Source: Pseudovirgaria hyperparasitica
Lineage: Eukaryota > Ascomycota > Dothideomycetes > Acrospermales > Acrospermaceae
DNA length: 58,248 nt
Reading direction: 5' to 3'
NCBI RefSeq assembly: GCF_010093815.1
Contig: NW_022985569.1
Coordinates: 354,874 to 413,121, forward strand
The notes beneath the pieces are model-generated. The model searched no databases, had not been told where the DNA came from, and was given only the letters and a program-made list of their open reading frames with translations. Positions 1 to 58,248 of this stretch are shown one piece after another; positions within the stretch are counted from its first letter, which is position 1, and each line of letters opens with the position of its first letter. The position numbers were made by a program, and so were the translations under genes.

Positions 1-1620
1 ATTCTCCGCGGGAATTAGAGCGGGTATTAAGTAATCTAAATAAATATCTAAGGAAATAAGAAAACCCTTAAAGACTTAATTAAATCTACCTAGAATTCTA
101 ATATATTAGTAAAGAAAGTTATAAGTATAAAAGGAAGTACTATAGATCCGCCGTAGTTATTAAGATAGAAACGATAATCGGACGCGATCTACTTCTAAGG
201 CCGACTCTACGTGCCGGAAGGCGGCTTATAAATTAATATTTTAAGGGAATAGTATAATTACGCGTTAGTAGGATACTTTAGCGTTATAAGGACGGTCGAT
301 TTAATCCGAAGGACGTACGACTAGCCGGGTCTTTAGAAATATATAAAGGACTACATAAAAACGTATAACGTTTACTAGTATATAAAAGTATATAGATACT
401 TACTATATAGTAAATTAAGGCTATTACCTATACTAAAGGAGGCATAGAAGGAATTATTAATAGATTTCATTATAGATCTACCCCTAAGTAAGTATTCTAG
501 GTATATTTATAATAGTTTACTTATAGTTCTAGATAGATTTATAAAGATATTATACTACATCCCTATAAGAAAGATAATCTAAGTACCGGATCTTATAGAT
601 ATACTACTCCATAACGTAGTTCGGCTCTATAGTATACTAAATAGTATAGTTTTAGATAGAGGTCCGTAGATAACATCTAAATTTTAGAAGGATTTCTACT
701 ATATACTAGGAATTAAGCGGAAACTTAGTACTATATTCTATCTATAAATAGATAGATAAACGGAGCGGTAGAATTAGATAGTCGAGGCGTATTTACGTGT
801 ATATTATAACTATAAGTAGAATAACTAGGTAAGGTTAGTCTATGTCGCGGAATTCGCGTATAATAATAGCTAATATATATTAATCTACGTAAGTCTATTC
901 AAAGTAAACTTCGGTTAGAACTATAATATATAGTTCTTAGAGACTTAGTTTAAAGTAGAACGACCTAACGTTAAAGTAATAGAAATTACTATAGAACTAT
1001 TCTAAACGTAAAGAAGCGTTATAAAGTTACTATAAGATACTACGGATTATAGTAAATCGCACTATAACAAGGGTAGAAAACCCATGATCTTTAATATTAG
1101 GGATAAAGTTTTACTAAATAGTAAGAATATTCGTAGTATTAGGCTAAAGAAGAAGCTTAACTATATAATAATAGGTCTATATAAGATTACTCGTGTAATT
1201 AATAACCAGGTATACGAGTTATAACTCCCTCCTATATTAAAGATATATAATATATTCTATATTACGCTTCTCGAGCCATTTTATATCTTATCGTTACCGG
1301 ATCGTTCCGAATAGATACTATATAAAGTAGTTATGTAAGAAGGTATAGATATCTACGAAGTTAAGTAGATACTTAGCTAGTAACACGCCGAAGATAGTAC
1401 ATGGCTATATAAAATTTATTAGAAGGGATATAATTCTAACGAAGATACTTAGAAACCTATAATAAATATTAGTAAAGTAGCGATATTAGTATATAAGTAG
1501 CGATTAGTAAAGGAAGCCGTGGAATCGTAGAGAATTATACTAAAGTACGGCGATTTAATATTTTTTAGTATAGTTTAGCGCTAAGGACGGCCGCCTAAAA
1601 GGAAGAAGGTTAAAGAGACA
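1..1620 (+). pseudogene. Ty3/gypsy chromovirus A, integrase-chromodomain part of pol (RIP-inactivated, 5' end outside window)
   Basis: The plus-strand translation follows a Ty3/gypsy integrase once TAG/TAA are read as former Gln or Trp codons. A 'KEL-MDFI-DLPLS' segment near 440-490 and an 'LDRF-K' segment near 525 open the catalytic core. A 'DRG' motif lies near 655 and 'TDRQTER' near 750-765, followed by 'EAYLR'. A GPY/F-like C-terminal module follows, then a chromodomain with 'KGYNSNEDT' near 1415-1440, and a basic AT-hook-like 'GRPPKRKK' near 1585-1610. Integrase inserts the cDNA and the chromodomain targets it to heterochromatin. Protease, RT and RNase H should lie to the left of the window. 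In-frame stops occur at Gln/Trp positions, the expected RIP damage. Family assignment is firm; exact ends are approximate. Confidence 0.88.
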
Positions 1621-1657
1621 TAGATCTTTAAAAACACTCTAAGGAATTAAGGAACTT

Positions 1658-1711
1658 CCTTAGAAAGTTCGAACTTAGAACTCCTTTAGAAAGTTTAAAC
1701 TTAGAACTTTA
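1658..1711. repeat. Two-copy tandem repeat of about 26 bp
   Basis: The unit 'ccttagaaagttcgaactta' plus 'gaact' occurs twice in a row with two base differences. It lies just downstream of the gypsy A coding end, so it probably belongs to that element's 3' untranslated region or LTR. No function can be inferred. Confidence 0.6.
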
Positions 1712-1899
1712 AAAAAATTTAACTAAAAAAGAGACTTAGAAAAATGATTTACTAAGAGAAATGGACATCGAAAATTAGTACCGATTAGTATAGATCGGTA
1801 TAGATTACTAAAGAGATTAAAGAAGTTATTATTAAAGAAAGATAAAATTAAGAAAGCTAAAAGAAAATATAAAGATCTATATAGATCTATATAAATTCG

Positions 1900-3200
1900 T
1901 ACTAATCTATCTAGAAGAAGTAAGATCGCTTTAAAATTAAAACTAAAAACTAAAAACGCTAGATAAAAGAAATATATTAGTACCGATTAGTATAGATCTA
2001 AACTAATTAAGTTAGAGTAGGAGTAGAAGTACTAATTACCGCGATAGTTATATCTAATTCCTTCTACTAGTTCTTATTTAGCATAGTATAGAGCTTTATA
2101 ATATAAGTCTCTAGCCTTTCGTTCTAACGCTATAAATTCTATATAGCGCGTCTTATAGCTATAAACTCCTCTATAGAAACCTACGGAGCGGCGGGACCTA
2201 GAATAGAGAGAGATAGACCGGCGCGGGCACGCTAAGAATTATATAAATTAGCGAAAAGATTTAATAATCGGTATAGAACCATATACCTTTAGTATAGAAA
2301 CTTCTAGATTAGAGCTATCTTCCCTAAATTTACGGCTCTTTAGTATACGCGAGGAGGGAACCTTAGCCTTTTTACTAGAATCTTTTCTAGGAATTTTAAT
2401 ATTACTAGTATATAGAAAGAAGTCCGAAGTAGTAGAGATTTTAGTACTATTATAGAGATTAATATATATTAATAAGAATCTATAATAATTTAAGAAAAAC
2501 GATATTACCTAGTAATCGTAGTAATAATAGCTATAGTAGATTCTAATAAATCCTTACGGATCTTATTAGAATCGTACTCCTAGGCGTAACCCTTACCTTA
2601 GGTATATAGCTCGTAGAAAGCCTTCTCTAAGGTATTACAATTAGTAGTACTACGCTCCTTATTAGTAGAGGTTACTAGAGGCCTAGTAGTAATCTATACT
2701 AATATAAGTAAATCTACGTAAAGTTCTTCGAACTTATTTAATTACCTATAAGTAATAACGCTTCTTAGTTATATAAGTACTATATATTATAGATTTAGTA
2801 CTACCGTAAGCGATATATAACGGAAAGCAATAACTATAATAATATATAGCTAGATTATTAGAGCCCGGCCTAGGTCGGGGTAGATTAATAGCTTTTAATA
2901 TATTAGTAATGTATATAAGATAGGGATTATTCGAAGGCGCCTGTTTCCGTACTAATTACTTTAGAGCGTTAAGATTTCGGGAAACTATATTATAATTATT
3001 ACTAATTTATATAGATTATTATAAATTATTATTATTACTAGCTAAATACGGCACGAAAATTAGTAAATTATATAAATCGTACTAAATTATAGTAAATCTA
3101 TATAAATCTATATCTATAAGGATTGGGTAATATATCTAATAATCTAAAAAACTCTATAAAGAGTTAAGAAGTTTTTTAAAGAAAGGAGAATTTCTAAGAA
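1900..3200 (-). pseudogene. Possible minus-strand coding remnant, family unknown
   Basis: Read on the minus strand with TAG/TAA as Gln/Trp, about 2500-3000 gives protein-like text: a Pro/Arg-rich 'LPRPRPGSNN' followed by a Tyr/Cys-containing stretch and 'KSIIYSTYITKKRYYL', then, in a shifted frame, 'NTLEKAFYEL'. The composition is far from what random RIP'd DNA gives (Pro/Arg clusters, charged alternation). I do not recognise the family and at least one frameshift is needed. It could be a gag-like piece of another retroelement or a fragment of a host gene. The rest of 1900-3200 shows nothing I can name. Confidence 0.3.
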
Positions 3201-3210
3201 AAGATTTTAA

Positions 3211-3281
3211 TATAGGTAGTACCTAGGCTTACCTAATTATATTACGTGATACGCTAGGCCTAATTAGGTAATCTTACCTAT
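3211..3281. repeat. Nested inverted repeats (possible MITE or hairpin)
   Basis: Two nested inverted repeats are visible. 'ttacctaatta' at 3229-3239 pairs perfectly with 'taattaggtaa' at 3261-3271. An outer 'ataggta'/'tacctat' pair flanks it. The loop is about 21 nt. It may be a small foldback element or an LTR-internal hairpin. No target-site duplication was recognised. Confidence 0.5.
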
Positions 3282-3719
3282 GTAAGAATTTAGGATAGAT
3301 AAACTCTAGTTTATTAGGAAAACGCTTATATAAATCTTAGATTAGTAAATATTAGTAAATATCTAAGACGAAGTATAGAGAATGACTAAGGTCTTACGAG
3401 ACTTAGGATAGGGATATAGAAATAGATAATAATCTAGGTTACTAAGGGTAGCTTTCTAGAGGGAAGAGATAATTATTAGAACTTAGTCTTAGGTATAACC
3501 TAATCTATATATACCTTAGCTAATAGGGTTAGAAGGTGGCGGGAAGGGTAGTAAATAGTTACGTGCTAGATAGATCGGCGTCCCTTTATATATATACTCT
3601 TAGATTTCTACTAAAAGGGTTCGGTAGTAATTCGTTCTAGAATAGAATATACTATATTATTCTATCTAACTATACTACTATCTAATAACCCTATTCTTAC
3701 AACGGCTAAGTAAAGTAAT

Positions 3720-4553
3720 AGATAGATAAAGGTCTTAACTACTATAAGCTAGGGACCGCCAAAGAGTAGGCGAACTCTATAAAAGAATATAAGAACTCTA
3801 AAGGGGCCCTTATAGTAAACGCGGTATCTATAGAGAATATCTATAAGGCGCTAGAGAAGAAGAAAGAGCTATTACTAGAATAGATACGGAAGATACTACC
3901 CCCGTAACTCTAGAATATAGCTCTACTATTTTCTAAAAGGGAAGTAGATAAACTCACGCCGTACTAACTAGGTATTAATTATAAAATTAAGATATATAAG
4001 AAAGCGGATAGAATACTAATAGACTTACTATAGAGATAGCTATTTAGTATAGTAAAGGACGAGCTTCTTATACTAGTAAAACTTCTAAGAGACCTTCTAG
4101 TAAAAGAGCTAATTTAGTATACTATATTAGAAGCTATAGCCTCTATATTATTTATAAGAAAGCCTAGCGGAGGACTCTAGTTCTATTATAACACTACGCC
4201 TTAAATACTATTACTAAGCCCGACTAATATCTCTTACTACTAATACTAGAGACCCTCCGAAATCTAACGGACGCTAAATAGTTAACTAAGGTAGATGTTA
4301 TCGCCGCCTTCTACTAGATCCGTATAGCCTCTAGCCACGAATATAAGATAGCGTTTAGAACTCGGCTAGGGTTATTTAAATAGATAGTATACCCGTTTAG
4401 ATTATTAGAGGCTCTAGTAACCTTCTAATAGTATATTAACTTCTTACTATAAGAATAGCTAGATAACTTTACTTTAGTCTATATAGATAATATAATTATC
4501 TACTTAAATAGATTAAAGAAAGACTACTTTAGTAAAGTATATATTATTCTTTA
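3720..4553 (+). pseudogene. Gypsy B reverse transcriptase, N-terminal block
   Basis: The plus strand encodes the start of a Ty3/gypsy RT. A 'PY-LGINYKI' segment (classical 'PHRPGIDHKI') lies near 3960-3990. 'RKPSGGLRF' is near 4155-4185, 'KVDVIAAF' near 4290-4315, 'AFRTRLGLF' near 4350-4380, and 'YIDNIIIY' near 4480-4505 at the active-site YxDD position, where the second Asp is read as Asn. RT copies the genomic RNA into cDNA. The block ends exactly at the LINE-1 target duplication and resumes at 9868 with RNase H. Stops fall only where Gln or Trp are expected. Confidence 0.88.
4540..4553. repeat. LINE-1 target-site duplication, left copy
   Basis: The 14-bp sequence tatattattcttta here is repeated exactly at 9854-9867, on the far side of LINE-1. 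It duplicates gypsy B sequence just after the RT active-site motif. Its 3' copy abuts an (ATT)n tail, so the exact left edge of the duplication is ambiguous by a few bases. Confidence 0.88.
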
Positions 4554-4794
4554 ATGAAAAACTTCTTTTACATCCCCAAGAGGCCAACTTGGTCCATTCG
4601 GGGTAATATAGCGAGATACACACCTTAATCGATAGAGTATACTAAGTACACCAACTACTACTACACGCACGTACGTACAGCGTCGAAACCAAGACGTTAT
4701 CGCCGTGTAAAGATATATATATACCCTCTTAAAATCCTCACGGAGATAGAGGCACGGACCACGCTACTAGAACGCCAATACGCCGACCCCCTTT

Positions 4795-4825
4795 TTATTA
4801 GTTAAGGGTAGCCCTTAACTAATAA
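4795..4825. repeat. Perfect 14-bp-stem hairpin in the LINE-1 5' UTR
   Basis: The arm ttattagttaaggg is followed by a 3-nt loop and its exact reverse complement. The same hairpin recurs near the 3' end of this LINE (9583-9615) and in other family members on both sides. See the corresponding finding. Confidence 0.92.
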
Positions 4826-4976
4826 ATATAGCGGCCTTAGGCACCGATATACCCTGGTATATACTGGATATACCCCTACCGGTATAATAGAAAAGGCCAT
4901 ATAGCGACATTACCGAGGGTAACTATATATCTATCTAAAATATAGAACACACCTAAAGGCGCACGCCGCCATAGAT

Positions 4977-6250
4977 AGACGGAATAAAGGGGACCCCGAG
5001 AGGAGAAACCCTCCTAGATCGTATTAACTACTAGGTAGCACGTATAGAGAAGGAAGCCGGAGAGGGCTAGAAGACCCTCCTATATATATTCTAGAACCTT
5101 ATCTAGAATCTAAAGGGAATTACGGAGGAGGAGAAGAAGATATAACTAGGAGGACTAGAGGGTAGGCTCGACTAAATAGAGGCTAGTCTACGTAGAATCT
5201 AGGAGGAACTTACTTAAGGTAAGCGCCCTAGTATATAGGTATAAATAGTAGTAATACTAGAGGCTATACTATGGGCCCCCCGGACCGGTAACGCGGCGTA
5301 TAGTATATACATTATAATCTAGGATAAGGATACCCTAGTATAGGTCTAGTAAGCATCCCTAAAGGATATAGTAAGTAAGATTAATAAATAAAAGGGAATA
5401 TAGTTAAATATTATCGCCGCTAAACTTACGCTAGGAGGAGTAGTACTTACTATGATAACGAATATCGTGTAGTAGACTATCTCGCGCGATCCGAACGCGA
5501 TTAGTAGCATCTTCCTAGGCGCCTCTATTAGGGCGGCCATATACCCGATATAGGTATACTCTATATCTATAAGCGGATAGGTTATTAGAGAAGAGGATAT
5601 TACACGGATAGAATAGTTAAACGAGCGAAAATACCTAGGGATTAAGATCGTAAGAGTATGGTAGAAGAATATATAAGGGATTAAAACCAGATCGAAGGTA
5701 TACTCTACTATAATAGTAGAGCTTAAGGACCCCGCCCTCGCGTATTAAATTATATAAGAGGGATTCCTAGCGGAAGGGGAGCTTCTTATAGCGGAACTAT
5801 GGGATATAGTATAGGCGATAATATAGTGCTTCAACTATTAGGGATACGGGTATACGGCATAGCGGTACTCCTAAAAGACCAGGTATAGGTAGTATTAATA
5901 AGAACATAGTACCTAGGAGTACCCCTACGGGATACGAGGAGAGGGCTAGAGGGATAGGGATACGGCGAAGTACTCTAACTACGACGGTAAGCATCTATTA
6001 TAGTCGGCTACGTGCGCGAAACGTAAATAGGTTACTAAATATATCTACTTAATCCGGATAAAGGGAGTAAGGTAGCTATAAATAATATAATCTACTACCG
6101 TTCCTCTCTTTACTATAATACTACTACTATAGACTACCTTCTTATGAGAAAGTAGTTAGAAATAGTAAACTATTCTAAGAAAGCTAATAATAGGACGGCC
6201 CTAAGGAATTACTAAGGCCGCCGCCGTATAAGGATAGTCGCGTCTTAGAG
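4977..6250 (+). pseudogene. LINE-1 ORF1, gag-like protein with three zinc knuckles
   Basis: ORF1 of fungal LINEs encodes a nucleic-acid-binding gag-like protein that packages the element RNA. At 5829-6015 the plus frame shows the pattern of three consecutive CCHC-type knuckles: 'CFNY-GYGYTA-RY', then a second around 'EHST-EYPYG', then 'YSNYDGKHL'. Several Cys and His have become Tyr, as expected from TGC/TGT to TAC/TAT and CAC/CAT to TAC/TAT under RIP. The N-terminal part is charged and Arg-rich without a recognisable domain. The start is approximate because no convincing ATG survives. Confidence 0.8.
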
Positions 6251-6261
6251 GAACGAATATA

Positions 6262-9200
6262 TAGGCCTATATATTCCCCAGCACCTAATAAGAGACTAAG
6301 ACATACTCCTAATTATATAGGTAAACGTATAGTATAAATATAAGAACTAGGCGATACTCCTCGAGGAGACCGGAGCTGTAATACTCGCTATATAGGAGCT
6401 ATATAAATACTACTAGACGAATAAACCAATAACACACCTAGGATATTATATAATACACCCCCTAGGACCGGAGAGGAGAGTCCTCTTCCACGTCTATAAG
6501 TCTATTCTACTCTTATTATGGTCGTATACTAAACGGGACAACCTCCGGATAATACTACACCTCTAGACAAATATCGGACCCCTCTATATACATAATATAT
6601 ATAATTAGAACCGATTGCTTTAGGCGGATAATATACTTAAGGGCACTACCGAGCTAGAATAATATATCCTCCTAGGAGACTTTAACCTCTATTATAGCTA
6701 GTAGGGTAGACTAACCGTTATCCGCGAAGAGCTTTAAGCTAGAGAACTATATACCTAATACCACGGCTTTCTATACCTTCTTATACTAGTAGGATAGATT
6801 ACCTAGCGAAAATATAAATAAGATAAGGGCGGATCCACACTCGACCTCACCCTAGCTACTAGATATATTTATAATAGGACTTAATACTACCGCCTAAGCC
6901 TTATATAGATAGACTCCGACTATAAATATATAGAGACCGTAATAGACGTATCTACCCCTTAAGACTAACAAGGGCGATAGCTATAGAAGGATACTAACTA
7001 GGAAAAGTACCTAAAGGACCTGGAATCGACGATCCTAGACCCGTCTATAGTCGACGTATCTAATGGCCCGGCCATTAACTAGGCCGTGAACACACTCCTA
7101 TAGGCGTACTAGGGAGTAAGAGATAAACACGTGCCGTACTAAATGTATAGACCCCTAGACCCGAAAAGCATACCTTAAGTATAAGAGTATAGGCGAGAAG
7201 TCTAGAGATTATATACACGCGTATACTATAACTATATACCTAAAGCGTAGGATAAATAGAGAGAGGCGAGAAGATAACGAGATAAGGTCCTCCGCTATAA
7301 GCGACGTAAATAGTAGCGTATAGTTACGGATAGATATACACGTAATACTACTAGACTATGGTATATAGTAAAATGGGCTAAAAGTACCGCCTCCCCAACA
7401 CCTATACCACTTATACCTCCCCTTATATATTAAGAAAAGACATACTCCACGAGCCTCGAGAAAATAGAGATTCTATAAGAGGTTATATTCCCTCTCCTAG
7501 AACCTATAGACCTATTAGATATTAATAGCACGGAATACCCGGAAGCCGTAAGTATCCCTAGGGAAATCACGGACGATAATATACTCGGTACTATTAAGAC
7601 ACTCCCGAACGATAAAGCGCCCGGGCTAGACGGAATTCCGAATCGATGCCTTAAGAGGACTATATAGGCGACCTTACTAATTATAGGCTATATATTCCGA
7701 GCGTACGCCCGTATAGGATACCACCTATAGAGCTTCCGAACTATATATATAGTTATACTTCTAAAACTAGGGAAGAGCCTAAACACGCCGAAGGGATAGA
7801 GGCCAATCGCCCTCCTCTCCTACCTTAGTAAGGTACTAGAAGCCACGATTACTAAGAAGATAAGTATAGTAGTATAGGTACACGGCCTTCTCCTAGTAAA
7901 CCAGAAGGCGAAGGTAGGAAGCTCCCTAATTATAGCCATTTAACACATCCTTAAGGTTATCTAGACTATATAGAAATAAGGACGAGTCGTTACGCTACTC
8001 TCCCTAGACATAGTAGGGGCGTTTAATAAGGTAAACTATATAAGACTTATCTATAACCTCCGGATGAGGCGAATACCTAAGTGGATTATACGATTTATAT
8101 AGTCCTTCCTCGCGTAAAGGACTACTTAAATATATATCCCCGGATACCGAAGCGAATATAAGGAGACGGTATACGGCATCCCGTAAGGGAGTACTATCTC
8201 CCCAATCCTCTTCCTCTTCTTTATAGTAGACCTCCTTTAGAGAATAGAATATATAGAGGTAGTTAGATACGCGGACGATATATACCTCCTCGTAGTCGAT
8301 AATAGTACTAGTAGAACATGTACACGACTCGAACGAGACCACGAGAAATACGTCTAGTAGATAAAGCGCCACGGAGTAAAATTCGCACCTAAAAAATACT
8401 AGCTTATATACTTTATTAACCGCTATAGAGAATAGGCTACTAGAGAGGGGGCACGTCGCCCCTAAATCGACGCCTTTATAGAACTACTAGTATAGAGTAT
8501 ACGCGCACTTGGCGTTATAATTAATAATAAGCTAAAATAGAGACCATAGGTGGCACACGCCGTCTCTAGAGCCCTCTAGGTAGAAACCGCTATACGCCGG
8601 ATTACGGCATCTATATAGGGAATAGCCTAGGATAAGGCGAGACAGCTATACGTCTCCCTAGTACGCCTAGCCTTTATATACGGACACGAGTGCTAGTATA
8701 CGGCCCTTATATAAGCTCGGCGGGTAAAGCTTAAGTCTATATAAAACCGTATACTCCGCCTTATCTCCGGCGTATATAAAGCTACTAATACGACGCTCCT
8801 CTAACGTGAGACAAACGTAACGAGTATATAGGACTTCTACTAGACATAGAGACTTATATACTTTACTAAATAATAAGTATAAGAACGTGGAGGAGATAGG
8901 GTATATACCTTCGCTATACTACGTACACGTATCCGCGCGCATTACTAGGCCCTCCCTACTATAGAATAAACTCGAGTATAATATAAATACTATATAGAGA
9001 CGGACTCGAGCTAGACCGTGTAGGAGGTTTAAAATAACCCGGATACCGTCCCGAGCTAATAGAGCCCTAAGAAGCTTAGCCGCGTTATACGGTCGTGGAT
9101 CTAGGATAAATAGAGGGAGGTACTTAAAGCCTAGTAGGCCTCCTAATAGAATAGGTATCTAGAATGGATCTAAGAGCCTTAGAAGGAACTAAGTAAATAG

Positions 9201-9490
9201 ATATATAAAGGGCTAACGAAGGCCTAAGCATCCATACTCCTCTAAGCCCGAATAGGCGCTATAGGTCTTCTATATTACCTCTACTAGAGAGACGTCCTAG
9301 ATATACCTCCCTAGTATAAGGACTACGGCCGGAGAGGTATAATACGCCACTACCTCGCGACGTGCTCTAGCCTCTATACTCTAAGATAAGCCCTTATCCG
9401 TATAATAAGGACCTCCGACATCACGCGATAGCTTAATAAGTACTCTAAGGATGTCGCCTAATAGATGCTCGCATACCTTCCTCTCCCCTA
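6262..9490 (+). pseudogene. LINE-1 ORF2: AP-type endonuclease and reverse transcriptase
   Basis: The first domain (about 6300-6960) is an EEP/AP endonuclease. It shows 'AI-EL' around 6390, 'LLGDFNLYYS' around 6668-6700, 'STLDLTLATR' around 6835-6865, and 'SDYKY' around 6918 (former SDH motif, His to Tyr). It nicks target DNA. The RT domain follows: 'NDKAPGLDGIPNRCLKR' at about 7605-7655, 'SLDIVGAFNKV' at about 8000-8035, 'GIP-GSTISPILF' at about 8175-8215, and an intact 'YADD' active site near 8268-8280. A C-terminal 'LTKA-ASILL-ARIGAIGLLYYLY' segment followed by a degraded Cys-rich motif is typical of fungal LINE RTs. No RNase H domain was seen between RT and this tail. Confidence 0.9.
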
Positions 9491-9582
9491 GTTCTAGTAG
9501 ACCCGTATATATATACTAGAAGAAGCCCGATATATACTAGAAGAACCCCGGTATACGTCGGAAGAACCCCGGGAGAACCGCG

Positions 9583-9615
9583 ATTATTAGTTAAGGGTAG
9601 CCCTTAACTAATAAT
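9583..9615. repeat. Hairpin in the LINE-1 3' UTR (15-bp perfect stem)
   Basis: attattagttaaggg at 9583-9597 and its reverse complement at 9601-9615 are separated by a 3-nt loop. It is essentially identical to the 5' UTR hairpin at 4795-4825, about 240 bp in from the element's 3' end. Confidence 0.92.
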
Positions 9616-9853
9616 CTCCGTACCTACACGTGCTGCCTAAGGGCAAACCATTATAATATAGACTATAGGCCCATAGGTAGCCCCTAGGGCTATATATATA
9701 TAAAGAACGAGAGGATAGACAGAGCGTAGTCATGGATATGAGTAAGTTTTTTCTATTCGTAGGTTTCTTCTTATATAGTAGCTTAGACTAGAGGAGGTAT
9801 ACGCCTATAGAGTGGTACTCTACCTAGTTTACCAATATTATTATTATTATTAT

Positions 9854-9867
9854 TATATTATTCTTTA
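9854..9867. repeat. LINE-1 target-site duplication, right copy
   Basis: Exact second copy of the 14-bp tatattattcttta found at 4540-4553. Gypsy B sequence resumes immediately after it. Confidence 0.88.
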
Positions 9868-11962
9868 GAAGCTCTAGGACGGAGACCTCTATCTAGACCC
9901 TAGGAAAAGTAAGTTTACTTATAAAAAGATTAAGTACCTTAGGTTTATTATATATACTAATAGAAAAGATATAGACTCTAATCTAGAGAAGCTAGAAGTA
10001 GTAAAGAACTAGTAGAAGCTAAATACCTAGAAGGAAGTATAATAGTTCCTTAGATTCTATAACTACTACCGGATATTTATTATAAACTATTCTAAGCTAG
10101 CCGGGCCTCTTACGGTACTTACTAGTAAGAATACTCTATTCTTCTAGAGAAAGAATAAGGAAGAGTTATTCCGGGCCCTAAAGGAGAAGTTCTTAGAGGC
10201 CCTAGTTATAGTATACTAGGACCCTTATTAGAAGATATTTCTTAAGATAGACTATAGTAGATTTACGCTTAGAGGAGTACTACTTTAGAAAAATAAAGGA
10301 ATTCTTAGACCTATTAGATTTTTCTTATAGAAGCTAAATAAAGTAGAGATTAACTATAATATCTATAATAAGGAGATACTCGCTATAATCTTCTACTTAA
10401 AGTTCTAGAACTCTAAGTTAAAAGCGTATAGTCCCTTTACTATATAGATAGACTATAAGAACCTTAAATACTTTATAATAAAGCGTTATCTATTAGAATA
10501 CTAAATATAGTAGTACGAAACCTTATCTAAGTACTAGTTCTCTCTAGTTTACTAACTAGAATCTAAAGTAGTTATCCCTAATACTCTATCGAGATAGAAA
10601 TAAGATATACTTAGAGTAGATAATAAAGAGTCTAGGTTCTATAGGTTTCTAGACCCTAAGAATATAAAAGATTAGCTAGTCCCTAAGGTAAGGCTATCGG
10701 TAGCCTATACTATTAACTTACTATTTAAGAATATATTACTAGGGACTAAGCCTATCTATAAAAAGCCGGCTTCCCTAGAACCTTTCTAGAACTACTCTCT
10801 AAATAATCTATAGACTATAATAGTAGAAAAGAACTTAATATACTAAACTATACTCCGTATAGTAACGGGAGAAGTATAGTTATTTCTAAGTAAGATAAAG
10901 CTAAAAGTCTAAGTAGTAGATTATAGTATTAGCTTAGAGGGCTACCTTAACTACTATAGAAAATTATAGGTACTAGATATAAAGGTAACTACGGAAGCCG
11001 AGTATAAAGTACTAGGGCCTAGCGAGTTAGAAGGGGACGTTCTTTAGACTAAGCTTATCTAGTCTATATAACTTACTACTCTATAGCTATCTAGGCCGAG
11101 ATTCTACCGCTTCTATACTAGTACGAAGCTTCTACTAGCCGCTATAGATAAGATATATAAGATAGTTTCTATAAAATTATAACTACTATAGGCGGAATAA
11201 GGTATAGTAGGAATAAAAACACGGACTTCTAAAGCCTCTTCTAGTCTCTAATTATTTCTTCTAGAAGATCTTAATAGACTTTATTACTAACCTACCTAGC
11301 TTAGAAGGGAACCGCTACTTATAGGTTATTAAAGACCGCCTAAGTAAGACTATAGTATTATAAGCGATATCTACTATAAAGATAGAGAAATACACTAAGG
11401 TATTTATAGATTACTAGGTAAGATACTATAGTATACCTTTAGTAATAACAAGCGATTAAGGAATAAACTAGACTAGCTATTTCTAGAAGACCTTTTATAG
11501 CCTTACCGGAGTAATCTAAAGACTAAGCTCTATATACTATCCTTAAATAGATAGAGACCTAGAGAGAATAAACTAGGAGATATAGAGCTACTTATGAAAC
11601 TTTATTAATTAGAAATAGTCTAATTAGAAAACCTAGCTTCTAACTATATAACTAGTACTAAACGCGCGCTACTAAGTAGGGCTAGAAATAAGTCTATTCT
11701 TCGCTACCTATAGATATAATCTACTATCCCCCGTGCCTCTATAGATAGAAGCTAACTCTAGTTTCTTACTCTCTACTAAATAAAGAGTAGAAACCTTTAT
11801 AAAAAAGATAAAGAATATTACTAAGCTATATTAAGTAAATATAGTAGAGGCCGCCTAAAAGTAAGAGAAGTCCGCGAATAGAAAGTAAACTCTAGTACTA
11901 GTATACCGCGTAGAAGATAAAGTATAGCTTAATTTAAGAAACTATATAATAAGTTAACTAAA
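9868..11962 (+). pseudogene. Gypsy B RNase H and integrase block
   Basis: Immediately after LINE-1 the frame gives the RT connection and RNase H. 'YYRIFIINYSKLAGPLT' lies near 10060-10115, 'FRALKEKFLEA' near 10170-10200, and 'KLNKVEINYNIYNKEILAI' near 10330-10390. An 'ETLSKY-FSL' segment near 10520 ends the RNase H part. The integrase core follows with 'ITSD-GIN-TSYF' near 11445-11480, 'LSSIYYP-IDRDLERIN-EI' near 11520-11585 (the HPQTDGQTER region), and 'LVLNAR' near 11655. The GPY/F module ('YRVEDKV-LNLRNY') runs into the LINE-2 insertion point at 11962. Gln and Trp codons are uniformly stops. Confidence 0.88.
11945..11962. repeat. LINE-2 target-site duplication, left copy
   Basis: The 18-bp sequence tataataagttaactaaa recurs exactly at 17239-17256 beyond LINE-2. 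It duplicates gypsy B integrase C-terminal coding sequence. Confidence 0.93.
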
Positions 11963-12195
11963 AAACTTCTTACACCCTAACGGACCAAACTGGTCAATTC
12001 GGGGTAAAACAGCGATTTACATATATCAAACGATAGAGTACACCGAGTATAATAACCTCCAACACACGTGCGTATATATAGCGTATAATACGCGACGATA
12101 CCGACGTATAGAGACACTATATACATACGCTTAAAGACTCTTCGATAATACGAGTATAGACTATATCTAATAAACGCCAACACGCCGACCCCCTT

Positions 12196-12226
12196 TTATT
12201 AGTTAAGGGCTGCCCTTAACTAATAA
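12196..12226. repeat. 5' UTR hairpin of LINE-2
   Basis: Perfect 14-bp stem (ttattagttaaggg and complement) with loop ctg. It is the same structure as in LINE-1 and LINE-6. The arms are identical between copies while the loop varies (tag, ctg, tta). Confidence 0.92.
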
Positions 12227-12359
12227 TTATAGCGGCCTTAGGCACCGACGTACCTCGGCTTCTACCGGGTATACCCCTAATACTAGTATAGTAGAAATAG
12301 CTATATAGCGGCATATCCTAGGACGATTAAACCCCCGTCTAATAAACGACGAATAACTA

Positions 12360-13690
12360 AGAGTATATAACGCTATAGATAATAGAGACGGAGGGGACTC
12401 TACCCGGGGAGACCCTCCCGGATAAGATTAACTACTAGGTAGTACGTGTAGAGGGGGAAGTCGAGAAGGGAGAAACGGCCCTCCTTAGTATCTTCCGGAA
12501 CCTCGTCCGGAATATTAGAGAGCTTACTATAGGAGTAAAATAGGCGCCGGAACTAGACCTAGAATCTAGACTAGATCGTATAGAGGCCAGCCTATAGAGG
12601 ATCTAGGAGGGTCTTACCTAGGGAAAACGCCCTAGCACGTGGACATAGATCGCCGCACCTATAAGCGGAATAGCTATATTAGCTAAAACACTAAGGGCAC
12701 CCACGGACGGGGTATATAGTATATAAGTCGCTATCTAGAATAAAGAAGTACTTGTATAAGTCTAGTAAGCGTCCCTAAAGGATATTATAAATAAGATTAA
12801 CGAATAGAAAGGGATATAGTTAAATATAGTAGCCGCTAAACTCACCCTAGGAGGTATAGTACTAACTACTACTACTAACACGGCCTAGTAGACTATCTCG
12901 CGTAACCCGAACGCGATTAACGATATCTTCTCTAGCGCGTCCGTCCGCGTAACTACGTACCCGATATAGGTATATACTATCTCTATCTAAGGACACGTTA
13001 TCGGAGAAGATAATATCGAGCGAATAGAGTAATCTAATAAACCGAAGTACCCCGGGATTAAGATCGCGAAGGCGTGGTAGAAGAACGTCTAGGGGATTAA
13101 GACAAAATTAAAAAAGTACTCTACTATAATAGTGGAGCTTAGGGACCCCGCTCTCGTCTATAGAATAATATAGGAGGGCTTCCTAGCCGAAGGAGAGCTA
13201 CTTACGGCGGAACTATAGGATAGGGCATGGGTAATAACGCAATACTTCAACTATTAAGGATATAGGTATACTAGGTAGAGGTGCTCTTAGAAGACCGCCT
13301 ATGGGTAGTATAAATAGGGCCATAATACTAAGGAATACCCTTATAAGACGCAGAGCGACGAGACGCGAGATAGGGACACCGCTAAGTACTCTAACTACGA
13401 CGGGAAATACCTATTCTAGTCGGTAATATATATGAAACGTAAGTAGGTCGTAGAATATATTAACGCGATAAAGATAAGAGGAGTGAGGTAGATATACTAA
13501 GCTATAAGGCTCTCGCTACCCTCGCCGCTATCCCTAACTTTACTTATAAATCTAGTAACTACCCCCCAAAGGGGAGAGGATAACGCGTAATAGTATACTA
13601 TATAGAGAAAGATAGGCCGACCCCGGGGCATACTTAAAGCCGCTACCGCGCGAGGATAATTACGCCTTAGCGCCACTAACATATAGACTT
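12360..13690 (+). pseudogene. LINE-2 ORF1, gag-like with zinc knuckles
   Basis: Homologous to LINE-1 ORF1 along its length. At about 13240-13430 the zinc-knuckle series is readable as 'YFNY-GYRYT--RYS-KTAYG', then 'GHNTKEYPYKT', then 'YSNYDGKYLF'. Cys and His are largely Tyr through RIP. It ends about 10 bp before the ORF2 region, the usual close spacing of the two LINE frames. The start is approximate. Confidence 0.78.
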
Positions 13691-13699
13691 AAACTTTCC

Positions 13700-16600
13700 C
13701 TAGCACCTAATAAGGGTATAAGATATACTTATTATTATATAGGCGAACGTATAATATAAACGAGAAAACTAAGCGACGCTCCTAGAAGAGATAGGAGCCG
13801 TAATAATAGCCATCTAGGAACTATATAAACACTACCAAACCAATAAGCTAATAACACACCTAGAATACTATACTATCCACCCTACGGGCCCGGATAGGAG
13901 AGTTATATTTTATATATATAAGTCGATCCCGCTCTTAGAATGGTCTTATACCGAACGTAATAACCTCTAGATAACACTATATCTCTAGATAAGCATAGGG
14001 CCTCTCTATATCTATAACATCTATAATTAATAGTAATTACTTACGCTAGACGATATACTCGAGGGCACCACGACGTCGGGATAACATATCCTCCTAGGCA
14101 ACTTTAATCTCTACTATAGGTGGTAGGGAGGCCTAGCCGTCGCAAGAGAAGAACTTAGAGTAAGGAAACTATATACACGGTGCCACGACTTCCTATACCT
14201 CCTTATACCCGTAGGGTAGATTACCTAGAGGAAACATAAATAGGACGAGAATAGGTCTACGCTCGACCTTACCCTTGCTACTAAGTACATTAGCTATAGA
14301 GTATAGTACTACCGCCCGAGCCGGATATAGACGGACTCCGACCACGAATATATAGAAACCGTAATAGACGTCTCTACTCTTAACGAATAACATAGGAAAT
14401 AGCTATAGAAGGATACTAATTAGAATAAATACCTAGAGGACCTAGAATCGGCAATTCTAGACCTCTCTATAGTCGATATATCTAACGGCCTAGCCATAGA
14501 TAAGGCCGTGCAAGTCCTTCTATAAGCATACTAAGCTATAAGAGATAAACACGTGCTATACTAAATATATAGACCCCTAGAAGCGAGGGGTATACCTTAA
14601 ATGCGAGAGTATAGAAGAGACGCCCGTAGACTATATACACGTGTATACTATATCTAGACGACTAAGGCGTAGGAAGAGTAGAAGAAAGTAGTGCGACATC
14701 GTGATAGGGCCCTCCGTAATAAACGACGAAAATAATAGCGTATAATTACCGATAAACACACACGGTAAGCCGTAGGGCTATGGCGTATAGTAAAGTAGGC
14801 TAAGGGTATAGACGCGCTGACACCGCCGCTACTAATACCTCCTCTAATATACTAAGAAAGGATATACTCTATAAGCCCGGAGAAGACGGAGATCTTATAT
14901 AAAGTTATGTTCCCCCTCCCGGAGCTAGTAGACCTATTAGATATTAATAATACTAAATATCTAGACGTAATTAATATCCCCTAAGAGGTTACCGAGGAGA
15001 ATATACTTAACGCCGTTAAAGCACTCCCGAATGATAAGGCACCTAGACCGGATAGAATACTAAATAGGTGCCTTAAATGCACTATACCAGCTACCCTACC
15101 GCTCATTAGTTATATATTTTAAGCATGTATTAAGAACGGATACCACCCCTAAAGCTTCCGGGCCGTCTATACCGTTATACTCCCGAAACTAGGGAAGAAC
15201 CCTAGCTCCCCGAAAGAATAGAGGCTAATCGCCCTTCTCTTCTATCTCGGGAAGATACTAGAGGCTATGATTATAAAGAAGATAAGCGCCGTAGTATAGG
15301 AATATAATCTCCTTCTAGTAAACTAGAAGGCGAAGGCTAGAAGCTCCCTAATTACCGCTATCTAATATATCCTTAAAGTCGTCTAGACCGTATAGAAGTA
15401 GAGACGTATAGTAACGCTACTCTCCCTCGACATGGCCGGCGCATTCGATAAAGTAAACTATACGAGACTTATCTATAACTTACGGAAGAGGCGTATACCC
15501 ACATGGATTACGCGGTTTATATAGTCCTTCCTCGCCGAAAGAGTTACCTAGATATATATTCCCGGATATTAAAGTAAGTACGAGAAGATAGCTTACGGCA
15601 TCCTATAAGGAAGTACTATCTCCTTAATTCTCTTTCTCTTCTTTACTATAGACCTCCTCTAGGGAATATAATATATAGAGGTAGTAGGATATGTAGACGA
15701 TATATATCTTCTAGCCATTAATAATAATACTAGCTAAATATATAGACGACTCGAATAAGACCACGGGAGATACGTCTAATGGGTAAAGCGCTACGGAGTA
15801 AAGTTCGCCCCCGAAAAGTACTAACTCATGTACTTTATTAACCGCCGTAGGAAATAGGCTACTAGGGAAGGCGAGCGACGCCCTAGAATAGACGCCTTCG
15901 ACGAACCGCCGATATAAAGTATACACGTACTTGGCGTCATGATCGATAATAAGCTTAAATAGGGACCATAGATAGTATACGCCGTTTCTAGGGCCCTCTA
16001 GATAGAAGCCGCTATACGACGGATTATAGCCTCTATATAGGGAACCGCCCGGGATAAGGCACGCCAGCTATATATATCTATAGCACGACCCGCCTTTATA
16101 TACGGACACGAGTGCTAGTACACGGCCCTTATATAGACTAGGCGAATAAAGCTTGAATCCATATAGAACCGTATACTCCGTCTTATATTAGGCGTATATA
16201 AAGCTACTAATACGGTGCTACTACGACGCGAGATAGACATTATAAGTATATATAACTTCTACTAGACATAGAGGGTAGTATACTTCACTAAATAATAAGT
16301 ATAGGAACGTATAGAAAATATAGAATATACCTTCGCCGCGCTACGCGCGCGAGTTAGCGTATACTACTAAGTACTCTTATATATAGGCCGGACTCGACTA
16401 CGGTATAAGTGCCCGATAGAAATAGACTTGAACTAAGTAGTATAAGAGATTAAGGATAATCTAGATACCCTTCTAGACTAATAGAGCCTTCGAGAGCTCG
16501 GACGAAGTATACGGTCGTAGATCTAAGATAAGTAGAAAGAGACACTCTAGGCCTAGTAGGCCTCCTAGTAGAATAGATACCTAGAGTAGATCCGAGGACT

Positions 16601-16920
16601 ATAGAAGGAGCCGAGTAAATAGATGTATAAAGGGCTTATAAAGGCCTAGGTATCTATACTCCTCTAAGCCTAAACAGGCGCTATAGAACTCCTATACTAC
16701 CTCTATAAGAGAGGCGTCTCTAATATGTCTCTATAGTATAAGGCGTACGGCCGGAGAGGTATAATACGCTACTATCTCGTAATATACCCTAATCTTCACA
16801 CGTAAAGGTAGAAGCTTATCTATATAATAAGAACCTCCGATATCGTACGATGGCTTAATAAGTACCCTAAGGAAGTCGCCCGGTAGATAATTATATACCT
16901 ACCACTCCTCTAATTCTAGT
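13700..16920 (+). pseudogene. LINE-2 ORF2: endonuclease and reverse transcriptase
   Basis: Endonuclease motifs occur in the same order as in LINE-1: 'LLGNFNLYY' near 14090-14120 (former GDFN), 'STLDLTLATKYI' near 14255-14290, and 'SDHEY' near 14338-14352 with His retained. RT motifs follow: 'NDKAPRPDRIL-RCL' near 15030-15075, 'SLDMAGAFDKV' near 15425-15457, and 'YVDDIY' near 15690-15708. 'LTKA-VSILL-A-TGAIELLYYLYKRGV' near 16640-16710 marks the C-terminal segment. The family and role are as for LINE-1. Many TAG/TAA at Gln/Trp positions make it inactive. Confidence 0.9.
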
Positions 16921-17238
16921 AGACCTAGAAATATATACCGGAAGGAACCCGGTATACATTAGAGGAAACCCGGTATATACCGGAAGAATCCCTTAACTAA
17001 TAACCTCCGCACCTATACGTGCTACCTAAGGGTAAAATAACGGTAATATAGGCTATAGGCTAATAGGTGTACCCTATGGCTATATACTTACGAAGAAACA
17101 AAGGTTTAACGAGATGTAATTATCGACATAAGGAAGTTTTCCCCTCTTGGGTTTCTTCTTATATAGTAGCTTAGACTAGAGGAGGCATAGGCCTATAGAG
17201 TACTACTCTACCTAGTTATATAATATTATTATTATTAT

Positions 17239-17256
17239 TATAATAAGTTAACTAAA
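17239..17256. repeat. LINE-2 target-site duplication, right copy
   Basis: Exact second copy of the 18-bp sequence at 11945-11962. The gypsy B integrase/chromodomain frame resumes across it. Confidence 0.93.
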
Positions 17257-17700
17257 GAAGAACCTAGACTTAAAGTACGCGAAATATACCGTAGATAAAG
17301 TTCTATTACTAGTATCTATTAGACTAAGGGGGCTCTCTAGTAATATCTACCTAGTATTCTATATAGATCTACTTAGACTAGCTAGCGAAGACCCTCTACC
17401 TAGATAGAAGACTAATAATAAATAACCGGACTCTATACTTATTAAGATATATAAAGAGTAGTAAGTTAAAGAGATACTATATACTAGGAATAAAGGGCGA
17501 GGACATAGAAGAGAAGTTCTAGTAAAATAGACTAGATACCACGACCTAATATAGGAACCCTTAGTAAATCTAACGGATACCGCCGTATTAGATAAGTTTA
17601 AATAGAAGTTTAGACCTACTAAGATAAATAATAGTCTACTAGAGTAGTAGACTATGAAGAAAAAGAAGGTATCCGCCTAGTAATCTACGGAATATATAAA
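17257..17700 (+). pseudogene. Gypsy B integrase tail and chromodomain
   Basis: After the LINE-2 right duplication the frame reads 'KNLDLKYAKYTVDKV' and 'SIRLRGLSSNIYLVFYIDLLRLASEDPLP', the end of the integrase GPY/F region leading to a chromodomain. The chromodomain itself shows 'VKEILYTRNKGRGHRREVLVK' near 17465-17525 and 'EPLVNLTDTAVLDKFK' near 17555-17600. Chromodomains bind methylated histone H3 tails and direct integration to heterochromatin, which fits the setting. Confidence 0.85.
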
Positions 17701-18631
17701 TAAAGAAGAGGAAGACTATATAGTCTTAAGAGAGAATAGAAAAGAAATTTATTCTATAGAAAGAAAAGAATAAAAAAAAAGAGAGAGAACTAAATACTAA
17801 AGGAAAAGGTCTAGAGACCGGTATATTCTAATAGACCTATAGATTAGTCTAATAGGGCCCTAATACTAACACTAGAGGAATACCGCCTATACTATAATAG
17901 AAGATTAGTAAGAGAATTCGACCGGAGTCTAGGATTAAACTTATATTTAACCCTACTAGACTACTTTATTAGTTACCTAGGTAGTTATCTAGAAGGTAAT
18001 AGTACTAAAAGCGTAGTTAGTAATTATTTATCTAGAGAGTCTAAATAGTCTTATATAGGAAGTAGACTAGCTACTTATAAAGGCTATAAAGCCTTTACGG
18101 CTTTTAGAACCTAGGTAAGATTCTTATAGATATCTAGTCTAAACTAACCGTTAGCTAGGCGTTAAAATATAGAACTAGAAGAGAAAAGAACTTACGCCCT
18201 AGTATTAGCCGACTAAGTCTATACTATATAAGTAATATAAGTAATCTCTAGCCTAAAACACTCGGTTAGTAGTTATTATAATAAGGGTTTCTAAGTTAGC
18301 TTATAGATTCTAGTAATTTACTCTTCTTAGGGTATAACAAGCGTAGAAGCGACTTTAGTTTAACTAAGTAAATTAGTAGAGCCCGACGTAAATAATACGG
18401 AGTCTAATACGTACTACTTAGTTAGTATAGTCTTTACTAGCTAGGGTATAGCCCTAGTAGTAGATAATATTATTTATCTATAGAACCTAAGCGTTAGTAA
18501 CTAGACTCCGACTAGATAAGAAGAGAGAATCTAATCTTATAACGGAGAAGGACGAGGTTATTAAGGTCTAGAAAAATAGAAGAGAAACTATACCTTTATA
18601 CTTAGGACTCTTAAAATTATAAATAGATCTT

Positions 18632-18722
18632 CGTGAATAAGATATTATAAATAGAATATCTATAATATATAAATATCTATTTATATATAACTCTAAAAAT
18701 ATATAAATAACCCTTATTCACG
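18632..18722. repeat. 91-bp AT-rich foldback with 10-bp terminal inverted repeats
   Basis: cgtgaataag at 18632-18641 is the exact reverse complement of cttattcacg at 18713-18722. The interior is almost pure A/T and contains a further short inverted repeat (gatatt/aatatc). Size and structure resemble a small MITE or a hairpin terminator-like element. No clear target duplication was found. Confidence 0.5.
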
Positions 18723-18875
18723 TACTCTTAATAGACGAGTAAATAGTCACGGCGTACGTAATAATAGGTACCCTATTAACTAAGAAGTACCTAGTAAGGG
18801 ATAGATTAATATAAAAATAGTCCTTAATTGAATAACTAAACTCTTTCTTCTATATACTTAATAATAGATCTAAGG

Positions 18876-18922
18876 CCTAAGAAGATATAGGGCTAAGGCC
18901 TAAGAAGGTATAGGGCTAAATT
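18876..18922. repeat. Two-copy tandem repeat of about 23 bp
   Basis: The unit aaggcctaagaagatatagg plus 'gct' occurs twice with one base change. It lies inside the unassigned stretch downstream of gypsy B pol. Confidence 0.5.
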
Positions 18923-19474
18923 AAAGTAGATACACGGACGGTAAGTCTAATAGGATTTCACTAGACTTACTACGCGAATATATATATTAAGTCTAAGTAG
19001 TCTAGCTTATAGAGAGTACTATACACGGTAGTAATAGAGGCTACTACTATTCTATAATAATAATTATAACTACTAGAGTAATAATAGGCACCACCACGTT
19101 AGAAAGCTATTCTTAGATAGACGGCTATCTACCCGGTACTAGGGGGGTATAGGTATAAAAGGAGCTACTAACGTAGGAATTAAACTATCTTCTATAAATA
19201 ACCTATAATAGATTTAATAGATAGATTCTTTTAATAGAAGATATACGCGCCACGGCCTAATAGTAGATATTAAGTCTAGTCGCTAAGGCCTATATTAGGG
19301 GGCATTATATACGATAATAAGTATTACTATAAGCTAATAGTAATTACTACTATAACGACTAGATATAGGAGAGTAGCTTTATTAAGGGTGTTCTAGAAAG
19401 CTAGTAGAAATAAGCTAGATAACGCTTACTTATAAGCGGTCCGCGGCTAGGGTAGACTCTAGTAATAAATAAGT

Positions 19475-19715
19475 AGAGAGAGGGGGTAATATTAAGGGTA
19501 GACCCTAGGTATACTTAACGCTAGTATACTACGCCTATACTACTACTCTCTCCTTACTTAACGAAGCTAAGCGAGTCTCTTTTTAATAGTATACTCTATC
19601 CCTTATCTTAAGGAAGCTAAGTAGACTCCGGCTTCCTCTCTTATTAAACTTACTATATTCTATAAATACTCTTACGTCTATGTATACGTCGTATTCCCGT
19701 GATACTATCTATAGT
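19475..19715 (+). mobile_element. Candidate polypurine tract and 3' LTR of gypsy B
   Basis: A purine run agagagaggggg (19475-19486) is followed at once by taatattaaggg, compatible with a former TG LTR start. The following 200 bp is non-coding and contains paired short repeats around 'gaagctaag'. LINE-3 homology begins near 19725. I could not find a matching 5' LTR in the window, so the right edge and even the LTR identity are inference. Confidence 0.4.
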
Positions 19716-22700
19716 AATTATATATAATATATACTACTACTATAGCTATAATAGATACTCTTAGAAAGCCACCTACGGGTAGTACTAATAGAACTACTAT
19801 ATCTAGAAATACCTATATAAAGGATAGAGAGACTATATATATAATAAAGATACTACTAAGTACTCTAACTATAATAGAAACTATCTATTATAGTTAGTAA
19901 TATATATAAAATATAGATAAGTTACTAAGTATATTAATACTATAAAGGTAAGAGAGATAAGGTAGATATACTAGGCTATAAGACCTCTACTATCTACTCT
20001 AACCTTATCTATAACTATACTAACTAATCTATAAGGAGGCGGGACTAATATATAATAGTATACTATATAGAGGAAGATAGGGCAACCCTAGGGTATTCTT
20101 AAGATAGCTACTATATAGAGATAGTTATACCTTAATACTACTAGTATATAGACTTAAGTATTCTCTAGTATCTAATAAGAAGCTAAGATATACTTATTAT
20201 TATATAGGTAAATATATAATATAAATAAGAAAACTAGGCTATACTTCTAGAAGAGATAGATACTATAATAATAGCTATCTAGAAGCTATATAAATACTAC
20301 TAAACTAATAAACTAATAATATACCTAGAATACTATACTATCTACTCTCTAGGCCTAGATAGAAGAGTTCTATTCTATATATATAAATTAATCCTACTCT
20401 TAGAATAGTTCTATATAGACTAAGATAACCTCTAGATAATACTATATCTCTAGATAAATATAGAGCCTCTCTATATCTATAATATCTATAACTAGAGAGA
20501 ATTACTTATACTAGACGCTATACTAGAGAGTATTATAATACTAGAATAATATATTCTTCTAGATAACTTTAACCTCTATTATAGATAGTAAAGAGATCTA
20601 ATAGTTATTAGAGAGGAGCTTAGGGTAAGAGAACTATATATAAGATACTAAGACCTTCTATACCTTCTTATACTAGTTAGATAGATTATATAGAGGAAAT
20701 ATAAATAAGATAAGAAGGGATCTATACTTAATCTTACCCTTACTATAGAATATATAAGCTATAGAATATAATACTACCGCCTTAGTAAGATATAGATAGA
20801 CTCTAACTATAAATATATAGAGACTATAATAGATATATCTATATCTAATAAATAATAGAGAAGATAGCTATAGAAAGATACTAACTAGAAGAAGTATAGA
20901 AAGGACCTAGAATTAGTAATTCTAGACCTCTCTATAGTTAATATATCTAATAGTCTAGCTATAGATAGAGCTATATAAGTTCTTCTTTAAGTCTTCTAAG
21001 ACTTAAAAGATAAATATATACTATACTAAATATATAAGCCTCTAGATATAAGAGATATATCTTAAATATATAAAAGTAGATAGGAAGCCTAGAGACTATA
21101 TATATATATATATATACTATATCTAGATAGCTAAGGTATAGAAGAAATAGAAAGAGATAAACTAATCTTATAATAGGGCCCTCTATAATAAATAGTATAA
21201 ATACTAGTATATAATTACTAATAAATATATATAATAGACTATAGAGCTATAGTATATAGTAAAGTAGACTAAGAGTATAAACGTACCGATACTACTACTA
21301 CTAATATCTCCCCTAATATACTAGGGGAGAATATATACTATAAGCCCTAAAAAGATAGAGATTCTCTAAGAAGTTATATTTCCCCCCCTAGAGCTAGTAG
21401 ACCTATTAGATATAAATAATACTATATATCTAAATATAGTTAATATCTCTATAGAGATTACGGAAGAGAATATACTTAAAGCTATTAAAGTACTTCTAAA
21501 TAATTAAGTATCTAGACTAGATAGAATACTAAATAGATACTTTAAATATACTATATAGGTAACCTTACTACTTATTAGTCTTATCTTCTAGATATATACT
21601 AAGAATAGGTACTATCTCTAAAGCTTCTAGACTATCTATACTATTATACTTCTAAAGCTAGAGAAGAACTCTAACTCTCTAAAAGAATAGAGACTAATTA
21701 CCCTTCTCTTCTATCTTAGTAAGATACTTAAGACTATAATTATAAAGAAGATAAGTACTATAGTATAAGAATATAACCTTCTTCTAGTAAACTAGAAGGT
21801 AAAGACTAGAAGCTCTCTAATTATTACTATCTAATATATTCTTAAAGTTATTTAGACTATATAGAAGTAGAGATATATAGTAATATTACTCTTTCTTAAT
21901 ATAGCTAGCGTATTTAATAAGGTAAACTATATAAGACTTATCTATAATCTATAGAAGAGATATATACCCGAATAGATTATAAAGTTTATATAGTTCTTCC
22001 TTACTAAAAGAATTATCTAGATATATATCTCTAGATATTAAAGTAAATATAAGAAGATAATATATAGTATTCTATAGAGAAGTACTATCTCTCTAATTCT
22101 CTTTCTCTTCTTTACTATAGATCTTCTATAGAGAATATAATATATAGAGGTAGTAGAATATACTAATAATATATACCTTCTAGCTATTAATAATAATACT
22201 AGTTTAATATATAAATACCTTAAATAAGACTATAAAAGATATATCTAGTAGATAAAGCGCTATAGAGTAAAGTTCGTCCCTAAGAAATATTAACTTATAT
22301 ACTTTATTAACTACTATAGAAGATAGACTACTAAGGAAGAAGAGTAATATTCTAGAATAGAAGCTTTTACTAAACCGTTAATATAGAGTATATATATACT
22401 TAGTATTATAATTAATAATAAACTTAAATAGAGTCTATAGATTATATACGCTATAGCTACGGCCCTTGAGATAGAAACTATTATATACTAGATTACGGCC
22501 TCTACGTAGGGAACTACCTAGAATAAGGTATACTAGCTATATATCTCTATAGTATAACCCGCCTTTATATATAGATATAAGTACTAGTATATAGCCCTTG
22601 AATAGACTAGGTAAATAAAGCTTAAGTCTATATAGAACTATATACTCTATCTTATATCTAGTATATATAAAGCTACTAATATAGTACTACTATAATACGA

Positions 22701-23137
22701 AATAAACGTAAGAAGTATATAAGACTTCTACTAGATATAGAGGGTAATATACTTTACTAAATAATAAGTATAAGAATATAGGGGATATATAGAATATACT
22801 TTTACTATACTATATATATAAGTTAGTATCTACTATTAAGTACTACTATATATAGACTAAACCTAGATATAGTATAGATACCTAATAGAGATAGACTTAA
22901 ATTAGATTATATAGAAGATAAAGAATAATCTAGACGTCTCTCTAGACTAGTAGAACCCTTAGAAGCTTATATAGACTATATAGTTATAGATCTAGAATAA
23001 ATAGAAGAAAGTTCTCTAGACCTATTAGATATTCTAATAGAATAGATATCTAGAATAGATTTAAGAACTATAGAAAGAACTAAGTAGATAGATATATAAA
23101 GGGCTTATAAAAGTCTAAGTATCTATTCTTCTCTAAG

Positions 23138-23142
23138 CCTAA
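23138..23142. repeat. 5-bp target duplication (cctaa), left copy
   Basis: cctaa directly precedes the left LTR of the 601-bp element and is repeated at 23744-23748 directly after its right LTR. Five-bp duplications are typical of LTR-element integrases. Confidence 0.85.
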
Positions 23143-23294
23143 TGTAAGGAGGCAGGCTCTACGCACTAACTAACTATACTAAAAGGACCGAATCTTGAAG
23201 CTACTACTTCAAGGGTGGAGCACACTACTTATATACGACTACTATATACATGTATAATTAACTAGCAGGCCACGTGCTCCTCACGTGCCTAACA
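23143..23294 (-). repeat. Left terminal repeat (3' LTR in element orientation), 152 bp
   Basis: Begins tgtaaggagg and ends gtgcctaaca. It contains a short hairpin (cttgaagctactacttcaag) and a palindromic-looking cacgtgctcctcacgtg segment with two CACGTG-type motifs near the right edge. Confidence 0.85.
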
Positions 23295-23554
23295 TTATCC
23301 CCCTTTTTAAAGGCGCGTGTCCTCACACGTCGTGGGTATACTACCTTACGAAAAATAAACTAAACTAGCCGTAACGGGCCTAGTATAAACCATATGCATA
23401 TATAACCAATACTCGCAATGCCGCCTCTAGCACTAGACACGCTAACTTACTATAGTAACGTTACTACCATATCATCCGTCACGTGTATAAAGCACACGTG
23501 ACGTGGTAAGCTGAACGAAATCGTACGAAATTTAATAACGGTTAACTAGACCGA

Positions 23555-23630
23555 GAGTTGAACCCGTGACCCCGTAGTAGCTTTAAGATTATATAAGGAG
23601 GCGGGCTCTACGCACTAACCAACTACACTA
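23555..23630 (-). promoter_or_regulatory. tRNA-like internal Pol III promoter (A box and B box)
   Basis: On the minus strand TAGTGTAGTTGG (23619-23630) fits the tRNA A-box consensus TRGYNNARNNGG. GGTTCAACTC (23555-23564) is a near B box. Spacing is about 54 nt, long but within the range of tRNAs with a large variable arm or of SINE heads. The T-arm partly folds (four of five pairs) but I could not pair an acceptor stem, so this is a tRNA-derived promoter rather than a tRNA gene. The A box lies in the right LTR and the B box in the internal region. Confidence 0.6.
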
Positions 23631-23743
23631 AAAGGACCGAATCTTAAAGCTACTGCTTTAAGGGTGGAGTATACTACTTATATATAACTACTACACACAT
23701 GTATAATCAACTGGCAGGCCACGTGCTCCTCACGTGCCTGACA
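23592..23743 (-). repeat. Right terminal repeat (5' LTR in element orientation), 152 bp
   Basis: Same length as the left repeat. The initial tgt is tat here. Differences from the left copy are transitions in both directions, so each copy has been mutated independently after insertion. It contains the A-box-like sequence on the minus strand. Confidence 0.85.
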
Positions 23744-23748
23744 CCTAA
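23744..23748. repeat. 5-bp target duplication (cctaa), right copy
   Basis: Matches 23138-23142. LINE-3 sequence resumes directly after it. Confidence 0.85.
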
Positions 23749-24080
23749 ATAGAAGCTATAGAACTTCTATACTATCTATATTAGAGAAGTATTCTAGACA
23801 CGTCTCTATAGTATAAAGTATATAGCTAGAGAGATATAATATAGTACTATCTTATAATATATCCGGACCTCTATATATAGAGATAATTACTTATCTATAT
23901 AATAAGGACCTCTAATATTATATAGTAGCTTAATAAGTACCCTAAGAAGATTACCTAGTAGATACTTATATATCTCTCTCTTCCTTAATACTAATAGACC
24001 CGGATATATATACTAGATAAGACTAGATATATACTAGATAGACCCCGGTATACGCCGGAAGAACCCTAGGAGAACCCTAA

Positions 24081-24111
24081 TTAATAGTTAAGGATAACCC
24101 TTAACTAATAA
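24081..24111. repeat. Degenerate 3' UTR hairpin of LINE-3
   Basis: Same 31-nt structure as in the other LINEs, with a few mismatches in the left arm and the right arm intact. It sits about 250 bp before the (ATT)n tail. Confidence 0.75.
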
Positions 24112-24331
24112 CCTCTATATCTATATATACTATCTAAGGGTAAAATAATAGTAATATAGACTATAGACTAATAGACGTACTCTATAGCTATATACTTAAG
24201 ATAAAATAGAGGTTTAGTAAGATATAGTTATAGATATAAGAAAGTTTTTCTCTATAGAGTTTCTTCTTATATAGTAGCTTAGACTAGAGAAGGTATAGAC
24301 CTATAGAGTACTACTCTACCTAGTTATATAA

Positions 24332-24426
<95 letters not shown>
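24332..24426. repeat. (ATT)n microsatellite, about 95 bp, at LINE-3 3' tail
   Basis: An uninterrupted ATT repeat of over 30 units runs into the N gap. Other LINE tails in the window have only about 5-8 units. Either the tail expanded by slippage or the assembly collapsed or merged several tails here. Confidence 0.95.
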
Positions 24427-24471
24427 NNNNNNNNNNNNNNNNNNNNNNNNNNNNNNNNNNNNNNNNNNNNN
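24427..24471. other. Assembly gap (45 N)
   Basis: 45 consecutive N. On the left is a plus-strand LINE tail, on the right the middle of a minus-strand LINE RT domain. About 1.8 kb of the right-hand LINE (its RT C-terminus, 3' UTR and tail) is missing, so the true distance is probably not 45 bp unless LINE-4 was truncated before. Confidence 0.97.
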
Positions 24472-27400
24472 AAATATACTAGCTATATTAAGAGAGAGTA
24501 GTATTATTATATATCTCTACTTCTATATAGTCTAAATAACTTTAAGAATATATTAGATAGTAGTAATTAGAGAGCTTCTAGTCTTTACCTTCTAGTTTAT
24601 TAGAAGAAGATTATATTTCTATACTATAGTACTTATCTTCTTTATAATTATAGTTTTAATTATTTACTAAGATAGAAGAGAAGAGTAATTAGTCTCTATC
24701 CTTTTAGAGAGCTAGAATTCTTCTCTAGTTTTAGAAGTAGAATAATATAGATAGTTTAGAAGCTTTAGAGATAGTATTTATTCTTAATATATATCTAGAA
24801 GATAAGACTAATAAGTAGTAGAGTTATCTATATAATATATTTAAGGTATCTATTTAGTATTCTATCTAGTCTAGATACTTTATTATTTAGAAGTACTTTA
24901 ATAGTATTAAATATATTCTTCTCTATAATCTCTATAGAGATATTAACTATATTTAGATATATAGTATTATTTATATCTAATAGGTCTACTAGCTCTAGGG
25001 GGGGAAATATAACTTCTTAGAGAATCTCTATCTTTTTAGAGCTTATAGTATATATTCTCCCCTAGTATATTAGGGGAGATATTAGTAGTAGTAGTATCGG
25101 TACGTTTATACTCTTAGCCTACTTTACTATATACTATAGCTCTATAGCTTATTATATATATTTATTAGTAATTATATACTAGTATTTATATTATTTATTA
25201 TAGAGAGTCTTATTATAAACCTAGATTACCTTCTTCTATTCTTTCTATATCTCTACTATCTAGATATAATATATATATATATATATAGTCTTCTAGCTTT
25301 CTATCTACTTTCTTATATTTAAGGTATATCTCTTATATCTAGAGACTTATATATTTAGTATAGTATACATTTATCTCTAGAGCCTTAGAGGGCTTAAAGA
25401 AGGACTTATATAGCTCTATCTATAGCTAGACTATTAGATATATTAATTATAGAGAGATCTAGAATTATTAATTCTAGATTCTCTATATATTTCTTCTAGT
25501 TAGTATCTTTCTAGAGCTATCTCCCCTATTATTTATTAGGCGTAGATATATCTATTTTAGTCTTTATATACTTATAGTTAGAGTCTATCTATATCTTATT
25601 TAGGTAGTAGTATTATATTCTATAGCTTATATATTCTATAGTAAGGGTAAGGTTAAGTATAGATTCCTTCTTATTCTATTTATATTTCCTCTATATAATT
25701 TAATTAACTAGTATAAGAAGATATAAGAGGTTATAGTATCTTATATATAGTTCTCTTACTCTAAGTTCTTTTCTTATAACTATTAGACCTTTCTACTATC
25801 TATAGTAGAGATTAAAGATCTAGAAGAATATATTATTCTAGTACTATAATACCTTCTAGTATAGTATCTAGTATAAGTAACTCTCTATAATTATAGATAT
25901 TATAGATATAGAGAGACTCTATATTTATCTAGAGGTATAATATTATCTAGAGATTATCTTATTCTATATAGAACTATTCTAAGAGTAGAATTAATTTATA
26001 TATATAGAATAAGACTCTTCTATCTAGGCCTAGAGAGTAGATAGTATAGTATCTTAGGTATATTATTAGTTTATTAGTTTAGTAGTATTTATATAGCTTC
26101 TAGATAGCTATTATTATAATATCTATCTCTTTAAGAAGCGTAGTCTAGTTTTTCTATTTATATTATATATTTATCTATATAATAAGAAGTATATCTTAGC
26201 TTCTTATTAGATACTAGAAAATACTTAAGTCTATATACTAGTAGTATTAAGGCGTAACTATCTCTATATAGTAGCTACTTTAAGAATACCCTAGGGTTAG
26301 TCTATCTTTCTCTATATAGTATACTATTATATATTATTTTCGCTCTCTTATAGATTAGTTAGTATATATATTTATAAATAAGATTAGAGTAGATAGTAGA
26401 GACCTTATAGTCTAGTATATCTATCTTACTTCTCTTACCTTTATAGTATTAATATATTTAGTAACTTATTTATATTTTATATATATTACTAACTAGAATA
26501 GGTGTTTTCTATTATAGTTAGAGTACTTAGTAGTATCTTTATTATATATATAGTCCCTCTAGGTTTTATATAGGTATTTCTAGATACTATAGTTCTATTA
26601 GTATTATATATAGATAGTCTTCTAAGAGTATCTTTATATAGTATATCTATATCTCTAATAGTTAAAGTATTAGATTATTATCTATACTCTATTCTATAGC
26701 TTTACTATAAATAATTCTCTCTTAGCTAAGAAGTCTTTTTATATAATCTAATAGATAATAGTAGAATCTTAGAGCTCTACTATTATAGTAGAATCTTAGA
26801 GCTCTACTATTATAGTAGAATACTTTTTTAATTTTATCTTAATCTCTTATATATTTTTCTACTATACTTTTATAATCTTAATTCTAGAATACTTCTAGTT
26901 ATTAGATTACTCTATTTATTTAATATTATTAGTTATAATAATATATTTCTAGATAGAGACTATATATATCTATATTAAATATATATTAGTATAGATAGAT
27001 ATACTAGAGAAGATATTATTAATTATATTTAGATTATAGAAGATAGTCTACTAGACTATATTAATAGTAGTAATTAGTATTATATCTTCTAGAGTAAGTT
27101 TAGCTATAATTATATTTAACTATATTTCTTTTTATTTATTAATCTTATTAATAATATTCTTTAGAGATATCTTTTAGATCTATATAAGAACTTTCTTATT
27201 CTAGATAATAATCTATATATTATATATTTCTTCCTTAGATATTCTTAGTATTTAAGCTATTCTAGCTATACTATCTAATAGTACTATAACTTATATCTAA
27301 GTAGTTAGATATTTCTTTTAGATAAGACCTTTCTAGATTCTTAGTAGACTAGTCTTAATCTAGTCTAATTTAGATTCTAGACTTAATTCTAGTATCTATT

Positions 27401-27970
27401 TTACTTCTATAGTAAGCTTCTTAATATTCTAGACTAGACTCTAAAAGATACTAAGAAAAGTAGTCTCTTCTTTCTTAATCTCTCTTTCTATATATATTAT
27501 TTAGTAGTTAATCTTATCTAGAAGAATATCTCTAACTAGAGTTCTCTCTTTATTCTTTATCTATAGTATTTTATACTTTTAATTATTTATTATCTTTTAG
27601 ATAGAGGTTTAATTATTCTAGAATATTCTACTATATAGCTATTTCTACTATATTAGTATTAGGGATATACCTAGTAGAAGCTAGAATATATTAATATCTA
27701 AGGCCTCTATAGTTATTAGTTAAGGGCTACTCTTAACTAATAAAAAGAAAGTTAATATATTAGTATTTAGTAGTAGTAGTCTATACTTATATCTCTAAAG
27801 AGTTTTTAAGTATATATATTTAGTATCTCTATATATTAGTAATATTATATTTCATATACTATATATATATTAGAGGTTATTATACTTAGTATACTCTATT
27901 AATTAATATATATAAATTACTATATTACCCTAGACTAATCTATTTAGTCTCTTAGAGTATAAGAAGAATT
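24472..27970 (-). mobile_element. LINE-4: minus-strand, heavily eroded, 3' part lost in the gap
   Basis: Reverse-complement homology to LINE-6 starts inside the RT domain (equivalent to about 34865 in LINE-6) and runs through endonuclease and ORF1 to the 5' UTR. The 5' end near 27960-27970 has the same start sequence in degraded form (cttagagtataagaag). The 5' UTR hairpin is at 27713-27743. Nearly all C/G outside a few sites is gone, as in LINE-3. ORF2 spans roughly 24472-26250 and ORF1 about 26300-27600, both destroyed. Confidence 0.85.
27713..27743. repeat. 5' UTR hairpin of LINE-4
   Basis: ttattagttaaggg, 3-nt loop, then the complementary arm with a single mismatch. The hairpin outlasts strong erosion of the surrounding sequence. 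Confidence 0.85.
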
Positions 27971-27974
27971 TAAG

Positions 27975-28560
27975 ATAATTTTATTATATAGATATCTCTA
28001 TATTATCTAACTATTACTTAGAACTAAGTAATTCTATAATAGTAACCTTTATATTATATACTTACTTAACTCTATATATCTTAGTAGAGTATATAAAAAC
28101 TAGTATATAAGAAGGTAGCTATTATAGAATTTAAATCTATAATATTAGATAATAAATACTTCTAGTAATATAGTATACTACTACTATACTACCTAGCTAA
28201 TAAGAAGAAGATAATAGTAGTAGAGATAGTTTAAGCTATTAATTATATAGAAAAGCTTAAGAAATTAGAGACTTAATTATTATAGACTAGATAGATAGTC
28301 TCTAAAAAGGTATATAAGACTTATTTATATAAATTCCCTCTATTTTAAGTATATAGTTATTAATATAGATGTTTAGAGTTCTACTTAAATTATATAGTTT
28401 ATTAGTAGATTGGCTTATTAGTAGATATATTAACTTAGTATAAGACTTAAATGAATTATAATTTGCATAGCATTTTAGAGAAACCGGGCCACCCAACTTA
28501 ATTAGCCTCGTAGCCTAATTAAACTACCAAGTGCTCGACTTTAACTACTTAAGCCTTCTC
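27975..28560. other. AT-rich interval with no recognisable gene
   Basis: Between the 5' end of LINE-4 and the phosphotransferase pseudogene lies about 590 bp of very AT-rich DNA. It has no frame I can relate to a family. The last 80 bp (from about 28480) become GC-richer and presumably hold the promoter and leader of the pseudogene. Confidence 0.5.
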
Positions 28561-28567
28561 TAACGTT

Positions 28568-30112
28568 ATGGATACTAATGCGCTTATCGATCTCGTCTAT
28601 AAGGTGTAGGGCCAACTTTAGATCGACTAGATAAACGAGACCTATAGAATGGTCCGTCTCTATTAGTGGGTTTTAACTTTCTATCCTAATAAGCTTCCCT
28701 ATTAACTTAACGGTACCTTTTACCATAGTGCATTTAATACCGGTATAAAGATAGTCTTTAGCGATAACACTACCTAGATAGTTCGTTTTCCTCGTGTAGG
28801 GATAGTCTATAACGACTACGCTAACGAGAAGGTTACTAAGAAGGTAACGGCCCTTAATCTTATATATAATAAGACTAAAGTTCCCGTCCTAAGAGTCTAG
28901 GCGTAGGGCCCCGCTACCTGCAATCTACTTAGTCTAGGTCCGTTTATTATGATAGACTTTATTAACGGTATAAGCGTTAGTAACCTTCTTAAGAATCCTA
29001 ACGCCGAGCGCCCTACTAGACTTATAAGGGAGAACATTAGCGATAGTAACATTGAAGTTATCTATAGATAGTTGGCGAATTTTCTACTTTAGCTCTTTGA
29101 GCTCGATTTCGACCGGATCGGTAGCCTACTATCGCTAACGGCTAAAGCCTAAAGCTCTACACCGACACGCCCGCTAACATTTAAAGTACATAGTATTCTA
29201 TAAGATAGAGGAGTTGATACCTTCGGTATACTTATTACTTTCCTTTTCTCTTCTCTTCCCTAATACTCTAATTAAGTATATAAACTAAGTAAATGATTTA
29301 TAGATAACCGATGCCAGGGGTTTATAACAACGACCGAGTATTTTCAATATGTTATCGGGTAGGACTAGGAGCAGCTCGTTCACTAGCCAAACTCTGTTTT
29401 TGGTTTATATAACGCGAAAAACAAGTATATAGCGTTTAAGGCCCTAAAAGCCCTAATACCTAAGTTAGTAAACGCGAAGTATAACTACTATAAGTTTAAG
29501 CTAATATACGACGATCTTAGCTTAGTAAATTTAATTATCTAAAGTAGAGAAGATCTTACCGTCGTTGGAGTAGTGGACCTCGAGTAGTTATATATTGGAC
29601 CCGCCCAGCTATTTGGCTTAGTACCATGGTAGCTTCTCTAAGATAGACCCGTTAATAGCGCGTGGGACTACGAGGGCGATAAGCCGCCTAAGATCGCTAC
29701 CTGGTACTTTAAGTACCTAGAGATGTTTATCCGTATCTTGTAGGAGGAGGAGAAAAAAATACTAGGGCATAAAGAGAGAGAGCTCTCTAGTCTCGTTAAG
29801 TAGTCGTAAGCCTCTAGGGCCATGTAGCTATATATACTTCTCTTATCCGGCTTTAACGACTATCGTAGCTTTCCTTTTATATAGCTACGCTAGCATTTAG
29901 GGGCTACTAAGTGGGCGAAGCGTAAGGAGGAATGTAATAACCTAGAAAAGCTTAAGGCATTCGCGGCGCAAAAGGTTAGAGAGTTAGATAAGTATAATAA
30001 AGCCTTAGAGAAGAGGGAGGGGGATAAAGTACTCGTGGATAGCGGGAAGATGATAAAGGAGGTATTCATTATAAACGCTCTGTACTATAGTGCGTAACCC
30101 TGTGCTTTATAA
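28568..30112 (+). pseudogene. Aminoglycoside-phosphotransferase-family (APH/choline-kinase-like) fungal protein, RIP-inactivated
   Basis: From ATG at 28568 the frame reads as a fungal APH-family kinase-like protein (about 470 residues). The N-lobe shows 'WIVRFPRVGIVYND'-like text near 28780-28815, then 'LGPFIMIDFINGISVSNLLK' near 28935-28995. 'RIGSL' near 29120 is followed by a Pro/Leu segment. After a probable intron, 'TEYF-YVIG' and 'VFGLYNAKNKY' lead to the catalytic-loop equivalent 'LIYDDLSLVNLII' near 29495-29540. The metal-binding 'GVVDLE' lies near 29565-29590, then 'GPAQLFGLVPW'. A charged, probably helical C-terminus ends near TAA 30110-30112. Stops at former Gln/Trp codons kill it. 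The family phosphorylates small hydroxylated molecules; the substrate here is unknown. RIP damage is lighter than in the neighbours. Confidence 0.85.
29233..29302 (+). other. Probable intron in the APH-family pseudogene
   Basis: Protein similarity stops near 29230 at 'RGVDTFG' and resumes after about 29310 in another frame. A GT near 29233 (gtatac), a pyrimidine-rich interior, a branch-like ctaat and an AG at about 29302 (tttatag) fit a short fungal intron. Exact sites are inferred. Confidence 0.5.
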
Positions 30113-30199
30113 GTGGAGGTTCGTCATCGTTATTTGTAAGTTAGGTTTCCACGGTCTATAAGGTAGCTTAGTAATCGTTGGGGGCTTCTATCCTAAACC

Positions 30200-30704
30200 T
30201 ACGCTAGCTAGAATAGTAAGCTATAGAACTATAGTATATAGTAAAGTAGACTAAGAGTATAGATACTCTAATACTACTACTACTAATATCTTCTCTATAA
30301 TACTAGAAGATAATATATTCTATAAACCTAGAGAAAATAAAGATCTTAAATAAGATTATATTCTCTTCTCTAGAACTAGTAGATCTATTAGATATTAATA
30401 ATATTAAATATCTAGATATAATTAATATTCTCTAGAAGGTTACTAAAGAAGATATATTTAATACTATTAAGATACTACTAAATAATAAAGTATCTAGACT
30501 AGATAGAATACTAAATAGAGATATTAAGGATACTATATAAGCTACTCTACTACTTATTAGTTATATATTTTAAATATATATTAAGAATAAATATTATCTC
30601 TAAAGCTTCTAAGCTATCTATATTATTATATTATTAAAGCTAGAGAAGAATTCTAGGTCTCTAAAAGAATAGAGACTAATTACTTTTCTTTTCTATCTTA
30701 GTAA
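30200..30704 (+). mobile_element. LINE-5: internal fragment of the LINE family
   Basis: About 500 bp matching LINE-2 from about 14765 to 15255, that is from the endonuclease-RT linker into the first RT motifs ('ELVDLLDINN' near 30370-30400, 'LLNNKVSRLDRIL' near 30475-30515). It starts directly after the 3' end of the APH pseudogene and is cut at 30704 by a copia-type LTR. The remaining RT and tail are not found downstream in plus orientation. Erosion is of the LINE-3/-4 class. Confidence 0.8.
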
Positions 30705-30933
30705 TATAAGAAGAGATAGGTATAGATATATATATAATATTCCTTAGATAAGGAATATATACTTAAATAGAGTTATATAATAGAATCTAGCTATAATAGA
30801 CTATTATATAATAAATAGATTAGTAGAGTATAGCTTAAAGATAATAAGAATATAGTATAATTCTTAAAGTAAAGACTAGATAGAGAGAGAACTAAATATA
30901 TAGAGAGACCGCTCCTTATATATTCCTCCTTAT
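30705..30933 (+). repeat. LTR-like repeat X, copy 1
   Basis: Shares about 210 bp with copies at 39983-40194 and 58020-58248. The RIP'd start (tataagaagag) corresponds to TGTGAAAAGGG in copy 3. It contains the near-palindrome around ccttagataagg. Homology with copy 3 continues past copy 2's end, through ccttatatattcctcctta. Confidence 0.8.
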
Positions 30934-31059
30934 ATATTCTAGATTCTTCTCTCTATTAATAATAGAAATCTTCTAGACCTCTAGACGTACGTATATATTC
31001 TATAGCTCTAGTAGTCTCCTTAGAATAGAATAGAGTAGAGTAGAACTCTACTTAGACTC

Positions 31060-32990
31060 TCTAGAGTAAGAGTCTATATATAGAGAACTAAGTGAAAATG
31101 AATTAGAAGAAGACGAAAATTACATAGATAATGAGTCTATATATAATTTAAATACTCCTAAAATTACAGCCGAGTCGGGTGATAATTATAGTTAGAATTA
31201 ATTTATAAATACTAGAGAAAATTAACCTAGACTCTCTAGAGGGTCTAGAGACTCTAGATAATAACCTAGATAGTCTATAGACTCTATTAATTCATATTTA
31301 GAAGAGGAATTAGCTTATACTAATAATAGTAATATTAGTTCTAATACTATGTGTTATTATACTTATAATAGTCTATTTGAATTTAGTACTTATAATATAT
31401 CCTTAGATATTATAGAGCCTAAATTATATAAACAAGCTATAAAAAGTACACATGCTATAGAATGGAAAAATACTACTATTAAGGAGTATAATAACTTATT
31501 AAGTTAAAATACATAGGATTTAGTAGATAAACCTAAGAATAGTTCTACTAATATAATCTCTAGTAGATGGGTATTTAAAATTAAATTAAACCTAGATAAT
31601 ACCATTAATAAGTATAAAGCTAGATAGGTAGCTAGAGGTTTTCTATAAAAATATAGAATAGATTACGTAGAAACTTTTACTTATACTACAAGACCTATAG
31701 TAATTCGTTTATTACTACTTATAGGCGGGTTATATAACCTTAAAATACATTAATAGGACTTTAAATTAGCTTTTCCTAATACTAAATTAAAGGAAACTAT
31801 ATATATATACTAGCTAGAGGGGTTTATAGACTCTAATTACCCTAATAGAGTCTATAAATTAAATAGAGCTTTATATAGACTTAAATAATTAGCTAGAGAG
31901 TGGTAAGACCTACTTAAGGATATATTAATATCCTTAAAGTTCACTTAAATTATAGCTAAAAATGTAGTCTATATTAGAGATAATCTAATTATTTCAGCCT
32001 ATATAGACGATATATTAGTTTTTATACCTAATACTAAAGATATAGATAACTTCTATTTAGAGATAACTAAGTACTCTAAATTAGATATATCTAATCTAGG
32101 GTAAGCTAAATATTACCTAGGAATAGAAATAAAGAGAGATAGAACTAAAGGTTCTATTATATTATCTTAATCTTCTTTTATTAAGAACTTATTAATTAAG
32201 TTTAATAAAGAGAATATAAAGCCATCTAAAATACCTTTATCTCTAGGTGTTAAATTAGATAAAAACCCCTTATAAGCTAAATTAAAAGATATTAGATAAT
32301 TCTAAAGGGAAATTAGTTCTCTTATCTATTTAACTAGTCTAACTAGATGTAACCTAAAATATCTAGTAGGCTATCTAGCTAGATTTATATCTAATCTAAG
32401 TCTAGAATACTTTAAGGCCTTAAATAAGCTATAGTAATATATATTATTTTCTAAGGATTTAGAAATGGAGCTCTATATTAATAAAGACTCTAAATCTAAT
32501 AATATAATAGCTAAAGGTTATATAGACTTAGATTGGGGGGGGGATATATCTAGAAAAAGTACTACTAGATATATATTCCTTATAGAGAATAACCCTATCT
32601 CCTAGGATTTAAAATTATAAAAAACTATAGTACTTAGTTTCTATAAGGCTAAATATATGGCCCTTAAGGAAGTAACTAAAGAATTATTATATATTAAGTC
32701 TCTTATTACTTAAATTCCTATATTAAATAATATAGAGATTAAGGACTTATATATAGATAATTAATTAGCTATAGAAATTATAAAGAATCCAGCCTATTAT
32801 GCTAGAACTAAGTATATAGACATTTAATACCATTTTATTAGAGATAATTACCTAAGGAAGGTAATTAATCTAATATATATGTATACTAAGAACTAAATAG
32901 TAGATAGTCTAACTAAGGCAGTTAACTACTCTATATAGAAGTATTTTATAGACTCTATTAATTTAATTAATAGAGCTAAAAACCTATAAA
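31060..32990 (+). pseudogene. Ty1/copia reverse transcriptase and RNase H
   Basis: The plus frame shows the classical copia RT. 'W-NTTIKEYNNLL' lies near 31460-31500, 'SSRWVFKIKLN' near 31560-31595, then 'YVETFTYT-RPIVIRLLL' near 31665-31720, 'DFKLAF' near 31758, and 'EGFIDSNYPNRVYKLNRALYRLK' near 31820-31885. An intact YIDD active site is at about 32000-32015. 'LG-AKYYLGIEIKR' follows near 32100-32140. RNase H follows with 'DISRKSTTRY' near 32545-32570, 'KAKYMALKEVTKELLYI' near 32645-32695, and 'TKYIDI-YHFIRD' near 32810-32845. Stops again replace Gln/Trp. Conservation is better than in the gypsy elements, suggesting a younger insertion. Upstream connector sequence (31060-31450) is Glu/Asp/Asn-rich. 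Confidence 0.92.
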
Positions 32991-33009
32991 AATAAAAAAT
33001 AGTATATAA

Positions 33010-33010
33010 G

Positions 33011-33028
<18 letters not shown>
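33010..33028. repeat. TA-rich target duplication of LINE-6, left side
   Basis: A (TA)n run directly left of the LINE-6 tail is matched by a (TA)n run at 38314-38327 on the other side. It is compatible with a 14-18 bp duplication of a TA microsatellite. The simple sequence prevents exact delimitation. Confidence 0.6.
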
Positions 33029-33050
<22 letters not shown>

Positions 33051-33270
33051 TTGTATAACTAGGTAGAGTAGTACTCTATAGGCCTATGCCTCCTCTAGTC
33101 TAAGCCACTATGTAAGAAGAAACCCCATAGGGAAAAACTTCCTTATGTCTATAACTACATCTCGTTAAACCTCTGTTTCGTCTTAAGTATATAGCCATAG
33201 GGTACACCTATTAGCCTATAGCCTATATTACCGTTATTTTACCCTTAGGTAGCACGTGTAGGTGCGGAGG

Positions 33271-33301
33271 TTATTAGTTAAGGGCTGCCCTTAACTAATA
33301 A
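33271..33301. repeat. 3' UTR hairpin of LINE-6
   Basis: Perfect 14-bp stem (ttattagttaaggg and complement), loop ctg, about 240 bp from the tail. Identical to the 5' copy in the same element except for the loop. Confidence 0.92.
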
Positions 33302-33399
33302 TCGGGGTTCTCCTAGGGTTCTTCCGGTATATGTCGGGTTACTACTAGCGTATACCGGGTCTCTTCCGGCATATATTTCCGGGTCTACTAGTACTAGAG

Positions 33400-36300
33400 G
33401 AGTAGTAGATATATAAGTATCTATTAGGAGACGTCCTTAGAGTACTTATTAAGCTATTATACGACATCTAAAGTCTTCATAACGTGGATAAGCCATTACC
33501 GTTATATATAGAGGTTAGGGCATATAGCTAGATAGTAGCGTATTATACCTCTCCGGCCGCACGTCTTATACTATAGGGAGGTATCGGGAACGCCTCTCTT
33601 ATAGATATAGTATAGAAGTTCTATGGCGCCCGTTCGGGCTTAGATAAGTATAGATGCTTAGGCTTTCGTTAGCCCTTTATATATCTATTTACTCGGTTCC
33701 TTCTATGGCCCTCGAATCTACTCTAGGTACCTATCCTACTAGAAGGTCTAGTAGGCACGGAGTGTCTCTTTCTACTTATCTTAAGTCCACGACCGTATAT
33801 TTTTCACGAGTTCTTAAAGGCTCTACCGGTCTAGGAGAGCGTCCGGGTTATCTCGGACTTCTTATACTACTTAACTAGAGTCGGCTTCTATTAAGTACCT
33901 ATACTATATTCGATTCCGGCCTATATATAGGAGTACGCGGTAATATATACTAATTCGTGCACGTAGCGCGGCGAAAGTATATTCTGCGTTTTCTATACGT
34001 TCCTATACTTATTATTTAGTGAAGTATACTACCCTCTATATCTAGTAGAAGTTATATATACTTATGACGTCTATCTCGCGTCGTAGTAGTACCGTGTTAA
34101 TAGCTTTATATACGCCTAATATAAGACGGAGTATGCGGTTCTATATAGATTCGAGCTTTATTCGCCTAGTCTATATAAGGGCTATATACTAGTACTCGTG
34201 TCCGTACGTGAAGGCGGGTCGTGCTATAGATATATATAGCTAGCGTGCCTTATCCCGGGCGGTTCCCTACGTGGAGGCTATAATCCGTTATATAGCGGCT
34301 TCTACCTAGAGGGCCCTAGAGATAGCGTATACCACTTATGGTCCCTATTTAAGCTTACTATCTAGTATAACTCCGAGCGCGCGTATGCTTTATACTAGTA
34401 GTTCGTTAAATGCGTCGATTCGGGGGCGTTATTCGCCTTCCCTAGTTGCCTATTTCCCTTAATGATTAATAAAGTACATAAGCTGGTATTTCTCCGGGGC
34501 GAACTTTACTCTATAGCGTTTTACCTACTAGAGGCACCTCTTATAGTCCTGTTCTAGTCGTCTACACGTTCGGTTGGTATTATTATCGATGGCTAGGAGG
34601 TATATATTATCGGCGTATCCGACTACCTCTATATACTTTATTCCTTAAAGAAGGTCTACTATAAAGAAGAGGAATAGAATCGGAGAGATGGTACTCCCTT
34701 ATAGGATGCTGCATACCGTCTCTTTATATTCGCTCTAGTACCTAGGGATATATATCTAAGTTATTCTTCCTATAAGGAATGACTATATAAAGCGTATAAT
34801 CTATTCTAGTATTCGTCTTATCCGGAGATTATAAATAAGTCTTATGTGGTTTACCTTATTAAACGCTCTGGCCATATCGAGGGAGAGGAGCGATACTACC
34901 CGTCCCTATTTCTATGCGGCCTAGACGACTTTAATAATATATTAGATAGCTATTATTAGGGAGCTATCTACCTTTGCCTTCTGGTTCGGAGGGAGGAGAT
35001 TATATTCCTATACCGCGGTACTTATCTTCTTCGCTATCGTAGCCTCTAGTATCTTACCTAGGTAGAAGAGAAGGGCGATTAGTCTCTATCCCTTTAGGGA
35101 GTTAGGGCTCTTTCCTAGTTTTAGGAGTATAATAGTATAGGCGACTCGGAAGCTCTAGGGGTGGTACCCCTACGTAACGTATACTTAGAATATATAAGTA
35201 ATAAGCGGTAGGGTCGCTTTTATAGTACTTTTTAGGCATTAATTTAGAATTCCATCTAGTCCGGGTGCTTTATTATTTAGGAGTATCTTAATAATATTAA
35301 GTATATCCTCCTCCGTAACTTCTTCGGGGATATCTACCGTATATAGATATTCGGCGCCGTGAACGTCTAATAGGTCTACTAGTTCCGGGAGAGGGAACAT
35401 GGCCTCCTATAGAGCCTTAGTTTTCTTAAGGCTCGTGGAGTATATTCTCCCCTAATATATTAGGGGAGGCATAAGTAGCGGGGGTGTCGGAGTATCTACG
35501 CCCTTGGCCCATTTCGCTATGCGCCATAGCCCTATTACGTATCATGTCTATTAACTAGTAATTATATACTACTATTTACGCCTTTCGTTATAGAAGACTT
35601 TATCGTGTTATCGTATCGCTTTCTTCTATTCTTCCTATAACTCGGGTGTTCTCGTATAGTATACGCGTATATATAGCCTTCGGGCGTCTTATCTACTTTC
35701 CTATACTTAAGGAATCCCCTTTACTTCCAGGGGCCGGTATATTTAGTATAGTACGTGTTTATTTCTTATATTCTAATATATTTATAGGAGTGTCTATACG
35801 GCCTGGTCTATGGCTAGGTTGTTAGATATATCGACTATAGAGGGATCTAGGATTGCCGATTCTAGGTCCTTTAGATACTTTTCCTAGTTAGTATCCTTCT
35901 ATATCTATTATCCCTGTTATTTATTCGGGGTATATACGTTTATTACGGTTTCTATATATTCGTAGTCGGAATCCGTCTATACCTAGCCTAGGTAGTAGTA
36001 TTGGATCCGGTAACTAATATGCTCCGTAGCGAAGGTAAGGTTAAGCGTGGACCCGTCTTTATCCTATTTATATTTTTTCTATATAACTTATTCTATAGGT
36101 GTAAGTAGATATAGGAAGTCGTGGTAGCGGGTACGTAGTTCCCTTACTCTAAGTTCTTCCCTAACTATGGCTAGGCCTCTCTACCATCGGTAGTAGAGGT
36201 TAAAGTCTCCTAGGAGGATGTGTTACCCTGGTTCCATAGTACCCTCGAGTATCTCGTCTAGTATAAGTATACGTTATTAGTTATATATGTTATATATATA

Positions 36301-36610
36301 TAGGGGGCCTATATCTATTTATAGGTGTAGTATTATCCTAAGGTTATCGCGCTCGGTATACAACCATAATAAGAGTAGTATTAACCTATAAATATAGAAG
36401 AGGACTCGTCTTTCTAGTCCTAGAGGGTATATAGTGTGGTATCCGGGGTGTATGGTTAGTTTACTCGTCTGGTAGTGTTTATAGGGTTCCTAGATAGCGA
36501 GTATTATGGCCCCGGTCTCTTCGAGGAGCGTCACCTAGTTCTCTCTTTTATATTATATATTTACCTATATAATTTAGAGTATATTCTAGTCCCTTATTAG
36601 GTACTAGAGA
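33400..36610 (-). pseudogene. LINE-6 ORF2: endonuclease and reverse transcriptase
   Basis: Minus-strand homologue of LINE-1/-2 ORF2. The RT active site at 34601-34625 reads 'GYADNIY' (YADD with a RIP-type Asp to Asn change). 'SLDMARAFNKV' lies near 34845-34885. Endonuclease motifs lie near 35990-36200, with 'LLGDFNLYYRW' around 36180-36215. The product would nick target DNA and prime reverse transcription from it. It is inactivated by many TAG/TAA. Confidence 0.88.
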
Positions 36611-36639
36611 GTATATATACCTATATACTTATTCCTTAG

Positions 36640-37960
36640 AGGCGCGACTATCCTCGCGCGGTAGCGGCTTTAACTATGCCTTTTAGTCATCCTATCGTCT
36701 TCGGAATAGTCTACTATCCTACCTAACTATCTTCCGGAGGGGAGGTTAGGGGTATTATAAAGGAAGGGCTCGTGGTAGATATTATATTCTATAACTATCT
36801 TACGCCTGTCGCTTTTATCGTATAAATGTATTCTATAACCTATTTACGTTTTATACACGTTAACGACTATAACGGGTGTTTCCCGTCGTAGTTTAAATAC
36901 TATACTATATCCCTATTTCTTAGTCTATCTCCTCGCGGTTTATAAGGGCACTTCTAGATGGCGTGGTCTCCACGGTACTATCCGCACTTAGTCTTCTATA
37001 AGTACCTTTATATAGTATGTCTATACCCTTAATAGTTAAAGCACTATATTATTACCTATACTCTATTCTATGGCTCGGCCATAAGGAGCTCTCCTTCTAT
37101 TAGGAATCCCTTCTATATAATATGTTATACGAGGGCGGGGTCTCGGAGCTCTATAATTATAGTAGAGTGTTTTTTCGCCGTCGTCTTAATCGCCTATAGG
37201 TTCTTCTACCACGCTTTCATAATCTTAATCCCTAGGTATTTTCGCGCGTTGGATTATTCTATACGCGTAATATCCTCCGCTCTAATAGCCTATCCCCGCA
37301 CGGGTACTATATATACTATAATTAGGTATATGGCTGCCCTAATAGACGCGCTAGGGAAGATACTACCTATCGCGTTCGGATCTCGCGAGATGTTTTACTA
37401 TATAGTATTCGTTATAGTAGTAAGTACTATCCCACCTAGTATAACTTTAGTAGCCACGACGCTTAACTACATTCCTTTCTATTCGTTAATCTTATTTATA
37501 ATTTCCTTTAGGGATACCTATTAGACCTACGCTAGCGTGTTCTTATCCTAGATTATAATACGTATACTATATACTCTATCTATGGTCCTAGTGGTCCTTA
37601 GTGCGGTAGCTCCGGGTATTACTATAATCTAAGCCCACGTATTAGGGCGCTTACCTTAGGATAGCTCTTCCTAGATTCTCCGTAGGCTAGCTTCCATTCG
37701 GTTAAGCCTACTACTAGGTTCCTCTCGTGGCGACTTCCTTTCTTCCTCCGTGATTCCTCTTAGGTTCTAGATAAGGTCCCGGAATATATAAAGGAGGGTC
37801 TTCTTTCCCTTCTCGGCGTCCCTCTCTACACGTATTACCTAGTATTTAATTTTATCTAGGAGGGTCTCCCCTCTCGGGGTCCCCTCGGTCTAGGTTATCT
37901 ATAGCGCTTCGCACCCTTAGTTAGTTCCTATATTTTAGATAGGTGTCTGGCTGTCCACAT
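36640..37960 (-). pseudogene. LINE-6 ORF1, gag-like with zinc knuckles
   Basis: Minus-strand homologue of LINE-1 ORF1. The knuckle region lies at about 36840-37050 and the Arg/Glu-rich N-terminal part at 37100-37960. A 91-codon open frame on the opposite strand (37249-37524) is a shadow of this gene and appears in the same place in LINE-1. Confidence 0.78.
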
Positions 37961-38047
37961 TAATGTTACTATATGGCCGTTTCTACCATACTAGTGGGGG
38001 TATATCTAGCGTATACCGGGGTGTTACGATGCCTAAGGCCGCCATGG

Positions 38048-38078
38048 TTATTAGTTAAGGGTAGCCCTTAACTAATAA
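38048..38078. repeat. 5' UTR hairpin of LINE-6
   Basis: Perfect 14-bp stem with loop tag, 235 bp from the 5' end. It matches LINE-1 4795-4825 base for base. Confidence 0.93.
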
Positions 38079-38327
38079 AAGGGGGTCGGCGTATTAGTAT
38101 TTATTAGATATGGTCTATGCTCGTGTTATCGAAGAGTCTTCGAGCGTATATATATAGTATCTCTATACGTCGGTATCATCGCGTATTATACGCTATACGT
38201 ACGCACGTGTATCGGAGGTTATTATACTCGGTGTACTCTATCGTTTAATGTATATAAATCGCTGTTTTACCCCGAATTGACTAGTTTAGTCTATTGGGGT
38301 GTGAGAAGTTTTTATATATATATATAT

Positions 38328-39982
38328 AGATTAAGGGGGTATATAAGTTTTATATATATAATAACCTTATAATCTATTATATATATAATATATAAGTTAT
38401 ATAGAATAAGAGTCTAGCTCTACTCTATTCTATTCTATAGAAGTATATTCTCTAGTATTCTATAGAAGAGTTCTAGTTCTACTCTACTCTAGAGCTATTC
38501 TAGCTCTACTCTACTCTAGAGCTATTCTAGCTCTACTCTACTCTAGAGCTATTCTATCTCTACTCTATTCTAGAGATAACTAAGCTCTATTCTACTCTAG
38601 AGACTAGACTAGACTCTATAACTTCTTTAGAGACTATAGACTAGAAGAGTTATATTAATATAAGCTAGTACTAGCTTATATTAGATTAAGTAGGAATCGG
38701 AAGTATATAGATAGAGATAATATATTAGTTAATATATTAGTTCTTAGTATACTAAAATAGACTATTATAGATAATTTCGGATATTTATAGAATACTATTA
38801 GTATTTAGTATACTATTTAATATATATTATCGATTCTTAATAATAACGCACGTAAATTATATATATATAGACCTTTCTATAGCTATAGATAGTCGTCTCT
38901 TTAAGCCTTTTAATTAAATATACTTTATATACTATATATTATATCCCTTAGTCTTATTCATTCAAGATACCTTCTATACTATCTATTCTTCTAAGGGTAT
39001 TATATATATCTATTCTATATATACCCTTTTAACTCTTATAATAATAATATAATAATTCTTTATATACTCTTAGACTTCTTAAAAGAAAGATATATATTTA
39101 TTTCTACTCTAGTTCTAGAGGTATAGACATTCTTCTAGAGTAGAAATAGAGATAACTCTAGAATAGAGATAAGCTAGAGTATAATAATCTCTATATTAGA
39201 GATATAGTAATATCTATAATATATATAGATATATATCTAGAGTATAAGTAGCTCTAGAATAACTATATAGACGTTTCTCTAGAGTAGAACTAGCTCTAGA
39301 GTAGAAGTAGACATTTCTCTAGAGTAGAACTAGCTCTAGAGTAGAGGTAAAATAACGTCTATAGATATATAACCTCTATATTAGAGGTATAATAACGTCT
39401 AGAGTAGCGATATAATATCCTCTAAAATATAATAGATACTTATTTATCTATTTAATAGATCTATCTTCTCTAGAATACTTTTTATAGAGTTCTTCTAGAG
39501 TTTCCCTTTACTCTAGAAGTCTTATATAATAGAATATATAAAGTAATAGTATAAACTATTTTTTATATATTATATCTATTATAATAAACTCTATAAAATA
39601 GATATTCTCGCTAGCTATAAGTATACTAGATAATTTTCTAAGGGTTCCAGGGCCTAGAAACTCTAAGTATACTATTCAAATATTATAGAGATAGAATATA
39701 TCCCTATAATAAATAATAGAGTCCCCTTTAATATAATAATTAAAAGGTTCCCTTTATATATATATATAGATAGAGGTAAATATATATATATATAAAGGTC
39801 TAGAGTATATAGTAGGATAGAAGTTATACCTTAGATACTAGGTAATCTCTATTACTAGAGGCCTAGCTAGTAGGGACTATACGCTAGTAGATCTCTTTCT
39901 ATTAAGATAACTTAATAGAGGTAAGCCGTATAATTTATAATAAATAGTTAAATATAAGCTATAAGCCTCTAGGCTTATAACC
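38328..39982 (+). repeat. Copia 3' region: polypurine-like tract and long LTR-like repetitive DNA
   Basis: attaaggggg (38330-38339) is followed by tatataag at 38340, the layout of a polypurine tract and LTR start. About 1.6 kb follows without coding signs. At 38472-38560 three copies of a 27-bp unit (ctctactctactctagagct plus attctag) are in tandem. From 39100 to 39430 the related motifs ctctagagtaga and tctagagtagaactagctct recur in inverted and direct arrangement. The stretch could be a long LTR or satellite-like DNA. Confidence 0.45.
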
Positions 39983-40194
39983 TATAAAAAGGGTAGATAT
40001 AAATAGATATATAATATTCCTTAGATAAGGAATATATATCTAAATAGAGTTATATAATAGAATCTAGCTATAATAGACTATTATATAATAAATGGATTAG
40101 CGGAGTATAGCTTAAAGATAATAAGAATATAGTATAATTCTTAAAGTAAAGACTAGATAGAGAGATAACTAAATATATAGAGAGACCGTTCCTT
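39983..40194 (+). repeat. LTR-like repeat X, copy 2
   Basis: Same unit as 30705 and 58020. It starts tataaaaaggg and carries TATA-like tataaatag near the start and the near-palindrome around ccttagataagg. Homology ends at gagaccgttcctt, followed by 'ca', consistent with an LTR 3' end. If so, this is the right-hand LTR of the copia element. Confidence 0.75.
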
Positions 40195-40239
40195 CATTAG
40201 GAAAGATACGGCGCTCCTAATGCTTCTAGGTATCCCGGT

Positions 40240-40405
40240 ACTTCTAAAGTTATCCTAAATGGGTCCTAGTACTTCTAGAGTTATCCTAATCCTCCCGGAG
40301 TTATCCCGGTCCTTCTAGAGTTGTCCTAGTTCTTCTAGAGTCGTCCTAGTCCTTCTAGAGTCGTCCTAGTTCTTCTAGAGCTATTCTAGTTCTTTTAGAA
40401 TTATT
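40240..40405. repeat. Tandem array of a 20-bp unit
   Basis: At least five to seven imperfect copies of gtcctagttcttctagagtt-type units in a row, the central ones nearly identical. The array is GC-richer than its surroundings. Confidence 0.8.
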
Positions 40406-40429
40406 CTATTAAATATTAAGAAAACGTTT

Positions 40430-40750
40430 AATTCTATTATATACTAGTATATATAGTAACATTCTACTATATACCGGCGTAGTATAGTAATACTACTTTA
40501 TATTATAACTATACTTCGAGTATCTAGGAATATTCTATAATATACCGGTGTATAGTATATTAGAATATCCCGTTATATACCGGTATATATAGTAACGTTC
40601 TACTATATACCGGTATATAATTATAATACTACTTTATACTACGACTATACTTTAAGTATCTAGGAATATTCTATAATATACCGGCGTATATCGGAATATT
40701 CTATTATATACTAGCATATATAGTAACGTTCTACTATATAATAGTATAGA
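40430..40750. repeat. Tandem repeat of about 130 bp with palindromic tataccggtata cores
   Basis: Two full units and part of a third. Each holds a segment tagtaac(a/g)ttctactatata, a segment ctatact..gagtatctaggaa, and two or three ataccgg(t/c)rtat motifs, several perfectly palindromic around CCGG. No coding sense. Confidence 0.75.
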
Positions 40751-40849
40751 ATAAATATCTTATTTCTCTTTATATATAGATATATATAGATATATAATTA
40801 TAAGTAAACAGCGGTTTATATTTATACTACTATACTATATAGTCTCTTA

Positions 40850-43800
40850 GAAGCTAATTAACTAACTACCTTACTTACTTCTATACTACTATATCTCTAT
40901 AGAATTAAAGTATACGCCTATTACTAGTATATTAGATATAGCTATCTCTACCGTAGCTATATCTTCTTTTTCTAGGTCTAAGGCTTATATTCTTATACTT
41001 TTAATTACCTTATCTAATACGGTAAGTCTAGCCTTAACCTCTAAATAGTCTAAAATTAAAGTATACGTATATACTATAGGCCGATATTATCTATAGTAAT
41101 AATATCTTATACTTATCTACGGCCACGTCTCCTTACGTAAGTATTAGTCTACTAATACTATAAAACTAGTAACTATTAGGTCTTATCCTTTATAGATCTA
41201 CGAAGCTAATACTAGTAGAATATATAGAGAATCCAACTTAGTCAATCTAAATAATCTATATACCTTATTTAATTCGGACATACTTAGGCCGGCTAGTAAA
41301 TATACTAATATTTTCGCTTATATATATGGACGTAGTACCTATATATATTAGTAAATTACGTTACTAGTAGATAGTATAAACACTTATTAAGTATAGAAAT
41401 ATTAGGCTTACTAGTATAATATATATAAGTACGATTTTCTCTAGGTAGTTAGCGGATATTTATTACGCGTGTCTAGTACTTTTATTATAAATATTATTAT
41501 TAATAAAGTTATAGATCTAGTTTACCTTCGAAGCGTGTTTATTAGCTAGTAATACTATCTCCTTTTATATAGTCTTATCTAGCTATAGAAGTACTTCGCA
41601 TACGGGATTAGTAATTATCTTACTTAGTATACTATTATTACTATCCCTCTAACGCGTAAGCGTAATATTAATTTACTTATCTTCTATCTTTTTATTAGTA
41701 AGGTATATAAGTAGTATATATATAGTAGCTAGCCTAGCCTAGTAGTAGTATACGTTAAGCCTAGACCTAGTACCCCTATTTAATTTACTCTAGGCGGTAG
41801 ATTATATCTATAAGTCCCGCGGCGTTCTATTAGACTATAGATTATTAAACTATTTACCTCTATTCTTGTATAACCGTATAATTATCTTCTCTAGTTCTAT
41901 AGCTAGGATAGATATAAACTCTACTACTAGCTTTAATATTATAGATAGATATATCTCTCTATTAAACTATTTAGTTAGTAGTCTCTATTATAGAATAAAT
42001 AGTAAATACTAATCGGCTACTATACGTAGTATACGCTTACCTTCTATGGTTTCTAATACTCTATAGACTATTACAGCTATCGTATCTACTAGCTTACCTT
42101 TTATTAAACTAAGAAGTTTATTTAACTATATTATAATAATCTTTCTTATAGTTTTATTCTATAGGCTCTCGAATACCCTTTTAGTAGTATTATTATTAAT
42201 ATAGTCGGGTAACTTATCCAGAGTATCTACCTCGATAGCTACTAGAATATCTACTAGACTATTTAAGAGGGGTGTTATACTAACCTATATACTAAATATA
42301 AAGGTATTATATATTATATATTTATACTATTTTATATTAGGGTTCTTTATAGAATAGAACTTATCTACTATTAATATACCGAGGAATGCTACTTCGCGAG
42401 TTTAAGTGTTTTTAGTACTAAATTTTTTCACCCTCTTTATTCTTATAACCACGTGTTCTATAAAAGATTTAAGATATTAGAGTTCTATACTCTAGATAGT
42501 ACTATAGATTATATAGTTCTTCGTATATTGCGACGGAAATTTAGTAGTAGCGCTTCTATTAATAGAAATCGACTATACTCTAATAATATACTTCTTATTA
42601 GTCTTGAATTTAGTAGTATTACTAATATTAACGCTATATTCCCATTCGGGGTGTAGGTATCTCTTAGCTAAGTATTATCGGTCTATATACGAGAATTATT
42701 AGATACTAGGGGCGTTAGTAAGGGTTTTTAAGTACGCTAGCTATACTATTATCTTTATTAGATTCTATTTATTAATCTAATTAGTAAATATACTATCCGT
42801 ATTATTATATATCTATTTAAAGCGCTATAGCTAATACGCTATTAGAAGGGACCTTAGATAGTATAGTATAAATAGTCCTTAAAGGCGGGGTATATAGATA
42901 AAATTATTAGTCTAGCTACACGGACATTTAATCGGATATAGAGATTATATCGGGTACTTTCTATCTATACCCGAGTCTTAAGTCGGTTATAGATAATTTC
43001 CTAGATTAAGTTCTATATTATCGCGTAGAAAGTCCTAATAAAACACGAGGCGGATAAACGTTATAAGCATGATTATCTTCTCTAGCTCTAGACTATCTAC
43101 TAAGATCTAGTACTTCTATAGACCTACCCGCTACTTAAATATAGTAACTACCGCGAGTAACTAGCTAGCCTATAGCCTATATAACCTACTTATACTAAAG
43201 GCTAGATATAGAGTAGATATATGGCCGAACTCCTTTATTAGATCGTCTAGTATAAGTCTAAATATACTTATAGTAAGTAACCGTATCTCTTCCGTATAAT
43301 AAGAGATAGCTTAGACTACTTTATTAGAGTTATTAATAGTAAATATTCTATAGATATATTAGTATAGTAGTATATATTCCTACTTACTTCTTAGTATAAT
43401 TTACGCTTTCTATAGTTTCGTACTAATATTATTATCTACCGGAATTAAGTTCTCTATATCTAGCTTTACTTTATCTCTATTAGAGTTATTATCTATAGAA
43501 AGAATTTTAAAGTCAAGGCCGTTTGCTAATATACTATCTAATATATATCTACTATATAAATTATCTACTAATCTAAATAGTTCCTAGTTTTTACGTGTCT
43601 ACTAGTCGATATCTAGTAATATAATATATTCTAGTTTTAGACGTTTCGGAGAATTAACTAGGTTTACTATATTATCTAAGAGTATCCTCTTTATTTCTAG
43701 TAGCCGTAGATAAGTCTCGCTAGTATCTAGAGGTATAACGGTATTTATAGGGGAATTATCTATATTAGTAATTATAGCCATATCTATCTTCGATACTACT

Positions 43801-44300
43801 CTAATGTTAGTATCTAGAACTATATATATATATATATATCTAAGTATACTAGCTACGTTATCTTCTATTTTAGTATCTTCTATATTCTCTTTCTCTATAT
43901 ATTCTAACGGTAACTATAGCTACGTATCTATACCTATAGTATCTTTATCTAGTTTAGCCTCTATTATATCTATAGTTATAACCGTTAGTACTAACTTACC
44001 ATTTATAGCCGTAATATACTAATTAAATTCTCTAGTAACGGTTTCCTTAACTATTCTATAGAGTATAGTAGTATCTATACTACTAGTTTCAAGCTCTATT
44101 ACTACTTCTTTACTTACTATCTTAATAATAGTAGCCCTATATATATTATAACTTATTTCGGGTATTAGGTATAGGTCTTAGAGGTACTAGATATAAGGTA
44201 GGAGGGTACTAATACTTAAGGCCTCCGTACGTTATATATACGTGTTACGGTTAGCTATTCTATAGCTAGTAGTTAAACTAGGATAGTCGTGACTCTTATT
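40850..44300 (-). pseudogene. Large minus-strand protein remnant of unknown family
   Basis: The minus strand, with stops as Gln/Trp, gives long protein-like runs with few frame changes. Examples are 'ATIIKIVSKEVVIELETSS' near 44080-44140, 'GLDFKILSIDNNSNRDKVK' near 43470-43530, and 'RYLHPEWEYSVNISNTTKF' near 42610-42670. Others are 'REVAFLGILIVDKFYS' near 42350-42400 and 'EIVLLANKHASKVN' near 41525-41570. The C-terminus is near 40850. Composition is globular and helical, without a motif I recognise. A frameshift is needed near 43800. The density of Gln/Trp-position stops matches RIP. It sits downstream of the helicase remnant on the same strand. Confidence 0.55.
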
Positions 44301-44504
44301 ATATCTATCTATTTCTATATATAACTTAGACTATAGGTTGTAAGACGGCGTTAATAGCGATAAGATATAAAAACTAGATTTAGATAGTAGAAGTTAAGTT
44401 ACTATGTTTAGTAATTATAATATAATTTTAATAAGTATAGAGAAAGTAAAGTATATAAGTAAATATTTAATTATTAGAGTAGATCTTATATAATTATAGT
44501 TATA

Positions 44505-44690
44505 GTAATAATATAGCTAGTAGAACCGGGCGTATCCTAACGTAAACTAGGTAGACGCCGGCTTATACTAGTATTATAATATCTTAACTAAATATATATA
44601 CTATAGTTATATAGCTAGTAGAATCGGGTATATACTAATATATAGTAGGTAGAAGCCGTCTTATATCGGATTATATTACCTTAGCCAAGC
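44505..44690. repeat. Direct repeat of about 105 bp, two copies
   Basis: The sequence tatagctagtagaaccgggc and following bases to 'gacgccggcttata' recurs about 105 bp later as tatagctagtagaatcgggt with RIP-type differences. It lies between the unknown protein remnant and the next coding remnant. Possibly promoter-associated or LTR-derived. Confidence 0.6.
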
Positions 44691-44699
44691 ACGCACGCT

Positions 44700-46880
44700 A
44701 CTCTTACTACCTCTAGCACCCTTTTTATTATTCTATTAGTCTTTAAAAGCGATATCTATATTCTCTATGTCTAAGGTACTTTTAAGGCTTTTAAAGTTAC
44801 TATCTTTAGAGCTTATAGATTGGTCTTACGACTTTCTAGATACTAATAGTAGTATATATAGTATCGCTAGAGGAAGGGTTAAGTCGTTTAGGTAATACTA
44901 TCTACTATCTATAATACTATCTCTATGGGTATCTCTACCGTTATAGATAGTAGCTTTCTATTACTATTATTATACTAATTATAGTAAGTATAGTATTAGA
45001 GACGGAGGGGCGGATTTATTCGAGCGTAACCTATATATAGCCGTCTATACTATTATATACTAGTCGCTGGTTTATATTTCGTTTTACTTTAGATATACTA
45101 TCTATATTCTATCTAAGGCTAAGGAGTATTATACTATTACTATATTCTAGGATATATTTAATTACTAACTATAGGAGCCATCTAATATCTACCTCTAGTT
45201 CTATTTTACTTATTATATACTTAACTACTAGTATAATAGAATACATGGTAGTATAGCTCTAGTTAAGTACCCTCCTAGTCTTTATTACGTATTAGACCCT
45301 AATTTACTATATAAATACTACTAAATTAATACACGAAGCGTTACTATAGTCTTTCTACTAGTTAGATATAGATACTAGTATTTTAAGGAATACGTTATCG
45401 TTAAACCTAATCATAAATTTAATTTTTCTTATAGTATATATATTAGTAGACTATAGAACTACTATAAGTATAGACTATAAGATCGTAGTATACGAGAGCT
45501 ATAAGGTTATAATAAATAGAGGTTATAAGATCGTGATAGGCGGAGATTATAAGATTATAATAGATAGGGATTATAAGGTTATAGGATATAGAGCTATAAT
45601 TACACGCCTCTTCTTATACTTAGAGATAGTTTTTCTATAATATATAGTTTTCTATACTATAGTACGTACCTAGTCGTAGATATAGTATAGCGCCTTTATC
45701 TCTATATACTCTACTACTCTTTTCTATACTACTAGGAATTCGCCCGCTACCTTATTAATAATCTTATATACTCTTTTTATACCGAGCTCGTTCTTAGTTT
45801 AATATCTATAGTCTATAAGTAGAGTAGCTATATATACTTCTATATATAGCTACCTTATACACGCCTCTATAGCTTTATACTTTACTTATATATCTAGGCT
45901 TAAGATACGAAGTAGTACTATAGTAATTACTATATTCGGATGGTTACTTTATTATAGAATCGGATTTAATATATTAATCATATATAGTTAACGTGTATAG
46001 TTAATATAGTATTTATAATTTATAGACTAATTATATAGTATATACGTAGTATATTATAGGCGTAAGAAAGATAGAGATATAGGTTAGACGATAGAGGTAG
46101 AAGCCGTAATAATAAGGCATCTACTAGGTGAATCTTATTTATATTCTTATTATTCCTTAAACACGCGTTTATAATATATATATAACTTAGCATGGCGTGG
46201 TCGGGCGTGTAGTTATTTACTTTATATTATCTAATACCCTTAATAGAATTAGATAGCTATAATTCTTATCTTATAATATTATATCGTAGGCGACTACGTC
46301 TAGAACGGTATATGGCTATATATATATAAGGTACCGTGTTAGTCTTATTCTATTTTATATTTATATACTTATCCCTAGGTACTCTCCGAGTATTATAAGT
46401 CTATATTTTATTATATTTAAGTATTATATCTTTCTATACTTTTAAAGTACACGATATTTAGATTTACTATATTCCGTATATATTATAGTTAAAGTCTAAA
46501 GGTAGAGACTTTAATTAGGGCGTATATTTTTTTATATTTTCTCTTTAGATAGTAATATCTCCTAATATAAAGGCTAGAAGTAGTTTTAAAAGTATAAAGA
46601 GAATAACTAAAGGAAGTCTATATTATTAGGCCGGGGCTTATAATAGATATAGAATTATATTTATTTCTTAATTAGTCGGTACTAGTTAATGTATCTAGTG
46701 GCGCTATATTATCTAATAGCGCGTCTATACTAGAGTAGACGTAATAGAAATACCCTTAATAGATCTTTAATAGAGCTAAACTATCTATCTAGTAGAATAT
46801 TATAACTATATCTAAAATAAATATAGAGGTATACTTACTAAGAAGCCGTAACTAAGTAGCCCTAATATATAAGTCTAATT
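44700..46880 (-). other. RIP'd interval with weak minus-strand coding signal
   Basis: About 2.2 kb between the two large minus-strand remnants. One run near 46060-46260 reads 'NNYTPDHAMLSYIYIINA' followed by 'NKIHLVDALLLRLLPLSSN' on the minus strand, which looks coded, but I cannot extend it to a domain. Near 45500-45600 a plus-strand 'ggttataagatcgtgatagg'-like unit of about 24-27 bp repeats four to five times. Nothing else recognised. Confidence 0.3.
45470..45600. repeat. Imperfect short tandem repeat (tataagatcgtrat-type)
   Basis: Four to five imperfect units of about 24-27 bp containing ataag(a/g)t(c/t)(g/a)ta are visible. They may represent a repeated peptide in a lost frame. Confidence 0.5.
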
Positions 46881-46984
46881 ATATACTATTACTAATTAAC
46901 TTCTATATCTTTATATATTATAATACCGCTATCTTAGTTGGTATCCTCGTAGTCTCTATCGTCCTAGCCGCTAGTAGTTACTTT

Positions 46985-47058
46985 ATTAGTAGTATTAGTT
47001 CTAGTAGTATTAGTTCTAGTAGTATTAGCTCTAGTAGTATTAGCTCTAGTAGTATTAA
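46985..47058 (-). repeat. 15-bp tandem repeat encoding a TTR(A/T)N pentapeptide
   Basis: Five copies of a 15-bp unit (tctagtagtattagt on plus). On the helicase strand it reads 'TTRAN' twice and 'TTRTN' twice in frame between the zinc knuckle and the C-terminus, a flexible low-complexity tail. Confidence 0.75.
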
Positions 47059-47104
47059 CTAGATTATTACCATTTATACGTGCTAGTAATTTAGTATAGC
47101 TAGA

Positions 47105-47150
47105 ATAATAACGCCGAGTATAACTAGTAGTCTTATAATTATAGTAAAAC
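47105..47150 (-). other. Zinc-knuckle remnant at the C-terminus of the helicase-like protein
   Basis: Minus strand reads 'FYYNYKTTSYTRRYY'. Restoring the usual RIP changes only at Cys and His positions (TAT/TAC for TGT/TGC and CAT/CAC) gives spacing C-x2-C-x4-H-x4-C exactly, the retroviral-type CCHC knuckle that binds single-stranded nucleic acid. It lies in the same frame as the helicase motifs. Confidence 0.65.
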
Positions 47151-50100
47151 GTACCTATAAGCGTCTTAGGTTTAGGGTAAATATTAGCTTTATAGCTAAT
47201 ATTCTAATAGTTATTATATATATATATCGACCCTCTTAGATACTTAATAGACTTATATTCTTTAACGTTATATTTATAGTAGACTAGCGGCTTACGGGGC
47301 TTAGTACTATTAGTAGTTTATTAATTACTTTATTCTCCCCTCTCTCTAATACTAAGTATAGAGTAACTATATTAGAGATTAGGTATATTAGAGGGTAGAG
47401 GGAGGCTATCTAGATCGGGGGTCGTGCACGTGTATATCGTATAAATCTTAGAGTACTTATTCTATATCTCGCCAAGTACGCTATCTAGGACTTTCTACCT
47501 CTTAAGAGATATAAAGTTAGTAATAATAACTATTATCTATTTAGCGCGCGTAATAGTAATAATATTATAGTTTACTTCTAAGAGGAAGCTAAAGCGATTG
47601 GTTTAGACCGGGTTAATAAGGACTATATCGTTATTATAACCCTAAGAACCGTCCTATAAACGCTATTAGATAAGCTTCTATACTAGCTTAGGTAGAGTAT
47701 TAAATTAAGCTTTATCCGCTATAGTAAGTATAGTTAGAAGCGAGTTTCTAACTATCCCTTTAAATAGATTACGTTAGGTAGCGTATATAGAAATATAGAG
47801 TACGCGATTAAGTATAATACTATAATAGAAGAGCTTAGTAATAATCTACTAAGTAAAACGTAATAAGTCTATATTATATATTAAGTTATTTACTATATAC
47901 ACGTAATCCCTATTAACGTTAGTATATATAATATATTAATAGCTATAGATTCTAAATATTTATTAAACGGTCTCTACGAGTAGTATATTAATATTATTTA
48001 TTATATAGGGCGAGGTCGTTAGCTCGCCTAAGTAAGTAATTAGTAATATAACGTTTATTATTCTAGGAACTAAGTATTCTAACTCGGTAAGGCAAGTAGT
48101 TAGAAAACTATATTATATCTAGCGCTTTATAAAGGAGATTCTCTAGTTCGCGGTCTATATATTAGTACTATTATACTAGTAGGTATCGAGCTAGTATAGG
48201 TCGCTAATATAAATAAATATCGGTTACTATTCTATAGTAGTATAATTAACGATAATTCTAAGTATATTACTTTTAAGGATATATATAGCCTCTTCTATTA
48301 TAACTAAAATTAGATATATATTATAGGCTACCTTAGCGATATTTATAATATATAGGGTCTCTATATAAATCTAGATATAGATAGTAACTAGGTCCTAGAT
48401 AGCGAGGTATAGCTCATTTATTCTATTATACTTCTTCTTAGATATATCCTTATTATAAGCGTAATATTTATAGATAGTATATAATAGTTAAGCCGTTTCT
48501 TTCTCGAAATTCTTAGAGATCCATTTATATTAGTATTAAGATTTAATAAGTCTAACGACCTCGAGTATAATATAACTAGTATATAGTTCCTATAGACGAG
48601 CACGGAGATCCGTACTATATTCTAATAGTTATTTACTATAGTCGGCCTAGGCTTACGTAAGGATAGTACCATCTATTATATTATTCTAGGTTAGCCCGAT
48701 AAGAGGGTCGCCGTAATAAGATAGTCTAGCTATAGTAAAGAAAACCTCTTAATTAATAGCTTTGGGGCATCTTTAAAGAATAACTAGTATCTTTAGAGAC
48801 TTATAGTAAGTAAATATATTACTTATATATTTATATACTTTTCTTATAGCGTTGTCGTAGGTTTCGTTAGTTAGGCTAATAATAATATATATATATATTC
48901 TATATATTTAGATAGAACCTAGTATAGAAAGGTACGCTATTACATCGCTAGATAGAATAACTACCTTAGTAGTATAAGTAATAATAGAAGTACTATTTAT
49001 TTCGTTAATTAGAAGTATAGCTAGTAGTAGATAAAGCTATAAATAGCTCTTACTAGCTCCTCCATAGCCGTGAAGTAGAAACTAAGCCCTAAGTACGTCC
49101 GTTATCTATATATATATATACTATTATTAGAGAGATAGTTCTAAATATATAATATCCTAGAGATCGTAGAATCTTTTATAATCTTTAATATAGTGGTTAT
49201 AGTCGATAGATTAAAGATTTAGATAGTTATTACTAAGTATTAGATTCTATATAGAGGGTAGTAAAGGGAATAGAATACTAGAGTAGACTTTAGATAATAT
49301 TAGAAGTATATATATATTAGTAACGGGGCTAGTAATAGAACCTTCGTCGCTAATAATATCGTGACTATATTCTATATTTATATTCTTATTATTATCTAGG
49401 GATATAGATAATTTAGAAAGAGTAATAAGGGTATTCTAAGGCTCCGTACTATAATCTAGAATCTCGTTATTAGAGTTAGAGGACCTATATATTAGAGATA
49501 TAGATACCGAGTCTACGATAATATTAAGGACTATTATATTAAATATATTCTAAGCGGCGTGGTTATCTACGCCGCCGTCTCTAGAAGCTTATATAGTATA
49601 GTAGGTTAGTTTCTAGTACGTATTAATATATTACTTAGTAAGCTTATTATAGATTTATATACTAACTAAAGCTAGAAGGTTCGTAAACCCTATAAGCGTA
49701 GTAAGAGATAACCTAATTATACTTAAACTAGTATCGCTAGTCTAAATAAAATGTTTAGGATAAGCTTAAGTTATATTAGTAACCGTATCTATTAATATAA
49801 TTAGTACCTTAGATACTTTAGAAAGATATCTAACCTTATTAAAGACTTTTAGAGCGAGGCATTTAAATAGAAGAATATCTAGGTAAAATTAAAGGACTTT
49901 AAAGCGGTATGTATCGTTATTATAATCCTTTAAATCTACTTTAAGGTACCTATAACTACCTAGTTCTATATAATAGAATCCTTTTGTATTAATAGAATAG
50001 ATAATAGCTAAGAGCGCCTAAGTAATATCTAAGAGCTAGATATATCTAATAGTAATATCTTAGAATTAGGATAATAGAAGATCTATCTATTTATCTTATA

Positions 50101-51049
50101 AGGTACTTATAGTAATATATATTAGATAGTCGAATTTCTTATTAAATAACTCGCGGTAGAGAATAGAGATCTAGGGCTAAGTATCCGGCCTACTTAATAT
50201 ACTATATTATATATAGAGAGTAGTAACTTCTATATACCATAAATTAATCGGATTACTCTCTAGTTTAAGCTTATTATTAAAGCCGGTAAGATCTATAGAG
50301 TTATATAGCGGTAGTAAGATATAAACTATAGTATAAGTACCTAGATCTTCGAAGAATTACTTTACTTATTTATATATTATATTAGGTCTAATATATAATA
50401 GAATAGTAAAACCTATACTAAGAAGCTCGCTAGCTATAAGTTTAATAATCTAAAAGTCGTAAGAGTCTTTATAGAGGCTAGTATTAGTATATAGTATATT
50501 AGCTTTATCCGCTTCGCTTATAATAAGATTAGAAAGTTTAGAAAAATACTTAATAAAGTTATCTACTTACTTAATCTTAAAGATCTATACTATAGAGTAG
50601 TTAGATAATAGAAGGATATTAGTATAATTAAAGCGGAGTAAGCTTATTAAGAATACTAATTTCTCTTTATTAATCTATTAGAAGCGAGTATATAACTTAA
50701 TCTAAGAGTAGTACTTAGGGAATTTAAGGAATCTATATATATAACTAATCGACTCTTTAAAGCCGTAACCTTTACTATAAGCCTTAAATACTACTAGCTT
50801 AAGCTTAGCTTAAGTTTTCGCTTATTCCTACTTAAGTCTATCTATTTCTCTACTAATACTATAGATATTTCTAAAGGTTAACTATAGATTACTCTATATA
50901 AGAGAGATCTAATAGATAGTATAAGTAGAAACGGGAGTCTTACTACTTTAGACCTTCTTAAGTTTATACTTATTATTAGAATAGTAGTTACTAATAAGTA
51001 TACTAAAGACAAGTAGTTTATTATCGGTTAAGATAGTAGTTATATTATA

Positions 51050-51330
51050 AGCTTCGACTTAAGTATAAGACTTAGCTTTAATATAAGGATTAGCTTAAAT
51101 ATAAGGCTTGGCTTAAATATAAGGCTTAGCTTAAATATAAGGATTAGCTTAAGCGTAAGGTTCGATTTAAATATAAGACTTAGCTTAAACGTAAGGCTCG
51201 ACTTAAATGTAAGGCTTAACTTAAGTATAAGGCTCGGCTTAAATGTAAGGCTTGACTTAAGTATAAGGCTCGACTTAAATATAAGGCTTAACTTAAATAT
51301 AAGACTCGGCTTAAACGTAAGGCTTAATTA
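51050..51330 (-). repeat. 18-bp tandem array encoding a (K/E)PYxQ(A/V) hexapeptide
   Basis: About 15 units of 18 bp. In the helicase frame (minus) they read K/E/N-P/S-Y-x-stop-A/V, where the stop is a former CAA Gln, giving a KPYIQA-like hexapeptide. The frame agrees with the protein text on both sides. Repeats differ by single substitutions. The Pro/Tyr/Gln-rich array is probably extended and low complexity. Confidence 0.75.
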
Positions 51331-53599
51331 TATTAAGCGTAGACTAGTTCTAAATATTACTAAATATAACGAGTTCTTAATCTATATTATAAACTATAAA
51401 TATAACCTCGTTAACTATTATATAGAATAGACCTTAAGGGTTAATAGAGTCAAGTTCGACGTAGCGTTTATATATAGTTATAATTAATATAGAATAAAGT
51501 ATAGAAGGTAAGATTTAGATTTAAAAACTAAGATAAGTAGAGAAAAGGTTTATAGAAGTTTTCTTTTATAATATAGAGATAACTAAAGGAAGCTAAGATT
51601 AACGTAGGCTAAAGTAATAGTAGCTTAAGTAGTTTATAAAGTAGGGTAGTATACTACTATTATATAAGTCTAGTAGCTTACTAACTAAGTATATAGTATA
51701 TTATAGAAGGCTATTAAATTAGAGCTTAGGTAAATATAGATATAAGTAAATAGTATTATATAAAAGTTTAGCCGTCTAATATACTAACGCTATAGATACT
51801 AAGTCTATCTTCTAAATTCTATAGTAACTATCTCTTCTAGGTAGTAAGATATTACTAGCTATATCTTATCTATTCTATTTATAGTAGAGATACTATATAT
51901 CCGTTAGTATACTAGCGTACGTATCTAACTACCGCTTAAATATAACTTACCTTATACTATAATATATACTATTAAGCTAATATTATACTAATATTTATAG
52001 GTTCGTATCTATAAACTTCTCTTCTATAATATTAAAACTAGTAATATTATCTAGTAATAGAACTATATAAGAAGAAGGCGGACTTAGTATATCTAGTTAT
52101 ATATAGACTTCTACTATCGCCTTAATAACTACTACGCTAGTAGGCGCTTTCTCTCTAGCCCTAAATAGTATATAATATTGGACTTTTATACGTTCGCTCG
52201 AACTCTTAAGTATACTAGTATTATATATTGATTTATAAGGTAATTAGATTATAATTACTAGTATATTAATATTAATAGGTAGAGTAGACGGGATAGTAGC
52301 GCTTAACTCTTCTAATATAACGTTAGCTAGCTAATAATATAATAGGTAAATATACTAGTCGCGTTATTATTAACGTCTATCGTCTAAGTAGATAAAGCGT
52401 TAACTATATCTATATTAAGTAGACTAGGGCGTACCTATATACTATTAATAAAAGATCTAAATCTAGTAAGGTATCCGCTATATATATAACTCTATATATA
52501 ACTAATAACTAAAAACCTAAGATATATAAATAGTATTAGGTCTACGGAAGAGCAATAGTATTATACTAGTATATACTAGATATACTAGTATATATTAGTA
52601 TACGCCGCTTAGTCGTTATAATATATTAATATATACTAATATCTATTAGTATATATATATCTTAAGCTTATCTACGCGCGCTAGACGGAGGAATTCTACT
52701 ACTATACTTATAGCGCGACGTTTCTATATAGTTAGATTATAGTTAATATATTATAGTAGGCTTCTAAATATACCGTTTATATCGCCCACGCGGAAAACTA
52801 CCCGATCTAGTCCTAAGTCTAGTACCTATTTAATAGTCTACTATAATACCTAGTCTAAACTATTCTTATAAAGAACTATATTACTTAACTTGCTTAGTAG
52901 AATCGGGTATTCTAGATAGACACGACTATGCCTATAACCGTCTACGTCCTCTAGTATATCTATAGATAAGCTAATAAATTCTAATAGTTTATTTATACTA
53001 AGATCTACTATATTATGTATTTTTATACTCTTAATATTTAATAGCGTTATACTATTCTATATAGCTATTATTAGTACTAGAGTAACCCGAGTATAATCAT
53101 AGATAAGGACTATAGATATACGTATATAATACGGCGGCACGGCTACTTTAGAAGATATAGATACTAGTAGTCTAATAGTTAAATAACTAGGTTAGCTAGA
53201 TATATTAGGCGGGTTTATAGAGTATATATAATATTATAATAGCTTGTCTAGCCCGGGGCATCGTTTTAATATATATAATAGTATTTAGCTAACCGCCGCT
53301 AGTTACGTATAAATACTAAGAATATAGTATTAAGTTAATATATAGTATCTACCTATAAAATAGTATAACTACTATTAATAAATATATATTTATCCGCAAC
53401 CGTCTGGAGGTAATACTCTCATTTTATATAGTGGTCCTTTACTTCCTTACTACGTAGGTTTAGTAATAGACTAGTAAATTCCTCTTAAATTAACTCTTCT
53501 ATATATACCCGAAGTTTCTATCTATTAGACGCTCTAAATATATAAAGTATATTAAGACTCGCTTCTACTTGGCTATTTATTCGCGGCTAGCTAGATATA

Positions 53600-54590
53600 G
53601 CTATAGATAGATAGAATAGAGAATAGAGTATATTACTAGGGTAATAGAGAGATAATATATATACTCTATATAATAGATGTAGGTATAACACGTATATTAC
53701 GGCTATATTAACGTAAGTAGTCTATATAGTTATTAGTAATAACTCGTTAATTTAATAGAGGCGGGGAAACATATAACTAGTATCCGATTCTATACTAATA
53801 TAGAGCACGTAAAATAACGACGTTAAATATATAATACTCTATACATAATATTAAGTATAATAGATAATAGCCCTACTCTAGTAATACCATCTATATATAA
53901 TAAAAGAGTAGTATAGTATATAGACATGATAGGATAGTAGACCGTCTTTACGACTATATAGATCTACTACTAAAGAGAAATACTATAAGATCTAGTATAT
54001 ACTATTATAAATATACTATTATCTATTATATTTAGGTATACTAACTTAGCGTATATAAAATATAGATAACTACTAACCTATTATAGTTCGCTATTATTTA
54101 AAGCCTAACGAGTAGAACTAAGGAATAATCAGTAGAAATAGTTAGATATAAGAGTTTTTAGTAATTAGAGAATAGTCTAGATAGCTTAAGAGAAGGATAG
54201 AGAACCTTCGTAAAGTATATACTTATATAATATTAATATATAAATATTTAAGAGAAGTATATAATACTAACTATTATCTCTATAATAGATTATTATTAAT
54301 TAGTACTATTATTAAGAAGAGATAGACGAGCGTAATAATAAATAATTATAGTAGTAAACCCTTATATTAAACACGAACAATACAACATATTAGTACAGTA
54401 TATTTATCTATTATAAGAATATACATCTAGTTACCATAGTTTCTAACAGTCTATATAAGAATATATATATTAATAATATAGTAATATAAGTCTAACTATA
54501 CTTATAAGACTAGAGAAAGAATAAAGAAAGAGAAGAAGAAATATTAGAAGGGGGAGATACTTAAGAAAGACGTTTCCCTAGTAAGAGCGT
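53600..54590. other. Interval upstream of the helicase remnant, nothing recognised
   Basis: About 1 kb of RIP'd, AT-rich DNA that should contain the helicase gene's promoter and perhaps its 5' exon. I see no other gene. A purine-rich agaagggggaga near 54545-54556 might be a retroelement polypurine tract. Confidence 0.35.
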
Positions 54591-54730
54591 TATATACCCG
54601 GTATATACTTATTTATACTTATTTATATAGACTCGTTATATACCCGATACTTATTTATTAATAGACTTATTACGTATCTAATACTTACTTAACTATAGAC
54701 TTATTATATACCCGGTATCTAATAAGATAT
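54590..54730. repeat. Tandem repeat of about 34 bp with tatacccggtata motifs
   Basis: Four imperfect units of the type attatatacccggtatactt plus 'atttattaatagactt'. The CCGG-centred motif resembles the ataccggtat cores in the array at 40430-40750, on the other side of the two large minus-strand remnants. Confidence 0.7.
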
Positions 54731-54739
54731 AAACGCAAA

Positions 54740-54999
54740 TAACGAAAATATTAGAATCGGGTATAAGCTAGGTCTAGTAGACCTAGAGATATAGTTTGGA
54801 TTTCAGGGTATTAATATATATAATCTATCTATATTAGGTTAATACTATCTACGTCTAGTTCTACCTATAAATAAGAATTCTTTAAGTTCTATATACCCCT
54901 TTTAGAGGCGTAGAGTTTTTATACTAGCTAGTAATTATTAGATAATAAGGAGGTGTATCCCTAGATACTCCTTAGCTAAAATTATAGATAGTTATTAAA
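54740..54999. other. Short non-coding interval before LINE-7
   Basis: About 260 bp of AT-rich DNA with a gaatcgggtata motif like the one at 44620. It contains no recognised gene. LINE-7 begins at about 55000. Confidence 0.4.
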
Positions 55000-57900
55000 T
55001 ATAATAATAATAATAATATTATTATATAACTAGGTAGAGTAGTTTACTCTATAGGCGTATACCTCCTCTAGTCTAAGCTATTATATAAGAAAAAACCTTT
55101 ATATAAGGAAAAACTCCCTTCTCTCTATAACTATATCTCGTAAAACCTTTATATTATCTTAAGTATATAGCCGTTAGGAATATCTATAGGTCTATAATCT
55201 ATAGTACTATTATTTTACCCTTAGATAGCACGTATAGAGTATAGGGGTTATTAGTTAAGGGTTACCCTTAACTAATAATTAGGGTTCTCCTAGAGTTCTT
55301 CCGGCGTATATTAGGGTCTATCTAGTATATACCTAGTTCCTTCTAGTATATATATCTAGGTCTATTAGTATTAGGGAAGAGGGAGGTATATAAGTATCTA
55401 TCGGGCGATCTCCTTAGGGTACTTATTAAGCTACTATATAATATTAGAGGTCCTTATTATATAGATAAGCGATTATCTCTATATATAGAGGTCCGGGCAT
55501 ATTATAAGATAGTATTATATTATACCTCTCTAGCTATATACTTTATACTATAGAGATATATCTAGAACGCCCCTCTAGTATAAGTAGTATAGAAGTTCTA
55601 TAACTTCTATTCGGGCTTAGAGAAGGATAGATACTTAGGCTTTTATAAGCCCCTTATATATCTATCTACTTAGTTCCTTCTATAGTCTCTAGATCTATTC
55701 TAGATATCTATTCTATTAGAATATCTAATAGATCCGGAGGACTTCCTTCTATTTATTCTAGGTCTACGACTATATAGCCCGTATAAGCTTCTAAGGGTTC
55801 TACTAGTCTACGGAGATATCCGGGTTATCCCCGATCTCCTATATAATTTAGTTTAAGTCTATCTCTATTAGACTCTTATATTATAGTTAAGTCTAGTCTA
55901 TATATAGTAGTACTTAGTAGTAGATACTAACTTATATATATAGCGCGGCGAAGGTATATTCGGCGTGTCCCACGCGTTCCTATACTTATTATTTAGTAAA
56001 GTATACTACCCTCTATATCTAGTAGAAGTCTTATATACTTATTATATTTATCTCGCGCTATAGTAGTACTATATTAGTAGCTTTATATATACTAGATATA
56101 AGGCGGAGTATACGGTTCTATATAGACTTAAGCTTTATTCGCCTAGCCTACGTAAGGGCTATATACTAGTACTTATATCTATATATAAAGGCGGGTCGTG
56201 CTATAGAGACGTATAGCTAGCGCGCCTTATTCTAGGTGGTTCTCTATATAGAGGCCGTAATCTAGTATATAGCGGCTTCTACCTTAAGGGCCCTAGATAC
56301 TATATATATAATCTATAGACCCTATTTAAGTTTATTATTAATTATAACGCTAAGTATATATATACTCTATATTAGTAGTTTAGTAAAAGCATCTATTCTA
56401 GAACGTTGCTCTCCTTCCTTAGTAGTCTATTTCCTATAGTAGTTAATAAAGTATATAAGTTAGTATTTCTTAGGGGCGAACTTTACTCTATGGCGCTTTA
56501 CCTACTAGATATATCTCTTATAGTCTTATTTAAGGCGTTTATAGGTTAAACTAGTATTATTATTAATAGCTAGAAGGTATATATTATTAGCGTATCCTAC
56601 TACCTCTATATATTATATCCTCTATAGAAGGTCTATAGTAAAGAAGAGGAAGAGAATTAGAGAGATAGTACTTTCTTATAGAATACCATATATCGTGTTC
56701 TTGTATTTACTTTAATATCTAGAGATATATATCTAGGTAATTCTTTTGGCGAGGAAGGACTATATAAACTTTATAATTTATTTAAGTATATATCTCTTCT
56801 ATAGGTTATAGATAAGTCTTATATAGTTTACCTTATTAAATGCACTAGCTATATTAAGGGAGAGTAGTATTACTATACGTCTCTACTTCTATATAGTCTA
56901 GATAACTTTAAGAATATATTAGATAGTAGTAATTAGGGAGCTCCCGGTCTTCGCCTTCTAGTTCACTAGAAGAAGGTTATATTCTTATACTATAGTACTT
57001 ATCTTCTTCGCGATTATAGTCTTAAGTATCTTACTAAGATAGAAGAGAAGGGTAATTAGTCTCTATCCTTTTAGAGAGTTAGGGTTCTTCTCTAGCTTTA
57101 GAAGTATAATAGTATAGATAGTCTAGAAGCTTTAGGGGTGGTACCTATTCTTAGTATATACCTAGAAGATAAGACTAATAAGTAGTAAGGTTATCTATAT
57201 AGTATATTTAAGATATCTATTTAGTATTCTATCTAGTCTAGGCGCTTTATTATTCGGGAGTGTTTTAATAGTATTAAGTATATCTTCTTCTATAATCTCT
57301 ACGGGAATATTAACCGCGTCTAGATATATATTATTATTAATATCTAATAGGTCTACTAGCTCTAGAGGGGGAAATATAACTTCTTAGAGGATCTCTATCT
57401 TTTCGGGGCTCGTGGTATATATCCTTTCCTAGTATATTAAGGGAGATATTAGTAGTAGTAGTATCGGTATATCCGCGCTCTTAGCCTACTTTACTATATA
57501 CTATAGTTCTATGGCCTAGTATATATATTTATTAGTAATTATATACTATTATTTATATTATTTATTACGGAGGGTTCTATTATAAGATTAGATTACCTCT
57601 TTCTATTTCTTCTATACCTTAGTTATCTAGATATAGTATACACGTATATATAGTCTCTAGGCTTCCCTTCTACTTTTATATATTTAAGGTATACCCCTTA
57701 TATCTAGGGGCTTATACGTTTAGTATAGTATATATTTATCTCTTAAGTTTTAGAAGGCTTAAAGAAGGACTTATACGGCTCTATCTATAGCCGGGCTATT
57801 AGATATATTAACTATAGAGGGATCTAGAATTACTAATTCTAGGTTCTCTCTATACTTCTTCTAGTTAGTATCTTTCTATAGCTATCTCCCCTATTATTTA

Positions 57901-58019
57901 TTAGATATAGATATATCTATTACGGTCTCTATATATTCGTAGTTAGAGTCTATCTATATCTTACTAGGGCGGTAATATTATACTCTATAGCTTATATATT
58001 CTATAGCGAGGGTAAGGTC
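55000..58019 (-). mobile_element. LINE-7: minus-strand LINE, 5' part removed by an LTR insertion
   Basis: (TAA)n tail at 55000-55018, 3' UTR hairpin at 55248-55278, then ORF2 on the minus strand. RT active-site region near 56580-56605 (plus ggtatatattattagcgtatcc). Endonuclease region runs up to 58019, where homology with LINE-6 (about 36035) stops at the start of repeat X copy 3. Erosion is intermediate between the LINE-1/-6 and LINE-3/-4 classes. The remaining endonuclease and ORF1 presumably lie beyond the LTR element outside the window. Confidence 0.88.
55248..55278. repeat. 3' UTR hairpin of LINE-7
   Basis: Perfect 14-bp stem with loop tta. Same position relative to the tail as in LINE-1, -3 and -6. 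Confidence 0.9.
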
Positions 58020-58248
58020 TGTGAAAAGGGCAGGTATAAATAGATATATAATATTCCTTATATAAGGAATATATATCTAAATAGAGTTATATAATAGGAT
58101 CTAGCCGTAATAGACTATTATATAATAAACGGATCGGCGGAGTATAGCTTAAAGATAATAAGAATATAGTATAATTCTTAAAGTAAAGACTAGATAGAGA
58201 GAGAACTAAATACATAGAGAGACCGTTCCTTATATATTCCTCCTTATA
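58020..58248 (+). mobile_element. LTR-like repeat X, copy 3 (start of a copia-type element, runs off window)
   Basis: Begins TGTGAAAAGGG immediately after interrupted LINE-7, so this is a true element end with the TG of an LTR. TATA-like tataaata lies about 15 bp in. A perfect 22-bp palindrome atattccttatataaggaat plus 'at' is at 58051-58072. It shares its full length with copy 1 at 30705. It retains more CpG/CA than the other copies, so it is the best template for the family. Confidence 0.8.

Follow-up and report, generated by a model that had tools for sequence, protein, structure and literature searches.

The window analysed here, a stretch of 58,248 nucleotides from Pseudovirgaria hyperparasitica, contains on its minus strand a helicase-like frame interrupted by numerous stops; the question is whether this frame is the relic of a housekeeping gene or a component of a mobile unit, and what the intact protein would have done. 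The preliminary description read it as a multicopy, RIP-damaged Upf1/NAM7-type SF1 helicase that may belong to a mobile unit, and the results below bear out all of these points. Very probably, the frame is what remains of a helicase gene carried by a giant PlavakaB-like DNA transposon of the cut-and-paste type, ~22 kb long, present in about 20 copies and inactivated by RIP. This confidence concerns what the element and the gene are, and the function of the helicase stands outside it. The coordinates are collected in Table 1.

Table 1. Features of the helicase gene and of the surrounding element in the window
Feature	Position	Strand	Basis or remark
Transposon, 3' two thirds (14.8 kb of ~22 kb), PlavakaB-like	40195..55004	-	3' end sharp in window and 11 other copies
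3' terminal inverted repeat, 26 bp, element end ...TAATG	40195..40220	-	End comparison of copies
Subterminal 20-bp tandem repeats	40228..40408	-	Repeat search
Third frame, weak SNF2-like ATPase candidate	41211..43688	-	Motifs II and III in register
Helicase gene, supported extent (array to triple stop)	46886..51331	-	Protein-level copies, AAA_12; both ends putative
Knuckle-like motif 3 (noted earlier)	47105..47146	-	1/4 ligand positions kept; weakest of the three
Knuckle-like motif 2	47177..47218	-	2/4 ligand positions kept in at least 1 of 20 copies
Knuckle-like motif 1	47240..47281	-	3/4 ligand positions kept in at least 1 of 20 copies
Motif VI	47534..47560	-	ITITRAK in window
Motif III	48179..48217	-	FIYISDLY*LDTY in window; less damaged copies GDPR or GDLR ahead of stop
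Motif II	48281..48310	-	ILVIIEEAIY in window
Motif I (Walker A)	49040..49072	-	HGYGGASKSYL in window
Hexapeptide array (K/E)PYxQ(A/V), 18-nt unit, 15.6 copies	51046..51325	-	Tandem-repeat search
LINE-type retrotransposon cutting element at 55004	55000..58018		Also 4557-9857, 11961-17246, 33030-38314

RIP damage and copy number

Across positions 46001-54000, in each of four 2-kb intervals, the dinucleotides CA and TG are depleted to 0.03-0.14 of expectation, and TA/AT is raised to 1.56-1.75. In an alignment of 12 copies comprising 8099 columns, 1942 of the 1996 variable columns are C/T or A/G, i.e. nearly all differences are transitions, as the RIP reading has it. Searched against its own genome, the DNA of 47300-49300 gives 32 matches, itself included; 18 cover the full query, and the 17 others of these share 86-93% identity with it. 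At the protein level, the helicase is found at 36 genome places, 12 of which, including the window, run in a single piece through the 1402-codon query. All 36 places are interrupted, and no stop-free helicase was found among them; the window frame (51028-46841) holds 90 stops in 1396 codons. In addition, a diverged relative at C15 shows 45% protein identity across residues 6-1351.

Two uses of the stops were rejected. Stop density does not distinguish the frame: its 1401 codons contain 71 stops, and the remaining five frames contain 79, 91, 94, 179, and 195. The shared stops were likewise set aside as a sign of an ancestral RIP event: 54 of the 1401 codon positions carry a stop in every one of the 12 compared copies, but the retention spectrum declines nearly steadily from one copy upward, and the CA contexts retained least are CAA and CAG, so that saturation can account for the shared stops and they are no proof of such an event. 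Meanwhile, only two stop-to-stop frames of at least 150 codons exist in the window, neither in the helicase region, and Pfam finds nothing, AAA_12 included, in the window's own helicase copy. The gene would therefore escape routine annotation here.

Architecture of the helicase gene

A gene span of 46889..53600 had been proposed. Its low end stands, marked by a triple stop at 46894-46886, whereas the part from 51.5 to 53.6 kb lacks support as a portion of this gene: the six frames of L025:1-4802 yield two matches only, both under the cut-off and on the opposite strand. The proposed profile check succeeded in part. At E<=1, 10 of 11 copies match the Pfam domain AAA_12, which corresponds to the second RecA domain, the lowest E being 3.2e-10; of eight copies scored singly, six exceed the 27-bit cut-off (27.2-40.3), and the L018 copy reaches 25.6. 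In the C4 copy, the match occupies residues 978-1172 and encloses motif VI, and the other five frames of that copy give no profile match. Neither AAA_11, corresponding to the first RecA domain, at E<=1 nor zf-CCHC has a Pfam match in the 11 copies, and motifs I-III were read by eye. The closest solved structures in the Protein Data Bank are ZNFX1 (E 2.5e-6), Sen1 (0.02), and NAM7 (0.062). The nearness to ZNFX1 is the one pointer towards the meiotic or heterochromatic silencing role hinted at in the preliminary description.

Motifs I, II, III, and VI follow one another in a single minus-strand frame, beginning at 49072, 48310, 48217, and 47560, in the order originally read. An intact Walker A (GxxGxGKS/T) is not among them, with R or S as the sixth residue in each of 21 copies. 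The alteration is consistent with RIP at a TpG site of an ancestral G; alternatively, the site may have been inactive already in the ancestor. Stops interrupt motif III and directly follow motif VI in 20 of 20 copies. The hexapeptide array of the preliminary description is present, and amounts to 20.5 repeat units in the C4 copy. As for the putative C-terminal zinc knuckle, the CX2CX4HX4C spacing holds, but it occurs three times in tandem rather than once, with ligands mostly mutated. Motif 1 keeps its second Cys in 1, His in 2, and last Cys in 3 of 20 copies, motif 2 its first Cys in 2 and His in 5, and motif 3 its last Cys alone, in one; overall, 6 of the 12 ligand positions are kept in at least one copy.

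Identity and ends of the element

On one strand and in fixed order, the element encodes a Plavaka transposase and then the helicase with its array and knuckle-like motifs. The transposase domain (PF18759) lies upstream of the helicase on the same strand and reaches 96.6 bits (E 2.2e-27) at L045:2722-7702:+, and 21 of 22 transposase places in the genome exceed the curated cut-off of 26.3 bits; the 22 places are 25 genome match rows minus three rows that represent second stretches. DUF6532 is present in the element too. In the translations of three copies, inspected by eye, residues have been altered by RIP. The terminal inverted repeat is 26 bp long, with one mismatch between the two ends of the C26 copy, and the target duplication is 2 bp in each of the five copies for which the two flanks are known (TA, TA, TA, CG, TA). 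The 13 available 5' ends read CATTA (six), TATTA (six), and CATCA (one); the 3' ends of 11 other copies read TAATG (nine), TGATG (one), and TAATA (one), and that of the window copy reads TAATG. As far as the accessible text describes it, PlavakaB (CMCT clade; Kojima 2025) has the termini CATCA..TGATG and 2-3-bp duplications (PMC12730594). The termini CATTA/TATTA..TAATG/TAATA are the expected RIP products of CATCA..TGATG, so the ends agree with PlavakaB allowing for RIP, the unaltered forms surviving in 1 of 13 5' ends and 1 of 11 3' ends.

The window copy is without the 5' ~6.5 kb of the element, which hold the transposase and DUF6532. In the C26 copy, where C26:71927 corresponds to 55004, the element runs on past this point as far as the 5' inverted repeat (C26:65408), and 18-bp subterminal repeats mark the 5' end of the element at L043:2327-2533. 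The retrotransposon at the break was identified as a LINE from its L026 copy (RVT_1, E 2.7e-17; Exo_endo_phos_2, E 2.2e-9). LINEs are also nested within some other element copies.

An SF1 helicase together with a 3' CTAA followed by T could recall a rolling-circle Helitron, and the 3' terminus is CCTAAT in 10 of 11 copies and in the window. Against this, the element has inverted repeats of 26 bp, 2-bp duplications, and a Plavaka transposase; the scanned frames give no match to Helitron_like_N or PIF1, and no stable 3' hairpin is formed, folds being no better than shuffles (z +0.7 to +1.8). Comparison of both ends rules the Helitron out, leaving it practically no chance.

Linkage of transposase and helicase

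In 12 of the 22 transposase places, a helicase follows downstream at a distance of 5.6-6.7 kb on the same strand, and in 10 of the 22 the spacing is 6.05-6.13 kb. Six further places show a gap of 11-26 kb, and four have no helicase within 30 kb. Conversely, an upstream same-strand transposase went undetected for the helicases on C6, C7, C15, C24, C40, C52, and C22:194-198k and in the window, for which possible causes are decay, insertions, gaps, or the end of a contig. These solitary helicases, like the LINEs lodged in some copies, would fit a helicase that belongs to another transposon inserted inside the Plavaka element. The spacing of 6.05-6.13 kb argues against such nesting; moreover, the C26, C10, and C4 copies align with one another through the 5' part, and C26 aligns with the window through the helicase, so that any nested insertion would need to predate the spread. 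We regard it as highly improbable.

A third frame

The element may also encode a SNF2-like ATPase, for which the sequence comparisons give weak support. The Pfam profile SNF2-rel_dom reaches E 0.0054 at best, in two of four copies, and does not exceed its cut-off. Alignment by hhalign with five host SNF2 proteins gives E 0.0032 with a probability of 10%, compared with E 0.26 and 0.2% for the control. SNF2 matches are absent from the searches by PDB profile and NCBIfam, and no element copy is among the 41 genome matches to SNF2-rel_dom.

Possible role of the helicase

The intact helicase would have served the element, not the host. With a Upf1-like motor and knuckles as a nucleic-acid grip, it would presumably have been an RNA- or single-strand-binding translocase. 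Our tentative first choice, short of a probable one, is that it remodelled transcripts of the element or RNA-DNA hybrids and so evaded RNA-based surveillance. A broader and doubtful proposal is that an ascomycete Plavaka lineage carried an ATPase kit against silencing, with the Upf1/ZNFX1-like helicase and the SNF2-like remodeller; such a kit would counter RNA surveillance and chromatin, as TET/JBP is thought to counter methylation in the case of other fungal transposons.

The second choice, a possible one, is that the helicase serves transposition itself, acting on the ends of the 22-kb element, or on the gap it leaves, by unwinding or clearing them. The size of the element and the fixed position of the gene near the transposase are in keeping with this, and the accessible part of the AcademH study links the helicase of that transposon with target-duplication length (PMC10045372). 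The Plavaka survey, in its accessible portions, mentions a helicase only for Helitron (PMC12730594), which speaks against a transposition role. The three knuckle-like motifs and the core point the same way, the latter being closest to ZNFX1, Sen1, and Upf1, all of which act on RNA.

Alternatively, a host Upf1-family gene might have been captured by an ancestral Plavaka and carried without any role, which appears improbable. Uptake of genes such as TET/JBP by fungal DNA transposons is on record in the accessible text of the survey (PMC12730594), and AAA_12 occurs at 12 host loci that are little interrupted by stops or free of them. However, AAA_12 scores at best 45.5 bits in the element copies compared with 103-212 for 9 of the 12 host loci, RIP itself lowering the element scores; furthermore, the helicase lies downstream in 18 of 22 transposase places, and the 45%-identical relative resides in the same genome.

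Relatives and significance

Within this genome, the helicase has homologues in its copies and the diverged relative. In other organisms, two protein-database searches returned no relative at E<=0.001 among ~8000 candidates per search that shared exact words with the damaged query; the same protein search readily recovers fungal INO80 (best named: Elasticomyces 88%, Aureobasidium 85-93%). By these INO80 matches, the host resembles a Dothideomycete. In the portions of the open literature consulted, neither a Plavaka element with a helicase nor a Plavaka from Ascomycota was found described.

These results suggest that a Plavaka-type transposon can carry its own RNA-helicase-like enzyme. According to the accessible text of the survey, Plavaka families are described from Agaricomycotina (PMC12730594); in the accessible papers, most descriptions of the group come from mushroom-forming fungi, and TET/JBP is the additional gene on which they remark. 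A Dothideomycete-like host and a Upf1-type helicase at a fixed place in a 22-kb element widen the host range of Plavaka and lengthen the list of transposon-borne enzymes. They also raise a testable question, that of a transposon-borne Upf1-like protein facing fungal RNA-based defences.

Comparison with known systems

With PlavakaB, as far as its accessible description goes, the element shares the transposase family, the termini allowing for RIP, and the 2-bp duplications (PMC12730594), but differs in its ~22-kb length, Upf1-like helicase, DUF6532, possible SNF2-like gene, and ascomycete host; TET/JBP has no match in the element frames scanned. The giant Plavaka repeats of Amoebidium, a non-fungus, comprise gene clusters of up to 50 kb, many of them clusters of tyrosine recombinases, and the word helicase is absent from the accessible main text on them (PMC11244446). 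AcademH, KolobokH, and Helitrons are likewise transposons with their own helicase (PMC10799480, PMC10045372); in the accessible accounts, their helicases are Helicase_C/DEAD or PIF1, not AAA_12, and their transposases belong to other families (PMC10799480).

The SF1B helicases Upf1/NAM7, Sen1, and ZNFX1 have the AAA_12 domain and the motif order in common with the protein described here, whereas the hexapeptide array and the location in a transposon set it apart. A further difference is the CX2CX4HX4C knuckle spacing, in contrast to the zinc modules that Upf1 and ZNFX1 have.

Ends and extent of the element

In the window, the ~22-kb PlavakaB-like transposon carrying the helicase frame has a sharp 3' end, common to this copy and 11 others, and is interrupted upstream at 55004 by a LINE-type repeat; the copy on contig C26 continues ~6.5 kb past the equivalent of 55004 to its 5' end. 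The two ends of the C26 copy, situated 22.1 kb apart, form a 26-bp inverted repeat with one mismatch, and equal 2-bp flanks are present in all five copies with both flanks read. Tandem repeats lie just inside the ends, of 20 bp at the 3' end (window) and 18 bp at the 5' end (C26). The 5' ends (n = 13) read CATTA (6), TATTA (6) and CATCA (1), and the 3' ends (n = 11) TAATG (9), TGATG (1) and TAATA (1).

Positions of features (window positions unless a locus or contig is named)
Feature	Position	Strand	Remark
~0.79-kb repeat	2913-3701		C26 relative has many genome matches, 92-94% identity
LINE-type retrotransposon, ~5.3 kb	4557-9857, 11961-17246, 33030-38314, 55000-58018		reverse transcriptase and endonuclease domains
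3' end of element	40195
Third frame (putative SNF2-like)	41211-43688	-
~0.2-kb unit	43738-43947		upstream of SNF2-like part
Helicase motifs I, II, III, VI	49072, 48310, 48217, 47560	-	in order
DUF6532 frame	L045:3748-4182 (another locus with the element)	opposite to helicase	32.7 bits, cut-off 24; element's 5' third
Helicase relative	C15:835459-839376		45% protein identity

The same LINE-type repeat has also inserted into the element at two further loci (L026 and L028), where overlaps of 29 and 15 bp resemble target duplications. The C26 relative of the ~0.79-kb repeat directly adjoins the 5' end of the C26 copy.

RIP damage and copy number

In the helicase region, dinucleotide counts show that CA and TG are almost gone and that TA/AT is raised to 1.56-1.75, which is the mark of RIP. 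The genome comprises 35.0 Mb in 59 contigs, the window (354874-413121 of contig C21) being the right end of its contig. A DNA query (47300-49300) gives 32 matches in it, 18 of which, the window included, cover the whole query, the other 17 at 86-93% identity. At the protein level the helicase is found at 36 places, none of them an intact copy, and the 1402-codon query is spanned in one piece at 12; each of these 12 contains 66-90 TAG/TAA stops and at most two TGA, a density that alone is no proof of the frame.

Outside the element, 20001-22000 and 24001-28000 have lost nearly all CA and TG, with 0-1 of each left per 2 kb, and CG is also very low; this depletion is more extreme than in the element itself. 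Among the named matches to a host INO80 fragment, the best come from Elasticomyces, a dothideomycete (88%), and Aureobasidium (85-93%).

The helicase frame

The preliminary description proposed an Upf1/NAM7-like core to be sought with Pfam AAA_11 and AAA_12. AAA_12 matches in 10 of 11 copies (E ≤ 1); AAA_11, the first RecA domain, gave no profile match. Among eight copies scored singly, six exceed the AAA_12 cut-off of 27 bits (27.2-40.3 bits); the L018 copy reaches 25.6 bits, and the window's own copy has no AAA_12 match. The other five reading frames of the C4 copy gave no match. An eight-copy profile searched against PDB retrieves ZNFX1 (2.5e-6), Sen1 (0.02) and NAM7/Upf1 (0.062).

Upstream of the core, the (K/E)PYxQ(A/V) array is built of an 18-nt unit, which is repeated 15.6 times in the window; the C4 copy has 20.5 units. 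Downstream, the CX2CX4HX4C spacing occurs three times. Of the 12 ligand positions in these motifs, 6 are retained by at least one of 20 copies, and the remainder read Y, as expected from RIP of TG or CA.

The C15 relative is likewise full of stops, and its contig has no Plavaka match at E 0.001; the existence of this 45%-identical relative suggests that the helicase gene has long been kept as a unit. Two protein database searches, each scoring about 8000 candidates with exact words in common with a damaged query, found no relative from another organism.

Other genes and proposed working

From 5' to 3', the element carries a Plavaka transposase in its 5' third, on the helicase strand (96.6 bits, cut-off 26.3), then the helicase and the third frame. 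The helicase lies downstream at 5.6-6.7 kb, on the same strand, at 12 of 22 transposase places and at 11-26 kb at six; four have none within 30 kb. Several helicase places, in turn, have no detected transposase. All nine genome matches (E ≤ 0.1) to DUF6532, a family of unknown function, fall by coordinates within copies of the element.

The third frame may encode an SNF2-like ATPase: Pfam SNF2 matches two of four copies (best E 0.0054), and hhalign against five host SNF2 proteins aligns motifs II-III at E 0.0032 with a probability of only 10%, the control (helicase profile) giving E 0.26 and 0.2%. PDB and NCBIfam searches gave no match for this frame, and no element copy is among the 41 matches of a genome-wide SNF2 search. 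The tandem copy number of the ~0.2-kb unit varies in other copies.

The transposase would move the element by cut-and-paste, and the helicase may be a translocase that served the element. Its kinship to ZNFX1/Upf1 and its knuckle-like motifs incline us slightly towards counter-surveillance rather than help in transposition.

Comparison with known transposons

For PlavakaB, PMC12730594 reports termini CATCA..TGATG and target duplications of 2 or 3 bp; the ends observed here are what RIP makes of such termini. Since they fit, PlavakaB membership appears well supported, the transposase motifs being viewed by eye only. The Plavaka families described in that paper are from Agaricomycotina, and some carry TET/JBP while others lack it; the accessible parts of the literature searched describe none from Ascomycota and report no Plavaka carrying a helicase. 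Transposons with other helicases are known, namely AcademH, KolobokH and Helitron (PMC10799480 and PMC10045372).
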